A stretch of 64,000 nucleotides of DNA from Corynebacterium kroppenstedtii. GTDB taxonomy: Bacteria; Actinomycetota; Actinomycetes; Mycobacteriales; Mycobacteriaceae. The stretch is taken from NCBI RefSeq assembly GCF_016894245.1, contig NZ_CP069792.1, positions 930,001 to 994,000 of the forward strand. The letters run 5' to 3'. Under the pieces are notes generated by a model that was not told the origin of the DNA, did not search any database, and saw only the letters and a list, made by a program, of their open reading frames with translations. The position numbers were made by a program, and so were the translations under genes. Shown here piece by piece: positions 1 through 64,000 of this stretch (the stretch's first letter is position 1; each line of letters starts with the position of its first letter).

Positions 1-1196
1 TGCCAAAACGACGCAATCGTCCCCGGATAACCGCAAGCCACAACGGAATCCAAGCCACCAATGTCCACCCCGAGCTCCAAGGCATTGGTGGTCGCCACCC
101 CCAGCAGCTTTCCATTGTCCAAATCGTGTTCCAGCTTCCTGCGGTCCTCCGCGAGGTAGCCAGCACGATAAGCAGCTATCCTCGCACCATCCTCGGGGCG
201 TCCCAACCGCCCCAGTGCCTCCGCCGCCCGGGCAGCGACCGTCTCAGCCGATCGACGCGACCGCACAAATGTCAAGGTTCGCGCACCCTGCGCAACAAGA
301 TTCGCCATCACGTCGGCAGCCTCTTGCGTTGCGGGTTTGCGCACAGGCGCCCCATGCTCACCCTCTATGTCGGGAAGGAAACTCGGCTCCCACAACACCA
401 CCGTCCGCTCTCCGGCGGGAGAAGCGTCGTCAGTGACCTCCACGAAATCATCAGCACCATGACCACACAGCCGAGACGCATGAACCGCAGGACGCGACGC
501 CGTCGCACTCGCCATCACAAACACCGGAGAAGCGCCATACGCCCTGGCCAGACGGTCAAGACGTCGCAAAACAAGAGAAACATGGGCGCCAAACATACCG
601 CGGTACGCATGACACTCATCCACAACGATGTACCGTAGGTTGCGCAACAATCGCCCCCACCGCGCATGTGCACCCAGCACCGACAGCTGCACCATATCCG
701 GGTTGGTGAAAACCCACTGCACACTATCCCGAATAGCGCGCCGGGCCTCCGGCGGTGTGTCACCGTCGTAGCCACCGATACTGACACCCCGCAGCGAACC
801 AACTTCACGCGTCATCTCCGCCACATGAGCCAATTGGTCATTCGCCAGTGCCTTCGTCGGGGTCAAATATAGGGCGGTCGCGTTCTTCTTCTCAGCAAGA
901 GTGGTCAGAATCGGCATCTGGTAACCCAGAGACTTTCCCGACGAGGTTCCCGTCGCCACTACCGTGTCATGCCCCTCCCACAGAGCATTGGCGACGCGCA
1001 CCTGGTGGGCCCACGGCCGCGCAATGCCCTGGTCAACGAGGTGGTCGCGGAAATCCCGGGGTAGCCACGACGGCCAATCCCCATGCCGGCCCTTACGTGC
1101 CGGAAGAGTCTCGGTGTGAAGGATTTCGGAGCGAGGAAACGTTGTGCGGATACTCTCCAGGAGCTCCTCGCCGAAATTATTGGGGTGTGCTACCAC
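1..1196 (-). CDS. DEAD/DEAH-box helicase, N-terminal part (3' end beyond window)
   Basis: Superfamily 2 ATP-dependent helicase that unwinds nucleic acid. Translating the minus strand from a GTG at 1196 gives an open frame to the window edge. The motifs run in order: Walker A GTSSGKS, motif Ia TPTKALANDQ, a DECH box (VDECHAY), motif III MASATA, and a motif V-like ATNALELGVDIGGLD that opens the second RecA domain. The order fits the large actinobacterial helicases that carry a C-terminal DUF1998 region, but that part is outside the window. An in-frame TAG, the stop of the upstream cutinase-like gene, lies 9 nt before the GTG, so GTG 1196 is the first possible start. The tight spacing suggests co-transcription with the cutinase-like gene. 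The ribosome site (GAGG, 14 nt away) is weak, so a downstream start is possible. Confidence 0.85.
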   Translation of the reverse strand, partial: MVAHPNNFGEELLESIRTTFPRSEILHTETLPARKGRHGDWPSWLPRDFRDHLVDQGIARPWAHQVRVANALWEGHDTVVATGTSSGKSLGYQMPILTTLAEKKNATALYLTPTKALANDQLAHVAEMTREVGSLRGVSIGGYDGDTPPEARRAIRDSVQWVFTNPDMVQLSVLGAHARWGRLLRNLRYIVVDECHAYRGMFGAHVSLVLRRLDRLARAYGASPVFVMASATASRPAVHASRLCGHGADDFVEVTDDASPAGERTVVLWEPSFLPDIEGEHGAPVRKPATQEAADVMANLVAQGARTLTFVRSRRSAETVAARAAEALGRLGRPEDGARIAAYRAGYLAEDRRKLEHDLDNGKLLGVATTNALELGVDIGGLDSVVACGYPGTIASFW

Positions 1197-1205
1197 TTTT
1201 GTGCG

Positions 1206-2087
1206 CTATGCCTCGTGCTGTTTGATGAAGCCAATGGCAGGAATTAGGTTGTGCGGGAAATAGTAGTTGTAGGCATGGACCGATCCGCCTTCCCTGCGGC
1301 TGGATTCCTGGGCGATAACGTTGGAAATCGTCGGAGGATCAAGTTTAGAAACGATCGCTGGAATATCTATCTGTCCTCTGAGCAGGGCGACGTCGGCTGC
1401 TTGGTCGCCGAGAACGTGGTGGAGTAATTCAGGTGCTGATGCTGACGTATCGCACGCGAAGTCCTTGGCATCACAGATTTCCATGACTTTGCTTGATTGG
1501 TCGCCATAATCTAGTGGCTTGAAAAGAGGTTTGTCGTCTAGCGGAGCGGTTCCAATGTTAGTAACCCCATGAGTTTGTCGAACGGGGTTACCTTGCATGA
1601 CTGAGGACCCAAGCTGTTCTTTGCTAATGGGGCCATTCCCCTGCGCAATGGAATTGACGAGGTGAGCAGCAACATCGGCCCCCTCAGAATATCCGTAGAA
1701 ATGGAAGCGCGTGTGCGGGCATTGGGAGTCAATTTTTTTAATAAGCTTCTTCGCCTGCGATATTCCGCTATCTCGCGTTTCCCGGTAAGTCTCCAGATTG
1801 GTGGTTAAGACGGAATCGTAGGGCAGCGTATACACCTTGTTATTCGCATGTGATAGCCCGAAATACTGCGGAATATCCGTGTAATGAGGAAGCTCTGCCG
1901 GATACAGGCTGGAGTTTGAACCCATGGGCGCCATGTAGATAGTTGCGTTCGCGGGACATGAATTCGACAGCGAGGTCGGGAGGGTGGGCTGAGCAGCTGC
2001 GGTGGCTGAGGATGCGGAAATGACTGCAAGACCCGTAATGGCTACTGATGTGGCCGAGGCTGCAAGTCGCCTTAGCGAGGGGAGCAA
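1206..2087 (-). CDS. Secreted cutinase-like serine esterase
   Basis: Alpha/beta hydrolase of the cutinase family, expected to cleave ester bonds in lipids outside the cell. The nucleophile elbow is GYSEGA with Ser about residue 134. The family's Asp motif appears as ICDAKDFACD, and the catalytic His is probably in SVHAYNYY near the C-terminus. A signal peptide is visible (LRRLAAS, then an Ala/Ser-rich core ending in ATAAAQ). I chose TTG 2087 because a GAAAGG site lies 7 nt upstream and the signal peptide then starts correctly. An in-frame GTG at 2102 and an ATG at 2183 also exist, but the ATG adds an odd Cys-rich leader and lies upstream of a TATCTT -10-like box. The helicase gene follows after 9 nt. 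Confidence 0.85.
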   Translation of the reverse strand: MLPSLRRLAASATSVAITGLAVISASSATAAAQPTLPTSLSNSCPANATIYMAPMGSNSSLYPAELPHYTDIPQYFGLSHANNKVYTLPYDSVLTTNLETYRETRDSGISQAKKLIKKIDSQCPHTRFHFYGYSEGADVAAHLVNSIAQGNGPISKEQLGSSVMQGNPVRQTHGVTNIGTAPLDDKPLFKPLDYGDQSSKVMEICDAKDFACDTSASAPELLHHVLGDQAADVALLRGQIDIPAIVSKLDPPTISNVIAQESSRREGGSVHAYNYYFPHNLIPAIGFIKQHEA

Positions 2088-2290
2088 GGGAATGCCTTTC
2101 ACTAGCACGACAATCGTCGTTGAACTGCGACAAAGATAGTGTGGACTACACCGATGCGCGCATGACATCGACGCACGCTGCACCGATGTTCGAGCTACAT
2201 CTTAGTGCTACGAAGCGACCACTTTGTTTCATGGGGCCGTGGCGTAGCAGCCCCGCTAGGGAAACCGTGCGGCCTCAAGCCTTTCGACCG

Positions 2291-4144
2291 CTAGTCCTTG
2301 AAATACTCGGATACGATGTTCGCCGCATCGGCCGCGTTACCGGCAAGAACACCGTGGCTGTAACCCTTGAAGGTGTGCAAAGTGCCGCCCATGGCGTCAC
2401 GCATCTCGGGAGCGCCGTGAGGTGTCACCGCCGTGTCCTTGTCGTAGCCCAGGTTGAGCGGTTTGACGGCCAATTTATCCCCATTGACCTTCATGATCGG
2501 TTTGTTATGGGGCCACCCGTCGCATTCCTGCCCGCTGGCGATCATTTGGTCCACGGCGACGAATTGATCCCCACCGATGTACTGGTTAATCAGCGAAGGA
2601 ATATATTCACTCCGAGCCGGAGGGTTGGCATTTTCATTGCACATGATGGCTTGGTTCACCAGCCCCATTTGGATTTGCTGCATAAAGATGTTCTTTAGCA
2701 TCTCATCCTCGGCATCGCTTTCTTCCGAATCAGAGTCATCCGCTTCCTCTGCCTTCTTCTTGGCCATTTCCTCTAACTTGGCCAGCTCAGGTGTTCGCTC
2801 CTTTTCCTTCTCCACCAAGATTTCATCGAGCGGCTTGATGGGGTCTGAGGAAGCGCTTTCTGCAATTGCAGCCGCGGTATCTGGCCACGATTGCTGCGAA
2901 TACAGAGCTTCATCCAGCGGAGAAAGTGCTTGCTGAGCGCCGAATCGCTTCAAAAGGTCAAACGACTCGGTGAATGTGTGCGATCTCCAGTAGACATAGT
3001 CGACGGCACTCAACAGCTTGACGGCACTGTCGGCGTAGTCGTCGGGCACGGCGCTCACGTCGTCGCGGTGGGCTGGCGGCGGCGTCAGCGGAGGAGTCAC
3101 GTTGTATGTCGCTTTAATCACCCGAGTGAAAGATTTGTACACCTCGCGAGGCGTCTTTCCTAAGTGATATTTATCGTCATTCTGAGCAGTCCAATCGAAG
3201 AAAGCATTCATCGCTTCTTTTCGGATTGTGATGCGGCTCCCACCGAGCCCGAACCATGCGTCATTAGGCGACATGCTGGAATCGAGCACCATTTTGTTGG
3301 TGTGCTCGGGGAACAATGTGGCGTAGGTCGCCATGAGAAGGCCCCCGTATGACACCCCGTAAAGATTGAGCTTGTCTTCGCCCAGGGCTTTCCGCGCTTC
3401 CTCCAGGTCACGCGCCGTGTTTTCGGTGTTGATGGTATCGGCATACCCGGGCTGCGTACGCTGGCACGCCCGGTACAGGTTGCCCCCGCCGGGAACGAGC
3501 GATTCCAGTAAGCCTTCGTCACATTCGAGTGGGGTGCCAAAGGTCAGCCCTCGTGGTTCGACGGCAACCAGGTCATAGTGCTCAAGCACGTCGGTAGGCA
3601 TCTGAATATGCCCGGTACTCTTGTTTTGCGGCGCCTTGTCAGTGAACATCGCGAGCGCGTCGAGCCCCGGTCCACCAATATTCCCTGCGATAGTGCCCTT
3701 CTTGGTCCCTTTGGCCGGGATCTTGCTCATCGTGAGCTCGATCTTTCCGACGTCGGGGTAGGCGTAGTCCTTGGGGACGGTGATGGTGGCGCATTGTGCT
3801 CGCTCGACTGTCATGCTGCCGGGCGGGCACGGCCCCCACTTCAGCTTTTGAGCTTCGTGATTGTCCTCGGGCTTCGCCGTATCCGACGTTCCATCCGACG
3901 ACGGCGCATCCGACGACGCTCCATCCGACGGCATAGCCGGCTCGGTTGCGGAATCCTGCGGTGTGGGATGCGGGTACGGGCCAGCGTGCGCGAGGCCGGG
4001 CGCGGAAAGAGTGAGCGTCGCAGCCATCACGGTGGCGGCGATTGTTTTGGATGGGACGGTGCCGGGAAAACCAGGAAAACCAGGTTTCCGGTGCGTGGAC
4101 CGTCGCTGGTTAAAGCGTGCGTACGGGCTGCGGTGCGTTGTCAT
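2291..4144 (-). CDS. Secreted TAP-like alpha/beta hydrolase (tripeptidyl aminopeptidase family)
   Basis: Exported serine hydrolase or peptidase of the S33/TAP group. After a long basic N-region and a hydrophobic segment ending GLAHA, a low-complexity Ser/Asp/Ala/Pro linker leads to LKWGPCP. The substrate-pocket motif GNIGGPG and the nucleophile GVSYGG (Ser about 265) follow. A Lys/Glu/Asp-rich insertion sits at about 440-480. The C-terminal TAP domain ends in CDGWP...AVTPHGAPEMRDAMGG and the likely catalytic His in YSHGVL. It is clearly a paralogue of the gene at 39519-41120. ATG 4144 is preferred because GAAAG lies 7 nt upstream; an in-frame ATG at 4210 would add 22 residues and has GAGGGAG about 12 nt away. 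Whether the substrate is peptide or ester cannot be told from sequence. Confidence 0.85.
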   Translation of the reverse strand: MTTHRSPYARFNQRRSTHRKPGFPGFPGTVPSKTIAATVMAATLTLSAPGLAHAGPYPHPTPQDSATEPAMPSDGASSDAPSSDGTSDTAKPEDNHEAQKLKWGPCPPGSMTVERAQCATITVPKDYAYPDVGKIELTMSKIPAKGTKKGTIAGNIGGPGLDALAMFTDKAPQNKSTGHIQMPTDVLEHYDLVAVEPRGLTFGTPLECDEGLLESLVPGGGNLYRACQRTQPGYADTINTENTARDLEEARKALGEDKLNLYGVSYGGLLMATYATLFPEHTNKMVLDSSMSPNDAWFGLGGSRITIRKEAMNAFFDWTAQNDDKYHLGKTPREVYKSFTRVIKATYNVTPPLTPPPAHRDDVSAVPDDYADSAVKLLSAVDYVYWRSHTFTESFDLLKRFGAQQALSPLDEALYSQQSWPDTAAAIAESASSDPIKPLDEILVEKEKERTPELAKLEEMAKKKAEEADDSDSEESDAEDEMLKNIFMQQIQMGLVNQAIMCNENANPPARSEYIPSLINQYIGGDQFVAVDQMIASGQECDGWPHNKPIMKVNGDKLAVKPLNLGYDKDTAVTPHGAPEMRDAMGGTLHTFKGYSHGVLAGNAADAANIVSEYFKD

Positions 4145-4447
4145 AGGGGAGCTTTCGGATAAGGGGGAGAGGAGCGGACGGGGAGAGCGCCAGAGCCATT
4201 TACTCAGCATGGCTGCATTAAGCTCCCTCGAGCATAGTAAAAATAATGATCAATGGGGAGGGTTTGTCAGCAGTTGCGTCGTCAATAAACCGCCCCTCCC
4301 CGCCATGACCTGCCCCTTTCGTCGGGAGTGATGACTATCTGTAGCCAGACGTGGCTGCTTTGAAATAGATCGAGTACGCTTGATCTTCGACGATAATCGT
4401 TGAGTTTGGTTGTCGTTTTGCTGCACGATAGAAATTGGGTACAAGGT
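4145..4447. promoter_or_regulatory. Divergent intergenic region: TAP-like hydrolase / cspA
   Basis: About 300 bases between two divergent genes. It must hold the cspA promoter and 5' leader and the promoter of the minus-strand hydrolase. It becomes AT-rich at 4235-4270. I see no further gene and no clear operator. The alternative hydrolase start (4210) would take up part of it. Confidence 0.5.
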
Positions 4448-4651
4448 ATGGCACAGGGAACTGTGAAGTGGTTCAACGCGGAGAAGGGCTTCGGCTTCAT
4501 CGCTCCGGAAGACGGCTCGCAGGACGTCTTCGTCCACTACACGGAGATCCAGGGAAGCGGCTTCCGCACCTTGGAGGAGAATCAGAAGGTCGAGTTCGAG
4601 ATTGGTGAAGGTGCTAAGGGCCCTCAGGCTCAGCAGGTTCGCGCTCTCTAA
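4448..4651 (+). CDS. cspA: Cold-shock protein CspA
   Basis: Single cold-shock domain of 67 residues, an RNA/single-stranded DNA chaperone of the cytoplasm. RNP1 is seen as KGFGFI and RNP2 as DVFVHY, after the family opening [14 protein letters not shown] 4448 gives the standard N-terminus (MAQGTVKWF); the longer in-frame upstream reading does not look like family sequence. A strong hairpin terminator follows, so the gene is probably monocistronic. In other corynebacteria cspA also sits divergent from a DEAD/DEAH helicase and before topA, and here the two secreted hydrolases lie between cspA and the helicase. Confidence 0.95.
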
Positions 4652-4720
4652 GAACTCACTAGTAAGTCCTCATCGGATCACTGCCATTACTGATGGCGTG
4701 CGATGTCGACTATAAAAATC

Positions 4721-4758
4721 AGCCCTTCCACTGGTTGTCATCGGTGGAAGGGCTTTTT
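4721..4758 (+). terminator. Rho-independent terminator of cspA
   Basis: A perfect 11-bp inverted repeat, AGCCCTTCCAC (4721-4731) with GTGGAAGGGCT (4744-4754), has a 12-nt loop and is followed directly by a T run. It lies 69 nt after the cspA stop. Confidence 0.9.
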
Positions 4759-5065
4759 ACCCCCTTTACGTGATTTGCATATGTAATTTTGCGTTTGTCT
4801 ATGGTGCATGGTCTAAGGTGACACGGAAACACCCAAGTGTGATGTTTAAGTAGATATCGTGTTGCTTATCTGGAGCGGTGGTGCCCAGTCTGTGCCATGT
4901 GGGTTCATGCGCGATTCGGTGGTTGGATCGGTCTGTCGTGGTCAGTTCATGGTGAGGTGTGTGGCCTAGCTTTGGTTCGGAACAATGTGAACAATGTGAT
5001 GGGCTTGTGTGAAGGGAAGGCGAGAACCCAACGTGGCAGCATCTGGTAGCGCCGAAGGAGACGGT
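4759..5065. other. Gap upstream of topA
   Basis: No gene is seen. A 9-bp tandem repeat of AACAATGTG lies at 4981-4998. The topA promoter should be here but no convincing -35/-10 pair stands out. Possible earlier topA starts (GTG 5009 and GTG 5033) lie at its right end. Confidence 0.4.
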
Positions 5066-8044
5066 GTGAAACGGCTGGTCATTGTGGAGTCGGCGACGAA
5101 GGCTCGAAAGATACAGCCGTACCTCGGCTCGGATTACATTGTTGAGGCCTCCGTGGGCCATATCCGCGACCTGCCGAGGGGTGCAGCCGATGTGCCTGCG
5201 AAGTATAAGAAGAAATCGTGGGCCCGTTTGGGCGTCGACGTTGAGAACGACTTCGCTCCCCTTTATGTGGTTAACCAGGACAAAAAGAAGAAAGTTGCGG
5301 ACCTCAAAGCCAAGCTGAAGCAGGTTGATGAGCTCTATCTGGCCACAGACCCCGACCGCGAGGGCGAAGCCATTGCCTGGCACCTTCTGCAGGTGCTGAA
5401 GCCCAAGGTGCCGGTGCGCCGCATGGTGTTCCACGAGATCACGAAGCCGGCGATCCTGGAAGCGGCCAAACATACCCGTGAGCTTGATCAGAACCTGGTT
5501 AATGCCCAGGAGACCCGTCGTGTGCTGGACCGGTTGTACGGGTACGAGATTTCCCCGGTGCTGTGGAAGAAGGTGATGCCGCGGCTGTCCGCCGGTCGGG
5601 TGCAGTCGGTGGCTACGCGCGTCATTGTGGAGCGTGAGCGGGATCGTATCGCTTTTACCTCCGCCGATTATTGGGATTTGACGGGGACGTTTGCTCTTCG
5701 TTCGGGTGCCGACGCTGGTACGCCGGGTTCCTCCACCGCGGGCTCTTCCACTGCCTCGGGCGAACCTCGCTCCTTCCCCGCTCGGCTGGCGGAAATCGAT
5801 GGTCAGCGCGTCGCCCAGGGCCGGGACTTTAACGACGACGGCCAGCTGACGTCGAAGGCCGTCGCTCTCGACGAAAAAGCCGCCAAGGATCTGGCCGGCC
5901 AGTTGTCGGGCGCGGCGATGTCGGTGCGGTCCGTCGAGGAGAAGCCGTACACAAGGCGCCCGTATCCTCCGTTTATGACCTCGACGCTCCAGCAGGAGGC
6001 CGGCCGCAAGCTGCATTACACTTCTGAGCGGACGATGCGCATCGCGCAGCGCTTGTATGAGAACGGCCACATTACGTATATGCGTACGGACTCGACGACA
6101 TTGTCGGAGTCGGGCATTAATGCTGCTCGCGCGCAGGCCAGAGAGCTGTACGGGGCGAAGTACGTCGCGAGTGCCCCGCGTCAGTATTCCCGCAAAGTGA
6201 AGAACTCGCAGGAGGCTCACGAGGCTATTCGCCCTGCTGGTGAGTCTTTCGCTACTCCGGGCCAGTTGGGTGGCCAGCTGGACGCGGAGGAATTCAAGCT
6301 CTACGAGCTGATTTGGCAGCGGACGGTCGCGTCGCAAATGGCCGACGCGAAGGGCACGTCGATGAAGGTGTTCGTCGCGGGCGAGTCCACGGACGGCCGC
6401 GATTGCGTCTTCACGGCGACGGGCCGCACCATCACTTTCCCCGGTTTCTTGAAGGCTTATGTGGAGGTATCTCGCACTGCCGACGGCCGCAATGTTGCCG
6501 ACGACGCGGAGAAGCGGTTGCCTGTCTTGTCTGAGGGGCAGGGGTTGACCGCTACCGACGTCGAGGCTGATGGCCACTCGACTACTCCGCCGGCTCGTTA
6601 CACTGAGGCGAGCTTGGTGAAGAAGATGGAGGACCTGGGGATCGGCCGCCCGTCGACGTATGCGTCGATTATTAAGACGATCCAGGATCGCGGCTACGTG
6701 TATTCGCGTGGGAACGCGCTGGTGCCGTCGTGGGTGGCGTTTGCCGTTGTTGGGCTCCTTGAGCAGAACTTCGGTTCGCTGATTGATTACGATTTCACGT
6801 CGTCAATGGAGGATGTGCTGGACTCTATCGCGAATGGTTCTGAGGATCGTTCGCACTGGTTAGAGGGCTTCTATTATGGCGACGACGGTGCGTCGAGCGC
6901 GAAGGCGGAGACGATTGCCCGCCTGGGTGGTTTGAAGCACCTTGTCGGCGGCAACCTGGAGACCATTGATGCCCGCGCGGTGAACTCGCTTCATATGTTT
7001 GATGACGAGGATGGCAATCCCATTGTTGTGCGCGTAGGCCGTTATGGGCCGTACTTGGAGCGCACGCGCGCGGGTAGTGATGAGCCCCAGCGGGCTAATC
7101 TGCCTGACACAGTGACCCCGGATGAGCTGGACCTTGCGTTGGCAGAAAAGCTTTTAGCGACGCCACCGACGGGGCGTGAGCTCGGGGAGAACCCCGATAA
7201 TGGCCGGATGGTTGTGGCGAAAGAGGGCCGGTATGGTCCGTACGTCACGGAACTTGTTCGTGATGATGAGCGGGAGAAGGCCGAGGCGAAAGCCTTGGAG
7301 ACCGTGGACGCCGAGTGGGATGCCGATGATGAGGCCCGCAAGGCAGAGGGCAAGAAGCCGCTGAACCGTGAGACGAAGACGGCGGCGAAGAAGCGCGAGA
7401 AGCGTGTTAACGAGCTGGTCACGGAGATGTTGAAGCCGAAGACGGCGTCGTTGTTTAGCAGCATGGAGCCGTCGACGGTGACGCTGGATGAGGCGTTGAA
7501 GCTGATGAGTTTGCCCCGCGAAGTCGGTGTGGATCCGTCGGACGGTGAGGTTATTACTGCTCAGAATGGGCGGTACGGTCCGTACTTGAAGAAGGGGACA
7601 GATTCGCGTTCCTTGGCTGATGAGGAGCAGATTTTCACTGTTACTCTCGACGAGGCGCGCCGTATCTATGCCGAGCCGAAGCGCCGTGGGCGTGCTGCGG
7701 CGAAACCTCCGCTGAAGCAGCTGGGCGATAATGACGTCTCGGGCAAGCCGATGACCGTCAAGGAGGGCCGTTTTGGCCCGTATGTGACGGATGGCGAGAC
7801 TAACGCGAGCTTGCGTCGTGGTGATACGCCCGAGGCCATGACGGATGCCCGGGCGTGCGAGTTGTTGTCGGAGCGACGTGCCAAGGAAGCCGCTAATGGT
7901 GGCGCGAAGAAGAAGTCTTCGAAGAAAGGCACGAGGAAGTCGACGAAGAAGTCGGGCCGGAAGTCCACCTCTAAGGCGTCCAAGAAAACGTCGAAGAAGT
8001 CGACCGCGAAGAAATCAACGACCAAGAAAACGGTGAAGTCGTAG
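5066..8044 (+). CDS. topA: DNA topoisomerase I (type IA)
   Basis: Relaxes negative supercoils by cutting one strand. The TOPRIM domain opens with LVIVESATKAR and contains the acidic metal site DPDREGEAIAWH. The catalytic Tyr is in YMRTDSTTLS (about residue 338). Repeated GRYGPY segments (about residues 660-900) are the characteristic actinobacterial C-terminal repeats, and a Lys/Ser/Thr-rich tail of about 45 residues ends the protein, as is usual in actinobacteria. GTG 5066 has AAGGAG 5 nt upstream. GTG 5033 (MAASGSAEGDG leader) and GTG 5009 are in frame and remain possible, because mycobacterial and corynebacterial homologues often carry a short N-terminal extension. The small membrane protein gene follows after about 55 nt. 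Confidence 0.97.
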   Translation: MKRLVIVESATKARKIQPYLGSDYIVEASVGHIRDLPRGAADVPAKYKKKSWARLGVDVENDFAPLYVVNQDKKKKVADLKAKLKQVDELYLATDPDREGEAIAWHLLQVLKPKVPVRRMVFHEITKPAILEAAKHTRELDQNLVNAQETRRVLDRLYGYEISPVLWKKVMPRLSAGRVQSVATRVIVERERDRIAFTSADYWDLTGTFALRSGADAGTPGSSTAGSSTASGEPRSFPARLAEIDGQRVAQGRDFNDDGQLTSKAVALDEKAAKDLAGQLSGAAMSVRSVEEKPYTRRPYPPFMTSTLQQEAGRKLHYTSERTMRIAQRLYENGHITYMRTDSTTLSESGINAARAQARELYGAKYVASAPRQYSRKVKNSQEAHEAIRPAGESFATPGQLGGQLDAEEFKLYELIWQRTVASQMADAKGTSMKVFVAGESTDGRDCVFTATGRTITFPGFLKAYVEVSRTADGRNVADDAEKRLPVLSEGQGLTATDVEADGHSTTPPARYTEASLVKKMEDLGIGRPSTYASIIKTIQDRGYVYSRGNALVPSWVAFAVVGLLEQNFGSLIDYDFTSSMEDVLDSIANGSEDRSHWLEGFYYGDDGASSAKAETIARLGGLKHLVGGNLETIDARAVNSLHMFDDEDGNPIVVRVGRYGPYLERTRAGSDEPQRANLPDTVTPDELDLALAEKLLATPPTGRELGENPDNGRMVVAKEGRYGPYVTELVRDDEREKAEAKALETVDAEWDADDEARKAEGKKPLNRETKTAAKKREKRVNELVTEMLKPKTASLFSSMEPSTVTLDEALKLMSLPREVGVDPSDGEVITAQNGRYGPYLKKGTDSRSLADEEQIFTVTLDEARRIYAEPKRRGRAAAKPPLKQLGDNDVSGKPMTVKEGRFGPYVTDGETNASLRRGDTPEAMTDARACELLSERRAKEAANGGAKKKSSKKGTRKSTKKSGRKSTSKASKKTSKKSTAKKSTTKKTVKS

Positions 8045-8098
8045 ATCCGCAACCGCTAAGGTGAACACCCCGTGTCGTCGGCCAGGGAAGGGAACTCC

Positions 8099-8428
8099 AT
8101 GACGCACCGCATGAAGAAGCTCATCTTCGTGATATTTTATCTCGTCCTCGCGTGCGTGACGTTGGCGGACACCGATAGCTGGACGTCCGGCACAGCATGG
8201 TTGGTGTATGTTAGCTTCGCGTTTTTCGTAGCCTACCTCGTACTGGGGTTCTGGGGCTCCCGGTGGGGCACCGACCCAGACTTCAAACCTGATCTCACCG
8301 CCGACGATATTGCGTATATCACCAAGGTGCGGGAGAAGAAAGACCATGTCGCCGCGGTGAAAGCTCTGCGGGAGCGTTACCCGCGGCTGACGCTAACCAA
8401 CGCTAACGACATGGTGAAATCTCTATGA
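8099..8428 (+). CDS. Small two-helix membrane protein with L7/L12-CTD-like tail
   Basis: About 109 residues. Two hydrophobic helices occupy roughly residues 8-25 and 35-55. A cytoplasmic tail follows, whose last segment (HVAAVKALRERYPRLTLTNA) resembles the alpha-helical pattern of ribosomal L7/L12 C-terminal domains (AVKAVRE..GLGLKEAKDLV). That resemblance is from memory of the family and needs a profile search. I chose ATG 8099 because AGGGAAGGGA lies 5 nt upstream; GTG 8072 is also open. Its last 6 bases overlap the convergent lipase gene. Function unknown. Confidence 0.7.
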   Translation: MTHRMKKLIFVIFYLVLACVTLADTDSWTSGTAWLVYVSFAFFVAYLVLGFWGSRWGTDPDFKPDLTADDIAYITKVREKKDHVAAVKALRERYPRLTLTNANDMVKSL

Positions 8429-9379
8429 CGTGCACTGCACGGCACGCCCGGAGAGCGCATGGTCGACAAGCTTGTGGCTTGGCGCTTTATCCCGCATGTC
8501 GTCGTGGCTGTAGTAGAGGCCGACGCGGCACACGTCTTGGATCATGACGTTCTGCACGGTCGCCCCGGGCCCGGCGGTGAGGTAGCCGGCCCGCGGTGGC
8601 GTTGACGCAATGTCGGTTTCGGTGGCAATAACTGTGTAATCGACCCCGGGCTCGGTGTCCGGGATGCTGTTGAGGTGCGCAACGACGTCAGAGTCGGTGA
8701 CTTGCTGCATGGGGGCGGTACCCAGAATGTTGTTGCCCGCGGTGCTCAGCAGTGGGTCGCGGTTCGGCTGGAGAGCGGAGACACCGAGTTCCGTCGTTCC
8801 GTGGTTGGTGCCGGATAGGGTGACGACGTGCGAGACCTGCTCGGCGCCGTATTCATTGAGCATCATGCGGGTTATCGCCCCGCCTTGCGAGTGGGCGACA
8901 ATATCGACTGTCCCGGAAGCCGCCCCGGCGTCGGTATTGGTGGCGACATTGTGCACGAAGTCGTGGAGCTGGTCAGTGGAGGCGTACATGTCTCCCAGGC
9001 CACCCGCGGGGTGCGTGGTGACCGCACCCTTAATTTTCATGGCTTTCCCGCTGATCGAGCTGTTATCTATGCCGTAGGTGAGGGAGTAGACGCAGTAACC
9101 GCGGTCGTGCAGGTAGGTTCCTAGTGGTGCCATGTCGTGTGCTCCGGCCCACGTTCCGGGGACAAGGACGACGGGGTTGGGGTGCTCTGGCGCGGACACA
9201 CAGGTGGGGTCGTTCCCCCAGTCGAACTTTTCGACGGTGGGCGCGCTGCCCAGGTAGTGGGACGGTTTTGGCGTTGCGGTCTGCGCGTCACCGGCGAGTG
9301 CAGGTGCCGGGGATATAGAAACTAACGCTGCGGCGAGGGCGCCTGCGACGCTGGTCGCAAGGGCATGCGTGAGTGACAT
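8423..9379 (-). CDS. Secreted lipase (class 2 / alpha-beta hydrolase)
   Basis: Exported triacylglycerol lipase-like enzyme of 318 residues. The signal peptide ends around APALAG (residue 30). The oxyanion-hole motif VLVPGTWAG and the nucleophile elbow AHSQGG (Ser164) are clear. A two-Cys pattern near the C-terminus (DVCR...VQCT) could form a disulfide, and the probable catalytic His is in LYYSHDDM. Corynebacteria have several paralogues of this family. It lies downstream of the GH1 glucosidase gene on the same strand with a 142-nt gap, so it probably has its own promoter. A GA-rich short tandem repeat sits just upstream of the start. Confidence 0.88.
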   Translation of the reverse strand: MSLTHALATSVAGALAAALVSISPAPALAGDAQTATPKPSHYLGSAPTVEKFDWGNDPTCVSAPEHPNPVVLVPGTWAGAHDMAPLGTYLHDRGYCVYSLTYGIDNSSISGKAMKIKGAVTTHPAGGLGDMYASTDQLHDFVHNVATNTDAGAASGTVDIVAHSQGGAITRMMLNEYGAEQVSHVVTLSGTNHGTTELGVSALQPNRDPLLSTAGNNILGTAPMQQVTDSDVVAHLNSIPDTEPGVDYTVIATETDIASTPPRAGYLTAGPGATVQNVMIQDVCRVGLYYSHDDMRDKAPSHKLVDHALSGRAVQCTS

Positions 9380-9395
9380 GGGGTTTGTCGCTTTC

Positions 9396-9426
9396 AGGAG
9401 GATGGGAGGATGGGAGGACGGGAGGT
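9396..9426. repeat. Short tandem repeat, 8-bp unit AGGATGGG
   Basis: About three and a half copies of an 8-bp unit (AGGATGGG, the last read AGGACGGG) lie 17-47 nt upstream of the lipase start. Copy number at such a site could vary and might alter promoter or leader spacing; that is inference. Confidence 0.7.
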
Positions 9427-9521
9427 TTGGCCGGTGCGGCCCAGTTCGAGATGGTCAGGTCAGCGCGGCACAAGCCGACACCGCCAGGGTGAGCTGGCCA
9501 GGGCCAACACCTGGCCGGCGG

Positions 9522-10937
9522 TTATTTAGCTAGTAGCGGTTCCCGCGGCCCATTTGGGTCGGCGGGCTTGGTGCATGACGAGGGGAGCGCGTCGAAGGAG
9601 CACACGGCGGGGGCGTGGTTGAGTTTCGCATCGGGCCGGACGCCGTCGTTGGCGGTGATGTCGCGGTAGGTGTCGACGGCGGGGGTTGGCGTGCGCTTCA
9701 GCGTGGGATCGTCCTTGATGTTGACGGTCCACAGCCCGAACCGCGAGCTGTAATCGCCCCACTCGTAATTGTCGACGAGTGACCAGTGGTTATACCCGAT
9801 CAGCGGGATGCCGTCGGCCTTGGCGCGCTGGAGCCAGTACACGGTGTCGTGCAGGTAGTCCCCGCGTTCGTACCCGTCGGGCCGCGGTGCGCCGTTGTCG
9901 GTGGGCATACCGTTTTCCACGATGTACAGCGGTTTCGTCGGGAACAGTTCGTGGTATTGGCGGAGCGCGTAGTAAATGCCTTCGGGCTCCGGGGTGACCT
10001 TGGCGAAGTCTCCGAACGCGGCGTTAATCGCGCTGAGGTTGGAGGCGGAGACACTGTAGTAGAAGTCGATGCCGACGAAGTCGACGTCGGGCTCAACGCG
10101 TTTCTGCAGGATTTCGCGCTGCACAGGGGCGATGGTGGGCAGGAATGCGTAGTTGGTGCCGGTCTGGGCGTTGGGGTCGGCTTTGTGCGCCGCGTCGTGG
10201 CCAATTTTGTTGAGCCGGACGATGGTGTCCATGTATTTGGGAAGGTCGGTGGGTTTGGCGAGCCCGATTTCGACGTCATGCCCGAAGAATACGAAGGGTT
10301 CGTTGAGGGTAACCCAGATGGTGTTGTTGCCTCCCCACCGGTCGGTGATGAGATCGGCATATTTCTGGAAGTGCTCCGCGGCGTAGTCGCTGGTGATGCC
10401 GCCGTTGTCCTCGACCCACCCGGGGTAGACGTAGTGCATCATGGTGATCATGGGCACCATGCCGTGAGCGCGTATCTCCTTGACGACGTCGTCGTAGTAC
10501 GCGATTTCTTTCTGGTCGAAGTGCCCGGGTTGGGGTTCGATGCGGGCCCATTCGACGCCGAACCGGAACGTGTTGACGCCGAGCGACGCGGCGTTGGCAA
10601 TGTCTTCCTTGTAGCGGTGGCGGAAGTCTGCTGCATTGCCGACGGGGTCTACGTCGGGATCTTTCGGATCGGTGGCGTAGCGGCTCCAGTTGCTGTCGCG
10701 GTTATCGCCTTCAACCTGGAAACCAGAGGTGGCGACGCCCCAGTGGAAGAGACCTTGTTCACCGGGTTGCCCGGTGCGGAGGAATGTCTTCGGGTGTGGT
10801 GCGTCTCCGGCGGCTGCAGTGCCTGTTCCGGTGACGAGTGTGGTGCCGGCGAGCGTCCCGGCCGCGAGGACGGCGGCAGCTGTTGTGGTGAGGAATCGCC
10901 TGCGTGAAACGGGGGAGCCGTAAAAACCAGAGAACAT
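9522..10937 (-). CDS. TAT-exported GH1 beta-glucosidase
   Basis: Glycoside hydrolase family 1 enzyme that hydrolyses beta-glucosides. The N-terminus has a twin-arginine signal (SRRRFL followed by an Ala/Thr-rich helix ending AAAGD), so it is probably folded before export. The acid/base is Glu213 in TLNEP and the nucleophile Glu341 in YIVENG. The aglycone-side motif NHWSLVDNYEWGDYSSRFGL is intact. Length (471) is normal for GH1 plus a signal peptide. An extracellular beta-glucosidase would explain an aesculin-positive phenotype, uncommon in corynebacteria. The exact sugar specificity cannot be read from sequence. Confidence 0.92.
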   Translation of the reverse strand: MFSGFYGSPVSRRRFLTTTAAAVLAAGTLAGTTLVTGTGTAAAGDAPHPKTFLRTGQPGEQGLFHWGVATSGFQVEGDNRDSNWSRYATDPKDPDVDPVGNAADFRHRYKEDIANAASLGVNTFRFGVEWARIEPQPGHFDQKEIAYYDDVVKEIRAHGMVPMITMMHYVYPGWVEDNGGITSDYAAEHFQKYADLITDRWGGNNTIWVTLNEPFVFFGHDVEIGLAKPTDLPKYMDTIVRLNKIGHDAAHKADPNAQTGTNYAFLPTIAPVQREILQKRVEPDVDFVGIDFYYSVSASNLSAINAAFGDFAKVTPEPEGIYYALRQYHELFPTKPLYIVENGMPTDNGAPRPDGYERGDYLHDTVYWLQRAKADGIPLIGYNHWSLVDNYEWGDYSSRFGLWTVNIKDDPTLKRTPTPAVDTYRDITANDGVRPDAKLNHAPAVCSFDALPSSCTKPADPNGPREPLLAK

Positions 10938-11063
10938 GGTTTCAGATTATCTGTTTTTGGCTCACTTTTGGGGGTACGCGTTGTGTGTCTGTGCTGTGGG
11001 AATAGTCACGTGGCGGTGCTGCTACCACACTGCGCTCGCCGCTTCTGTGCCTATGGTGGAGGG

Positions 11064-12143
11064 ATGAACGATTCTGTTAATAATTCGCATATTTCTGACG
11101 CCGATATCCCTGCCTCTGACATCCCCGAATCCGACGTCATGCACGACGTCTGGGTTGCCACTGGTTATAACAAGCAGCTGACACTGAAAGATATGCCTGT
11201 TCCGCAGCCGGATCCGCATGACGTGGTGATTAGCGTTCGGGCAGCATCGCTCAACCCGGTTGATCAGAAGATCTTGGATGGGAAGATGCGGGCCTTGTTG
11301 TCCTTTGATTTTCCGTTGATCCCGGGTAGCGATGGTGCCGGTGTGGTGTGTCAGGTCGGCTCCGAGGTGACCCTCTTTAAACCGGGGGATCGCGTGTTTT
11401 TCCGTTCCCAGTCGGACCGGTTGGGTGCGTTTGCTCCGTTCTTCGCTACCCATGAGGATACGGTGGCGTTGGCACCGCAGGGGATGTCGTTTACCGATGC
11501 CGCGAGTTTGCCCTTGGTCGGGTTGACGGCCTGGCAGGCGCTGACAGAGAAAGCGGATGTTAAGCCGGGCGATCGCGTTTTAATTCACGCTGGCTCGGGC
11601 GGGGTGGGCAGCTTGGCTGTCCAGATGGCCCATCATTTGGGTGCCTATGTTGTTGCGACGGCGTCGGGCAAGAACGCGGACTTCGTTCGGTCCTTGGGTG
11701 CGGATGAGGTGATTGATTACCGTACGCAGCGTTTCGAGGAGCATGTGAGCGGCCTCGATGTGGTGTTTGATCCGATTGGTGGGGCCCAGTTAGAGCGGTC
11801 GATCTCGGTGCTGAAGCCGGGTGGCATCGTTGTGGGGATTTCAACGGATCCGACTCCGCAGCTGGCAAGGGAGCAGGAATTGAATCCTGTGCTCCGCCTG
11901 CTTTTCGGGGCTGCTAGCTTATCGACGCGACGCGCAGCGGAGAAAGCTGGTGTGAGGTATGAGTTTTTGCTGATGCACCCGTCCGGTGACCAGTTGGCGC
12001 ATCTCGCGAAGCTCTGCGAGGACGACGTGCTGAAGCCTCTGGTGGGCCGCACAATTAATTATGTCGATATCCCGCATGAGCTGGAAAACCTGTCGAGTAA
12101 CGGTGTCCGCGGCAAGGTTGTGGTGGATATTAAGGGTGAATAG
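11064..12143 (+). CDS. Zinc-independent MDR alcohol dehydrogenase / NADPH:quinone reductase
   Basis: Medium-chain dehydrogenase/reductase of about 359 residues. The N-terminal GroES-like domain contains SLNPVDQKIL and PGSDGAGVV. The Rossmann fold motif VLIHAGSGGVGSLAVQ indicates NADPH binding. No structural zinc Cys cluster is present, which places it with the quinone oxidoreductases (reduction of quinones or enones). ATG 11064 was chosen because it is the first ATG after GGAGGG, although that site almost abuts the codon. A later in-frame ATG at 11139 begins the conserved region directly. It is followed by the remains of a merR gene, but no functional link is evident. Confidence 0.88.
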   Translation: MNDSVNNSHISDADIPASDIPESDVMHDVWVATGYNKQLTLKDMPVPQPDPHDVVISVRAASLNPVDQKILDGKMRALLSFDFPLIPGSDGAGVVCQVGSEVTLFKPGDRVFFRSQSDRLGAFAPFFATHEDTVALAPQGMSFTDAASLPLVGLTAWQALTEKADVKPGDRVLIHAGSGGVGSLAVQMAHHLGAYVVATASGKNADFVRSLGADEVIDYRTQRFEEHVSGLDVVFDPIGGAQLERSISVLKPGGIVVGISTDPTPQLAREQELNPVLRLLFGAASLSTRRAAEKAGVRYEFLLMHPSGDQLAHLAKLCEDDVLKPLVGRTINYVDIPHELENLSSNGVRGKVVVDIKGE

Positions 12144-12207
12144 GTTTTGAGGCCTCGAAGTCCGGGACCCGCAGCCTTATACGCACCGAGGCCTTCACAA
12201 CGTTTGG

Positions 12208-12238
12208 TTGGAACCTCACGTCGCGTGAGGGGAAATAC
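12208..12238 (+). promoter_or_regulatory. MerR-type promoter/operator with stretched spacer
   Basis: A perfect interrupted palindrome CCTCACG-TCG-CGTGAGG (12214-12230) lies between a -35-like TTGGAA (12208-12213) and a -10-like AAATAC/AATACT starting at 12233. The 19-20 bp spacer filled by the palindrome is typical of MerR-regulated promoters. It sits just upstream of the truncated merR at 12246, so it was probably its own operator. Confidence 0.7.
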
Positions 12239-12245
12239 TTGATAT

Positions 12246-12374
12246 ATGACGGCTGATAATGATGGAGACAGTGCCCACGTGTTCACGGTGGGGGAGCTTG
12301 CGGAACGCCTGGGGGTATCGGTCCGGACTCTCCACTATTGGGAGGAGAGAGGAGTTTTGTGTCCCTCGGAATAA
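12246..12374 (+). pseudogene. MerR-family regulator remnant (HTH only)
   Basis: ATG 12246 opens a frame that reads FTVGELAERLGVSVRTLHYW, the winged-helix DNA-binding start of MerR regulators, then ERGVLCPSE and a TAA at 12372. A normal MerR protein continues for 70-200 more residues, so only the helix-turn-helix remains. Sequence in the next frame right after this point is oleate hydratase, which marks a deletion junction at about 12365-12375. A 42-residue product is possible but unlikely to dimerise. Confidence 0.85.
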
Positions 12375-13311
12375 GGAGACAATCGCGACACGGCCTCAAG
12401 ACCTCGTTATCGTCACCAATGGTTCACTGACAGAGTCCACGGGCTACGGGGACATGGACACGGTGCCGGAGTTTAAGACGCGGTACCGGAGTTTAAGAAA
12501 ACCCCTGGACCAGCGTGGAGTCTATGGAAGAATATTGTCGCCAAGGCTCCGAATTGCGGCCGCCCAGAGCGGTTCTGCTCGGACCCAGAATCCACGGTGT
12601 GGGAATCAATCAGCTTCAACTTCTACGACGGCTACGACAACCCGTTCACTGCGAAAATACGGGAACTCACCGATCGGGACGTGTTCAACGGACGAGTAGT
12701 GAATGCAGGAATCATCACTGCCGACGATTCTTCCTGGTTGTGCTCTCTTACTGTTCACCGGCAACCGCAGTTCCCGGGTCAGCAGGACGGACTGTGCGTG
12801 GTGTAGGCATATGGTCTTCACTGGTGGAAGAAGGGCACTGTAACAGGAAGGCCCATGTAGGAATGTATTGGTGAGGAAGTTCTTCGCGAGTTCTACTATC
12901 ACTTCGAGGTTGACGAAGTAGAGAAAACTATCAAACACACCAAAGTTCGCCTTGCGGTGATGCCGTACATCACGTTCAAATTTGTTCCTCGTGACGCAGG
13001 GGACCGGCATGATCCAGTGCCTGCTCGATCCACCAACCTGGGCTTTACTGGTTAGTTTGTTGAGACTCCGGATGACTGTGTGTTCACCACCGAAGGCTCG
13101 GCACGCACAGGCCAAATGACAGTCTATGGAATGCTAAAACCTCAAGCGCGATATCCCGCCGATCTACCCAGTGCAATACGATATCCGGGCTCTGCTCCAT
13201 TCAGCTTCAGCGATGAACGATGGGAAGCTACCAGGGAAAGCCCCTTAGGAAGTTCGTGAAGACCTGTCCCAAAAGTATCCGCACCGCCTCCTGCTACTTA
13301 TTCCTCATTGA
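12370..13311 (+). pseudogene. Oleate hydratase remnant (C-terminal half, decayed)
   Basis: Oleate hydratases are FAD enzymes that add water to cis-9 double bonds, giving 10-hydroxystearate. Spliced across frames the remnant reads RPQDLVIVTNGSLTES, then PGPAWSLWKNIVAKAPNCGR, then FNGRVVNAGIITADDSSW, LTVHRQPQFPGQQ, MPYITFKFVPRDAGDR, FVETPDDCVFTTEGSARTG and YPVQYDIRALLHSASAMNDG. These match the C-terminal half of the family as I know it. The damage includes loss of the N-terminal FAD half, a 20-bp tandem duplication at 12461-12500 that shifts frame, in-frame TAG codons at 12804, 12858 and 13053, a frame change at about 13130-13145, and a further TAG at 13246. The end at 13311 is approximate. Confidence 0.85.
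12461..12500 (+). repeat. 20-bp tandem duplication inside the oleate hydratase remnant
   Basis: 12461-12480 and 12481-12500 match at 17 of 20 positions (CGGTRCCGGAGTTTAAGA core). Removing one copy rejoins the two oleate hydratase frames on either side (DTVPEFK to KTPGPAW), so the duplication is an inactivating mutation. Confidence 0.85.
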
Positions 13312-13921
13312 AACAGCTGCTGATGACCGGAAGTTCACCTGTCGGTGTCTCCCTCAAGGGAGGGCTTGGTGGTATCAGTATGTGGAATGGACTGGTGACA
13401 AATTCGCCAGAGTGAGATCGTAGCTGGTAATTTATTTTGATCGGAACTGTCGTAACCGTAGTAGGAGTTGGTACGCTGCTGCAGAGGTCGGCTTTTACTA
13501 CATCGATACAGCGGAAGACGGGCAGTGTCGATAACGCTGCTAAAGCGTTCGGCGGGTCGGAGGTCGAAGTGTTCCCGTGGGTACCATCGCAAGCGCTAAG
13601 TTAAGTTCGCTGTCCTAGTGGATAAATATTCAAGGTTCGACAACACGCAACGAATCGCACGCCCACTGGGCGACCCACATTCGAAGAAAATTCCGTAGTC
13701 TGCTGCAAAAGCGGTCCAAAAAGCCTTACGCGCTGCCGATCGTGTTGTAAGCGTAGTAAGCCTAGCGTATTGTCAAAGTCATCTAGGCCCCCGGCGGCCT
13801 GCGTCCTATCTACGTCTACTTTTACCGCGGTGTAACAGATGTGATTCGCTTGTCGATTCATCCCGTAAGGGAGGCGTAGTGCGCGCCAACCAAAACCATC
13901 CGCTCCGAAGAGGTAAGAATT
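13312..13921. other. Gene-poor decayed stretch before the SGNH hydrolase
   Basis: No intact gene. Short open pieces interrupted by stops occur on the plus strand (for example GRAWWYQYVEWTGDKFARVR around 13360-13420), but I cannot assign them. The stretch continues the pseudogene zone and its right end (13905-13921) carries the ribosome site of the next gene. Confidence 0.4.
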
Positions 13922-14794
13922 GTGACTAGACTCAAAACCCGCGTTAAAGTGATCGCTGCCACTGCGATAGTGTCCGCCGCTGCAGCAGTCGGAGCCGTCG
14001 CAACTTCGGGCAACTTTGAGGCAAAAGCTGATGATGGAAATTACGTCAGCTTTGGTGATTCAATCCCATCAAACCCAACACAGATTCAGCTTTCCGCACA
14101 AGCTAACGACCAGCTTAGATCCCAACTGAATATTCCTGAGGTTGCACCCGGCCACTGTGCCCTGGGTAAAGATAACTTCCCGAATCGCATCGGCCACGAC
14201 ACTGGTATTGAGACAAACAATTATGCATGTGCCGCTTCTCCAGCTGCGGCCGAGCATCCGCATAACTTCCGGGCGCAGGTAGACGCAGCTCTTCATGAAG
14301 GTAAATTGAATAATAAAACGCGGTTAGTCAGCGTTTTCTTTGGGTTCAATGATGTGTATCAGAACGCCAACTTGCCTTTCGAAGAGCACAAAGCGTTGTT
14401 CGTGAATACCATGGCTGATCAGATTAATCGGGTTCGTCAAGCGGCTCCCAACGCCAGAATCGTGGTTGGCGGATACCCTGATCTGACCGACGGAAATAAC
14501 AACATCTGTCCTACTAATCTCTTTGGGGTTGCAGGCCATGTCTATGGCGGGGGTTGGGCACCCGTGCAGGACTTCGTCCGTGACTGGCAGCGGTCAGCTG
14601 CAGAAAAGGCCGGCGTCCCATACCTTGACATGATGGCCGAAATCAATGCGGCGAATAATAACAATGGTTGCACCGATAATCCCCACCGCTTGTCGGCTTC
14701 CCTAGTGGATGATCAGGAGCACAACCTATGGGGACACCTGACGGCAGATGGTAACCAGTTCTATGCGGACAAAGTTCGTAGCTACATGGCCTAA
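13922..14794 (+). CDS. Secreted SGNH/GDSL-type esterase
   Basis: Exported lipase/esterase of the SGNH superfamily, 290 residues. The signal peptide (KTRVKVIAATAIVSAAAAVG) ends near residue 30-36. Block I is YVSFGDSIPSN with Ser47 as nucleophile. Block III is FFGFNDVY, with the Asn of the oxyanion hole, and the C-terminal block HLTADGNQFY carries the catalytic His with an Asp-like partner. The GTG start at 13922 has AGAGG 8 nt upstream. Many Asn codons and AT-rich third positions set it apart from the GC-rich genes around the window. It heads the lipid cluster with CYP102 and FadD genes, so it may supply fatty acids released outside the cell. Confidence 0.88.
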   Translation: MTRLKTRVKVIAATAIVSAAAAVGAVATSGNFEAKADDGNYVSFGDSIPSNPTQIQLSAQANDQLRSQLNIPEVAPGHCALGKDNFPNRIGHDTGIETNNYACAASPAAAEHPHNFRAQVDAALHEGKLNNKTRLVSVFFGFNDVYQNANLPFEEHKALFVNTMADQINRVRQAAPNARIVVGGYPDLTDGNNNICPTNLFGVAGHVYGGGWAPVQDFVRDWQRSAAEKAGVPYLDMMAEINAANNNNGCTDNPHRLSASLVDDQEHNLWGHLTADGNQFYADKVRSYMA

Positions 14795-14869
14795 CTCTGT
14801 GTAAGCAACTTCGGTGAAGCTGCCGTAAACAGTAAATTCGAAATTCTCCTGTTCGTTTGAAAGGTTGAA

Positions 14870-15004
14870 ATGGATTTTCAAAGTTTTTGGGAAACATACG
14901 CCCCGAAAGGCCCGCTATTTTTCACCACGGGCACTTGGAATTTTGACGATTGGGCAACGCGATTAATGAATGCGGCTCCCGATATCATGTACTTCTTCAA
15001 ATAG
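14870..15004 (+). CDS. Possible 44-residue small protein, unknown
   Basis: A short ORF starts at ATG 14870 with GAAAGG 5 nt upstream, a better ribosome site than those of many genes here. The product begins MDFQSFWETYAPKGPLFF and ends DIMYFFK, and is rich in aromatic residues with no signal peptide. It lies between the SGNH esterase and the P450 gene, where otherwise there is 570 bases without a gene. Size and aromatic content vaguely recall corynebacterial small channel peptides (PorA/PorH), but I see no direct similarity. Function unknown, and it could be chance. Confidence 0.45.
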   Translation: MDFQSFWETYAPKGPLFFTTGTWNFDDWATRLMNAAPDIMYFFK

Positions 15005-15364
15005 CCTTAGTTGCCAGGTCGCCCGGGTCGCTCAATTAATCGCTTGAGTCCAAGTCGTTAAGAAGCTAATTCAGCACATCAAATCGGCTTTTGAGTTAGG
15101 TCCGGGCATTGGCTAGATTTCGGCGCACGCTCAACAGAGCTTGTAGTTCCAGCCGGGCATTAGAAGCCTAAAAACCATTCGATCGTTTACTTGATACTCA
15201 CTGTCATCGCTTTTGGAAATATAGTTTTGTTACCCTATCAAACATAGGGGTCTTCAAGCGCCGGACAATGTGACAGCAAACGGCTCTACACCTCGTTTCG
15301 CCCTGCACCGCCGAACTTCGAATGGAGTCGGTGTCTCGAACTTCTATATTAGGATTGGATTTCA
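15005..15364. promoter_or_regulatory. Leader/promoter region of the P450 gene
   Basis: No gene seen. AT-rich stretches contain -10-like hexamers TATAGT (about 15221) and TATATT (about 15346). The first has no well-spaced -35. A weak AGGATTGGA ribosome site precedes the P450 ATG. No regulator gene lies beside the cluster. Confidence 0.35.
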
Positions 15365-18300
15365 ATGAATACCCAGGTTCCCGGACCGCGACCGTTACCC
15401 GGCATTGGGACCTTGTACGCGATAAATCCAGCCAAAGTGGTTGAATCCGCGCAGAAGTTGGCTCACGAATATGGTGGCATTTATGTTCACCACCTGCCGA
15501 ATAAACCACCGCTATATGTGATTACTTCCTTCGAGCTGGCTAATGAGTTGGCTGATGAATCTAGATTTCAAAAAGATATTCATGACGCCTTGGCTGAGAT
15601 TCGGGCTTTCGCTGGAAATGGTCTCTTTACCGCCGATCAGGACGATCCTGAGTGGGAACGTGCTCACAGGATTCTGATGCCGGCTTTTACCCCCGTTGCT
15701 TTAAAGGGCATGTATGAGGGAATGGCGGATATAGCTGACCAGTTAATGTATAAGTGGTCGCGGACCCGTGGTGATGCCAGGGTTGATCTACCTAGCGACT
15801 TTACGCGCCTGACGTTGGATACAATCGCGCTAACATCGTTTAGTTACCGCTTCAATTCGTTCTATTCTGAAAAGCTTCATCCTTTCATTGGCGCCATGGC
15901 GGATGGTCTTGATGAGTCGGGGAAGCGCGCGCACCTGCCGGACTTTGCGAAGAAGATGAATGTCCTCGCTGATCGTCGCTTTCATAACGATGTCACGGTG
16001 ATGGAGGACCTCGTTGACTTCCTTATCGCCGAGCGCAAACAAAACCCCTCTCCGGAAGGTGAAGAGGACGTGTTGGATCTTATGCTGTCGGCAAAAGATC
16101 CTTCGTCAGGAAAGGGGCTTAGTGATCGGAATCTCCGTTACCAGTTAATTACCTTTTTGATCGCTGGCCATGAGACTACGTCAGGACTTCTAAGCTTCAC
16201 CCTTTATGAGCTTTTGAAAAATCCTGATGTTATGGCAAGAGCTCGTGAAGTCGTTGATAACGTCCTAGATGGCCGGTTCCCTGAGTATGACGATATTAAA
16301 GATCTGGGCTACCTTGACCAAATATTGCGCGAAACGCTACGGAAGTATCCACCAGCGCCTGGGTATGCCGTAACGCCTCTTGAACCCACCGTCCTAGGAA
16401 AAGGGTCCAAAGTGTTACCGGAGGGCGTTCGAGTTGAACCCGGTGATGTTCTATTTATAGAACTCAGCCTGTTGCACCGTGACCCAAGTGTCTGGCCAGA
16501 CCCTGAAAAATTCGATCCAGACCGTTTCAGCAGCGAACGTGCAACGGAAATCCCGCATAATGCCTGGAAACCATTTGGGAACGGACAGCGTTCATGTATC
16601 GGCCGCTTCTTCGCCCTCCAGGAAGCTACTTTAGCGTTGGCCCTGGCACTCCAGCATTTCGAATTCGAGTTTGAAGACCCAAATTATCAACTTCATTTCC
16701 TTGATGGTCTGACCCGTAAGCCCAAAGACTTCTTTGTACATATCAAGCCGAGGAAGGGACGGCCTTATCTCGGTATGGCCGGTACTTCGAAGAAGCACCA
16801 GGATGAGACGGCGGAAAACAGCAATCTTGGGCAGAGCCTTCAGCAGAAAGAGCCAAATGGCTACGGTCTAACCATTTTGTATGGGTCTAATGCTGGGACG
16901 AGTAAAAACTTTGCGCGACAGCTAGCCACCTTCGGCCAGGCACAAGGTTTCGACGTAGCTTTTAAGGAGCTAAATGAAGTAGTGGGGCAAAAGCTTCCTA
17001 CTGATCAGCCAGTTTTAATCTGTACAGCTTCATATGAGGGGCTTCCCACCGATAACGCCCGAAAGTTCGTAAATTGGCTCACTTCCACGGTTGATGCGGA
17101 TCTTTCCGGCGTCAAATACGCAGTTCTTGGTGTTGGCAACAGTGAATGGGCAAATACATTCCAACGGATCCCAACCTTGATCGATGAACAGCTAGAAGCC
17201 TTGGGTGCAGAAAGAATTCTGGACCGCGGTGTGGCTGACGTCCGGTCGGATTATGCTGGTGCCTTCGAAGACTGGTCCCAAGAGCTATGGGATCGGATCT
17301 CCACTTTGACCGGAGTCGACCTGGATGCAGGTGAGATTGGTGACCAGGTTTCTGTCTCTATGATTTCTGGAGACAGGAATACCGTGCTTCGTGATGAACC
17401 TGAAAATGGTTTTGTTAACGCTGTTATAGAAGAAAACCAGGTTTTAAGCACTGAAGCTGATGGCCCAATTAACCACAAGCGGAAGATAGCAATTCGCCTG
17501 CCTGAGGGGACGGAGTACAAGACCGGTGACTACCTCGAGTTCGTGCCAAGAAATCCGGCCGAACAGGTAGAGCGAGTGCTATCCAAATTCGATCTGTCCG
17601 CCGACCAACAAGTTCGCTTAGCCGGAAGGTCAAGTTTTCTTCCGCTCGATGTCCCCGTCACGGTGAGTGAGCTAATTGGGGGCTATGTCGAACTCAACAC
17701 GCCAGCCTCTGTTCGTCAAGTTCGCGAATTGGCTAGCGAATGCGTATGCCCTCCTGAAAAAGCGAAGTTAGAAGAACTAGCTGACGACAAGAACTATCAA
17801 CGGGAGATTCAAGACAAACGCCGATCGGTTTTAGACTTGCTAACCGAGTTTAAATCGATCGACACAACATTCGAGGCTTTTCTCGGTATGTTGCAGCCCA
17901 TGAAACCACGGAAGTATTCCATCTCGTCTTCGGCCCTCAGGGACCCGCAGTTGGCAGAACTTACTATTTCCCAAATTGATGCACCAGCATGGTCAGGTTT
18001 TGGAAGGTATAGAGGGGTTGCTACCACGTGGCTGGCCAATAAACCGGTAGGTTCCCGGATCTCGGTATCTGTAACGCCGGGTAATACGCACTTCCGTCCT
18101 GAAAAGTTGATCGAGCGACCAATGATAATGGTTGCAGCCGGTACCGGGATTGCTCCCATGCGTGCTTTTCTTGAAGAAAATGTCGTCCGCGCGAAGAACA
18201 GTGATGACCAATTGAGTCGGAGCCTGTTTTTCTATGGCTGCCACGGCGCATCCTCGGACTACCTGTATAAAGACGAACTCATGAAGTGGGAAGAAAGTGG

Positions 18301-18598
18301 TGCCGTCGATGTACGCGAAGCCTTTTCGCGTCACCCGGAGTCAATGGGAACCGAGAATATCGAGGTTAAGCATGTTCAGGACAGGTTGTGGGTAGACCGT
18401 GATGATGTAATTGAACTACTTGAGCAAGGGGCACGAATCTATGTGTGTGGTGATGCCGAACACCTCGCCCCGGCCGTAAGAGCGACAGTAACGAAGATTA
18501 TTGCAGATAAAGACGGTTTAGATGTCACCACTGCCCAGGAAAAGGTTGAATCGATGGAACGTGAAGACTTCACATACGTTTGTGACGTTTTCAGCTAA
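15365..18598 (+). CDS. CYP102-type self-sufficient cytochrome P450:NADPH reductase fusion
   Basis: Fatty-acid hydroxylase in one chain of 1077 residues, the architecture of P450 BM3. The heme domain spans residues 1 to about 470: the I-helix motif is AGHETTS (267-273), the K-helix is LRETLRKYPP and the heme ligand is Cys411 in FGNGQRSCIG. Substrate-channel positions resemble BM3, with a Phe at the F87 position (RAFAGNGLF, F82) and Tyr at the Y51 position, but Lys in place of R47. The FMN domain starts near 503 (ILYGSNAGTSKNFA). The FAD/NADPH part has RKYSISSS and AAGTGIAPMRAF. The C-terminus is CDVFS, with Phe where BM3 has Trp. The fadD gene 32 nt downstream is probably in the same operon. 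Confidence 0.95.
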   Translation: MNTQVPGPRPLPGIGTLYAINPAKVVESAQKLAHEYGGIYVHHLPNKPPLYVITSFELANELADESRFQKDIHDALAEIRAFAGNGLFTADQDDPEWERAHRILMPAFTPVALKGMYEGMADIADQLMYKWSRTRGDARVDLPSDFTRLTLDTIALTSFSYRFNSFYSEKLHPFIGAMADGLDESGKRAHLPDFAKKMNVLADRRFHNDVTVMEDLVDFLIAERKQNPSPEGEEDVLDLMLSAKDPSSGKGLSDRNLRYQLITFLIAGHETTSGLLSFTLYELLKNPDVMARAREVVDNVLDGRFPEYDDIKDLGYLDQILRETLRKYPPAPGYAVTPLEPTVLGKGSKVLPEGVRVEPGDVLFIELSLLHRDPSVWPDPEKFDPDRFSSERATEIPHNAWKPFGNGQRSCIGRFFALQEATLALALALQHFEFEFEDPNYQLHFLDGLTRKPKDFFVHIKPRKGRPYLGMAGTSKKHQDETAENSNLGQSLQQKEPNGYGLTILYGSNAGTSKNFARQLATFGQAQGFDVAFKELNEVVGQKLPTDQPVLICTASYEGLPTDNARKFVNWLTSTVDADLSGVKYAVLGVGNSEWANTFQRIPTLIDEQLEALGAERILDRGVADVRSDYAGAFEDWSQELWDRISTLTGVDLDAGEIGDQVSVSMISGDRNTVLRDEPENGFVNAVIEENQVLSTEADGPINHKRKIAIRLPEGTEYKTGDYLEFVPRNPAEQVERVLSKFDLSADQQVRLAGRSSFLPLDVPVTVSELIGGYVELNTPASVRQVRELASECVCPPEKAKLEELADDKNYQREIQDKRRSVLDLLTEFKSIDTTFEAFLGMLQPMKPRKYSISSSALRDPQLAELTISQIDAPAWSGFGRYRGVATTWLANKPVGSRISVSVTPGNTHFRPEKLIERPMIMVAAGTGIAPMRAFLEENVVRAKNSDDQLSRSLFFYGCHGASSDYLYKDELMKWEESGAVDVREAFSRHPESMGTENIEVKHVQDRLWVDRDDVIELLEQGARIYVCGDAEHLAPAVRATVTKIIADKDGLDVTTAQEKVESMEREDFTYVCDVFS

Positions 18599-18630
18599 TC
18601 GATTTATGGACCATTAAAGGAGAAAATTCT

Positions 18631-20349
18631 ATGGCCGACTACACCCTGCATCCCGAGACTGATCTGCATGTGTCAAAAAAGCAGTTAGTTCAGCAGTTTT
18701 TGTTTTTCCTAAAACAGGTGAAGCGTACTGACGTTTTCGAATTAGGTGGCATAAGAGGAATACGCGAAAACGCGAAGTTCCTAAAGCGCTGGGGTGCCCT
18801 AGAAGCAGGAAATCTTGCGATAAGCGCCCGCAAGGATCCCGACCGAACGGCACTCATCGACGATAAAGGTCAGTTCACGTACAAGGAGCTTTACGACGAA
18901 ACTCTAAGGTTGGCACATGGTTTCCAGGATAATGGCGTCGTTGCGGGACAGAATGTAGCAGTACTGGCTTTAAATGGACGGGATGTCCTTCTCCCCCTAT
19001 TTGCACGGCAAATGGTCGGATATCATATTTTCATGATCAACGCGAATAGCTCGGGGCAGCAAATCGAAAAAGTTCTTGAGTTTCACGAGATCACGACAAT
19101 TATTGTTGATAGTAATTTCTACGGACGCCTCACAGAGAAAACTAAAGCCACGGTCCAAGTGATTATTGGATATGAAGAAGACGGCTTTAGCGCTGCCGAT
19201 GAGGGTCTGAAAACGTTACAAGATATCATCGACGGCGCTTCGGTCCCAGAAACAGCTTATCGCTTTGGGGAAGACAATCTTCCCAAGAATCCTCCGAGGT
19301 CAGTTCACGTGGTGATGACGTCGGGAACTACCGGTATGCCCAAGGGCGTGGTGCGACGGATGCTCAGGTCACCCCAAGGGGTTGCTCCTGCATTGGCTGC
19401 ATATCCCCTACACCGCAACATGCGTCTCCTTCTTACCTCCGTATTGTTCCACTTTTACGGCTGGGGAATGCTCGTGCTTTGCTTGCTAACGACGTCCACG
19501 ATCATTACCCAGCGGAAATTTGATCCGGAAAGAGTTATCAAGGAAATCGATAAGTACGACATTGACAGCTGGGCTAGTGCAGCCTCAAGGCTGAGGGAAA
19601 CGTGTGCTTACCTTGACAACGCTGGAATTGAGCGAGTCAACGGTCTCGACTTCATAATTTCCTCCGGTAGCCCCTTAATGCCGTATGAGGTCGAAGAGGT
19701 TAATTCTAAGTTCGGACGTATCCTCGTTAACGGCTACGGAAGCACTGAAACCTCTATTCTGGCGGGATCGAGCGCTGAAGAGCTAGGAAACGATCCCACG
19801 TTGACAGGGACCGTTTACCCCGGGGTTCGTGTTGAGATTCGTGATGAAGATGGTAATTCGGTCCCGGAGGGGGAAACTGGTGAGGTTTGTGCTTCAACGT
19901 ATGACATGTTCGCAGGATATACAGACCCGAAAATTAAGATGAGAACAGTTGACGGCATGTTGCGAATGGGGGACAAGGGTTACTTTAAGGACGGTAAGCT
20001 CTATGTGCTTGGCCGCGCCGATGATTTGGTAATTACTCAGTATGGCGAGAAGATTTTCCCATCTGAAATTGAAGATCTCCTCGTTCGAGATGATCGGATT
20101 GGTGACGTACACGTACACGGGGTCAAGGATCCGAAGTATGGGCAGGCTCTCGTGGCTTACGTGATTCGAAGTGAGGGCGTAGCGCCAAGCGATTTAACTG
20201 CAGACGATATTCGCGCTACCACGAAGGCTCATCTCTCCGAGGCTCATGTTCCGAGGGACGTGTTTTTCGTTGATAGTTTTCCGAGAAATCCCATGGGTAA
20301 AGTTATCCGACACGAGCTGCCTGATCACTCGACGGCTCCAGAATCTTAA
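18631..20349 (+). CDS. Acyl-CoA synthetase, FadD paralogue 1
   Basis: AMP-forming ligase that activates a carboxylic acid, probably a fatty acid, to acyl-CoA; 572 residues. The phosphate-binding loop MTSGTTGMPKG begins near 229, YGSTE (A5 motif) and GRADDLVITQYGEKIFP (hinge and A8) follow, and the catalytic Lys is in NPMGKVIRHELP near the end. ATG 18631 has AAGGAG 8 nt upstream and the gap from the P450 gene is 32 nt, so the two are likely co-transcribed. The natural partnership would be CoA activation of P450 products or their precursors. Its acid specificity is not readable. Closest relatives are the next two genes. Confidence 0.93.
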   Translation: MADYTLHPETDLHVSKKQLVQQFLFFLKQVKRTDVFELGGIRGIRENAKFLKRWGALEAGNLAISARKDPDRTALIDDKGQFTYKELYDETLRLAHGFQDNGVVAGQNVAVLALNGRDVLLPLFARQMVGYHIFMINANSSGQQIEKVLEFHEITTIIVDSNFYGRLTEKTKATVQVIIGYEEDGFSAADEGLKTLQDIIDGASVPETAYRFGEDNLPKNPPRSVHVVMTSGTTGMPKGVVRRMLRSPQGVAPALAAYPLHRNMRLLLTSVLFHFYGWGMLVLCLLTTSTIITQRKFDPERVIKEIDKYDIDSWASAASRLRETCAYLDNAGIERVNGLDFIISSGSPLMPYEVEEVNSKFGRILVNGYGSTETSILAGSSAEELGNDPTLTGTVYPGVRVEIRDEDGNSVPEGETGEVCASTYDMFAGYTDPKIKMRTVDGMLRMGDKGYFKDGKLYVLGRADDLVITQYGEKIFPSEIEDLLVRDDRIGDVHVHGVKDPKYGQALVAYVIRSEGVAPSDLTADDIRATTKAHLSEAHVPRDVFFVDSFPRNPMGKVIRHELPDHSTAPES

Positions 20350-20496
20350 AGTCAAACCTGATTTCGACTTATGCTGGTGATTGCGGTGCCGGGCGTATAT
20401 CACCAGTGGACTTTGATGAGCTAAATTTCCATACGGATCTTTGGTATTCGTGCATAGCCCATTATAGCTCCTGGTGTGAAGCGTCAAAATAATTGG

Positions 20497-20545
20497 AAAA
20501 GGAACCGTTTCTGTTGTAATGACAGGCGGTTCCTTTTCGATTTTA
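20497..20545 (+). terminator. Hairpin terminator between FadD paralogues 1 and 2
   Basis: AAAAGGAACCG (20497-20507) pairs with CGGTTCCTTTT (20527-20537), with an inner CTGT/ACAG stem, and a T stretch (20541-20544) follows. It ends the P450-fadD unit, so the next paralogue needs its own promoter in 20545-20622. Confidence 0.75.
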
Positions 20546-20622
20546 AATAGTAAAGAAGAATATAAGTCCCCAGTGCAATTCTTCCGTGTAACCCTATTTA
20601 AAGGTGAAGAGGTCTTCAGCCA

Positions 20623-22323
20623 ATGAATACTAAATCCTATACCTTCGAAACGCGGGTTCCTCGGGTACTTTCCAAGAAGGAAATCTTCAAGCAGCTTGCC
20701 CTGCTCCTCAAGCGGTCTTGCCAAAAAGAGTTTGTTAAGTTCAATGGTTGGGCTGACCTCCGAAAGGATCTAAAGAATCTTAAGCGTTGGGGCGGGTTAG
20801 AGGGCTTTATAATTTCCCGAGGAGCTCGGCAAGTTCCTAGCCGTCCGGCTCTGATCGATGACGATGGCACACTGACATATAAAGAGCTATACGATGCTGC
20901 GTATAAGTTAGCTCAGGCTCTGCACTCTCGTGGCTTGGGTGACGGCGCCAACGTTGCGGTTATGGCCCTTAATGGTCGTGGTTCGATTCTTCCACTCTGC
21001 GCACGTCAGATGGCTGGCTACAATATTTTCATGATCAACGCGAACGCGTCGGCACCTCAAATCGAGCAGTACCTCGACTTCCACCAGGTAGACGCCCTCA
21101 TCGTGGACGAAGAATTCATTCCGCTGCTGACAGATAAGTCCCGGGACCGCACTGTCTTTATAGCCCATCGTGATAAAACGTCGTCGAGCAAGAGTGGTGC
21201 GAGCGACACCTACGTATCGATTAACCAGCTTATCCACACCGCTCCCGCCGATTACGAGCTGCCTGAAAAGCCTTATAAAGGGATGCATGTGGTGATGACG
21301 TCGGGAACCACCGGCACGCCCAAGGGCGTGGTGCGTCGGCCATTGAATTCACCCCAGGGTTTCGCATCGGTCGCAGATGCTATGCCATTAGAACGTGGTA
21401 TGACCGTTCTCTTAACGGCGGTCCTATTCCACGCCTATGGCTGGGCATACATGGGGTTTGCCTTTTTCACCCAGTCCACTGTCATAGCCCGCAGACATTT
21501 TTCCGGAAGCCAGGTTATTCACGACTTCAAAAAGTATGACGTCACGATGTGGGTGACGGCGGCAACGCGCATCCGCGAAGTCATTGGTTACATGGATGAA
21601 CAGGACATAGACCGGTATGACGGCCTCAAAATCATTACGAGCTCCGGCAGTCCCCTCATTCCTTATGAAATCAAGCGGGCCAATGAAAAATTCGGCCCCG
21701 TCCTGTACTCGATGTATGGCAGCAGTGAAACATCTGCCGTTGCCGTCGCGCCAGCAAATGAATTGGTGAAAGACCCGGAGCTGACAGGAAAAATTTACCC
21801 CGGATGCATCGTCAAAATCTTCGATGATGAAGGAAATGAGCTTCCAGAAGGGGAAGAAGGCCTCGTCGCCATTTCCTGCTTCGACCTTTTCGCTGGTTAC
21901 ACAGACCCCAATATCTCTATTCCCTCAATTAAAGGTTATTGGCCAATGGGGGATCGCGGGGTCGTTCGCGATGGAAAGCTGTATGTGCACGGTCGCGCGG
22001 ATGACCTTGTGATTACTCAGTATGGGGAGAAGATATACCCCATCGAGCTTGAAGAAAGCATTATGCAAATGCCAGGAGTGCAGGATGTCACCGTACTAGC
22101 CGCTGACGACAAAACAACCGGCCAAGCGCTTCGCGCCTACGTCATCCGCGATACTGGATCAGAACGGCCATATGCTGACGAAGTGAGAAAATGGGTGGAA
22201 GAACACCTCTCCAAGGCGCATGTTCCTCGAGATGTCGTCTTCGTGAAAAACTTCACCCGTGGACCAGCTGGAAAAGTTATTAAACGCGAGCTACCACACT
22301 ACGGGGAAGAATATAGCGATTAA
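20623..22323 (+). CDS. Acyl-CoA synthetase, FadD paralogue 2
   Basis: Second AMP-forming acyl-CoA ligase (566 residues). The ATP-binding loop MTSGTTGTPKG starts near 225, then YGSSETSA, GRADDLVITQYGEKIYP and the C-terminal Lys motif GPAGKVIKRELP. The bases encoding the loop and the next few residues (21289 onward) are almost identical to those of paralogue 1 (19309 onward). That points to recent duplication or gene conversion. It is bracketed by about 270 and 205 bases of noncoding DNA, so it may be a separate transcription unit. Substrate unknown. Confidence 0.93.
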   Translation: MNTKSYTFETRVPRVLSKKEIFKQLALLLKRSCQKEFVKFNGWADLRKDLKNLKRWGGLEGFIISRGARQVPSRPALIDDDGTLTYKELYDAAYKLAQALHSRGLGDGANVAVMALNGRGSILPLCARQMAGYNIFMINANASAPQIEQYLDFHQVDALIVDEEFIPLLTDKSRDRTVFIAHRDKTSSSKSGASDTYVSINQLIHTAPADYELPEKPYKGMHVVMTSGTTGTPKGVVRRPLNSPQGFASVADAMPLERGMTVLLTAVLFHAYGWAYMGFAFFTQSTVIARRHFSGSQVIHDFKKYDVTMWVTAATRIREVIGYMDEQDIDRYDGLKIITSSGSPLIPYEIKRANEKFGPVLYSMYGSSETSAVAVAPANELVKDPELTGKIYPGCIVKIFDDEGNELPEGEEGLVAISCFDLFAGYTDPNISIPSIKGYWPMGDRGVVRDGKLYVHGRADDLVITQYGEKIYPIELEESIMQMPGVQDVTVLAADDKTTGQALRAYVIRDTGSERPYADEVRKWVEEHLSKAHVPRDVVFVKNFTRGPAGKVIKRELPHYGEEYSD

Positions 22324-22528
22324 GTAGAACAGTTAAAGTAACTAACTACCCGTGTCTGCATTAGGTAGGTTAATTCCGGTTGTAGAAAATGTGAAGTATT
22401 TGAGAGTCGTTTGATCAGGTTATAGTAATTTTGCGGTAAAAAGTAACGCTTGATACGCTCATTCCGATTTGAACACTGCAGCTGTTTCCCTAATTTTGCT
22501 GTCAGATAACGCTTAAAGGAATGTAGAT
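22324..22528. promoter_or_regulatory. Spacer between FadD paralogues 2 and 3
   Basis: About 205 AT-rich bases with a TATAGT -10-like box near 22422 and an AAAGGA ribosome site at 22515-22520 for the next gene. No gene or clear terminator seen. Confidence 0.35.
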
Positions 22529-24235
22529 TTGTCAAATTTTACGCTTACTCCACGGATCAACCACGGAGCACCTGCTAAGGTCAAACTTCAGCAGTTTGGC
22601 TACTTTTTGCGTATTCTCAAGGACCTCGAGGTCCTCGAGCCCGTGGGGCCTGGCGACATCGCCGCCGCAGCGAAAAGCTTCTACCGCTGGGGAGCACTGG
22701 AAACGACCATGCTATCCATGGCTGCCCGGATGAATCCGGACCGATTAGGGCTCGTCGACGATGACGGCGAGCTCACTTACGCCGAATTTTGGGAGTGCAC
22801 CAACCGCCTCGCCCTTGGCCTGCAGGCTCGCGGAGTCAAGGCCGGCACCAACGTCGCTGTTTTAGCCCGCAATGGTAGGGCAGCCATACTCCCCCTTACG
22901 TGCCGCCACATGCTGGGCTTCAACATCTTTATGATCAACGCGAACACGTCGGCAAAACAGCTCGAGCACGTCCTGGCATTCAACCACATTGACGTCTTCA
23001 TCCTGGACGATGAATTCCTCCCCATGCTCGCAGATGATGCCACAGATAAATATGACATCATCCTCGGCCACGTCGATAACTCCGACAACGCTGAACGTTA
23101 TGAGACCATGGATGACATCATCAGGCAGGCCCGAGTAACAGACTCGCTACCCTTAAGACCGAAACGTGGCTTCCACGTTGTTATGACGTCGGGAACCACC
23201 GGAATGCCGAAGGGCGTGATCCGTGGGGCCTTCAAGTCGCCGCAAGGGGCGGCACCATTAGTCTCAGGGATTCCCTGGAAGCGGGGCCTCACTGTCATCC
23301 TCACCAGTGTTCTCTTCCACGACTATGGATGGGCCAACCTCGTCTTATCCTTATTTACGCAATCCACCATCATTGCTCGACGGGGCTTCTCTCCGGAAGA
23401 AACACTGCGCGACATCCAGCACTACAACGCCACGGCGATGTGCTCGGCTGCATCGTGGCTCCGTTCCATCGTCTCCTATATGGATAACGAAGGAATTGAC
23501 CACGTTGACGGACTTCGTTTCATCGTCTCAGCAGGTAGCCCCTTGGCTGCGCATGAAATCGAAAAAACCAACGAAAAATTCGGCGGCCTAGAAGGTGGCC
23601 CAGAAGCCCAACCCGTCCTGTGCAACCTCTACGGAAGCTCAGAATCCGGCCCGATCGCCGTCGCACGGCCCGAAGAACTCGCCGCGGACACCGCACTCAG
23701 TGGCCGCATCTACCCCGGCGAAATCGTCGACATCCGCGACGAGGACGGCAACCCGGTACCTGAAGGCGAAATTGGCCTTATCTGGGTTGCTGTGTACGAC
23801 CTCTTCGCTGGGTACACCGACCAAGACATCGACATCCCCACCATCAACGGTGCGATCTGCATGCACGACCGCGGGTACATCACCGATGGCAACATGCTCC
23901 ACGTGCTCGGCCGTGGGGATGACCTCATCATTACCCAATACGCCGAAAAAATCTTCCCCATCGAGATTGAAAACGCCCTTGTTTCGCACTCGCGGATCCA
24001 CGACTCCTATGTCCACGGCGTCGCGGACGACCAGTATGGTCAGGCCATTCGCGCCTACATCATCAGAGAACAAGGCACCGACCCGATCACCGCAGACGAA
24101 GTCCGCGAGCACGTTGTCAATGAACTCTCCGAGGGGCACCGCCCCCGGGACGTCTTCTTCGTTGACGAATTCCCCCGCAACCCCATGGGCAAAGTCATCC
24201 GCAAGAAACTCCCCGGGCACTCCACCGTCGAGTAA
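22529..24235 (+). CDS. Acyl-CoA synthetase, FadD paralogue 3
   Basis: Third AMP-forming ligase, 568 residues, starting at TTG 22529 (AAAGGA 8 nt upstream). The motifs are intact: MTSGTTGMPKG near 219, LYGSSESGP, GRGDDLIITQYAEKIFP and the catalytic Lys in NPMGKVIRKKLP. It differs from the first two in carrying a short insertion (EGGPEAQPV) before the A5 motif. Its base composition is also much more GC-rich toward the 3' end, as in ordinary genes of this chromosome. This suggests it is the resident copy and the AT-richer two are newer or imported. Substrate unknown. Confidence 0.93.
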   Translation: MSNFTLTPRINHGAPAKVKLQQFGYFLRILKDLEVLEPVGPGDIAAAAKSFYRWGALETTMLSMAARMNPDRLGLVDDDGELTYAEFWECTNRLALGLQARGVKAGTNVAVLARNGRAAILPLTCRHMLGFNIFMINANTSAKQLEHVLAFNHIDVFILDDEFLPMLADDATDKYDIILGHVDNSDNAERYETMDDIIRQARVTDSLPLRPKRGFHVVMTSGTTGMPKGVIRGAFKSPQGAAPLVSGIPWKRGLTVILTSVLFHDYGWANLVLSLFTQSTIIARRGFSPEETLRDIQHYNATAMCSAASWLRSIVSYMDNEGIDHVDGLRFIVSAGSPLAAHEIEKTNEKFGGLEGGPEAQPVLCNLYGSSESGPIAVARPEELAADTALSGRIYPGEIVDIRDEDGNPVPEGEIGLIWVAVYDLFAGYTDQDIDIPTINGAICMHDRGYITDGNMLHVLGRGDDLIITQYAEKIFPIEIENALVSHSRIHDSYVHGVADDQYGQAIRAYIIREQGTDPITADEVREHVVNELSEGHRPRDVFFVDEFPRNPMGKVIRKKLPGHSTVE

Positions 24236-24281
24236 AGCTAGCAGCAACGAGCATCGGGGACCACCGAGTAGGTGCCGGGCT

Positions 24282-25811
24282 TTACCTCTCCGAGCGGTCA
24301 GCCAGCGTCGGGCGAATAGGACGTGCCAGCTGAGTCATCTCCTTGCGCCCGCGCAGCTCCACGGACTTCAGCACAGTCCACCGCGCCTGCTCCGCCTCAT
24401 TTGCGCGACGCAGCGTCGCAGCAGAGGTTAAAACACGGCCAGGAGTGTCCTTAGCCAAATCCGTCAACCGAGCGGCCTGGTTCACCGCGTCTCCGATCAC
24501 CGTGTACTCAAAACGGTCATGGGCACCAATGTGACCAGCCACAACGTGCCCGGCAGCCACACCAATACCCGACTGTAGGCGCAGTCCGCGCAGCTCTGCC
24601 CGAAGCTCACGCGCCGCCGCCAACGCGTGGCCAGCGATGTCGTCAAGCGGGAGCGGAGCCCCGAAAACAGCCAGCGCAGCGTCGCCCTCAAACTTGTTGA
24701 TAATCCCGCGGTGCTTGTGCACGATCTCCACGACGCGATCAAAGTACTGATTCAGCGTCTCCACAACATCTTCCGGCGAATGATTCACCGCGAACGTCGT
24801 TGAACCAATCACGTCGACGAACAGCACCGCAACCAGGCGGTCTTCACCCCCCAACACCGGGTTCTCCTCCATCGCCTGGCGCGCAACCTCGATGCCCACG
24901 TACTGACCGAACACATCGCGCACACGCTGGCGATCCCGCAAACCACGCATCATCTCGTTAAAACCGGCCTGCAGAACACCAATTTCCGAGCCGTCATAAA
25001 TCGGGACGTCAGTGTCCGTCTCACCGCGACGCACGCGGAGGATCGCGTCCTGAAGCTCATCAATGGGGTCAGCGATGCTCATCGAGAGCAGCGCAGCACC
25101 GGCCCAGCCCGTCACCAACGACGTCCCCGCCAACGCCACTACAGCGGGCATCAAACTCGCCGCGTCGCTAGAGAAAAACCCCTGGCGAGCCCCCACCGCC
25201 AACAGCACGATACCCACCACGGGGATGGCCGTCGTCGTTACCCATACTTGGCGGATCCGCCCGCTAATTGACGGCTCCAGAAAAGTACGGTCCGCGTTCA
25301 CCGTCAGGGCAGTGATCGCGATCGGGCGAACGCGACGCTCCGCAATAAAATACGTGAGCATCGTGACCATCGCACCACCCAGAAGAGCAGTCACGCACAC
25401 CGACACAGCGAGGCTCGCCGAACGGGTAGCGGCCACCGCCGTAAAAATAACCACACCAATCAGCCACAGAGCCGCACCCAGGAATGCCTGGAAAGCGGGG
25501 ATACGCAGGACTAAGTGACGGATCATGATCGGATCGAAGCGATCAGGATGGCGCTGCCACCTCAATACCGACTGAAACAGAAAAACGGTACAGCCGATAC
25601 CTGCCACCACGGCTGCCACGAAGTACACCGCGTAAAGCACGCCCACTGAACTGGAAAAATCCGTGAGATCGTCGCGCTCACCCAGCGGCAACAAAAACCG
25701 GAGAAAAGCGCCCACCGCTAGAGCGCCGACCACATTAGCCAGAAGCACCGATGCCGCATATAAAGGCCACGAGGTGCCTCGAAGCCACCGCAGATACTCC
25801 TGAATAGTCAT
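24282..25811 (-). CDS. Class III adenylate cyclase, membrane-bound with HAMP
   Basis: Makes cAMP, the ligand of the global regulator GlxR in corynebacteria. About 509 residues: six hydrophobic helices in the first 230, a HAMP linker (ADPIDELQDAILRV...GSEIGVLQAGFNEMMRG), then the cyclase domain. Metal-binding Asp occurs in LFVDVIGSTTF, substrate residues in NKFEGDAALAVFG, and the transition-state motif in GDAVNQAARL, so it looks active. Start ATG 25811 (in-frame TTG 25817 also possible) has no clear ribosome site. The position between topA and holB matches the corynebacterial order, although here the lipid cluster is inserted between topA and the cyclase. The region before the divergent holB is only about 100 bases. 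Confidence 0.93.
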   Translation of the reverse strand: MTIQEYLRWLRGTSWPLYAASVLLANVVGALAVGAFLRFLLPLGERDDLTDFSSSVGVLYAVYFVAAVVAGIGCTVFLFQSVLRWQRHPDRFDPIMIRHLVLRIPAFQAFLGAALWLIGVVIFTAVAATRSASLAVSVCVTALLGGAMVTMLTYFIAERRVRPIAITALTVNADRTFLEPSISGRIRQVWVTTTAIPVVGIVLLAVGARQGFFSSDAASLMPAVVALAGTSLVTGWAGAALLSMSIADPIDELQDAILRVRRGETDTDVPIYDGSEIGVLQAGFNEMMRGLRDRQRVRDVFGQYVGIEVARQAMEENPVLGGEDRLVAVLFVDVIGSTTFAVNHSPEDVVETLNQYFDRVVEIVHKHRGIINKFEGDAALAVFGAPLPLDDIAGHALAAARELRAELRGLRLQSGIGVAAGHVVAGHIGAHDRFEYTVIGDAVNQAARLTDLAKDTPGRVLTSAATLRRANEAEQARWTVLKSVELRGRKEMTQLARPIRPTLADRSER

Positions 25812-25908
25812 AATCAATAGGATAACTGGTCAATCGGGACGACGGGCGGTGTTGTGGCCACGTATATCGCCGGCATGGCATGTCAGGGGCGCAACGTACA
25901 CTATTCCC

Positions 25909-27252
25909 ATGAATTCCCGCGCCACCGACCGTCCCGAACCACCACTGCTGCGGCAGATGGTGGGATCCCCCACTGTGCGCGAAACACTCACCAACGCTGT
26001 GTACGCCGCCCGCGAGATCGCTGCTCGCGGGAGTGAGTTGGGTAGTGGGGCTGGCGTGGATAGCGGAACCACTACACCTGAAATAGATGACGCCACGCCC
26101 GCCCGCCAGCCTGCGTCGGCACACCAATCCGCCCACATGACCCACGCCTGGCTCTTCACCGGACCGCCTGGCGCGGGCCGGTCCGTCGCCGCCAAAGCAT
26201 TCGCCGCGTCGTTAATGTGCAAAGAAGAAACACCTGGTTGCGGGCAATGCGAAGCCTGCCGCACCGCACTGGCCGGAACGCACACGGACATCGTCACCAT
26301 CGTGCCCGAGGGCGTCGTTATCCCGGTGAAGCAGGTGCGCGACATGATCGAAGCCGCCTCGCGCATGCCCACTACCGCGCAGTGGCGCGTCGTTATCGTC
26401 GAAGACGCCGACCGGCTCAACGATGCCGGTGCCAATGCCCTTCTGAAATCCATCGAGGAGCCCCCGCCGCGGACGGTGTTTATCCTGTGCGCACCGTCCA
26501 CGGACCCGGATGACGTTCACGTCACGATTCGTTCCCGATGCCGGCACCTCTACATCCCTACGCCGTCGATAGACGAGGTCAAACATATTCTTGCCGACGA
26601 CACAGCCTTGGGGCTCACCGAACGGCAGATTGATTGGGCGGCGTCTGTGTCGGGCGGGCATGTTGGACGGGCCAAGCGGCTGGCGTCGGACGAACAGGCG
26701 CGGACTCAGCGGCAACGGGCGCTACGTGTCCCGGAAAAGGTGTACCAGGACGGGGACGCCTACCTATACACCGGGGAGCTGGTGGCGTCGGCGAAAAAAG
26801 AAGCCGAAGCGGCCACCGCTGAACGTGATGAGGCTGAGCTGGCGAAGCTGCGGGAGGCCCTGGGTGTCGGTGCGAAAGGGCGTGGTGCGGCGAAGGCGCA
26901 GCGGGGGAGTGCCGGTGCAATAAAAGAACTTGAAACGAAACAGAAAAACCGCCGGACACGCATGGTTATTGACCTGCTGGATCTCTCGCTCATGGATATT
27001 GCGGGGCTGTACCGTGATGCGCTCATGGTGAGCGTCAACGCTGGCGGCGGAGGTGTGCCCGCTATCCACCCCGACCACGCGAACACAGCAGCCGAACTGG
27101 CCCGACGGAACACGCCTGAACAGCTACTTCAGTGCGTCGATGCCGTTCGGATGGGTCGTGAATTACTCGCTTCAGGGGTCCGGCAAGAAGGGGCGCTCGA
27201 CGCGATGGTGGGACGGTTGCGGCAAATATGCGTGACCGGGCCTGTTGGCTAG
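25909..27252 (+). CDS. holB: DNA polymerase III delta' subunit
   Basis: Clamp-loader subunit. The AAA+ domain has a P-loop-like GPPGAGRS in which the usual Lys is Arg, in keeping with delta' subunits that do not hydrolyse ATP. A four-Cys zinc module (CKEETPGCGQCEAC) follows, then VVIVEDADRL, LLKSIEEPP and the SRC motif (SRCRHLYIP) that contributes the arginine finger. The long C-terminal domain is charged and Ala-rich. ATG 25909 is the first ATG before the conserved start; the open frame extends further upstream but without family sequence. The tRNA-Thr follows after 125 bases. Confidence 0.93.
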   Translation: MNSRATDRPEPPLLRQMVGSPTVRETLTNAVYAAREIAARGSELGSGAGVDSGTTTPEIDDATPARQPASAHQSAHMTHAWLFTGPPGAGRSVAAKAFAASLMCKEETPGCGQCEACRTALAGTHTDIVTIVPEGVVIPVKQVRDMIEAASRMPTTAQWRVVIVEDADRLNDAGANALLKSIEEPPPRTVFILCAPSTDPDDVHVTIRSRCRHLYIPTPSIDEVKHILADDTALGLTERQIDWAASVSGGHVGRAKRLASDEQARTQRQRALRVPEKVYQDGDAYLYTGELVASAKKEAEAATAERDEAELAKLREALGVGAKGRGAAKAQRGSAGAIKELETKQKNRRTRMVIDLLDLSLMDIAGLYRDALMVSVNAGGGGVPAIHPDHANTAAELARRNTPEQLLQCVDAVRMGRELLASGVRQEGALDAMVGRLRQICVTGPVG

Positions 27253-27377
27253 GGAACCTGTTGAGTAGGGGTGTGGGGCTGTAGGTTCCGCTCGGGAAGT
27301 TACCGCATGAATGGCGAGGTCATAGCTACGTTTTGGTCCCGCGACTGGTTCAGGTAATATGCGTCGAGGTACTTCAT

Positions 27378-27453
27378 GCCGCCTTAGCTCAGTCGGTAGA
27401 GCATCTCACTCGTAATGAGAAGGTCGTCAGTTCGATTCTGACAGGCGGCTCCA
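27378..27453 (+). tRNA. tRNA-Thr (anticodon CGT), CCA encoded
   Basis: Cloverleaf: acceptor GCCGCCT (27378-27384) pairs with AGGCGGC (27443-27449), D-arm TTAGCTCAGTCGGTAGAGC, anticodon arm TCTCA-CTCGTAA-TGAGA with CGT at 27411-27413, and T-arm CTGTC-type stem around GTTCGATTC. CCA at 27451-27453 is encoded. It reads ACG codons. Its 3' half is repeated at 28056-28087, marking it as a probable integration site. Confidence 0.97.
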
Positions 27454-27454
27454 C
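27423..27454 (+). repeat. Left copy of tRNA 3'-end repeat (att-like)
   Basis: 32 bases covering the variable loop, T-arm, acceptor 3' strand and CCA of tRNA-Thr match 28056-28087 at 30 of 32 positions. Direct repeats of a tRNA 3' end are the usual sign of tyrosine-integrase attachment sites. Confidence 0.8.
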
Positions 27455-27456
27455 GT

Positions 27457-27493
27457 AGCCCCAGGCACAATTTCGGTTCTGCCTGGGGCTTTA
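27457..27493 (+). terminator. Terminator after tRNA-Thr
   Basis: AGCCCCAGGCA (27457-27467) pairs perfectly with TGCCTGGGGCT (27480-27490) around a 12-nt loop, followed by a short T run. It lies 3 nt after the CCA. Confidence 0.85.
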
Positions 27494-27610
27494 CGCATTT
27501 CCGCGGATCGAGGGACGCGAGGCATCGTGCGTGGTTTTGCGGGTTATACGACAGAAATGTGTCCGCGTGCCGGAAAACTGCGGGGGTGTATCGGGGTCGG
27601 TTGTGAAACC

Positions 27611-27662
27611 TGCGGGGGAATATGGGCGAAAAATGGCCGAAAATTGACCATATTCCCCCGCA
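27611..27662. repeat. Perfect 15-bp inverted repeat
   Basis: TGCGGGGGAATATGG (27611-27625) is the exact reverse complement of 27648-27662, with a 22-nt spacer, and is followed by CTTTTATTTT. It could be a strong terminator, a structured RNA or a protein-binding site of the integrated element. Confidence 0.75.
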
Positions 27663-27897
27663 CTTTTATTTTGGGGCGCATATCCCGGCGCACTTTTGGG
27701 CTCCAGGTGTCGCGTCCCCGCAGCTTTCTGTGTACCGGCTCCTTCTTCCGCGCATCGGTGCTTCTTCGCGCCGCAGGAATTGGGTTCTTCCTGGGGTTAT
27801 ACGACAAAAGTCGGTGCGGACACTTTTGCGGCGGCGTTCGCCTTCGAGGGGACTACACTCAAGTAGCCCAACCAAAAACACCACATTCGATGCAACG

Positions 27898-27978
27898 TTG
27901 TCGGAGCGTATCAAGCTCCTCGAGAAGGATCCGGAGCAGTACTTCGCGAAGTACCCCGGACGCAATTCGACTTCTTGA
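27898..27978 (+). pseudogene. Short coding-like remnant in the tRNA-linked element
   Basis: From TTG 27898 the frame reads LSERIKLLEKDPEQYFAKYP and stops at 27978. The helical, charged pattern with a DPEQYF motif resembles C-termini or small proteins found in actinobacterial mobile elements, but I cannot name a family. A TACACT -10-like box lies at 27854-27859. It could be a 26-residue leaderless peptide or a gene fragment. Confidence 0.35.
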
Positions 27979-28055
27979 AGAATGAGAAAAGCAATTCTGG
28001 CCGGCGAAAGAAGCGTCAATGGGCACGCTTTTCGGCAATCACTCGTCCTGAGTGG

Positions 28056-28087
28056 GTCGCCAGTTCAATTCTGACAGGCGGCTCCAC
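28056..28087 (+). repeat. Right copy of tRNA 3'-end repeat (att-like)
   Basis: Matches 27423-27454 with two differences (T/C and G/A). The bases before it (28041-28055) also echo the anticodon arm (CACTCGTCCTGAGTG versus CTCACTCGTAATGAG), so the copied segment probably spans the anticodon arm to CCA. It is not a functional tRNA because the 5' half is absent. Confidence 0.8.
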
Positions 28088-28094
28088 ATCCCGC

Positions 28095-28949
28095 CTATCC
28101 GAGCTTGTAGCTCTTACGGATTAAGAAATCCATGGCTCGATCGGGGAGTAGGCGGCGTAACAGCACCGTGAGTTTCGCTAACGGCCCCACCGCGTACCGC
28201 GTGCGGGGCCGCTCAGTCGTCGCGGCCTTCACCACAACACGCGCCACAGTCCCCGGCCGAGACACCATCCCTGGGCGGTGCTTAAACTCAATAGACTCCG
28301 CCACCGCGTGCGCCATCTCCGCATACGCCCCACCATCACTGGTTTCCTCCATCGATTCCTGAGCAATATGCGGCCACTCCGTCTTCACCGGGCCCGGCTC
28401 CACCACGGACACATCGATACCCCACGGCTCCAGCTCTAGGCGCAGACAATCGCTCAGTCCCTCCAGGGCAAATTTCGACCCGTGGTACCAACCGCCGAGC
28501 AGGGCAGGAACCTTCCCCGCGATCGACGACACATTCACAATCCGGCCCTCACCCTGCTCGCGCATATGCGGAGCAACCAAACGCACCAACGCCATCGGGC
28601 CGAACACGTTCACCTCAAATTGCCGGCGGGCATTACCGGGGTCAACGTCCTCAATAGCGCCCACAACGCCATATCCAGCACAATTGATCAGAACATCAAT
28701 GCGGCCAGCGTCGTCGATAATGGTGTTGATCCCCTCTCGCATGGAGTCTTCATCAGTCACATCCATCCGCAGAGTGCGCACCCCGTCGCGCGCCAGCTCG
28801 CGCAAACGGTCTTCGCGCCGGGCTGCTCCGTAAACCACAAAACCCTTCTTGAGCAGCTTGAGCGCGGTCGATTTTCCGATACCCGACGTCGCCCCGGTCA
28901 CCAAAGCAACCTTCTTGTCATGAGCTGTCTCGGGATTCGTGCGAGCCAT
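28095..28949 (-). CDS. Short-chain dehydrogenase/reductase
   Basis: NAD(P)-dependent classical SDR of 284 residues. The cofactor motif is VTGATSGIG, the Asn motif region is INCAGYG, and the catalytic Ser is in NVSSIAGK. The YxxxK pair appears in WYHGSKFALEG, followed by VEPGPVKT. A basic segment and a hydrophobic stretch at the C-terminus (LTVLLRRLLPDRAMDFLI) resemble SDRs that sit on membranes. ATG 28949 has AGG 6 nt upstream; the frame extends upstream without family sequence. Substrate unknown. The gene ends only a few bases from the right tRNA repeat, so it was probably the neighbour of the insertion rather than part of it. Confidence 0.9.
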   Translation of the reverse strand: MARTNPETAHDKKVALVTGATSGIGKSTALKLLKKGFVVYGAARREDRLRELARDGVRTLRMDVTDEDSMREGINTIIDDAGRIDVLINCAGYGVVGAIEDVDPGNARRQFEVNVFGPMALVRLVAPHMREQGEGRIVNVSSIAGKVPALLGGWYHGSKFALEGLSDCLRLELEPWGIDVSVVEPGPVKTEWPHIAQESMEETSDGGAYAEMAHAVAESIEFKHRPGMVSRPGTVARVVVKAATTERPRTRYAVGPLAKLTVLLRRLLPDRAMDFLIRKSYKLG

Positions 28950-29114
28950 CGTTGTCCTACCCTTCCGGTGATTCAGGCGATATAGACGATCTGGGCGATG
29001 CGTCGAAAACATGACGTATACCACATATTGGTCGTTTATGTGAGAGTTGCGCAATTTCGGCCTAAAATCGCGATTTCATTTCATTGGAAAACTGGGCACT
29101 CCTACGATAAGGCC

Positions 29115-30530
29115 ATGTCCTCCCCGAAATCGTCTGAGAGCGACAGCTCAGACGCACACGTTGACCCCGTTCCCCCACATACAGCTGCCAGCAGCACACA
29201 TACTGCCGATAGCAGCGTCGCTTCCACGACGACGAGTGCGCGAAGTAGCACGCAACAGGATCAGTTTGCCGACGTCACACCCCATGAGCTCCGGGCCGCC
29301 ACGCCGAGCACCGCGAATGCCTCGGATCGCTATGCATGGGTTTTCGTCGTCATGGCGATGTTCGTGATCGCCTGGGGTGGCAACGAATTCACACCGCTCC
29401 TCATTTTTTACCGGGGTGAAAGTGTCTTCTCGCCGGTCTTCGTGGATTCCTTGTTGGGTGCCTATGCCATCGGGATTATGGTAGGCCTGGTTTTCTTAGG
29501 ACCCCTCTCAGACCGCTACGGACGCAAGCCAGTGATGCTATGGGGGCCTCTCGCTGCCATCGTTGGCTCGACCTTAATTGCCATAGGAGAAAAGTCTGAG
29601 ATCCCGATGTTCATCGGCCGATTGCTAGCCGGCCTTGCCGTTGGAATTGCCATGACTGTAGGCGGATCGTGGGTGAAAGAGCTCTCACAGGCACCTTTTG
29701 ACCCTCATGCGAAAAAGTCGGCTGGCGCGGGCCGAGCAGCCATGGCTCTCACGGGTGGCTTCGGGATAGGTGCCGGCGTTGCTGGTCTTCTTGCGCAATG
29801 GGGGCCAATACCAGGACAGTTGTCTTACATTTTGCAGATCATCCTGTCTATTCCCACCCTGATCTTCCTGGTGAAAATACCGGAAACTCGGCAGTCCGCA
29901 CACTTAAAAGTTCATGGCAGCTTTTGGTCCGACCTGGCCGTTCCCACCGCTAAGCATCCACGATTCTTGACGGTTGCCGTGCCGATCGCACCGTGGGTCT
30001 TCGGGGCAGCCGGGGTTGCCTACGCGGTGACACCCGCACTCATGTCCTCCCACGTCAAAGCCCCCGTCGCCTACTCTGCACTTCTCACGGTGGTGTGCTT
30101 GGCATTCGGTTTCGGCATCCAACAAGTCGGAGACCGTATCAACACTGACTACAGCGCGCGCGGGCCCATACTGGGCATCGTATTTGTCGCCTTCGGGATG
30201 GCATTAGCAGCTTTCGTATCGACACGACTCTCCATTGTCGGATCTATTTCTGTGGCTGCTTTGCTGGGCCTCGGGTATGGGCTTGTGTTGATCTCTGGCC
30301 TGACGGAGGTTCAGCGGCTCGCTGGACCGGATGACCTCGCCGGTTTGACCTCGGCGTTCTATGTGCTGACGTACGTCGGGTTCTTTTTCCCCATGATTTT
30401 GACCAAGCTCTCCGGGAACTTTGATTACGTCGATATGCTCGCTTTCGGCGCCATCGAGGCAACGCTGACCCTGATTCTCTTGTTTATGGTGTCGCGCAAA
30501 AACCTGGACGACGTGACGGCTGAGGGGTAG
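29115..30530 (+). CDS. MFS transporter
   Basis: Major facilitator superfamily permease, 471 residues with 12 likely membrane helices. A hydrophilic Ser/Thr/His-rich N-terminal tail of about 70 residues precedes helix 1. Motif A between helices 2 and 3 reads GPLSDRYGRKPVM. ATG 29115 is closely preceded by AAGG. It is divergent from the SDR gene, with about 165 bases between. The family transports sugars, drugs or organic acids and I cannot tell which. Confidence 0.88.
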   Translation: MSSPKSSESDSSDAHVDPVPPHTAASSTHTADSSVASTTTSARSSTQQDQFADVTPHELRAATPSTANASDRYAWVFVVMAMFVIAWGGNEFTPLLIFYRGESVFSPVFVDSLLGAYAIGIMVGLVFLGPLSDRYGRKPVMLWGPLAAIVGSTLIAIGEKSEIPMFIGRLLAGLAVGIAMTVGGSWVKELSQAPFDPHAKKSAGAGRAAMALTGGFGIGAGVAGLLAQWGPIPGQLSYILQIILSIPTLIFLVKIPETRQSAHLKVHGSFWSDLAVPTAKHPRFLTVAVPIAPWVFGAAGVAYAVTPALMSSHVKAPVAYSALLTVVCLAFGFGIQQVGDRINTDYSARGPILGIVFVAFGMALAAFVSTRLSIVGSISVAALLGLGYGLVLISGLTEVQRLAGPDDLAGLTSAFYVLTYVGFFFPMILTKLSGNFDYVDMLAFGAIEATLTLILLFMVSRKNLDDVTAEG

Positions 30531-30586
30531 GTGGCTGCCGGCTCGTGTGTGCCGTCCCTTGTTCTCTAACCCTTGTCCTTTAGCCC

Positions 30587-30616
30587 TTGACCGTGACATT
30601 TAGGGAAGCATACTGT
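30587..30616 (+). promoter_or_regulatory. Promoter for the esterase gene (probably leaderless mRNA)
   Basis: -35 TTGACC (30587-30592), 18-bp spacer, -10 TACTGT (30611-30616). The GTG start lies 4 nt after the -10 box, so transcription should begin at or next to GTG 30621 or 30624. Confidence 0.7.
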
Positions 30617-30620
30617 TGGC

Positions 30621-31589
30621 GTGGTGATTCACTCACCACGCCGCCGAGCCATCGCTACCGCGGTTCTTATCAGCCTTATTGTCGCAGCCCTCTTCACCGT
30701 CATTGTGACCCGGAGACGATCATCGTCGCCCAGCGAAGAGGAAGAACTCAACGGACCATCGTCCTCGGCCATCACTATCAAGTCGGGTGGACTCACCCGT
30801 TCATATCGCTTATCCGTACCTAGTACCGATGCCACCGCCACGGCGCTCCCGGTGATCTTCGCTTTCCATGGGCACAGCCAAAATGCCGCGCTCATGGAGA
30901 AATACACCGATCTCGACCGGCTCCCAGCGCTCGTCGTCTACCCTCAAGGAGAAAAAGACACAAGCGGCACCCAGCGGGCATGGGAATCCGCCCCCTATGC
31001 CACCACTAACGACGGGGACAAAGACTCACAACTCGTTCGCGATATCCTCGCCCAACTCGACCGGAAATACCGTATCGACCACACCCGGATTTACGCGACG
31101 GGCAAATCCAACGGCGGGGGGTTCGCCGCCAAACTCGCCTGCACGATGCCGGAGACTTTCGCCGCCGTGGCGCCCGTCGCCGGTGCCTACTATCCCGCGA
31201 CGCACACATCATGCGCCACCGGGTCGAGGCCGAACAGCAACGTGTCCGTCATGGAAATACACGGCGTCAAGGACGGAACCATGCATTACGACGGAGGCTC
31301 AAGCCACGGCGAACACTACGTGGCAGCACCCGAATTGGCAGGCACATTCGCGCAGCTAGAGGGATGCACATCGGAATTCACCACATCGCCGACGTCGGCG
31401 GCCAACGTCACCCGCATGACATGGGGAGGGTGCCACCCGGGAGTCGATGTCGAGCATCTTGCCGTGGCTGATGGTGGGCACAATTGGCCTGGATCGCCGT
31501 ATCTGAAGGAGAGTGGGGAAGGCCCGTATAACCACACGCTCCAGACCACCGACGTGGTGTGGAACTTCCTGAGCCGCCACCACAAATAA
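30621..31589 (+). CDS. Secreted PHB-depolymerase/feruloyl-esterase-like hydrolase
   Basis: Exported serine esterase of the LpqP/PHB depolymerase group, 322 residues. A membrane-type signal segment (RRRAIATAVLISLIVAALFTV) is followed by a Ser/Glu-rich stretch. The oxyanion region is FAFHGHSQ, the nucleophile elbow is ATGKSNGGG (Ser163), and the His is in DGGHNWPG. The hydrophobic segment has no clear cleavage site, so it may stay as a membrane anchor. Typical substrates of the family are short polyester or hydroxycinnamate esters; the real one is unknown. The start appears to be leaderless. Confidence 0.88.
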   Translation: MVIHSPRRRAIATAVLISLIVAALFTVIVTRRRSSSPSEEEELNGPSSSAITIKSGGLTRSYRLSVPSTDATATALPVIFAFHGHSQNAALMEKYTDLDRLPALVVYPQGEKDTSGTQRAWESAPYATTNDGDKDSQLVRDILAQLDRKYRIDHTRIYATGKSNGGGFAAKLACTMPETFAAVAPVAGAYYPATHTSCATGSRPNSNVSVMEIHGVKDGTMHYDGGSSHGEHYVAAPELAGTFAQLEGCTSEFTTSPTSAANVTRMTWGGCHPGVDVEHLAVADGGHNWPGSPYLKESGEGPYNHTLQTTDVVWNFLSRHHK

Positions 31590-31672
31590 GGTGAGACAAA
31601 TGCGGTCGCTGCGGGGAAATAAACAGCCTGACGGCAGCACGCCATCGGCCCGGACCGAGGCAGATACGGCCT

Positions 31673-32506
31673 TTACGCCTCCACTTCCGCCTTACTGGAG
31701 AGCTGCACGCATGCCCCCAGCACCGCCACGAAGCCGGCCCCCGCCAACCACATCAACCCTGGCCGAACTTCATCACCCAGCCAGACCAACCCGATCGCCG
31801 ACGGGACAATGGTCTCGCACGCAAAAGACAGTGCCGCCACCGTCGTCGTCGGCAATCTATCTAACGCATAGCCATAAGCAACCACTGCAAGACCGCCCAT
31901 CAGCACCATCGCCCAGACGAACGCGTCGCTGAGCCAGCCGAGTATCGACGAATGCACCATCACCAAGCGGGCAGCGACGCCGACGAAACCGAAGCCCAGG
32001 CCTGAGATGACCGACAGAACGATCCCGGTTGCCATTGTCCACCGGGGCTGAGACGCGACGACGCACGCCGCCGCCATAGCAGCGAGGGGAATCGCTAGAG
32101 CACACAACCCCCAACCAACCCACCATGCAACAGTCCGCGCCGGGCCTTCCTCGGCCGTTACCCCCAGCACAATCAGGCCCGCCACCAGCACGCCAACGGC
32201 TATGACCTCATGCACGGTGAGGCGCTGATGCAGCACTACCACCGCCAGCACAGCGGTCACCGCGACCGATGACGCCACCGTCGACTCGACAAGAAACAGA
32301 GGCAACGAGTGCAGCGCCAGTGCCGACATGAGGAAGCCGAGGAAGTCGCACACCAAGCCGAGACCGTACAACCATCCGGCGCGAATACGGTGACTCCACG
32401 AAGAGCCGGCCGGAAGTGCGGCGAGCCGTCCCACCGCGATAGCCTGCACAATCGTGGCCCCGCCGTAAGCAATCGCGGCGCACACGGCCCCGATGTAGGC
32501 GAACAT
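31673..32506 (-). CDS. DMT/EamA-like membrane transporter
   Basis: Integral membrane protein of about 277 residues with nine to ten hydrophobic helices in two repeats, like drug/metabolite transporters of the actinobacterial DMT group. It opens FAYIGAVCAAIAYGGATIVQ and ends FVAVLGACVQLSS. ATG 32506 was chosen because the first helix begins there; an in-frame ATG 32569 would add a polar leader and neither has a good ribosome site. It converges with the esterase gene. Substrate unknown. Confidence 0.8.
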   Translation of the reverse strand: MFAYIGAVCAAIAYGGATIVQAIAVGRLAALPAGSSWSHRIRAGWLYGLGLVCDFLGFLMSALALHSLPLFLVESTVASSVAVTAVLAVVVLHQRLTVHEVIAVGVLVAGLIVLGVTAEEGPARTVAWWVGWGLCALAIPLAAMAAACVVASQPRWTMATGIVLSVISGLGFGFVGVAARLVMVHSSILGWLSDAFVWAMVLMGGLAVVAYGYALDRLPTTTVAALSFACETIVPSAIGLVWLGDEVRPGLMWLAGAGFVAVLGACVQLSSKAEVEA

Positions 32507-32622
32507 AGTGAATGTCACACGCTGATACGCTACCCGCTGCTCAATTACCGACGTATTTACCGGACGCATTTACCGATGGAGTAGTTCTAGCGCAGCCGGC
32601 GCTCCACAACCACAAAGAGCGT

Positions 32623-33015
32623 CTAAGACGTCGTCGATTGTTCGGAGGAGTACAAGCCCATTTCTTCCGTGAGTGCTGTTAACTCGTCGGCAGCCTTCCG
32701 CGTAGTGATTTCTCGTGCGCGCGTGTATTCTTCCACGTCGCTCGCTTAGACGCGTCGGTGAGCGCCCACTTTGTGCCCGGGAAGCGCCCCTTCGTCGATA
32801 AGTTTTACGACATACGGGCGGGAAACATTGAGGATATCGGCGACTTGTTGCGTCGTTATTTCCGTATGCTCAGGAACAATGGAGATCGATTGGCCAGTGG
32901 CCGCATTCTCGAGCACCTCGCGCAGGGCTAGAGCGACAGGGCGGGGCAAAGTGATGCTTTCTCCCGATGGTTCAAGAGCGACGTCGATAAATTGTTGAGG
33001 AGAGTTATCTAGCAC
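32623..33015 (-). pseudogene. HTH antitoxin/excisionase-like gene with internal stop
   Basis: The first 89 codons give an all-alpha protein with a helix-turn-helix (TTQQVADILNVSRPYVVKLI, then GALPGHKVGAHRRV). A TAA at 32746-32748 ends it, but the same frame then continues ASDVEEYTRAREITTRKAAD and LTALTEEMGLYSSEQ to a TAG at 32623. Intact family members, as I recall them, carry just this C-terminus. So one codon, possibly TTA, became TAA. In intact loci a PIN-domain toxin follows; here only a few codons reading LFVVVERRLR remain before stops. The short 89-residue form could still bind DNA. Confidence 0.75.
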
Positions 33016-33488
33016 GTGGTTGAGCTTGCGAAGTGCGTCGCGTGAGACAGTACCTCCGATTGCTCGGCAGTGGCGTCGTGTTTTTGCTGCGCGTTGTTGA
33101 TCGCAATGGAGACAACTTATCGAATAAGCGAAATAAAGGAAATAGCCGAAATGAACGAAACATAAGGCGGGGGAAGAAACCGCGCGCGATCCAGAAGCTC
33201 ACTGAGTGACCCCTATAGGCTTCTTGAGGATGTCTTGATACCCACTTTCGGGCGTATCGAATCCGGTATAAAACAGCTGAAAATCCTTAGAAGGTCCTGG
33301 TTTGCTAAACTGAGGTTTGCCTAACTCACCTCTCTATAGGAAGAAGTTCAATTTTTCATAGAAGTCGGAGATCTCTCGATCTGTCAATAAGCGCGGGAAC
33401 GGTTCTCTCTCCTACAGCGCACGCTGTATTCCTACATAGGCGTTACCGCAGGATCTACCGCCACTTCGTCAGCTGAACACACTGATGG
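33016..33488. other. Gap with iron-box-like site and signal-peptide-like fragment
   Basis: No intact gene. It holds the DtxR-like site at 33311-33329, a ribosome-like AGGAAGAAG (33339-33347), and then an open stretch 33351-33476 without a normal start (ATT). Its reading SRRSLDLSISAGTVLSPTAH looks like a signal peptide with a cleavage site. This may be the front of a lost iron-regulated exported protein gene. Confidence 0.4.
33311..33329. promoter_or_regulatory. DtxR (iron box)-like operator
   Basis: TGAGGTTTGCCTAACTCAC agrees with the DtxR consensus TTAGGTTAGCCTAACCTAA at 14 of 19 positions, including the central GGTTnGCCTAAC. DtxR represses iron-uptake genes when iron is present. The nearest intact downstream gene is the membrane protein at 33489. 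Confidence 0.5.
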
Positions 33489-33860
33489 ATGCTTATGAAT
33501 AAGAAATACGCTTTCACCTTTTTATTGGCAGTTTTTTATGCAATATGCACCGCAATGACTGCAGGCTCTCAGCTTGTTGAGAATATTAATGAGAACACTG
33601 CGAAGGTTATTATCAATAGCCTCCTATTGGTCTCAGTCGCCGTCGTTTCCATAATTTTGGTAGCTATGTTTCAACGTAAACGCTCCCCTGTGAAGTTCAA
33701 TCGCGTATCCATATTGAGTTTCACAGCTATTTACGTAATAGCGGTCTTGGTCAGCGGACTACCTTTAGCGACGCTTCTTTTCCCAGCATGTATGCTTGGC
33801 GCATTCATAGCTGTTCCGAGTTATCAGAATTGGCTTAAATCCGCTAGCGACCCCTTGTGA
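33489..33860 (+). CDS. Small integral membrane protein, unknown
   Basis: 123 residues with four predicted hydrophobic helices (about 8-26, 40-60, 75-93, 95-112). There is a basic loop (FQRKRSPVKF) between helices 2 and 3 and a short polar tail. No motif recognised. ATG 33489 and ATG 33495 are both possible; neither has a strong ribosome site. Codon use is AT-rich compared with lpd next to it, which suggests recent acquisition. It lies downstream of the iron-box-like site, so iron regulation is possible but unproven. Confidence 0.6.
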   Translation: MLMNKKYAFTFLLAVFYAICTAMTAGSQLVENINENTAKVIINSLLLVSVAVVSIILVAMFQRKRSPVKFNRVSILSFTAIYVIAVLVSGLPLATLLFPACMLGAFIAVPSYQNWLKSASDPL

Positions 33861-34191
33861 TAATTTGTGGGCTTCTCTTAAGAAGAAGTCCACTTCACGT
33901 TACAAAAGACGATGCGATAATCGTCGCTGATCTAAGCAGGGTCACTCATTCAGTCGAGAGCACATCCCCATTTGTGCGAATCATGCCTTCATGAACAGAG
34001 CGTGGTGTGACTAATACTCAAACGTTGAGCAATCTGCGCTTTCAGCATCCCCGCACCAATCCGCTTCTGTGCCTGAACAAGAAGGTGGGGGAGGGAACCA
34101 CACGCGGGCTAAAAGCCGTCTGAGCGATTCCCCCCACGGCTATTGCCCCCATTACCTGAAATCTCGGAGGCAGCGTCGTATCCTAAAAACC
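33861..34191. other. Gap before lpd
   Basis: No gene seen. A hairpin GTGGGCTTCT/AGAAGTCCAC (33867-33893, one mismatch) after the membrane protein may end its transcript, though it lacks a T run. The lpd promoter must lie here. The lpd frame is open upstream to 34069 but without family sequence. Confidence 0.4.
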
Positions 34192-35601
34192 GTGGCTGAA
34201 CATTATGACGTAGTTATCCTTGGTGCAGGTCCCGGCGGATATGTGGCGGCTATTCGCGCCGCTCAGTTGGGCAAAAAAGTTGCGATTGTAGAGAAGAAGT
34301 ATTGGGGCGGTGTGTGCCTGAATGTGGGCTGCATCCCATCCAAAGCGCTCCTTCGTAACGCTGAATTAGCGCACACATTCACGCACGACGCGAAGACATT
34401 CGGCATCTCAGGCGACGTGTCGTTCGACTTCGGTGCTGCTCACAAGCGCTCCAGGAAGGTGTCCTCCAACATCGTGAAGGGCGTCCACTTCCTGATGAAG
34501 AAGAACAAAATCACCGAAGTCCACGGTCAGGGCACCTTCACCGACGCCCACACCATCGAGGTGTCCGACGGGGACGACGCCGGAAAAACCCTCACATTCG
34601 ATAACTGCATCATTGCGACGGGTTCCGTCGTGAAGACGCTCCCGGGTATCGAGCTCAGCAGCAACGTCGTCTCTTATGAGGAACAAATCCTTAACGACGA
34701 ACTCCCCGAGTCCATGGTTATCGTCGGCGCGGGCGCGATCGGCATGGAGTTCGCCTACGTCCTGGCCAACTACGGTGTGGACGTCACCATCGTCGAGTTC
34801 ATGGACTCCGTCCTGCCCAATGAGGATAAGGACGTCTCCAAGGAGATCGCCAAGCAGTACAAGAAGCTGGGCGTGACCGTCCTGACCGGGCACAAGACCA
34901 CGGCAGTGCGCGACAAGGGCGACTCTGTGGAGGTTGACATTGAGAAGAAGGACGGGTCGAAGCAGCAGACGCTGACCGTGGACCGCGTTCTCGTCTCGGT
35001 CGGGTTCGCCCCTCGCGTCGAGGGCTACGGCCTGGACAAGACCGGCGTCGAGCTCACCGACCGTGGCGCTATTGCTATCGATGACTTCATGCGCACCAAC
35101 GTCGACGGGATCTACGCCATTGGCGACGTCACCGCGAAGCTGCAGCTCGCGCACGTGGCCGAAGCACAAGGCGTCGTGGCCGCCGAAACCATCGCCGGCG
35201 CAGAGACCGAAACCCTGGGCGACTACATGATGATGCCCCGTGCGACGTTCTGTAACCCACAAGTTGCGTCGATGGGCTACACGGAAGCCGCCGCGAAAGA
35301 GAAGTTCTCCGACCGCGACATTAAGGTGGCCAGCTTCCCCTTCACCGCGAACGGTAAAGCACAAGGCCTCGGCGAACCCGCTGGCTTCGTCAAGATCGTG
35401 ACCGACGGCGAATATGGGGAGATTCTCGGCGCCCACATGGTTGGCTCCAACGTCTCCGAGATGCTGCCGGAATTGACCCTCGCGGCCCGTTACGACCTGA
35501 CCGCTGAGGAAATCGGGCGCAACGTTCACACCCACCCGACACTGTCTGAGGCCATTAAGGAAGCAGCAGAGGGCACACTGGGCCACATGATCAACCTCTG
35601 A
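34192..35601 (+). CDS. lpd: Dihydrolipoamide dehydrogenase (E3)
   Basis: FAD enzyme that reoxidises lipoamide in the pyruvate and 2-oxoglutarate dehydrogenase complexes, making NADH. FAD motif [14 protein letters not shown], redox disulfide in [12 protein letters not shown] (Cys42, Cys47), NAD motif [12 protein letters not shown], and the C-terminal His-Glu dyad in [16 protein letters not shown]. The 469 residues match the corynebacterial enzyme. GTG 34192 gives [11 protein letters not shown]; its ribosome site is weak. In C. glutamicum lpd lies close to ramB and sdhCAB. Here those genes are on the same side but separated by about 15-25 kb of transport and esterase genes. Confidence 0.97.
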
Positions 35602-35728
35602 GGCGGGCCTGCCGCGTCCCGGCAGGACACTCAGGAAGATGCCCCTCCACAGAGACACCCCCGCGCCCAGGGAATCCCCCGCTCCCACGCGGGACTCCGC
35701 TCAGCGACGCTGGGCAGGGGATCTGCAC

Positions 35729-35952
35729 GTGATGAACAGCGGAAACGCCCGCGACTTAAACGCAACCCGCGTCGGCGAAAAAAGAGCCACCCCGATGCGC
35801 GCTGCCCAATACGGTTCGGCGAACCCTGCACTGCGTGCCAACCCGGAACCAGCGGGCCGGCCGACTGCCAGCTCGTGCAAATGGTGCGCATGGATCCCGA
35901 ACTCATGGAACGCATGCGTCAGATGAACCTGGCGCACCGGCACACGTCCTAA
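35729..35952 (+). pseudogene. Small Cys-rich actinobacterial protein split by a frame change at A6 run
   Basis: GTG 35729 (AGGGG 8 nt upstream) or ATG 35732 opens a frame reading MNSGNARDLNATRVGEK up to an A6 run at 35778-35783. The conserved part lies in the -1 frame: CPIRFGEPCTACQPGTSGPA, then DCQLVQMVRMDPELMERMRQ and a TAA at 35950. This C-x-x-C/DPEL pattern recalls a small uncharacterised actinobacterial family (DUF6767-like, from memory). The conserved frame has no ATG, GTG or TTG upstream. Either one base was lost from the A run, or ribosomes slip -1 there (GAA-AAA to AAA-AAG gives GEKKSHPDARC). In place the upstream frame alone would give a different C-terminus. Confidence 0.6.
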
Positions 35953-36005
35953 ACCACGTCACGCAAACCGCGGTAACCGGTGCCCGCCTGCGTCCGGTTA
36001 TTCGG

Positions 36006-37208
36006 TTACTTCTCCACGAAGTATTCCCGTCCGGCCAGAGAATCCGGAAGTTGAACGTCGGTCTGGACATCGCTCTTCGCCACCAACCCAAACTTCTCAT
36101 ACGCTTTCCGCATGTACTCGGCCGCGTCGATATTCAGGGGACCGGACGTCCACATGGCGTACGGAAGGTTAACAAAACGCTTCTGTTTCACCGCCTCTAA
36201 GTTCTTCGTCGCCGGGTTGGATTCCAGGATTTTCACTTTCTCCTCGAAAGTTTGTGACGGGTAATCCACGAAAGCGATCACATCCGGCTGGGCAGAGGCG
36301 ATTTTCTCCCACCCCACCGTCGTCCACGTGTCATCGACGTCATCGGTGGCGTTCTTCCCGCCGGCTGCCTCGATAATCGCCTGGGGTCCACCGAACTTGC
36401 CGGACGTAAAAATTGTGTCCTTCGCGGAGTCGAAGACGAACGTCACCGGTGGCTTACCGGAACCCTCAGCGTTATCCGCACCCTTAGCCGCGGGAGCCTG
36501 CTTCAACGCGTCCAGGCGTTTATCCACATCGTTGACCACGTCCTTCGCCTTATCCTCGTGGCCTGTCAGCTTCCCAATATTGGTGAGGTCCGCTTTAGCA
36601 GCATCCCACGGATCCATCGTCCCGCGCTTGTCGGACCCGCCCTGCCGGCAGGACTCGGAAAGAATATAGGACTCAATCCCGTGATCCTTCAGGGCATCCG
36701 GCGTCAAGTTCTTGGATTCAGAAAACCCGTAGTTCCACCCCGCGAACACAAGGTCCGGCTTGGTCGCGATAATTCGCTCTAGCGACGGAGATTCCGGCGC
36801 ATCCACCTTCAGCTTGTCGACGACATCCTTGCCATATTTGGCCTCAAGGATTGCCTTGTCATCCTGCAGGCTGCTGACATTCGCGATATTGTCCGCTGCG
36901 CCCACAGCCAGCGTGGTGGCAATCATGTTCCCGTCGTTGACGTACATGTGTTTTGCCGTCGACGGGTAGGTGGCGTCCTTGCCGCAATTCTTGACTGTGA
37001 CCGACCCCGAGTTGCCGCCCCCATTTCCTCCTGTAGCGCTGGTGGAATTGTCCGAGCTGGAGCACGCTGCCAGCGGAATCATAATCAGGCTGGCCATGAG
37101 CGCAGAGGTCGCCATGGTCCCCGCAGAATGACGACGCCGGCCCCAGCCGTTGAGTTTTAACCCCTGAATGTGGTGCACGGTAGTGCCGTCCACAGTGTTC
37201 TGCTTCAC
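36006..37208 (-). CDS. FecB/BtuF-type ABC transporter substrate-binding lipoprotein
   Basis: Extracellular receptor for a metal chelate or similar compound. The lipobox is PLAAC with Cys49 as the likely lipidated residue after a hydrophobic segment, followed by a Ser/Gly/Asn-rich linker. The periplasmic-binding fold shows SLERIIATKPDLVFAGWNYG and EKIASAQPDVIAFVDYPS. GTG 37208 has GAAAGGA 9 nt upstream and overlaps the ATPase gene by 4 bases, so translation is coupled. Corynebacterial homologues are often labelled F420-0 or iron-siderophore receptors; the ligand here is not known. Confidence 0.88.
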   Translation of the reverse strand: MKQNTVDGTTVHHIQGLKLNGWGRRRHSAGTMATSALMASLIMIPLAACSSSDNSTSATGGNGGGNSGSVTVKNCGKDATYPSTAKHMYVNDGNMIATTLAVGAADNIANVSSLQDDKAILEAKYGKDVVDKLKVDAPESPSLERIIATKPDLVFAGWNYGFSESKNLTPDALKDHGIESYILSESCRQGGSDKRGTMDPWDAAKADLTNIGKLTGHEDKAKDVVNDVDKRLDALKQAPAAKGADNAEGSGKPPVTFVFDSAKDTIFTSGKFGGPQAIIEAAGGKNATDDVDDTWTTVGWEKIASAQPDVIAFVDYPSQTFEEKVKILESNPATKNLEAVKQKRFVNLPYAMWTSGPLNIDAAEYMRKAYEKFGLVAKSDVQTDVQLPDSLAGREYFVEK

Positions 37209-37996
37209 GGTGCAGTATCCTTTCGTAAGCTTTCCACCACGAGATGGAGAGAACTGTTCGCGGTAGAAATATGGGTGGAATTCACGGAAAAGCCGTGCGC
37301 AACGGTGCTCTCCGTCAACGTTTCTTCAGGCGGACCGGCCGCAAGAACACCACCATCGCCAAGCACTATGACGTGGTCGAAGTGCGTAAACGCTAAATCC
37401 AGATCGTGAATGGTGGCGCAGATCGTGCGCCCCGACGCTCGCATCACGTCGAGAAGCAGAAGCTGATACCGAACATCCAGGTGGTTGGTGGGTTCGTCCA
37501 ACAGAACAAGGTCCGTATCCTGGGCCAATCCGCGGGCCAACATGGCTCGACGACGCTCCCCGCCGGAGAGCTGGTCGCAACGGTGATCGATTTTGTCCGC
37601 GAGGCCAACGACCTCCAGCGATGCCGTCACAACGTCGCGTTCCTTCTTCCCACCGGTTTGCCACGGCTTCAGATGCGGAATCCGCCCCAAGGCCACCATT
37701 TCGCCGAGCAGGAGATCATCCGGTGGCGCTTCCTCTTGGCCGATGAACGCAATGCGCTGGGCCCGGTCACGCGGGCGAAGAGAGTGGAGGTCGGTACCGT
37801 CGTCGATAAGAACAGAACCAGAATGCGGCCGGTGAATACCAGCGAGAACACGAAGGAGAGTTGATTTACCAACGCCATTAATGCCGACGATGGCCGTCAT
37901 GCTGCCAGACGGAACGGTAAACGACACGTCCTGGAGGATAACCCTGCCCGAATGGGCAATTGAGCATGAGACGTTGCGTGCCTCCAGTGTGGTCAT
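37205..37996 (-). CDS. ABC transporter ATP-binding protein (FecE/BtuD-like)
   Basis: Energises the FecCD-type importer. Walker A GINGVGKST, Q-loop GQEEAP, signature LSGGERRRAM, Walker B LVLLDEPTNHLD and the switch His in TIHDLDLA are all intact. 263 residues is normal. It follows the permease gene by 16 nt and overlaps the receptor gene by 4 nt, so permease, ATPase and receptor form one operon. Confidence 0.92.
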   Translation of the reverse strand: MTTLEARNVSCSIAHSGRVILQDVSFTVPSGSMTAIVGINGVGKSTLLRVLAGIHRPHSGSVLIDDGTDLHSLRPRDRAQRIAFIGQEEAPPDDLLLGEMVALGRIPHLKPWQTGGKKERDVVTASLEVVGLADKIDHRCDQLSGGERRRAMLARGLAQDTDLVLLDEPTNHLDVRYQLLLLDVMRASGRTICATIHDLDLAFTHFDHVIVLGDGGVLAAGPPEETLTESTVAHGFSVNSTHISTANSSLHLVVESLRKDTAP

Positions 37997-38012
37997 CGGC
38001 TGCCCCCAAACA

Positions 38013-39179
38013 TCACTCTTGACCCCCGAACCTGTAATGCGAGCGCCCCATGAGGATCAGGAACACGGGGGCGCCGATGATGCCGGTCACCACACCCAGC
38101 GGGATCTCCTGCGGGATGGCAGCTACACGTGCCAGAACATCCACCCACACCAGGAAAATAGCGCCGCAGAGCATGGCTGCCGGAACCAGCCGGCGATGCC
38201 GAGGGCCAACAAGGAGCCGAGCAATGTGAGGAATCACCAGACCCACAAAACCAATTCCGCCCGACACCGCCACCAACGCGCCCACCAGAATTGCTTGGAG
38301 AAAGAACAAGCACTGACGGAGAACAGCAACATTAATTCCCAGCGCGGCAGCAGTATCTGGGCCAGCAGATAACGCGTCTAACTGCGACGATACCGCCATG
38401 AGGAGCACAAAAGTCACAGCCACAATAGCCGACGGGATCCACAGCTTGGACCACGTAGCGCCCGCAACGGAACCCAGCATCCAAAACATGACGCCCTGCG
38501 CCGCCTGCCCATAGGGCGACTTAAAAATCATGAAGTTGGCGATCGCGCTGAACGCGGCGCTGATCACCACTCCGGAGAGAACAAGGCGCAATGGCGTTAG
38601 CCCACCTTGCCCCATAGCTACGAAGTACACCGTGAGGGTAGCGGCTATCGCCCCGGCCAAAGCCCCGCCGGTGAGCGCGAAAAGTCCGAACGACGAAAAC
38701 CACCCCAAGGTGATGACCGACGTTGCCCCCACACTGGCACCCGACGAAATACCCAACAAATACGGGTCAGCCAGCGGGTTGCGGACCAGCGTTTGGATAG
38801 CGACCCCCGCCAGCGCCAGGCCGGCGCCGACGATGGCGGCTAATACCCCCCGGGGAGCGCGTAAATCCCACACCACGGAATCCAACGATGCGTCCGGTGC
38901 GGCCGTGCCTTCGAGATGCGCACGGATGACAGACCACACTTGGCTGACGCCGTACTGAGCTGAACCAAACGTCGTCGACGCAATAAGGCTGATGACCAGT
39001 GCAGACATTCCGATAAGCATGAATACCCAGAGCGGAGCCCGATGAGACGTTCGCTCGGACGGAGCCCGGCGGAACTTGGATCCGGACTGGTCCCGGCGGG
39101 AGCGACGCCCAAAGGAAACCCCGCTGGTCCGTCGCCGCGACGGCATGCGGGGTGGTGACGATTTACAACCGTTATTCAC
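38013..39179 (-). CDS. FecCD-family ABC transporter permease
   Basis: Membrane subunit of the importer, first gene of the operon. After a long basic, Ser/Arg-rich N-terminal tail of about 48 residues come the usual nine to ten helices. The family signature LRAPRGVLAAIVGAGLALAG followed by NPLADPYLLGISSGA is clear, as is GGIGFVGLVIPHIARLLVGP. ATG 39179 is the only clear ATG before the first helix, but the basic tail is longer than usual and a start near residue 54 (MLIGMSAL) cannot be excluded. Confidence 0.9.
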   Translation of the reverse strand: MNNGCKSSPPRMPSRRRTSGVSFGRRSRRDQSGSKFRRAPSERTSHRAPLWVFMLIGMSALVISLIASTTFGSAQYGVSQVWSVIRAHLEGTAAPDASLDSVVWDLRAPRGVLAAIVGAGLALAGVAIQTLVRNPLADPYLLGISSGASVGATSVITLGWFSSFGLFALTGGALAGAIAATLTVYFVAMGQGGLTPLRLVLSGVVISAAFSAIANFMIFKSPYGQAAQGVMFWMLGSVAGATWSKLWIPSAIVAVTFVLLMAVSSQLDALSAGPDTAAALGINVAVLRQCLFFLQAILVGALVAVSGGIGFVGLVIPHIARLLVGPRHRRLVPAAMLCGAIFLVWVDVLARVAAIPQEIPLGVVTGIIGAPVFLILMGRSHYRFGGQE

Positions 39180-39518
39180 GTGATTCCTTGGCGAAATCTA
39201 TACAGGGGTGATCGATAGCAGGGAGCGGTTCGGTGAACCTCCAGAAAAACATTCAATGAAAGTAAAACACATTTTCTATAGAAGGTGAAATGGGTAGATG
39301 AGCAGCGAAAAAGCCTGTCGAGCGTCCTCTATGATGTCCTGTCCACGCGTGTTATTGATATGCGTGCGCTCTATCTATTGATATACATGGACGGTACCCC
39401 TTAATCGGTGTCATCCCTTTGGTTTTCATCGATTTCGTTAATCGACCGATGCCCCCCATGACCCCCGGCACCACTGAAGCCGACGAAGCCCCTCAATTCC
39501 ACCGAAGAGAGTTGAATC
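39180..39518. promoter_or_regulatory. Divergent region: importer operon / TAP-like hydrolase
   Basis: No gene seen. A 9-bp repeat TATTGATAT occurs at 39353-39361 and 39376-39384, 23 bp apart, in an AT-rich stretch that probably holds the plus-strand promoter. I see no B12 box and no iron box that would name the importer's ligand. Confidence 0.4.
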
Positions 39519-41120
39519 ATGAAAAAACACGGCGCAGCTTTTCTAGCCAGTACATTGTTGATCTTTTCCGCCGCGGTTCCAGCACATGCCGGGGATGCGC
39601 AACAACCGTCATCTCAACTGAAATGGGGGCCGTGCCCAGAAGGGTCGGGAGTAGCCGACCGGGCGACCTGCGCAACTTTTATGGTTCCGAAAGACTATGA
39701 GGATCCTTCGGCGGGGACTATCGAACTCACCATGAGCAAAATCCCTGCTAGCGGGGAGAAGAAAGGCGTTATTGCGGGTAATCCGGGCGGTCCAGGTGGC
39801 GACGCGCTGGGCATGTTTAGCGACCCCAGTGATACAGGCGAAGGAGCGCAGCCGGTTCATCTGCCTGAGAGCGTCGGCAAGAATTACGACCTCATTGCGG
39901 TGGAGCCCCGCGGGCTAACGTGGGGAACGCCGCTGAATTGCCAACCAGAGATCACCACGCCGCATATGACGGCAGGAATGCTTTATGATGCCTGCGAATC
40001 GCATAATCCTGGGTATACAAAAACAGTCAATACAGAAAATACGGCCCGCGATTTAGAAGAAGCTCGAAAACTCTTGGGCGAAAAGCAGCTCAATCTTTAT
40101 GGGCTTTCCTATGGAGGGCCGCTTATGGGGACATATGCAACCTTATTTCCGGAGCATACGAATAAAGCGATTTTTGATTCAAGCGCTTCACCCAATGATC
40201 TTGTTTTCCGTCTCGCAGAAAAACGACAAGCTATCCGCCATGAAGCTATACATGAATTCTTCTCCTGGGTGGCTGAGCGCGATAGCGAGTACCACTTAGG
40301 GACGACCCCGCGTGAGGTGTATCAATCCTTCGCCGCAGTGATTCATGACGAATATGGGGTGTCAGCTCCTGTCCGCCCGCAATCGGCGGACCGTCGCGAT
40401 GTCGCGGCAATTCCCGACGATTACGCCGAGGCAGCAGTAGCCCTCGTGAACGCGGCCGACCTTGTTGCGTGGCGCACTGGCAGGGTGGTCGATGCGGTCA
40501 AGCTCTATACCGACGCGATTTCGCCGGTTCAATACACGACGCCGAACTCAATGGTGATGGGGGCGCTGTATAGCCAAAAGTCGTGGCCTAAACTGGCGGA
40601 ACACTTGAGTACGATGAAGACTCACCCGGAGGATCCAAGCACCAACTCAGGGAAGTCGTCGGATGAGGATGATAACGGCGTCGAGCCGACGCCGGAGGAA
40701 CAGCAACAGCAGGAAATCCAGCAAAAACTTGCGCAGGCGATGGCCATTCAGAGCAACGTCGTTACGTGTAATGAGAATGCGACGCCTCCGGACCGGTCCA
40801 AGCTAATCCCCTATTACGCGTCCGTTATTGTCCCGGGGGATGCCATAGATTTGAACGAGGACATGCTGGCCAGTGGCGCATATTGCGATGGTTGGCCTAC
40901 GAACAAACCGTTCAAGAAGGTGTCCGGGGACAAGCTGAAAGTTAAGCCGCTGCACCTCAGTTACGACAATGACACCGCGGTCACCGGAACGGGAGCACCC
41001 GAGATGCGTGATGCGATGGGCGGGGAACTCCACACGTACTCGGGTTACAGCCACGGTGTGTTGGTTAATGACTTTGATGACGCTGCCCATATTGTCACTG
41101 ACTATATGGAGGGGGACTAG
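39519..41120 (+). CDS. Secreted TAP-like alpha/beta hydrolase, second copy
   Basis: Paralogue of the gene at 2291-4144, 533 residues. It has a conventional signal peptide (KKHGAAFLASTLLIFSAAV, cut after AHA) and starts QLKWGPCP like the other. Motifs: AGNPGGPG, nucleophile LSYGG (Ser197), a Gln/Glu-rich insertion at about 370-410, and the TAP C-terminal domain with AVTGTGAPEMRDAMGG and the His in YSHGVL. It lacks the long N-terminal linker of the first copy. GAGAG lies 7 nt before ATG 39519. A hairpin follows the stop. Confidence 0.87.
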   Translation: MKKHGAAFLASTLLIFSAAVPAHAGDAQQPSSQLKWGPCPEGSGVADRATCATFMVPKDYEDPSAGTIELTMSKIPASGEKKGVIAGNPGGPGGDALGMFSDPSDTGEGAQPVHLPESVGKNYDLIAVEPRGLTWGTPLNCQPEITTPHMTAGMLYDACESHNPGYTKTVNTENTARDLEEARKLLGEKQLNLYGLSYGGPLMGTYATLFPEHTNKAIFDSSASPNDLVFRLAEKRQAIRHEAIHEFFSWVAERDSEYHLGTTPREVYQSFAAVIHDEYGVSAPVRPQSADRRDVAAIPDDYAEAAVALVNAADLVAWRTGRVVDAVKLYTDAISPVQYTTPNSMVMGALYSQKSWPKLAEHLSTMKTHPEDPSTNSGKSSDEDDNGVEPTPEEQQQQEIQQKLAQAMAIQSNVVTCNENATPPDRSKLIPYYASVIVPGDAIDLNEDMLASGAYCDGWPTNKPFKKVSGDKLKVKPLHLSYDNDTAVTGTGAPEMRDAMGGELHTYSGYSHGVLVNDFDDAAHIVTDYMEGD

Positions 41121-41162
41121 ACAGCTTCGGGTTTGTCTATGTGGTTTGATTACCACGTAAAA

Positions 41163-41204
41163 CGGGAGGTGACGGGGTTTCTAAGTTGTGCCCTTCACCT
41201 CCCG
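41163..41204. terminator. Hairpin between convergent genes
   Basis: CGGGAGGTGA (41163-41172) pairs with TCACCTCCCG (41195-41204). It lies between the ends of two convergent genes, so it may stop both; no long T run is present. Confidence 0.5.
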
Positions 41205-41211
41205 GTCTCGT

Positions 41212-41535
41212 TCATCCCTCGAGCTGTTGTTTCACCTTTGAGAAAGAGTCTTGGTAAAACTTTTCGTTGTCCCCTCCGAGATGAAAAAGGTAACCGCCGG
41301 GTTGGGCTAAGTTCACTCGTGAATGCCCCTCTTCTTGAGTTACGAATACCTTCATTGGAGCTAGATAATTCCTCCAGATAAGACTACCTAGCAGGCGATA
41401 CTTAAGACTATTTCCAAGCTTGGCTTTGAAGGAGTGATCTGATTCGGAAACAATCGAAAAACCTTCGAGAGAAGCTAATTTACTCTTGATTTCAGGAAGA
41501 GTCAGCGTGTTAGTTTCAAAAGTGTACGTGTCCAT
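41212..41535 (-). CDS. Hypothetical cytoplasmic protein
   Basis: 107 residues, mixed alpha/beta pattern, no signal peptide or membrane segment. It begins MDTYTFETNTLTLPEIKSKL and ends FYQDSFSKVKQQLEG. No family recognised. Composition is AT-rich compared with the carboxylesterases to the right. A convergent hairpin lies at its 3' end. Confidence 0.55.
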   Translation of the reverse strand: MDTYTFETNTLTLPEIKSKLASLEGFSIVSESDHSFKAKLGNSLKYRLLGSLIWRNYLAPMKVFVTQEEGHSRVNLAQPGGYLFHLGGDNEKFYQDSFSKVKQQLEG

Positions 41536-41921
41536 AGTTTCGTCTGTAGGTTGATGTTTGCGGGACCGCTTAGGCTTTTATTTACCGAAGAAGTGATCTA
41601 TTCCGTTTCTGAATGCTCCCTTAGCAGTGTTTTCCTGTGTTCACGTGTGGCCACGTTACCAGTTTATGGAGCTATCCGTGCTGCCAACATTTATTCCGGT
41701 GGTGCGAAGGCTGTGGAAGCGAGCTGGCGTTGAATAAGCGTTTCAAAATGTGGGCTCAATTGCCATCGCAGTGACGTGGACCATGAGCTAAGTTGTAGAG
41801 ACGGGCGTAAAGCAGCGGAGGGAAATCGTTAGGTCGTCATGTGCCCGCGCTTTATTCCCTCGTAACGAGGAATAGACAGCCCTGTCTTTTCTTGCCGAGG
41901 GGCGGGCGCTACCGTGGCATT
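41536..41921. other. Gap between hypothetical gene and FAD/NAD(P)-binding protein
   Basis: About 385 bases with no convincing gene. A 60-codon frame at 41551 has no ribosome site and no recognisable sequence. The right end holds the promoter of the next gene, with a TACCGT -10-like box near 41910. Confidence 0.35.
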
Positions 41922-44138
41922 ATGCGAACGATAGCGATTGTTGGTGGCGGACCACGCGGGATCTCAGTCTTGGAGCGGCTCGGAAGTTTACTGCAGGACT
42001 CGTCAGATCAGGCTGCGGCCGACGGCAACGCTATGTCGTTCTCTGTCGGGGTTACTATTCACCTTATTGACGACGTCGAACCCGGCGCGGGCCGCGTGTG
42101 GAGGACTGACCAATCACCCACACTGTGCATGAACACTCTGGCAGACGCAGTGACGCTCTTCACTGAGCCGGGATCGACCGTGCGCGGCCCCGTCCTGGAA
42201 GGCCCAACCCTGTACGAGTGGTTTCAATTGCTCCGCGGCGATGCTGTGCATCCTCGGCCAACTGACACTGATTCCTCTCGCGCACGCATGAAAACGGACC
42301 TGTTTCGTGAATTCCCTCCCACCATGCCAGTGGATTACGAGGCAGAGATCCGCCAAGCACGTCCTGAATCGCACCCTTCGCGCGCATTGTATGGGCATTA
42401 CCTGCGGTGGGTATTCGGCATCGCTGTGGACCGACTTCGGATAATTCCTGGCGTGACTGTGCAGATTCATAAGGCCAGGGCCGTCAATATCCGCCTAAGC
42501 GATGAAGGGGCTGATGGCGACGTGGGCACGGGTGTACATGGAGGCGATGATGGTCCCGTCGGCAAGCAAAAAACACGCGCTGCACAGACGAGTTCTCGGG
42601 ACACCGTCACGCTGTCCGACGGAACATCCGTCGACGCAGACGCCACCATATTGGCGCTCGGCTGGACCGACACCACCGCGAACACCGCTGAATCGGTACT
42701 GGGCGCGAGTGTCGCCGCGCACCCGAACCTGACCTGGATCCACCCCGGCCACCCGGCTGATCAGGATCTTGACTCCGTTGCCGACGGGCACGGCACTAGT
42801 AAGAATGCGGCACCAAACGATTCACAAGCACACCGGCCCGACGTCATCGTGCGGGGCCTGGGCATGGGTTTCTTTGACCTCATGGCAAGGCTGACAATCG
42901 ATCGTGGCGGAGAGTACCAACGCACATCGTCCTCCCCGTTTGACCTGAGCTATAAGCCTTCCGGCCGGGAACCGCGGCTCATCGTGACATCCCACCACGG
43001 GTACCCTTACCAGCCGAAACCCGTGTTTGGCTCGCTCCCGCCGGCGGCACCGATGCCGCGGCTGAAGTCCGCGATCCAGGCGCTACCCAGTGATTCACCT
43101 GCAGGCAGTATCGATTTCTCCACCACCCTGTGGCCGGCGATCCTGCGCGACGCACAAGCTGCCTACTATCGCGTGCTCCTTCGCGGCTCCGACGAGGCAC
43201 TCAGCCAGATTCTCCGCATTATCGACGACCCAACCACAGACCCCTGGTCGCTTCACAATGATCCACGGCTCGATGGTCTGGTTGTTCCCCCGGACCGCTT
43301 TGACCTGCCCTATTACGCCGATCCGATGTCCAGGATCGCGGCCGAGCTACCGGAGGCGACAGATTCCGATGTGCCAGACACCGAATCCGCCATCCGCGCC
43401 CTCACCAAGGCGGTCAAAGAAGCGTTGAAGAAAGACTTGGCCGAAGCGCGCCGAGGCCGGGAATCAGCGGTCAAGGCGGGATTGCAGGTCATCGGAGCCG
43501 CGCGCAAAACCGTCGCCATTGCTGATGAACCAGGACAATTCACGCCCGAGTCACGCAGGCGCGACTATGCCGAATTCGTCCGGATCGGTGCCAACGTCGG
43601 CTCCGGGCCGCCCGCGTTCCGCACCGCGGAGCTGATCGCTCTTATCGACGCTGGACTGGTCGTTTTTGCAGGCGCCGATCCGATCGTCGGCGTGACCATC
43701 GACCACGACGACGAACCACAGTTCGTGCTGACCTCGCCCACCACGGGCGCGCACCCCGTGTATTCCACGACGCTGATCGATGCGTGGCAACACAAACCGA
43801 ACGTTACAAGGAGTGCGGATCCGCTAACACGAGCGCTGGTGGCGTCGGGAAGAATGAGGCCATTTGCACTGCATACACCACATGAGGACAGCGCAACACG
43901 TGACGGTGAGAGTTCCAAACGGCACCTCATCCCAACCCGAGCACCCGAAGTCGACATGAAGACATGTCGGATTATCCATTCCGACGGCGCAACCGATCCG
44001 CGCATCCACATGTTGGGAATTCCGCTCCAAGAGATGCGGGCGGATACCACCATTTCGCCAATGCCAGGTACTGACCCGCTGATGTTGCAGGAAACTGATG
44101 CGGCAGCGGCAAGCGCTCTTGGTATCCCGCGTGGGTAG
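41922..44138 (+). CDS. FAD/NAD(P)-binding protein, large (738 residues)
   Basis: Flavoprotein-like protein that opens with a dinucleotide-binding motif (TIAIVGGGPRGISVLERLGS), typical of the FAD-NAD(P)-binding family PF13454 found in actinobacteria. A second conserved part (GRVWRTDQSPTLCMNTLADA) follows, then ILALGWTDT and an RGLGMGFFDLM segment. The C-terminal 250 residues contain PEVDMKTCRIIHSDG and MLGIPLQEM. The reaction is unknown; homologues sit beside siderophore or secondary-metabolite genes in some species. ATG 41922 gives the proper N-terminus; the ribosome site is poor. The first carboxylesterase follows after 87 bases. Confidence 0.8.
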   Translation: MRTIAIVGGGPRGISVLERLGSLLQDSSDQAAADGNAMSFSVGVTIHLIDDVEPGAGRVWRTDQSPTLCMNTLADAVTLFTEPGSTVRGPVLEGPTLYEWFQLLRGDAVHPRPTDTDSSRARMKTDLFREFPPTMPVDYEAEIRQARPESHPSRALYGHYLRWVFGIAVDRLRIIPGVTVQIHKARAVNIRLSDEGADGDVGTGVHGGDDGPVGKQKTRAAQTSSRDTVTLSDGTSVDADATILALGWTDTTANTAESVLGASVAAHPNLTWIHPGHPADQDLDSVADGHGTSKNAAPNDSQAHRPDVIVRGLGMGFFDLMARLTIDRGGEYQRTSSSPFDLSYKPSGREPRLIVTSHHGYPYQPKPVFGSLPPAAPMPRLKSAIQALPSDSPAGSIDFSTTLWPAILRDAQAAYYRVLLRGSDEALSQILRIIDDPTTDPWSLHNDPRLDGLVVPPDRFDLPYYADPMSRIAAELPEATDSDVPDTESAIRALTKAVKEALKKDLAEARRGRESAVKAGLQVIGAARKTVAIADEPGQFTPESRRRDYAEFVRIGANVGSGPPAFRTAELIALIDAGLVVFAGADPIVGVTIDHDDEPQFVLTSPTTGAHPVYSTTLIDAWQHKPNVTRSADPLTRALVASGRMRPFALHTPHEDSATRDGESSKRHLIPTRAPEVDMKTCRIIHSDGATDPRIHMLGIPLQEMRADTTISPMPGTDPLMLQETDAAAASALGIPRG

Positions 44139-44209
44139 CGACGTCGGCAAGTAATCGTCGGACCCCCGACGTCGGCACGTGCCCTCGACATCACTGACCA
44201 CAATTCCTC

Positions 44210-44225
44210 TACACTGGCCCACACC
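44210..44225 (+). promoter_or_regulatory. -10 box for the first carboxylesterase (near-leaderless)
   Basis: TACACT (44210-44215) lies 10 bases before ATG 44226, with a TCGACA -35-like box 19 bp upstream. Transcription would start within a few bases of the ATG. Confidence 0.5.
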
Positions 44226-45923
44226 ATGACCGGAGCCATGAACGCTGACACACACGCCCGTACATCGTCGCGACGCAATCACAGCTTCCGCGGCGCCTGG
44301 ATTGTTGACACCACCACTGGCCCTATCAAAGGGCATGCCGAAACAGGTGTCGTCGCTTTTCGTGGCATACCGTACGCGCGACCGCCCCGAGGCGACTTGC
44401 GATTCCGGCGTGCCCAACCAGTGGAACCATGGACAGAACCGCTGATCGCGGACCATCCCGGCGACTATTGCGCCCAGTATCGCAATAAGTCCGTGGGGTG
44501 GGTGGGGTCGGAAGACTGTTTGTGGCTCAATGTAGTCGTTCCCTTAACGGCCACTCGCTCGGGTGGACGACGCCCGGACAACGGGGGCTCGACCGCACGC
44601 CAGCGCCATATGATTGATCGGGATGCTCGCCGTCCCATCGTCGTGTACTTTCATGGTGGGTCGAACGTCCATGGCTCCGCCAACGAACCGCTGCTCACCG
44701 GGCAGTACTTCGCTCAAGCCATGGATGCGGTGGTCGTGGCGGTCAACTATCGTGTGGGAATCCTGGGGCAGCTGTCGTTAAATTACTCAGCGCATGAATC
44801 ACCCCACGCACTGAAGGCCAACCGCTCAAAGGACGTCGTCACAGAGTCCGTCACCAGGGCAGACTCCAACCCGGGTCTATCGGATCTCGTCACGGCCGTG
44901 CGGTGGGTTCATGATAATGCTGAGGCATTCGGCGGAGACCCCGCCCGCATCACGATCATGGGTGAATCCTCGGGTGGCGCAATGGTGACTGCCCTCACCG
45001 CCGTACCGGAGCTCCGCGGAATCATCGCTGGAGCTATCGCGCAATCCCCACCCGTCGCGATGGTTCATTCACCCGCAGCCGCAGGCCGGTGGGCAGACCG
45101 TGCGCGAGCCGAAAATCCAGACCTCAACGGCATCTCTGCCATGCAACTCGCGCACCTCACCGAACGCTTGAACGTCATTAACGACGACTACCTCGAGTTT
45201 TCCGGCCCTTTCGCACCGACTGTCGACGGGGACCTTATGACTCGGCATCCCCTGGCTATTCGCTCATCGTCTCCGCATGACGAACCGCACAAAAAATCAC
45301 GGGATGAACGCCAAGAAGTACCTGTTGACGACGGCACCCCGGGCATGGACATCCCGCTTCTGATTGGGACGAACGCCGATGAATACCTGGTTATGCGGTG
45401 GGAACGCATGTCGACTCGCGCCCAACGCGCGCGCGTTCGTCGGTTGGCTCAATCCATTGGTGGGAGTGCCCCGGAAATCTTGGCAGAGTTTTATCGCGGG
45501 GGTCGCTCCCGTGCGGAGTGTGGGAGATTTGCCGGCGATGCCTTGTTCTTAGCGTCATCACTGCAATTAGCGTCCCGGTGGCCACAAGGGAAAGCCTGGA
45601 TGTATCGACTCGATATGGTGACACCCTCGCTTCGGCTGTCCGGGTTGGGCGCGACGCACGCTCTAGATTTGCCGCTCTTATTTGAACGCTATGATTCCGG
45701 AAAAGGCCCCGACGCGCTGTATTTGGGTGGCCACGATCAGATGCGGGCTACCAGTGCCGTGATGCAACTTCGGTGGAAGAATTTTATTCATTCTGGCAAT
45801 CCAGGGTTCCCGCCACTCAGTGACGGCTTTGCGACCCAGATTTTTAATGCGGGCGAGCGTACAGCAGAAGATCCGTCTGGTGACCTGCGTCGGGCCTGGT
45901 CAGACGTCGATCTGACGAATTAA
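44226..45923 (+). CDS. Type-B carboxylesterase
   Basis: Cytoplasmic serine esterase of the carboxylesterase/para-nitrobenzyl esterase family, 565 residues. The N-terminal family motif is AFRGIPYARPP, the EDCLWLNV motif follows, and the oxyanion hole is YFHGGS. The nucleophile elbow is GESSGG (Ser248), the acid probably in GTNADEYL, and the His in LGATHALDLPLLF. It carries a polar insertion around 115-135 (RSGGRRPDNGG) and another at about 335-355. No signal peptide. The next gene is its paralogue, so a tandem duplication occurred. Confidence 0.92.
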   Translation: MTGAMNADTHARTSSRRNHSFRGAWIVDTTTGPIKGHAETGVVAFRGIPYARPPRGDLRFRRAQPVEPWTEPLIADHPGDYCAQYRNKSVGWVGSEDCLWLNVVVPLTATRSGGRRPDNGGSTARQRHMIDRDARRPIVVYFHGGSNVHGSANEPLLTGQYFAQAMDAVVVAVNYRVGILGQLSLNYSAHESPHALKANRSKDVVTESVTRADSNPGLSDLVTAVRWVHDNAEAFGGDPARITIMGESSGGAMVTALTAVPELRGIIAGAIAQSPPVAMVHSPAAAGRWADRARAENPDLNGISAMQLAHLTERLNVINDDYLEFSGPFAPTVDGDLMTRHPLAIRSSSPHDEPHKKSRDERQEVPVDDGTPGMDIPLLIGTNADEYLVMRWERMSTRAQRARVRRLAQSIGGSAPEILAEFYRGGRSRAECGRFAGDALFLASSLQLASRWPQGKAWMYRLDMVTPSLRLSGLGATHALDLPLLFERYDSGKGPDALYLGGHDQMRATSAVMQLRWKNFIHSGNPGFPPLSDGFATQIFNAGERTAEDPSGDLRRAWSDVDLTN

Positions 45924-45974
45924 TTTCGTCAAATAAGGAATATTTATTTCGCTGTATTTACTACAATTATAAAT

Positions 45975-47538
45975 GTGTCAATTCCTGTTAATGATTCTTC
46001 TCATCGAGCTTCACCACATAAGTGGGCATTTCGCGATAACTGGACCGTAAAAACCACCACCGGCCCGGTCGTTGGCCACGCAGAAACGGGCGTGGCCGCG
46101 TTTCGGGGCATCCCCTATGCCGAACCACCCACCGGTGATCTACGCTTTCGTCGTGCCCGCCCCAAAGAGCACTGGGCAACACCCCTTTTAGCAACCCAGT
46201 CCGGAAGCCCCTGCATACAAATCCGCAACGCTGACCACGGTGTCATCGGCTCAGAAAACTGCTTGTGGCTCGACGTCGTCGTTCCTCGTGACCCGTCATC
46301 ACGATCAGCTGTCGATCCGACAGCCCGTCGGCCTGTCGTGGTCTTTTTCCACGGTGGATCAAACGCATTCGGATCCGCCGCCAAAAGGCTATATTCCGCC
46401 CAGTACTTGGCGACGGCACTCGACGCCGTCGTCGTCGCTGTGAATTACCGTATCGGGGTGGCAGGAGGACTGTCGCTGAGCTATGGAACACCGCAGCCCG
46501 ACCTCCCCGCTGACCGTTTCGATACCAACACGCAGCTCTCCGACGCCGTGATGGCCGTGACGTGGATCCGTGACAACGCGGAAGTATTTGGTGGGGATCC
46601 ACATCGGATTATCGCGATGGGGCAATCGTCGGGAGGTGGGCTGGTTGCATCCCTAACCGCCGTGCCCCAGCTGGAAAAGGTAATAGCCGGTGTCATCATG
46701 CTCTCGCCGCCACTGGCGATGGTGCACCACCCGGACCTAGCCGCACTGTGGGCCAACCGCCTGTTTGACAGATGCGACAATCCGTTGACGGTGGATTCGC
46801 GGACAATAGGGGCGCTAAGTGGAGCGCTGCTTCAGGAAAACGTGAAAAACGTGGAGTTCGGTGGACCTTTTGCCCCCGTCATCGACGGTGACCTCCTTCC
46901 GCGTCACCCGCTGGAGATCACGCCAACTGCCCCCGGGGTTGGCGGCAAAGTTCCGCTGCTGATCGGAACAGTGAGCCACGAATACTACTTCATGCGGCTC
47001 AGGAGAGTCACGACGGCAACGCAACGTCACCGGGCCCAGCGTTTTGCCGAATCCATTGGACCAGACGCCGCTGACGTGTTCCGACAGATGTACCGCAATG
47101 GCCAATCACGCACAGAGTGCGCTGACCTCTTTGGTGATTGCCTGTTCTGGGCTCCGTCGATCGCACTGGCAGAACGGTGGTCGCCCAGCAACGTGTGGAT
47201 GTACCGCCTCGACGCCTCCACACCTTTCTTTAAAGCATTAGGACTGGGGGCGACGCATACTTGGGATCTCCCGCTCCTTTTCGGCCGGTATGACTCAGGG
47301 ATTGCTTCGAAAGCGTTTACTTTCGGCGGCCTGGACCGCATCAAAGCAACGACGGCAGCGATGCAACGCCGGTGGCGGGACTTCATTCACGACGGACACC
47401 CCGGTTTCACCCCCCTACTCCGACGACCGATCAACGCACATCTTTGGCGACGACGGCGAAACGACCGTGAACGATCCGCGCCACGACATGCGTGAGGCGT
47501 GGTCGAGCGTGGACTTCGCGGACGTCGGATCGAAATAG
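45975..47538 (+). pseudogene. Type-B carboxylesterase paralogue with frameshifted C-terminus
   Basis: Close relative of the gene before it, with GIPYAEPP, SENCLWLDVV, FFHGGSN, nucleophile GQSSGG (Ser218) and GATHTWDLPLLFG intact. At a C6 run (47410-47415) the main frame leaves the family sequence and ends at 47495 with an Arg-rich tail (RRPINAHLWRRRRNDRER). The next frame instead reads YSDDRSTHIFGDDGE and MREAWSSVDFADVGSK to a TAG at 47538, matching the paralogue's end (SDGFATQIFN...LRRAWSDVDLTN). One extra C explains it. All catalytic residues lie before the shift, so the 506-residue product may still work. GTG 45975 follows a TACAAT -10 box (45962-45967), so the mRNA is probably leaderless. 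Confidence 0.8.
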
Positions 47539-47600
47539 CGTAGTAGGAGCCCGCGGTTCACACCGCGCTGTGCTTGTCGGCTAGCGTGACAGTCCAGTCG

Positions 47601-49160
47601 CTAGCGTGACAGTGCAGCCTGAGCAGCGTAAAGGCCGCACAACCCGTGCGCCCCCGCGCCCGGAGGAGTCGCCGCCGAACACGAGTACACACGCGGTCCA
47701 TCGCCATGAGCGGCGATCGTGTACGGGTTCGTCGATAATCGCGGCCTGCCCAGTAACCCGCCGAGTGTGTTCGCCCCGGTTGTAATGTTGCCACCCACAG
47801 AATTGGCATTGTCGCGCTCAACATCCGCGGGAGTCCTGATTTTCTTAGCGACGATTCTCTCGCGAAATCCCGGCGCGTACTGCTCAATTTGTCTCTCGAT
47901 GGAGGCGCACAGTGCGGACGCCTCGTACTGCTCGGAGCAATTCCCTGTGTATCCCGCCGGAACGTGCGCGTAGGCGTCGATGGGGTGGAGGCCTTCGCTG
48001 CTCCGCGACGGATCGGCAACGTACTGTTGGGTCACCAACACGAAAGGTCGCTCCGGTAGGCGACCACGGTTGATCTCCCGCTCAGCGGCGTGAATATCGC
48101 GCACTGAACCACCCAGATGCACAGTTCCCGCGCGCCGGGCCGGCTGGTACGTCCACGGAATATCTCCGTCGATGGCGAAATTCACGACGGCAACGCCCGG
48201 ACCGTACCTGTACCGCGACAGAGCCGCGCGCACATGAGCGGGCACCTGCGGAGGACGTCGGCTAGCGGCGATGATGTTTAGGGCGGCTTGCGGTGTCGTG
48301 TCCAGCATGACGATGTCGTTAGCGCCGGCAGGAAGGTCGTCAAGAGACCTGATAGCGCTGCCGGTTGTGACGTGTCCGCCGGATCGCTGCAGAGCGTGAA
48401 CAAAAGCATCGGTGATGGCCTGCGAACCACCCTTGGCGACGGGCCAGCCGCGTGCATGGGCGGCGGTGGTGAGCATCATCCCGATGGCGGACGAGCCGGG
48501 GCCTGTCAACGGCCGAAACCCGTGCGCAGCGACGCCGGCGAAGAGCGCGCGGGCCTCTGGGGATTGCCATAAGTGGGAAGTAGCCACAGCGGGGAGTGCT
48601 GCGGGAACGCTGAAGCGGAGAAGATTTCCCCATCGGCGTCCGACTGTCTGATCTGTATGCCGTGCCCGACGCCGGGCTAGTCGTAAGGGCGGCTGAAGAA
48701 TATCTGGCGCGAGTTTTGCAAAGTTGCTGGACAGAGGGCGGAATAGTCGCTCCCACCAGAACCGATCGTGTGCAGTGGGAAACTGTTGGGCCGTGGCGTG
48801 GACATCGCGATAGAGCGCGGCGCCAGCGGAAGCAGCGGCAGCACCGCCGGAGCCGGGCGCGGCTCCACCCCGTGCGGTTTGGATGAGCGGATGCGCGCAT
48901 TGCACTGCCGGCCATAACCACTCCAGGCTCGCATTATCGTCACTGGTTAAAGACTGCAGGAGCGGATTCTCTAGCGCGATTGGGTGAATCGCCGCGCAGT
49001 GATCGTGGATGAGTCCGGGCAGGGTCAGTTCGGTGGAACGGGCACCTCCGCCGATGGTGCTTTGAGCCTCAATGACAGTGACGTCACATCCAGCGAGCGC
49101 GAGAGTGACGGCCGCCGCGAGTCCGTTCGGGCCACTGCCCACAACAAACGCTTGAGTCAC
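47601..49160 (-). CDS. CrtI/PYROXD2-like FAD-dependent oxidoreductase
   Basis: Flavoprotein of the phytoene desaturase superfamily, about 519 residues. The FAD motif is VVGSGPNGLAAAVTLALAG, followed by GGGARSTE and HDHCAAIHPIA. The C-terminus has the second FAD contact (CSAATPPGAGAHGLCG), which is typical of the PYROXD2-like branch rather than of true carotenoid desaturases. No carotenoid genes are nearby, so a carotenoid role is unlikely and the substrate is unknown. GTG 49160 is chosen because AGGGAGG lies 5 nt upstream; GTG 49166 is too close to it. Confidence 0.87.
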   Translation of the reverse strand: MTQAFVVGSGPNGLAAAVTLALAGCDVTVIEAQSTIGGGARSTELTLPGLIHDHCAAIHPIALENPLLQSLTSDDNASLEWLWPAVQCAHPLIQTARGGAAPGSGGAAAASAGAALYRDVHATAQQFPTAHDRFWWERLFRPLSSNFAKLAPDILQPPLRLARRRARHTDQTVGRRWGNLLRFSVPAALPAVATSHLWQSPEARALFAGVAAHGFRPLTGPGSSAIGMMLTTAAHARGWPVAKGGSQAITDAFVHALQRSGGHVTTGSAIRSLDDLPAGANDIVMLDTTPQAALNIIAASRRPPQVPAHVRAALSRYRYGPGVAVVNFAIDGDIPWTYQPARRAGTVHLGGSVRDIHAAEREINRGRLPERPFVLVTQQYVADPSRSSEGLHPIDAYAHVPAGYTGNCSEQYEASALCASIERQIEQYAPGFRERIVAKKIRTPADVERDNANSVGGNITTGANTLGGLLGRPRLSTNPYTIAAHGDGPRVYSCSAATPPGAGAHGLCGLYAAQAALSR

Positions 49161-49239
49161 AGGCACCTCCCTCCACCCGAAAATCGCCCGAAGCCGTAGT
49201 AACCCGAAGCAGCCCCATGTTGCTTCACGTCACGGTGAA

Positions 49240-50661
49240 TTATACGGCGTGTGAACCGGCGAGGGCTTCCTCGCCCGTTTCGGATTTCTGGACATCCTCC
49301 CAGTCATGGTCGCCAGCGTCCCACGTGGGCATGTCCAAAATCCCGGCGCGCTTCGCCACCACCGTTGTGGCCAGGGACTGCCCAGTCACGTTTACAGCCG
49401 TGCGTCCCATGTCGATAATTGGCTCGATAGCCAGCAGCAAGCCGACACCGGATAGCGGGAGGCCCAGCGTCGATAATGTCAATGTCAACATGACCGTTGC
49501 ACCGGTCGTGCCAGCCGTCGCCGCGGAACCAATAACCGAAACGAAGATAATGAGTAGGTAATCAGTGAAGTTTAGGGGAGTGCCATAGAACTGGGCGACG
49601 AAAATCGCGGCGACCGCGGGGTAGACCGATGCGCACCCGTCCATTTTGGTGGTCGCACCCAGCGGGATAGCGAAGGACGCATACTCCGATGGCACACCCA
49701 TGCGCTGCTCGGTGACGCGCTGGGTGACAGGCATAACTCCCATCGACGAGCGCGTGACGAAGCCCAAGCTGGTCACAGGCCAGACGCGGCGGTAGAAACC
49801 CGACACGGAAAGACCATTGGTGGCGAGCACCGTGGGATAGATAATGCCCAGCACAATGGCCAAGCCAACGTAAATAGCAAGCACAAATTTGCCGAGCGAA
49901 CCGAGCGCGTCCCACCCGTAGTTCGACACGGCATGCCCGATCAGCGCGGCCGTGCCAATCGGTGCTAGGCGAATAATCCACCACAGCACGGTTTGCACGA
50001 TCTTGAGGACGGATTCGTTAAACCGCAGGAACGGTTCCGCCGCGTGCCCAGTTTTCACGGCTGCAATGCCGATGGCCAGCGAAATAACCAGCAGCTGGAG
50101 CACATTGAAGGACAGGTCAATGCCATCGCCACTTGATGCGGTTGATGCACCCAGCCCCAAGATATTCGATGGGACGATTCCCTCGATGAAGGCCAGCCAG
50201 CTGCCGGTATGCGATGGGTCCGCAGCCGTGGAGGCGTCGACGCTGGTACCTTCACCAGGTTTCATAACCAGCGCGACAATGATTCCCGCGAGGACGGAGA
50301 AGAACGCGGTGATGGCGAACCACACGAGCGTGCTGATCGCGAGCCGCGCCGCGTTAGTCACTTTCCGCAGGTTTGCCACAGAGGTAATGACCGCGGTGAC
50401 GACCAGCGGTGGGATCATCACTTTCAGAAGCTGCACGTAGGCAGTGCCGACCCCGTCGAGCAGCGAGCCTAGCCATCCTTCCTTGTCGCCGTCGAGTCCG
50501 TTGCTTTGAGCGCGGGCGATAAAACCGAGGATGAGGCCGATAATGAGGCCGGCGATCACTTGGGCGCCGAACCCGGTCATCCACCCGGGGAGGAACTTCT
50601 TTTTCTCATCGACGGTGTTGTTGAGTTTTGTGTCGATTTTCGTGTCAGCTGAATCGGCCAT
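49240..50661 (-). CDS. Dicarboxylate/amino acid:cation symporter (DAACS)
   Basis: Sodium- or proton-coupled uptake carrier of the GltP/DctA family, 473 residues with eight helices and two re-entrant loops. The HP1 Ser-rich loop reads TRSSMGVMPV, the TM7 motif is TKMDGCASVYPAVAAIFVAQ (the NMDG-type ion site), and TM8 contains IDMGRTAVNVTGQSLATTVV. An unusually Lys/Asp-rich N-terminus precedes helix 1. Substrates in the family are glutamate, aspartate, succinate or malate. The preceding 280 bases hold its promoter and short repeats. Confidence 0.92.
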   Translation of the reverse strand: MADSADTKIDTKLNNTVDEKKKFLPGWMTGFGAQVIAGLIIGLILGFIARAQSNGLDGDKEGWLGSLLDGVGTAYVQLLKVMIPPLVVTAVITSVANLRKVTNAARLAISTLVWFAITAFFSVLAGIIVALVMKPGEGTSVDASTAADPSHTGSWLAFIEGIVPSNILGLGASTASSGDGIDLSFNVLQLLVISLAIGIAAVKTGHAAEPFLRFNESVLKIVQTVLWWIIRLAPIGTAALIGHAVSNYGWDALGSLGKFVLAIYVGLAIVLGIIYPTVLATNGLSVSGFYRRVWPVTSLGFVTRSSMGVMPVTQRVTEQRMGVPSEYASFAIPLGATTKMDGCASVYPAVAAIFVAQFYGTPLNFTDYLLIIFVSVIGSAATAGTTGATVMLTLTLSTLGLPLSGVGLLLAIEPIIDMGRTAVNVTGQSLATTVVAKRAGILDMPTWDAGDHDWEDVQKSETGEEALAGSHAV

Positions 50662-50857
50662 GTGTCTCCTTCGCTGTGGACCTGCGTGCGGGACGGCGGG
50701 AGGTGTTATGGCTGGTCAAGCCGGAGCCCGTGCAGACTGGTCTGTCTATTTATAACCGACGCACATATTACGTGGTGACGTCCCTGGTTCCAACCTGCGA
50801 CCGTGGGCAACTATTCCTGACGTGACATATCACTCATCGGCGTGACCACCGTCGCCT

Positions 50858-50902
50858 GGCCGACACTCTGCGCTCAGCCGACACCCCGCGCTCAGCCGAC
50901 AC
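50858..50902. repeat. Short direct repeats GCGCTCAGCCGACAC
   Basis: Two identical 15-bp copies (50870-50884, 50888-50902) lie 18 bp apart, preceded by a partial copy (GGCCGACAC, 50858-50866). They lie between the symporter promoter and the end of ramB. Confidence 0.7.
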
Positions 50903-50940
50903 TCGTCGCCACGCCATGAGTGTGAGTTCGCTCGTACGAG

Positions 50941-52437
50941 CTAATACGGGTTGACCGACGAACTATGCGTATTAATCCGTATGTCATGGAGAATCGAGGG
51001 AAATGCCCGTTGGGGACACTCAGTACGGCTGCAGACACGGCACCCAGGCCCGATCGGAGTTGCGGCCGCCAAGTCCGAGAGATCTAAGCCTTCGGCATAC
51101 ACCGTGCGTTCCGCATGACGCGCCTCGCACCCCAGGCCGATGGCGAACACTTTTCCCGGCTGGCCGAACCGTCGTCGATAGTGTTTCACCGTCCGCGCTA
51201 CCCACATGTACGTACGCCCATCCGGCATCTGCGCTAGCTGGCGCATCACTTTCCCTGGGTAGGAGAACGTTTCGTACACGTTCCACAACGGGCAAGTGCC
51301 ACCGGAATGTGTGAAATGGAATCCCGTCGCCGATTGCCGCTTGGACACATTCCCAGCGCGGTCCACGCGAACAAAGGTCCACGGTATTCCGCGCAGCTTC
51401 GGGCGTTGCAGGGTAGATAAGCGGTGGCAAATTGTCTCGTACCCCATGCCGCAGGCCGTCGACAGGTACTCGATGTCGTAGCCGGCGCGCTCTGCCTGAG
51501 CATGGAAATTGGTGTACGGCAACACCAGCGCCGCTGCGTAGTACGTCGCCGCGCCCCGCACCGCGAGTTGCCGGGATTCGTCGGATGTAAAACGCGGGTC
51601 CTCGTCGACAAGAGAATGGAGCTGATCGCCGACCTCCAAATAGGCAAGCTCCGTAGCCATCCGGAAAGCCTTCTGTCCAGACGTGAGGTGGGCATCGATG
51701 GTGAGCACGCCGGTGTCGGGGGAAAACCGGTGCTGCACCATGTCCTCGGCGGTATCCGTGTGCCCATGCCCCGCGCTATCCAGGTGCGAAATGTAGCGAA
51801 CCTCGACCCCATATTTCGAGGTCAGCCGCGTTGCGACGCAATCTTCGACGTGGTTGATATTGGGAACGCCCAGGCCCAGCGTTCCGGCAAGCTTCTCGGC
51901 CGCCCCATCAAGCGAATCAATATAGTTCTGGCGGGCATAAAAGAAATCACGAACCTCTTCGTGAGGCATGGTGAGTGCGTCGGATCCCGTCGACGAATCC
52001 TCCACATCCGACCGGTTTCGCTCCTCCGTGACCAGTGACAACTTGTCCGAGACATTGCGATAGCGGCGGTGAATATCCACCAATGCGCGGGCAAGCTCCG
52101 GGTGAGAGCGGACAAGATCCGCCACCTCGTGCACATCGATGCTGGTGGGGCATACCTCGCGGTCCAGGGTGACGTCGTGAACCTCGGCGACGAGGCGGGA
52201 ATCGTCTTCGCGCGAAAAGAAAGCCTCGTCGATTCCGAAAACATGGGTGATTTTCCGGAGAACCGACGAGGTCAGCGGGCGACTGTCATTTTCAATTTGG
52301 TTAACGTAACTGGCAGAGAGCCCGAGAGAATGCGCAAGGGTTGCTTGGCTTAACTCTCGTTCTTTTCGGAGCTGCTTGAGCCGCGCCCCCACGAAAACCC
52401 GCGAGGACAAACCCTCCTTGTCAGCTCCAGTGCTCAT
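50941..52437 (-). CDS. ramB: Transcriptional regulator RamB
   Basis: XRE/ScfR-type regulator of acetate, propionate and glyoxylate-cycle genes in corynebacteria. An N-terminal helix-turn-helix (RLKQLRKERELSQATLAHSL, then SASYVNQIENDSRPLT) is followed by SREDDSRLVAEVHDV, the IrrE-like middle domain, and a C-terminal Cys-rich region (GPGCRVCSRTECPQRAFP) with a metal-cluster look. It lies 63 bases downstream of aceA on the same strand. In C. glutamicum ramB sits beside sdhCAB instead. ATG 52437 is chosen, preceded by TATTGT that would give a leaderless mRNA. Confidence 0.93.
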   Translation of the reverse strand: MSTGADKEGLSSRVFVGARLKQLRKERELSQATLAHSLGLSASYVNQIENDSRPLTSSVLRKITHVFGIDEAFFSREDDSRLVAEVHDVTLDREVCPTSIDVHEVADLVRSHPELARALVDIHRRYRNVSDKLSLVTEERNRSDVEDSSTGSDALTMPHEEVRDFFYARQNYIDSLDGAAEKLAGTLGLGVPNINHVEDCVATRLTSKYGVEVRYISHLDSAGHGHTDTAEDMVQHRFSPDTGVLTIDAHLTSGQKAFRMATELAYLEVGDQLHSLVDEDPRFTSDESRQLAVRGAATYYAAALVLPYTNFHAQAERAGYDIEYLSTACGMGYETICHRLSTLQRPKLRGIPWTFVRVDRAGNVSKRQSATGFHFTHSGGTCPLWNVYETFSYPGKVMRQLAQMPDGRTYMWVARTVKHYRRRFGQPGKVFAIGLGCEARHAERTVYAEGLDLSDLAAATPIGPGCRVCSRTECPQRAFPSILHDIRINTHSSSVNPY

Positions 52438-52500
52438 GCGACAACAATAGAGCGTCGTCGGGGGCAATTGAGGGGTTTTGCGTAGATTCCTCGACGCGAC

Positions 52501-53796
52501 CTAGTGGAACTGGCCTTCCTCGGTGGAGCCCTTCAATGCAACCGTGGAGGAGTTGGGGTCCACGGTGGTGGCAACGCGGTCGAAGTAACCGGCACCGACC
52601 TCGCGCTGGTGCTTGACGGCGGTGAATCCGCGCTCCTTGGCAGCCTGGAACTCGCGATTCTGCAGGTCCACGAAGGCCGTCATCTGCTCGCGGGCGTAGC
52701 CGTAAGCCAGGTCGAACATGGAGTAGTTCAGTGAGTGGAAACCGGCCAAGGTGATGAACTGGAACTTGAAGCCCATCTTGCCCAGCTCGTTCTGGAACTT
52801 CGCGATCTCGTCCTTCTCCAGGTGCGAGGACCAGTTGAACGATGGTGAGCAGTTGTAGGCCAGCAGCTGGTCGGGGAATTCCTCGTGGACACCGTCGGCG
52901 AACTTCTTGGCCAGCTCCAGGTCCGGTGTGCCGGTCTCCATCCAGATGAGGTCCGCGTAGGGGGCGTAGGACTTTGCACGAGCAATACAGGGCTCGATCC
53001 CGTTCTGGACGTGGTAGTAGCCCTCCGCGGTGCGGTCGCCCGTAATGAACTTCTGGTCGCGCTCGTCCACGTCTGAGGTGATGAGTGTGGCGGCCTCGGC
53101 GTCGGTGCGGGCAACGATCACGGTCGGCGTGTTCAAAACGTCCGCCGCCAACCGTGCCGACGACAGCGTACGAATGTGCTGCTGCGTGGGGATCAGCACC
53201 TTGCCGCCCAGGTGACCACACTTCTTCTCTGAGGCCAGCTGGTCCTCCCAGTGGGTACCAGCCGCGCCGGCCTGAATCATGGCTTTCTGCAGCTCGAAGA
53301 CGTTAAGGGCGCCACCGAAGCCGGCCTCGGCGTCGGCAACGATGGGGACCAGCCAGTTATCGACGCTGGTGTCGCCCTCGATACGCGCAACCTCGTCGGC
53401 ACGAAGAAGTGCGTTGTTGATGCGGCGCACGATCTGTGGGACAGAGTTAGCGGGGTAGAGGGACTGGTCGGGGTAGGTTTGAGCAGCCAAGTTGGCGTCG
53501 CCCGCAACCTGCCAACCGGACAGGTACACGGCCTTGAGCCCCGCCCGAACCTGCTGGACAGCCTGGTTACCAGTGAGGGCGCCGAGGGCGTTGATGTAGC
53601 CGTCGCCGTCTTCGTGGATGGAGTCAAAAAGGATTTCTGCGCCGCGGCGGGCAAGGGTGTTTTCCTCAACGACGGTGCCCTGGAGCGCCTCCACATCCTC
53701 CGCCGTGTAGTTGCGGGTGACGCCCTTCCACCGAGGGTTGGTCTCCCAATCCTTCTTGATTTCTTCAGCGGTACGGGCCTGTCCAACCGTAGACAT
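52501..53796 (-). CDS. aceA: Isocitrate lyase
   Basis: First enzyme of the glyoxylate bypass: isocitrate to succinate plus glyoxylate, needed to grow on fatty acids or acetate. 431 residues, with the catalytic Cys motif KKCGHLGGK, the metal-binding ADAEAGFGG, and [12 protein letters not shown] 53796 has AGGAG 8 nt upstream; GTG 53805 overlaps that site and is less likely. Divergent from aceB across a 496-bp control region with RamA- and RamB-like sites. Confidence 0.97.
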
Positions 53797-54292
53797 TGTG
53801 TTCACTCCTATGAGGTCTAAGTTCTAGAGACATTGACACCCACATATCGGGCTAAATCCGTAGAAAAACGGAAATTACGACTTTGGTGAATGTCTGTGTA
53901 GCCGGTGGCCGTGGTGGGCTCGTTGGCGTGGTCTTAACCTTTACCGATGAGAAAACGCACGTCAATGACTTTTAAGATCGTATTCTTGTGCGGGGGTAGT
54001 GGGGGATTTTGCAAAGTTTGCAAACTTACGCCACCGTATGTTTTAGATCACAAAATCGACAACCGGCAATGAGCTGCATTAATACAAAATATGATCTAGA
54101 TAACTGCGTACTGTGTTTCGCGTCACTCCATAGTGTTTTGTGGATCACAGCAAAAAAGAGCGGGGGGAGCTGACAGGATATCTGGCACTGATTAGCTAAA
54201 AAGTGTTCCACCACACGCCGAACTCCCTTAGGGTTAGCCACACCAGTGTTAGCAACACCACCGAGAACAGTTGTCGTTCCGAAGGAGAAACT
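53797..54292. promoter_or_regulatory. Divergent aceA-aceB control region
   Basis: About 500 bases without a gene. It contains the RamA/RamB-like cluster at 53992-54027, a G6 stretch near 54160 (another RamA-like candidate), and two TGTTTTnnGATCACA-type stretches (54050s and 54130-54148) that could be degenerate GlxR half-palindromes. The aceB ribosome site (AAGGAG) is at its right end. Confidence 0.6.
53992..54027. promoter_or_regulatory. RamA-like G-runs and RamB-like palindrome
   Basis: GGGGGT (53992-53997) and GGGGGA (54001-54006) fit the RamA motif. They are followed by TTTTGCAAAG and the perfect 14-bp palindrome AAGTTTGCAAACTT (54014-54027), which contains the RamB core TTTGCAAA twice. 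The set lies between the divergent aceA and aceB starts. Confidence 0.65.
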
Positions 54293-56518
54293 ATGACCGA
54301 CACAACTAGTACATCGCAGACAACCGCTACTTCCGACACCACACCCCGCACCAAAGTCGCTGGCCTCCAGATAGCCACCACTCTTTATGACTTCATTACC
54401 GGCTCGGTCCTTCCCCGCACCGGCCAGGACCCCGACGCCTTCTGGTCCGGCTTCGCGGACATCGTGAAAACCTATACGCCTCGCAATAAGGAACTCTTAG
54501 CCCGCCGCGAGGAACTGCAAACCAAGCTCAACGAGTGGTACACCCAGCACCCCGGCGAACAAAACATCGACGATTACGACGCCTTCCTCCACGACATCGG
54601 CTACGTGGTGGACAATGACGATGACTTCCAGATCGACCCCGTCAATATCGACCCGGAAATCTCGGAGACCAGTGGTCCCCAGCTGGTGGTTCCCGTGCTT
54701 AACGCCCGCTTCGCGCTAAACGCTGCCAACGCGCGGTGGGGTTCGTTATACGACGCTCTCTATGGCACCGACGCCATCCCCGAAGACGGCGGAGCAGAAA
54801 AAGGCAACGGTGGCTACAACAAAGTCCGTGGCGATAAAGTCATCGCATGGTCGCGTGATTTCCTCGACAAGGCAGTTCCCCTGGTTGATGCCTCGCACCA
54901 CGACGTCACCCGGTACGACATTTCCGACGGCTCCTTCGTCGGCTATGTTAACGACGAAAAGCACGAGCTGCGTGAACCGGAGGTCTACGCCGGCTACGCC
55001 GGTGACAAATCCAACCCGACGTCGATTTTGCTGCGGCACAACGGCCTGTACATCGACATTTTGATCGATCCCGAATCCCCCATCGGATCCACGGACAAGG
55101 CCGGAGTCAAGGACATTATTCTCGACGCCGCCGTCAGCACGTTGATTGACTTTGAAGATTCCGTCGCGGCCGTCGACGCGACAGATAAAACCCTGGGATA
55201 TAGCAACTGGTTCCAGCTAAACACCGGTGAGCTGGAAGAAGAAGTGACAAAGGGGGATAAGACGTTCACCCGTCGGCTAAACCCCGACCGTGAATACACC
55301 AGCCCGGACGGCGAATCCTTCACCGTGCATGGCCGAACACTGATGTTTACCCGCAATGTCGGCCACCTCATGACCAACCCGGCGATCCTGTTGGAGGATG
55401 GGTCTGAGGTATTCGAAGGCATCATGGACACCGTCATGACCGCGGTATGCGGGATCCCGGGGATTGACAAGAACAACCCCATGTACAACTCCAGCAACGG
55501 GTCGATCTACATCGTGAAACCCAAGCAGCATGGTCCGGAGGAAGTGGAATTCACCAACGACCTACTGGGCGCCACCGAGAAGCTCCTCGGGCTCCCGGAG
55601 AACACCATCAAGGTGGGAGTGATGGATGAAGAGCGCCGGACCACGCTGAACCTTGACGCGTGTATTAAGGCTGTGTCCAAGCGACTGGCCTTTATTAATA
55701 CGGGCTTCCTGGACCGCACCGGCGACGAAATCCACACCTCCATGGAAGCGGGCCCCATGATCCGCAAGGGCGAAATGAAATCCGCCCCGTGGATGCAGGG
55801 CTATGAGGACAACAATGTGGACGCTGGCATTGCCCACGGCCTGCCCGGAAAGGCGCAAATCGGTAAGGGCATGTGGGCGAAGACCGAGCTCATGGCCGAC
55901 ATGCTGGCTGAAAAGATCAGCCAGCCAGAACAAGGTGCCACCACCGCGTGGGTTCCGTCGCCGACCGCAGCGACGTTGCACGCCACGCACTACCACCAGG
56001 TAGACGTGTTCACCGTCGACGAGAAACTCCGCGCCGCGGGCCGTCGTGATAACTACCGCGACCGCTTGAACGTCCCCGTATCGCCCGACGGAAAATGGAG
56101 CGATGAGGACATTAAGGAAGAGGTAGACAACAACTGCCAGTCCATCCTGGGGTACGTCATCCGGTGGGTGGAGCAGGGTGTGGGGTGCTCCAAGATTCCG
56201 GACATTCACGACGTTGACCTCATGGAAGACCGCGCGACGCTGCGAATTTCCTCACAGCTTCTGGCCAACTGGCTGCACCACGGCATCATCACCGAGGATT
56301 ATGTGATCGAGGCGTTGAAGCGCATGGCGAAAGTCGTCGATAAGCAGAATGAAGGAGACCCGGCATACCGCCCCATGTCGGCCGATTATGACAAGTCAAT
56401 CGGCTGGCAGGCGGCGAAGGACCTGATTTTGGACGGAACAACGTCGCCATCTGGCTACACCGAGCCGATCCTGCATCGCCGTCGCCGCGAATTCAAGGAA
56501 CGCGAAGGGATTGCATAA
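54293..56518 (+). CDS. aceB: Malate synthase G
   Basis: Second enzyme of the bypass: glyoxylate plus acetyl-CoA to malate. 741 residues, the G-type length. Family landmarks include [31 protein letters not shown], the metal/glyoxylate region [16 protein letters not shown] and [13 protein letters not shown], and the catalytic region [23 protein letters not shown] 54293 has AAGGAG 6 nt upstream; the frame extends upstream without family sequence. Pairs with aceA and is probably controlled by RamA and RamB. Confidence 0.97.
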
Positions 56519-56522
56519 GGTT

Positions 56523-56557
56523 CCGCGGGCGGGGTTGCGCGTCGGTTCCGCCCGCGG
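56523..56557 (+). terminator. GC-rich hairpin after aceB
   Basis: CCGCGGGCGG (56523-56532) pairs perfectly with CCGCCCGCGG (56548-56557) around a 15-nt loop, starting 5 nt after the aceB stop. It has no T tract, so it may be a weak terminator or pause. GGTTCCGC occurs three times around it. Confidence 0.5.
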
Positions 56558-56667
56558 CTGAAGGTTCCGCGTCGATCCTGCCGCTTTGGTGCTGCAACTG
56601 CTGCGTCTGTCACAGGTGATGGGTAACCTCATACGTAGACGGTGAAGGTCGAGCAGAAAGGTACCTT

Positions 56668-57444
56668 GTGGTGACGCAGTCAGCAAATAAACCAACGCTT
56701 CAGGATCTTCTGAAATTCAAGGTCGTGCTCTTCGACCTTGATGGGGTTCTCACGCCCACGGCAACACTCCACCAGCAGGCGTGGGCGACGATGTTCCAGG
56801 CTTTCTTGGCAGAGCGTGGCGAGCGGGCTTACACGGACCAGGACTATTTCGATTACCTGGACGGGCGTCGTCGGGATGAGGCCATTCAAGCGCTCTTAGA
56901 ATCACGCGGCATCTCCCTTCCCTATGATCGTGGTGACGCAGGTCATGAGGGAGACGACGAACCTACCGATAACACCATCACCGGGTTAGGACTGCGTAAA
57001 AACCGCGACTTCCTTGACCTCCTCACACGTGGAATGGACCCGTACCCTGGATCATTGCAGTTGCTCCACGCGATGAAGGACTATAACGAGTTCCACGCGT
57101 CGGATGCCGTACAGATGGGTGTGGTGTCGTCGTCAAAGAACACGCCGAGGGTCCTGGAATCAGCCGGGCTCACTGATTACTTCCCCCACGTCGTCGATGG
57201 GAAAATCGCGGAAGAGAAAAGGCTGAAAGGGAAACCTGCACCCGATACCTATGTGTACGGTGCCGAATTGTTCGGCTTCACCCCTGCCGACGCCGTCGTT
57301 GTTGAGGACGCCACTAGCGGTGTGGCCGCGGGGCGTGCTGGTGAATTTGGGTACGTCCTGGGTGTCAATCGTGGTGCAGGAAAAGATGCGCTGATCAAGG
57401 CCGGGGCCGATGCTGTCGTTGACGACCTCGGCGAGCTGGTGTAA
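56668..57444 (+). CDS. HAD hydrolase, beta-phosphoglucomutase-like
   Basis: HAD-superfamily phosphatase or mutase, 258 residues. Nucleophile and acid/base are Asp23 and Asp25 in FDLDGVLTP, motif II is GVVSSSKN, the motif III Lys is in KGKPAPDTY, and motif IV is VVVEDATSGV. An inserted alpha-helical cap with an acidic loop (DAGHEGDDEPTDN) suits a sugar phosphate substrate. The next gene is a GH65 phosphorylase, the usual partner: phosphorolysis gives beta-glucose 1-phosphate, which this mutase would turn into glucose 6-phosphate. Two adjacent GTG codons (56668, 56671) could start it, with AAAGG just upstream. Confidence 0.9.
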   Translation: MVTQSANKPTLQDLLKFKVVLFDLDGVLTPTATLHQQAWATMFQAFLAERGERAYTDQDYFDYLDGRRRDEAIQALLESRGISLPYDRGDAGHEGDDEPTDNTITGLGLRKNRDFLDLLTRGMDPYPGSLQLLHAMKDYNEFHASDAVQMGVVSSSKNTPRVLESAGLTDYFPHVVDGKIAEEKRLKGKPAPDTYVYGAELFGFTPADAVVVEDATSGVAAGRAGEFGYVLGVNRGAGKDALIKAGADAVVDDLGELV

Positions 57445-57557
57445 AAAAGGCCCCCTGCCAGCCAACCCACAACCTACGGATCGGTAGCCTGATCGATAGG
57501 CTGTGTCTGCAGCAGCTCATGCCGTTAACGTCACCACAAGGACCCCTAGGAGAGTGA

Positions 57558-60134
57558 ATGAGCCCGAAAGCATCGCAAGCGACGTCGGAAGCCTTTCTTG
57601 CTGCCCGTCGCCATGGACATAAGGACCAAAAGGGCTCGATCGATGACGGCCGCCAGGACGGATTACTGGCCCGCGCAGACGGCCACCACCACGGTGTTGA
57701 CCCTGAGTCCACCATCGACCGTGAAAACAATCCCGTCGACCCGTGGCGGCTCATTGAGCGCGTCCCCAACCGCATGGACCTGGGGGTATCGGAATCCATC
57801 TTCGCCCTCTCCAACGGATACATGGGCATGCGCGCGAACCCCTCCGAAGGTCGGGACTCCGCCTACCATGGCACCTACATCAACGGCCTCCACGAAACAT
57901 GGAACATCCGCCACGCGGAGGACGCCTACGGCCTAGCCCGCAAGGGGCAGACCTTGGTCTCGGCACCCGATGCCAAGCCGATGCGCCTATATATTGACGA
58001 CGAACCCCTCCGCTTGGGCAGCGCCGACCTCGAAGATTATGAGCGCGTCCTGGACTTCCGCGAAGGCATCCTTCGTCGCAACCTCATTTGGCGCACTCCC
58101 TCGGGCAAACGCGTGCGGGTGACCTCCGAGAGGATGATCTCCTTCCAGGAGAAACACCTGGCCATCATGAGCTTGGAGGTAGAGCTTCTCGATTCTGACG
58201 CCGCCGTCGTTATTTCGTCGCAAATCCTCAACCGCCAGGACGGTGAGGATGAATACCACGGTGGCGGCAACGGGAATAGCGCCAACAGTGCCGCGGAAAA
58301 GGACCCCCGCCAGGGCGAGACCATTGAAGAACGTGTCCTGATCCCGACATTCCGGGCCCATCCGGCACCCGAGCGCGCCACTTTGGGATACCGGTGTGCC
58401 GAGTCCGGCATGACCGTGACTTGCAGCATGGACCACAAATTGACGGTGGACATGCCGGGTGCGGAATCGCTGAACACGCGTGAAGAGGCAGGCGTGGAAG
58501 TGGATGCACGCGTGCGGGACGATAACGCCCGCGTCGTCCACCACCTCAACGGCAAACAAGGAATGACGATACGGCTGGAAAAGTTCGTGTCCTACCACTC
58601 CTCCCGGCATGTGGCGGCTGAGGAGCTAGCCTTCCGCTGCGCGCGCACGATTAACCGCGCGGTACAGGTAGGGTTCCCGGCCTTGCAGCAGAACCAGCGG
58701 GAATGGCTCGATGCGTTCTGGCAACGATCCGACGTGGAAATTACCGGCCAGCCAGCAGTCCAACAGGCGGTCCGGTGGAACCTCTTCCAGCTTGTGCAGG
58801 CGTCGGCACGGGCCGATGGCCATGGGGTTCCTGCAAAAGGAATGACCGGATCTGGTTACGGCGGGCACTATTTCTGGGATACGGAAATTTATGTCATGCC
58901 ATTCCTTAGCTACACCAATCCGTCATTTGCCAGGAATGCGATGCGGTTCCGTTTCTTGATGCTTCCCGCTGCCGAGGACCGTGCCCGGGAGCTCTCCCAT
59001 GACGGTGCACTGTTCCCGTGGCGCACCATTAACGGCCTGGAATCAAGCGCGTATTACGCGGCGGGGACCGCTCAGTACCACATCGATGCGGATATCGCGT
59101 ACGCCCTCATGAAATACGTGTATGCGTCGGGCGATACAGATTTCTTGTTGCGCGAAGGGATCCACATTTTGGTGGGCACAGCGCGCTTCTGGATGTCCCT
59201 GGGCTTCTTTGACCGAGATGGCGAATTCAACATTCACTCCGTCACGGGGCCCGACGAATACACCACCGTGGTGAATAACAACCTCTACACCAATGTCATG
59301 GCGGAGTATAACTTGCGCGTGGCGGCCGATGTTGTTCGCCAGATGAAGGCTGACCGCCCAAACGACTACGCCGATCTAGCGAAACAGTATGGCCTGGATG
59401 AGGAAGAAATAGAGCTGTGGGATAAAGCAGCCGAGCACATGCACATCCTGCTGGACCCGAAGTTGGGGATTCACCCGCAGGATGACCAGTTCTTGGAGCG
59501 TGAGCGCTGGAACCTCGACGACCCGGCCGTGGGTCCGAAGCGTCCGCTCTTACTGCACTATCACCCGCTCACCATCTACCGCTACCAGATCATTAAGCAG
59601 GCCGACGTTGTGTTGGCATTGTTCCTGCGGGGTAACCGGTTCACGCGGGAAGAGAAGCTGGCCGACTACAACTACTACGACGAGTTAACCACGGGCGATT
59701 CGACCCTGTCTGCCGTTGTCCAGTCCATTGTTGCGGCGGAGCTGGACCTGAAAGACAAGGCGATGGATTTCTTCCTTCGTGGCCTGTTCGTGGACTTGGG
59801 CAACTTACACGGGAACACAAAAGATGGGGTGCATATTGCGTCCACCGGGGGCGTGTGGTCCGCGCTCGTGTACGGCTTCGGTGGCTTCCGTGATTATGAG
59901 GGGCGTTACAGCATCAACCCGCGACTGCCCGATGAGTGGGAAGAACTCATTTATCGGATCACCCTCCATGGTTGTCGCATTCGTGTCGCTATCCGACGTC
60001 ACTCTGTCGAACTCGTGGTGGAAGAGGGGCTTCACGATGTTGGTCCCATCGAGGTCGGCGGCCGTGAAGTAGTCGTGACTCATGAGCCGATGACCATCGC
60101 TTTGCCTGGTGAGCGCAACCTCGACGACGACTAG
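57558..60134 (+). CDS. GH65 glycoside phosphorylase (trehalose/maltose/kojibiose type)
   Basis: Inverting phosphorylase that splits an alpha-glucosyl disaccharide with phosphate to beta-glucose 1-phosphate. 858 residues in the family layout: beta-sandwich N-domain (IFALSNGYMGMRAN), linker, and (alpha/alpha)6 barrel. The substrate site GSGYGGHYFWDTEIY, the catalytic acid Glu567 in TGPDEYTTVV, and the phosphate-binding HIASTGGVW are present. The first 60 residues are a His/Asp/Gly-rich extension. ATG 57558 has AGGAGA 4 nt upstream. Which disaccharide is used cannot be told; trehalose and maltose are the likeliest. Sits 113 bases after the mutase gene. Confidence 0.93.
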   Translation: MSPKASQATSEAFLAARRHGHKDQKGSIDDGRQDGLLARADGHHHGVDPESTIDRENNPVDPWRLIERVPNRMDLGVSESIFALSNGYMGMRANPSEGRDSAYHGTYINGLHETWNIRHAEDAYGLARKGQTLVSAPDAKPMRLYIDDEPLRLGSADLEDYERVLDFREGILRRNLIWRTPSGKRVRVTSERMISFQEKHLAIMSLEVELLDSDAAVVISSQILNRQDGEDEYHGGGNGNSANSAAEKDPRQGETIEERVLIPTFRAHPAPERATLGYRCAESGMTVTCSMDHKLTVDMPGAESLNTREEAGVEVDARVRDDNARVVHHLNGKQGMTIRLEKFVSYHSSRHVAAEELAFRCARTINRAVQVGFPALQQNQREWLDAFWQRSDVEITGQPAVQQAVRWNLFQLVQASARADGHGVPAKGMTGSGYGGHYFWDTEIYVMPFLSYTNPSFARNAMRFRFLMLPAAEDRARELSHDGALFPWRTINGLESSAYYAAGTAQYHIDADIAYALMKYVYASGDTDFLLREGIHILVGTARFWMSLGFFDRDGEFNIHSVTGPDEYTTVVNNNLYTNVMAEYNLRVAADVVRQMKADRPNDYADLAKQYGLDEEEIELWDKAAEHMHILLDPKLGIHPQDDQFLERERWNLDDPAVGPKRPLLLHYHPLTIYRYQIIKQADVVLALFLRGNRFTREEKLADYNYYDELTTGDSTLSAVVQSIVAAELDLKDKAMDFFLRGLFVDLGNLHGNTKDGVHIASTGGVWSALVYGFGGFRDYEGRYSINPRLPDEWEELIYRITLHGCRIRVAIRRHSVELVVEEGLHDVGPIEVGGREVVVTHEPMTIALPGERNLDDD

Positions 60135-60446
60135 ATTCGGACTAAAACCGCCGGCCCCCAACTGGGGGCAGTGAGTTGTCAGGAAATGTCCGTGTTTCCA
60201 CCCTAACTGGCTTGTTGAGGCTACGCTAACGGGCTGCTTCATGCGAAGAAAACAGTATTAACATTGCAGGTCATGGCTGGAAAATTCCACTTACTAATCA
60301 TGATGGGCAGTGGGGGTAATGAATTACGCAAAGACGTAGTTGCGAAAAACCCGTCTTGACCACTAGTGATGTGTATCACCCGGTAGCGGTGTAAGTGGAG
60401 TGCACCTCCCTCGTCGTCGTACAGTAAGGCTGACACTGGAGGTGCC
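60135..60446 (+). promoter_or_regulatory. sdh promoter region with GlxR- and RamA-like sites
   Basis: About 310 bases without a gene. A G-run TGGGGGTA (60311-60318) fits RamA. AGTGATGTGTATCACC (60365-60380) is close to the GlxR consensus TGTGAnnTAnnTCACA, with both GTGA and TCAC half-sites. A GCCCCC/GGGGGC hairpin at about 60154-60169 may end the GH65 transcript. Confidence 0.6.
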
Positions 60447-61208
60447 ATGACTGTAAAAAACGCGAACCGTGACGCCATTGCTCACGGTAAAATAACGACG
60501 GACCCGCTCCGTGAAAAGCCGGGGTTCCCGTCGTGGGCTATGAAAATGACGATGGCGATCACGGGCCTAATTTTCGGGCTATTCGTGCTCGTCCATATGA
60601 TCGGTAACTTAAAGATCTACATGGGGGCGGATCACTACAACGACTACGCAGAATTCCTGCGTACGGTGCTCGAACCCCTGTTCCCGCGTGAGGGCGTCCT
60701 GTGGGTCGCTCGTATTGTTTTGCTCGCTTGCCTGGTGTTGCACGTGTACTGCGGCATCGCCTTGCACTCTCGCGCCCGCCAATCACGCGGCAAGTACCGC
60801 CGGACAGGGCTTGTGTCGGGGATGAACACCTTTGCAGCGCGGTCTATGGTTGTGACGGGCCTGGTCCTACTGCTGTTCATCATCTTCCACATTTTGGATT
60901 TGACCCTGGGTGTGCGGCCGATCGGATCGAGTGAGTTTGAGGAGAACACTCCCGGTCATGCAAATGCCTACGCCAACCTCATTCACAGCTTTGATCGTCC
61001 CGGCGTTGCCATTTTCTACATCCTTGCCATGGTGATTCTGTTCGTCCACCTGTCACACGGCATTTGGACGGCTATCTCCGATCTCGGAATTACCGGACAC
61101 CGGTGGCGTCAAGTCATGCTAGTGGTCGCCTACGTAGTTCCGGCCATCATCATGATCGGCAACATTTCGATTCCTGTCGCTGTTCTGACCGGCGCGATAT
61201 CACTGTAG
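60447..61208 (+). CDS. sdhC: Succinate dehydrogenase cytochrome b subunit
   Basis: Membrane anchor of respiratory complex II, B-type: one five-helix protein holding two hemes, so no sdhD is needed. Helix-borne His residues are seen in VLVHMIGNLK, LVLHVYCGIALHSR, FIIFHILDLTLG and LFVHLSHGIW, enough for two bis-His hemes. 253 residues, normal for corynebacteria. GGAGGTGCC precedes ATG 60447. sdhA follows after 15 nt. Confidence 0.95.
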   Translation: MTVKNANRDAIAHGKITTDPLREKPGFPSWAMKMTMAITGLIFGLFVLVHMIGNLKIYMGADHYNDYAEFLRTVLEPLFPREGVLWVARIVLLACLVLHVYCGIALHSRARQSRGKYRRTGLVSGMNTFAARSMVVTGLVLLLFIIFHILDLTLGVRPIGSSEFEENTPGHANAYANLIHSFDRPGVAIFYILAMVILFVHLSHGIWTAISDLGITGHRWRQVMLVVAYVVPAIIMIGNISIPVAVLTGAISL

Positions 61209-61223
61209 GCGGAGGTTACAAAC

Positions 61224-63263
61224 ATGAGTGCAGTTATTCAGAACCCCCACAATCAGGGGCCGGACTTCGACTACGACACCGCCGTTGAGAATTTCACCGC
61301 GCCTGATTCCTGCGTCCCCGGAGTGACCCTGGGCTCCAAATTAAAGGACAACGCTCCCCACATGGCGGGGCTATCGCAGGCCGATGAGTGGGATTACGCT
61401 AAGCAACACTTCAAGCTGGTCTCGCCTCTGAACCGGAAGAAGTTTACGGTCCTCGTCGTTGGCACTGGTTTGGCCGGCGGCGCTGCCGCAGCAGCGTTGG
61501 GTGAGCTGGGCTATGACGTCAAGGTGTTCACGTACCATGACGCTCCCCGCCGCGCTCACTCGATTGCCGCGCAGGGTGGTGTGAACTCGTCTCGCTCCAA
61601 GAAGCTGGACAATGACTCCACCTACAATCACACCAAAGACACGGTGAAGGGTGGCGACTACCGCTGCCGCGAGAACGACTGCTGGCGTTTGGCAGAAGAG
61701 TCTCCCCGCGTCATTGACCACATGAATGCCGTGGGCGCACCGTTCTCTCGCGAGTACGGCGGAACGCTGGCCACCCGTTCATTCGGTGGTGTCCAGGTTT
61801 CTCGTACGTATTACACCCGAGGCCAGACAGGCCAGCAGCTACAGCTGGCGACGACCTCCGCATTGCAGCGTCAAATTGGTGCCGGCTCGGTAGAGATCTT
61901 CACCCACAACGAGATGATGGATCTCATTATCGACGACGGCCGCTGCCAAGGCATCGTCACCCGTAACCTCATTACGGGCGAGCTGACCGCCCACACCGGC
62001 CACGCCGTAATCCTCGGAACCGGCGGCTACGGCAACGTCTACTACATGTCCACGTTGGCGAAGAACTCCAACGCGTCGGCCATCATGCGCGCCTACGACC
62101 AGGGCGCCTACATGGCATCGCCGTCGTTCGTGCAGTTCCACCCGACCGGTATCCCGGTGAACTCGGACTGGCAGTCCAAGACGATTCTAATGTCGGAATC
62201 ACTCCGTAACGATGCCCGCGTCTGGACGCCGAAGAAGAAGGCCGACGACCGCGACCCCAACGACATCCCTGAAGACGAGCGCGACTACTTCCTGGAGCGT
62301 CGCTACCCGGCATTCGGTAACCTCGTCCCTCGCGATATCGCCTCCCGTGCGAACTCGCAGCAGATCAACGGTGGATACGGCGTCGGGCCATTGCACAACT
62401 CCGTGTACTTGGACCTGCGTGACGCTATCCAGCGTCTGGGCAAGGACGTGATCAAGGAACGTTACGGCAACTTGATCCAGATGTATGAAGAAACCATTGG
62501 TGAATCCGCCTACGAGACACCAATGCGTATCGCTCCGACCTGCCACTACGTGATGGGTGGCCTGTGGACCGACTTCAACGACATGACGAACATCCCCGGC
62601 CTCTTCGCCGCCGGCGAGGCATCCTGGATGTACCACGGTGCGAACCGCCTGGGTGCTAACTCGCTGCTGTCGGCGTCGATTGACGGTTGGTTTACCTTGC
62701 CGTTCACGATTCCGAACTACCTGGCGCCACTGCTGGGCACGAAGATTCTCCCGGCTGATTCGCCTGCTGCTCAGGAAGCTTTGGAACGGTCCAAGAAGCG
62801 CATCGAGAAATTGATGAACATCCAGGCGAAGGACCCGCACGGGCCGGAATACTTCCACCGCAAACTGGGTGACATCCTGTACTTCTCCTGCGGTGTGTCC
62901 CGTAACGTCGAAAATCTGGAAAAGGGTATCAAGGACATCCGCGAACTGCGCGATGATTTCTGGCAGAACCTGCACATCCCGGGTGACGTCGATAACCTCA
63001 ACCAGGTTTTGGAATACGCCAACCGTGTTGCTGACTACATGGATCTTGCGGAGCTCATGTGCGTCGACGCCATGGACCGCGACGAATCCTGTGGTGCCCA
63101 CTACCGCGATGACCACCTTTCTGAAGATGGTGAGGCAGAGCGTGATGACTCCAAGTGGTGCTTCGTCTCTGCATGGGAACACAACGGCGATGGCAAATTC
63201 ATTCGCCACGCTGAGCCCCTGTACTTCGACCGCATCCCTCTGATGACAAGGAACTACAAGTAA
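61224..63263 (+). CDS. sdhA: Succinate dehydrogenase flavoprotein subunit
   Basis: Oxidises succinate to fumarate. FAD motif VVGTGLAGGAAAAALGELG and HSIAAQGGVNSS, where His carries the covalent FAD in this family. Substrate residues lie in PTGIPVNSDWQSKT, LVPRDIASRA and APTCHYVMGGL, and GEASWMYHGANRLGANSL is the FAD-side motif. 679 residues. It overlaps sdhB by one base (TAATG), so the two are translationally coupled. Feeds electrons from the glyoxylate bypass and TCA cycle to menaquinone. Confidence 0.97.
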   Translation: MSAVIQNPHNQGPDFDYDTAVENFTAPDSCVPGVTLGSKLKDNAPHMAGLSQADEWDYAKQHFKLVSPLNRKKFTVLVVGTGLAGGAAAAALGELGYDVKVFTYHDAPRRAHSIAAQGGVNSSRSKKLDNDSTYNHTKDTVKGGDYRCRENDCWRLAEESPRVIDHMNAVGAPFSREYGGTLATRSFGGVQVSRTYYTRGQTGQQLQLATTSALQRQIGAGSVEIFTHNEMMDLIIDDGRCQGIVTRNLITGELTAHTGHAVILGTGGYGNVYYMSTLAKNSNASAIMRAYDQGAYMASPSFVQFHPTGIPVNSDWQSKTILMSESLRNDARVWTPKKKADDRDPNDIPEDERDYFLERRYPAFGNLVPRDIASRANSQQINGGYGVGPLHNSVYLDLRDAIQRLGKDVIKERYGNLIQMYEETIGESAYETPMRIAPTCHYVMGGLWTDFNDMTNIPGLFAAGEASWMYHGANRLGANSLLSASIDGWFTLPFTIPNYLAPLLGTKILPADSPAAQEALERSKKRIEKLMNIQAKDPHGPEYFHRKLGDILYFSCGVSRNVENLEKGIKDIRELRDDFWQNLHIPGDVDNLNQVLEYANRVADYMDLAELMCVDAMDRDESCGAHYRDDHLSEDGEAERDDSKWCFVSAWEHNGDGKFIRHAEPLYFDRIPLMTRNYK

Positions 63264-64000
63264 TGAAACTGCATCTAGAGATCTGGCGTCAGGCGGGCCC
63301 GGAATCCGAAGGACACTTCGAGTCTGTCGATGTCGATGACGCCGTCGAGCAAATGTCCATTCTCGAGCTGCTGGACCACGTCAACGAAGGCTACATCGAG
63401 CAAGGCAAAGAGCCTTTTGCTTTCGCCTCCGACTGCCGTGAAGGTATTTGCGGCACCTGCGGCTTGACCATCAACGGCCGGCCGCACGGTCCGGACAAGA
63501 ACAAGCCGGCCTGCCAGCAGCGGCTGTTCAACTTCAAAGATGGTGACAGCATTAAAATCGAGCCATTGCGCTCTGCGGCATACCCCGTGATTAAGGATAT
63601 GGTCGTTGATCGCTCCGCGCTGGATCGCGTCTTGGAACAAGGCGGCTTCATTTCCGTCATGGCTGGTACCGCCCCCGACGCGGACTTCTTGCCCATGAAC
63701 CACGCCGACGCCGAGAAGGCTCTCGACTTCGCGGCATGTATTGGCTGTGGTGCGTGCGTCGCCGCGTGCCCGAACGGTGCAGCTCACCTGTTTACCGGCG
63801 CGAAATTGGAGCACTTGAAGCTCATGCCGCTGGGTAAGCAAGAGCGCGGTAAGCGTGCCCGGAAGATGGTCGACAACCTGGAAACCACCTTCGGCCCATG
63901 CTCGTTGTACGGTGAATGTGCCGACGTCTGCCCGGCGGGAATCCCGTTAACCGCTGTGGCTGCCGTGACGAAAGAGCGCACTCGTTCCGCATTGCGTAAC
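63263..64000 (+). CDS. sdhB: Succinate dehydrogenase iron-sulfur subunit (cut by window end)
   Basis: Carries three Fe-S clusters. The [2Fe-2S] ligands are in SDCREGICGTCG and KPACQQR, the [4Fe-4S] ligands in CIGCGACVAACP, and the [3Fe-4S] ligands in CSLYGECADVCP. ATG 63263 overlaps the sdhA stop. 246 codons are in the window and the frame is still open. The corynebacterial protein is about 249 residues, so only a few codons are missing. Confidence 0.96.
   Translation, partial: MKLHLEIWRQAGPESEGHFESVDVDDAVEQMSILELLDHVNEGYIEQGKEPFAFASDCREGICGTCGLTINGRPHGPDKNKPACQQRLFNFKDGDSIKIEPLRSAAYPVIKDMVVDRSALDRVLEQGGFISVMAGTAPDADFLPMNHADAEKALDFAACIGCGACVAACPNGAAHLFTGAKLEHLKLMPLGKQERGKRARKMVDNLETTFGPCSLYGECADVCPAGIPLTAVAAVTKERTRSALRN

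What the first reader, a model, noticed from the sequence alone, without database searches (positions are those of the whole stretch)
13922..24235. Lipid-processing cluster: SGNH esterase, CYP102 fusion and three tandem acyl-CoA synthetases
A secreted esterase, a one-chain P450/reductase of the BM3 type and three FadD paralogues lie in one orientation over 10 kb. The P450-FadD1 gap is only 32 nt. The set could release, hydroxylate and activate fatty acids as one pathway. CYP102 enzymes are not, to my knowledge, a standard part of corynebacterial genomes, and the cluster splits the usual topA-adenylate cyclase order.
Basis: partly seen in the sequence, partly recalled or inferred. Interest (0 to 1): 0.75.

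Follow-up and report, generated by a model that had tools for sequence, protein, structure and literature searches.

The report
Fatty-acid release, hydroxylation and activation cluster
A corynebacterium from a breast-associated group that appears unable to make its own fatty acids carries a small gene set, kept together in several corynebacteria, that most likely frees fatty acids, adds a hydroxyl group and tags them with CoA, and here a P450 stands where an older hydroxylating enzyme has broken down.

Summary
In detail: SGNH hydrolase, CYP102-type P450/reductase fusion and three FadD paralogues lie in one orientation at 13922-24235. The organism belongs to the Corynebacterium kroppenstedtii complex. 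The genes are more than neighbours. All 19 full-length CYP102 genes found in 18 of 242 Corynebacterium genomes sit beside a related SGNH gene and the same FadD subfamily, in about 10 chromosomal contexts. None of 18 CYP102 loci read in other genera of the family has that SGNH nearby. The gene-poor DNA just upstream (12369-13262) is a broken remnant of an oleate hydratase, another enzyme that makes hydroxy fatty acids. The four genomes with the FadD subfamily but no CYP102 all have an intact oleate hydratase beside it. I conclude that this is a conserved release-hydroxylate-activate module whose hydroxylating enzyme is exchangeable. The three FadDs are old, separate lineages, not a recent triplication; only the first comes with the P450, the other two also stand at this site in a relative without it. 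Substrates, order of steps and purpose (salvage, detoxification or lipid building) are inferred, not shown. The parts are known; the assembly did not turn up in the eight paper searches made.

The parts
12369..13262 (+). broken remnant of an oleate hydratase gene (C-terminal half only, frame changes and in-frame stops)
   Evidence: tblastx/tblastn to intact relatives: residues about 285-570 of 591, main piece 78-81% identical, with stops; the G088 relative is NF010584 oleate hydratase at 730 bits, cut-off 567, and PF06100 at 611 bits
13922..14794 (+). SGNH/GDSL hydrolase with N-terminal signal-like stretch; phospholipase A1/lipase-like fold
14795..15364 (.). 570-nt low-GC spacer (46%) between SGNH and P450; a separate P450-FadD promoter is possible but none was found by consensus
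15365..18598 (+). CYP102-type self-sufficient P450 (heme + FMN + FAD/NADPH domains)
   Evidence: 47% identity (211 of 445) to the BM3 heme domain
18631..20349 (+). FadDa, acyl-CoA synthetase, the conserved CYP102 partner (32 nt downstream)
20623..22323 (+). FadDb, acyl-CoA synthetase grouping with FadDs that elsewhere lie beside oleate hydratase
   Evidence: pairs with G088 FadDb, 100/100
22529..24235 (+). FadDc, acyl-CoA synthetase, probably the longest resident (GC3 0.70, like the flanks)
   Evidence: (95% to G088 at the same site)

Best explanation
The core is a conserved three-gene module, SGNH hydrolase + CYP102 + FadD, that converts fatty acids taken from the surroundings. Proposed steps: the exported SGNH hydrolase cuts acyl chains from lipids outside the cell (inferred from fold and signal-like N-terminus). 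The P450 hydroxylates the free fatty acid near its end with NADPH and O2 (inferred from family and retained residues). FadDa, made from the next gene, turns the fatty acid or its hydroxy product into acyl-CoA for lipid building or beta-oxidation (inferred). The hydroxylating step can be filled by CYP102 or by oleate hydratase; in this lineage the hydratase is broken and CYP102 is present. Shown: conserved linkage, family membership, the broken hydratase, the sister locus. Inferred: substrates, order of steps, purpose.
For: 19 of 19 full-length CYP102 genes in 18 of 242 Corynebacterium genomes have both SGNH and the FadD subfamily adjacent; in 18 of 19 the order is SGNH>CYP102>FadD on one strand with 9-97 nt between CYP102 and FadD. 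About 10 different flanks. 0 of 18 CYP102 loci in other genera of the family have the SGNH in the stretch fetched. All 22 genomes with the FadD subfamily (47% identity or more) carry CYP102 (18) or an intact oleate hydratase beside that FadD (4: G088, G138, G127, G060). Three more genomes (G066, G084, G178) have SGNH-FadD-oleate hydratase in one row with distant members. The window P450 keeps the Y51, F87, E267, T268 and C400 equivalents, with K for R47. FAS-I is absent in 14 of 18 module genomes against 55 of 224 others.
Against: No activity, expression or lipid data. SGNH is 200-574 nt from CYP102 in 18 of 19 loci, so co-transcription of all genes is not implied. 4 of 19 CYP102s lack the Tyr51 equivalent and one of these also lacks F87, so substrates may differ. 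7 of 18 intact oleate hydratases have neither SGNH nor FadD within the stretch fetched, and 3 have SGNH only. In the FadD tree four CYP102 partners (G021, G132, G231, G194b) fall outside the main CYP102-partner group, and G194b sits with the hydratase partners on a long branch. G126, G132 and G194 carry both hydroxylating enzymes, so the exchange is not strict. 4 of 18 module genomes have FAS-I. Counts are not corrected for relatedness.
Confidence: 0.6

Rival explanations
1. Detoxification: the P450 (or oleate hydratase) and the FadDs remove toxic unsaturated free fatty acids of skin, milk or tissue. The P450 and FadD act side by side on the same free acids rather than in series, and the esterase either releases or re-esterifies them.
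For: S. aureus oleate hydratase is thought to protect against unsaturated fatty acids (passages of PMC13317201). A paper seen only in a search listing reports lipase-mediated detoxification in S. aureus (PMC11096360). Occurrence of CYP102 or oleate hydratase beside the same FadD subfamily fits a need that either reaction meets.
Against: C. kroppenstedtii-like strains are reported to lack fatty-acid synthases and to have all genes to oxidise fatty acids (PMC11491465 section 9), so salvage is at least part of it. A secreted lipase-like enzyme would add free fatty acids.
Confidence: 0.25
2. Lipid building: hydroxy-acyl-CoA is a precursor of a surface or secreted glycolipid or ester, and SGNH is an acyltransferase or trimming enzyme of that product.
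For: C. parakroppenstedtii secretes acylated glucose-oligosaccharide glycolipids, one type with 3-hydroxycapric acid (PMC11491465 section 7, part 1 of 2 read). A secreted-looking GH1 enzyme and a lipase lie beside the locus, and a GH1 relative also lies beside the oleate hydratase/FadDb locus of G138, G127 and G060.
Against: A 3-hydroxy group is what beta-oxidation gives, not what CYP102 is known for (subterminal; recalled). The paper names no gene for it (0 hits for P450, gene cluster, acyl-CoA, glycosyltransferase). 15 of the 18 module genomes lie outside the kroppenstedtii complex.
Confidence: 0.15
3. Hitch-hiking: a horizontally moved block whose genes travel together without a shared pathway.
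For: GC below that of the surroundings in the window lineage and in G183, G184, G107; a Mutator-family transposase gene beside the block in G183.
Against: Same trio in about 10 contexts, in loci from 50% to 73% GC with matching gene GC in several; oleate hydratase beside SGNH and FadD in 8 of 18 genomes with an intact gene.
Confidence: 0.08

Closest known systems
CYP102A1 (P450 BM3, Priestia megaterium)
   Same: One-chain heme-FMN-FAD/NADPH enzyme; 47% identical heme domain; Y51, F87, E267, T268, F393, C400 equivalents kept
   Different: K for R47; below 55% identity, so a separate subfamily by the usual rule (recalled); partners SGNH and FadD, which the BM3 gene is not known to have (recalled)
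Oleate hydratase (OhyA/MCRA), S. aureus and others
   Same: Same kind of product (hydroxy fatty acid); intact in 18 of 242 genomes, beside SGNH and FadD in 8 of those 18
   Different: Water addition to a double bond, not oxidation; in the window only a broken half gene remains
Mycobacterial FadD2/FadD12-type acyl-CoA ligases
   Same: Best NCBIfam matches of all three FadDs
   Different: 298-313 bits against a cut-off of 875, so outside that named group; 35-36% identical to the FadD that sits near holB in the three other corynebacteria read
Streptomyces phospholipase A1 / S. rimosus lipase / S. scabies esterase (SGNH)

Membership tests
CYP102 (self-sufficient fatty-acid P450) | P450, flavodoxin, FAD and NAD(P) domains in one chain | tested here: met
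   all four Pfam domains over their cut-offs
CYP102 (self-sufficient fatty-acid P450) | over 40% identity to CYP102A1 (naming rule recalled) | tested here: met
   211 of 445 aligned residues of the heme domain
CYP102 (self-sufficient fatty-acid P450) | heme Cys, acid-alcohol pair and F87 | tested here: met
   C, E, T and F kept; roles of the residues recalled
CYP102 (self-sufficient fatty-acid P450) | carboxylate anchor R47/Y51 | tested here: inconclusive
   Y51 kept, R47 is K in the window; Y51 kept in 15 of 19 and R or K at 47 in 6 of 19
CYP102 (self-sufficient fatty-acid P450) | hydroxylates fatty acids | not testable with these tools
   needs enzyme assay
SGNH hydrolase | Ser, Gly, Asn, His of blocks I, II, III, V | tested here: met
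   S47, G95, N143, H272 invariant in 19 of 19 aligned (13 of the 19 module SGNHs and 6 relatives); fold matches
Secreted lipase / phospholipase A1 | acyl ester cleavage outside the cell | not testable with these tools
   signal-like N-terminus read by eye only; no signal predictor was run
Acyl-CoA synthetase (FadD) | AMP-binding and C-terminal domains; TSGTTG and catalytic Lys motifs | tested here: met
   motifs (recalled) read in the sequences
FadD2 (NF005859) | curated score cut-off | tested here: not met
   298-313 bits, cut-off 875
Oleate hydratase | full-length open gene in the window | tested here: not met
   only residues about 285-570, broken; intact in G126 and G088

The most novel reading that the evidence does not exclude
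Corynebacteria that depend on host lipids carry a dedicated hydroxy-fatty-acid module: a secreted SGNH lipase, an exchangeable fatty-acid hydroxylating enzyme, and a FadD subfamily specialised for hydroxy fatty acids. In the C. kroppenstedtii complex a CYP102 joined this site and the oleate hydratase then decayed in one branch (the window and C. pseudokroppenstedtii), changing the position of the hydroxyl group and the acids that can be used.
Probability: 0.35. Interest if true: 0.7.

Novelty: new variant of a known kind. Interest (0 to 1): 0.55.

Why it matters
The natural role of CYP102 enzymes is still debated although BM3 is among the most used P450s (recalled). A fixed genomic partnership with an acyl-CoA synthetase and a lipase-like enzyme, and an apparent exchange with oleate hydratase, gives a concrete, testable role. 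It would also make corynebacteria candidate makers of hydroxy fatty acids; a 2026 review asks for detection of such acids on skin and for the part that bacterial hydratases play (passages of PMC13317201).

Tried and rejected
Rejected: FadDa-b-c as a recent tandem triplication (49-52% identity of FadDb and FadDc to FadDa, three separate groups). Rejected: the 169-aa ORF at 12606-13115 (-) as a gene; the best conserved frame is the + strand oleate hydratase remnant. Rejected: FadDs as members of the named FadD2 group.

Led nowhere: promoter and terminator scan (3 and 7 sites, fewer than the 10.5 and 13.8 expected from shuffles). PDB sequence search with SGNH (0 matches). Among 10 flanking proteins from six module loci given to Pfam, one regulator was found, a MarR gene beside G107; other flanking genes were not tested for regulators. 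Paper searches for P450 or CYP102 with kroppenstedtii or Corynebacterium and for oleate hydratase or CYP102 with Corynebacterium, acyl-CoA synthetase or clusters listed nothing on this module by title or abstract; some searches showed only the best 20 of 29, 31 and 49 papers. The library lacks most subscription journals; the 2008 C. kroppenstedtii genome paper was not seen.

Weak points: the first FadD tree had two rows cut out of frame; they were re-cut and the tree rebuilt with 34 rows; seven of the earlier 41 were left out (G184, G239, G137 partners, two G126 rows, two G127 rows). The link to FAS-I loss (Fisher p 9e-6) and the link of oleate hydratase to the FadD subfamily (7 of 9 genomes with a match of 70% or more, p 6e-7) are not corrected for relatedness; the nine include G185, whose hydratase has an in-frame stop. 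By my grouping the 14 module genomes without FAS-I fall in about six lineages and the four with FAS-I in four. The number of contexts (about 10) is my reading of unshared flanking ORF clusters, where the SGNH was hidden by antisense ORFs in several loci; SGNH presence rests. The three corynebacteria read for the FadD-SGNH pair near holB were chosen because searches showed the two genes adjacent.

Full report
WHAT IS THERE. The P450 is a full one-chain CYP102-type enzyme whose best solved relatives are bifunctional P450/NADPH-P450 reductases, BM3 among them. Its heme domain is 47% identical to BM3 (211 of 445 aligned positions). The window comes from the Corynebacterium kroppenstedtii complex: the P450 is 99% identical in C. 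pseudokroppenstedtii MC-17X and 97% in C. parakroppenstedtii MC-26. The genome is one contig of 2.48 Mb.

IS THE CLUSTER MORE THAN CHANCE. In 242 Corynebacterium genomes (own included), 30 match the P450 at E 0.001; 18 of them have 19 full-length CYP102 genes and the other 12 match only in part. The FadDa query splits the genus sharply: one subfamily at 47% identity or more, in 22 genomes, then a step down to 38% or less. All 19 CYP102 genes have a subfamily FadD and a related SGNH gene next to them. In 18 of 19 the order is SGNH, CYP102, FadD on one strand, with 9-97 nt between CYP102 and FadD and 200-574 nt between SGNH and CYP102, by the start codons chosen. In the second copy of G194 the order is CYP102, SGNH, FadD. 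Judged by shared flanking ORFs there are about ten chromosomal contexts. In the wider family 301 genomes, drawn evenly from a larger group, gave 18 CYP102 loci in 17 genomes of other genera (E at most 1e-150). None of the 18 has the SGNH within the stretch fetched (mostly about 5 kb each side, some cut by contig ends), and two have only a weak FadD-like hit of 67-74 bits. Identity matrices of the three genes correlate (CYP102-FadD r 0.93, CYP102-SGNH r 0.88), as expected of genes that move or descend together.

THE HIDDEN FOURTH PARTNER. The gene-poor stretch upstream of SGNH holds a broken gene. Its best conserved reading is on the + strand, 12369-13262, with frame changes and stops. Intact relatives of 591-599 aa lie in G088, G138, G127, G060 and G132. 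The two tested with Pfam or NCBIfam cut-offs at this class, from G088 and G126, are oleate hydratases: PF06100 at 611 bits for G088 and NF010584 at 730 and 723 bits against a cut-off of 567; the solved relatives of the G088 protein are oleate hydratases too. The window and C. pseudokroppenstedtii (G137) keep only residues about 285-570, with stops; C. parakroppenstedtii (G126) has an intact copy 98% identical to that of G088. In all, 22 of 242 genomes match. By the loci read, 18 have an intact gene; G000, G137 and G185 have a broken one and G009 fragments. Of the 18, 8 have both SGNH and FadD within about 5 kb: five with the FadDb type (G088, G138, G127, G060, G132), and G066, G084 and G178 with a same-strand SGNH-FadD-hydratase row of distant members. 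Three have SGNH only (G224, G030, and G126 where that SGNH is in two pieces). Seven have neither: G213, G049, G194, G148, G125, G216, G121. The four genomes that have the FadD subfamily without CYP102 (G088, G138, G127, G060) have the hydratase within about 2 kb of it. So each of the 22 subfamily-FadD genomes carries a fatty-acid hydroxylating enzyme, CYP102 or oleate hydratase; G126, G132 and G194 carry both.

HISTORY OF THE SITE. G088 is a close relative without CYP102; its chromosome length matches my memory of C. kroppenstedtii DSM 44385, which I could not verify. It has the same frame: topA, lipase, GH1, oxidoreductase ... FadDc, cyaB, holB. Inside it carries an SGNH (46% to the window's), oleate hydratase, a second SGNH (30%), FadDb (74%), a 3-hydroxyacyl-CoA dehydrogenase gene and FadDc (95%). 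What the window has in addition is CYP102 and FadDa. GC3 in the window is 0.53 for SGNH, 0.50 for CYP102, 0.52 for FadDa, 0.56 for FadDb, 0.70 for FadDc, and 0.66-0.80 for the six flanking genes listed; FadDb is of low GC in G088 too (0.48), so low GC alone does not date its arrival. The tree (34 rows) puts FadDa in a group of 12 CYP102 partners plus one extra G194 row (98/97), FadDb in a group with the six hydratase-locus rows from other species, G088 FadDb and one G194 row (9 rows, 100/100), and FadDc with G088 and the CYP102 partners of G132 and G231 (99/96). The CYP102 partners of G021 and G194b fall elsewhere, the latter on a long branch next to the FadDb group. The simplest story is that FadDb and FadDc were at the site before, that SGNH-CYP102-FadDa entered a site already serving the hydratase type of the module, and that the hydratase then decayed in two of the three complex members with CYP102. 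In 54 of 56 other genomes with both genes on one contig, topA and cyaB are at most 8 kb apart (median 1.8 kb); here the gap is 16.2 kb and in G126 33.2 kb. In three other corynebacteria, chosen because searches showed the genes adjacent, a more distant FadD (35-36%) and SGNH pair stands just beyond holB, so an SGNH-FadD pair near this site may be old in the genus.

WHAT IS KNOWN. CYP102, oleate hydratase, FadD and SGNH are each well known. I found no description of the linkage in the listings of the eight paper searches made. Nor is it in what I saw of five papers: PMC11491465 (outline, passages, section 7 part 1, section 9), PMC8733736, PMC9045094 and PMC13317201 (passages) and PMC4440974 (whole text). 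The acylated glycolipids of C. parakroppenstedtii are an appealing product, but their 3-hydroxy acid is not what a CYP102 is expected to make, and no gene is named in the passages searched.

LIMITS.

Noticed in passing
window 9522-10937 (-): GH1 enzyme with a twin-arginine-like N-terminus (read by eye); a 65-67% identical GH1 lies beside the FadDb/oleate hydratase locus in G138, G127 and G060, so it may belong to the same lipid or glycolipid theme.
   Followed up: partly
window 8423-9379 (-): Secreted-looking lipase (Palm_thioest and Lipase_2 hits); a 47% relative stands beside GH1 and FadDb in G060 (L093:12242-13117).
   Followed up: partly
L090:6000-6857: 3-hydroxyacyl-CoA dehydrogenase gene between FadDc and FadDb in G088; the best match in the window genome is 26% identical and elsewhere.
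   Followed up: partly
L090:11550-12424 vs window 12369-13262: The oleate hydratase block is inverted relative to its flanks between G088 and the window, a sign of local rearrangement.
   Followed up: no
L124:15864-16735: An SGNH gene in two overlapping pieces beside the intact oleate hydratase of C. parakroppenstedtii (G126).
   Followed up: no
L051:13950-14849: Mutator-family transposase gene directly after the module in G183.
   Followed up: no
L060:8360-11590: Second CYP102 of G194 with I for F87 and L at both carboxylate-anchor positions, and a different gene order; probably another substrate.
   Followed up: no
window 32570-34068: About 1.5 kb without an ORF of 130 aa or more and with lowered GC (0.52-0.53); not examined.
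   Followed up: no
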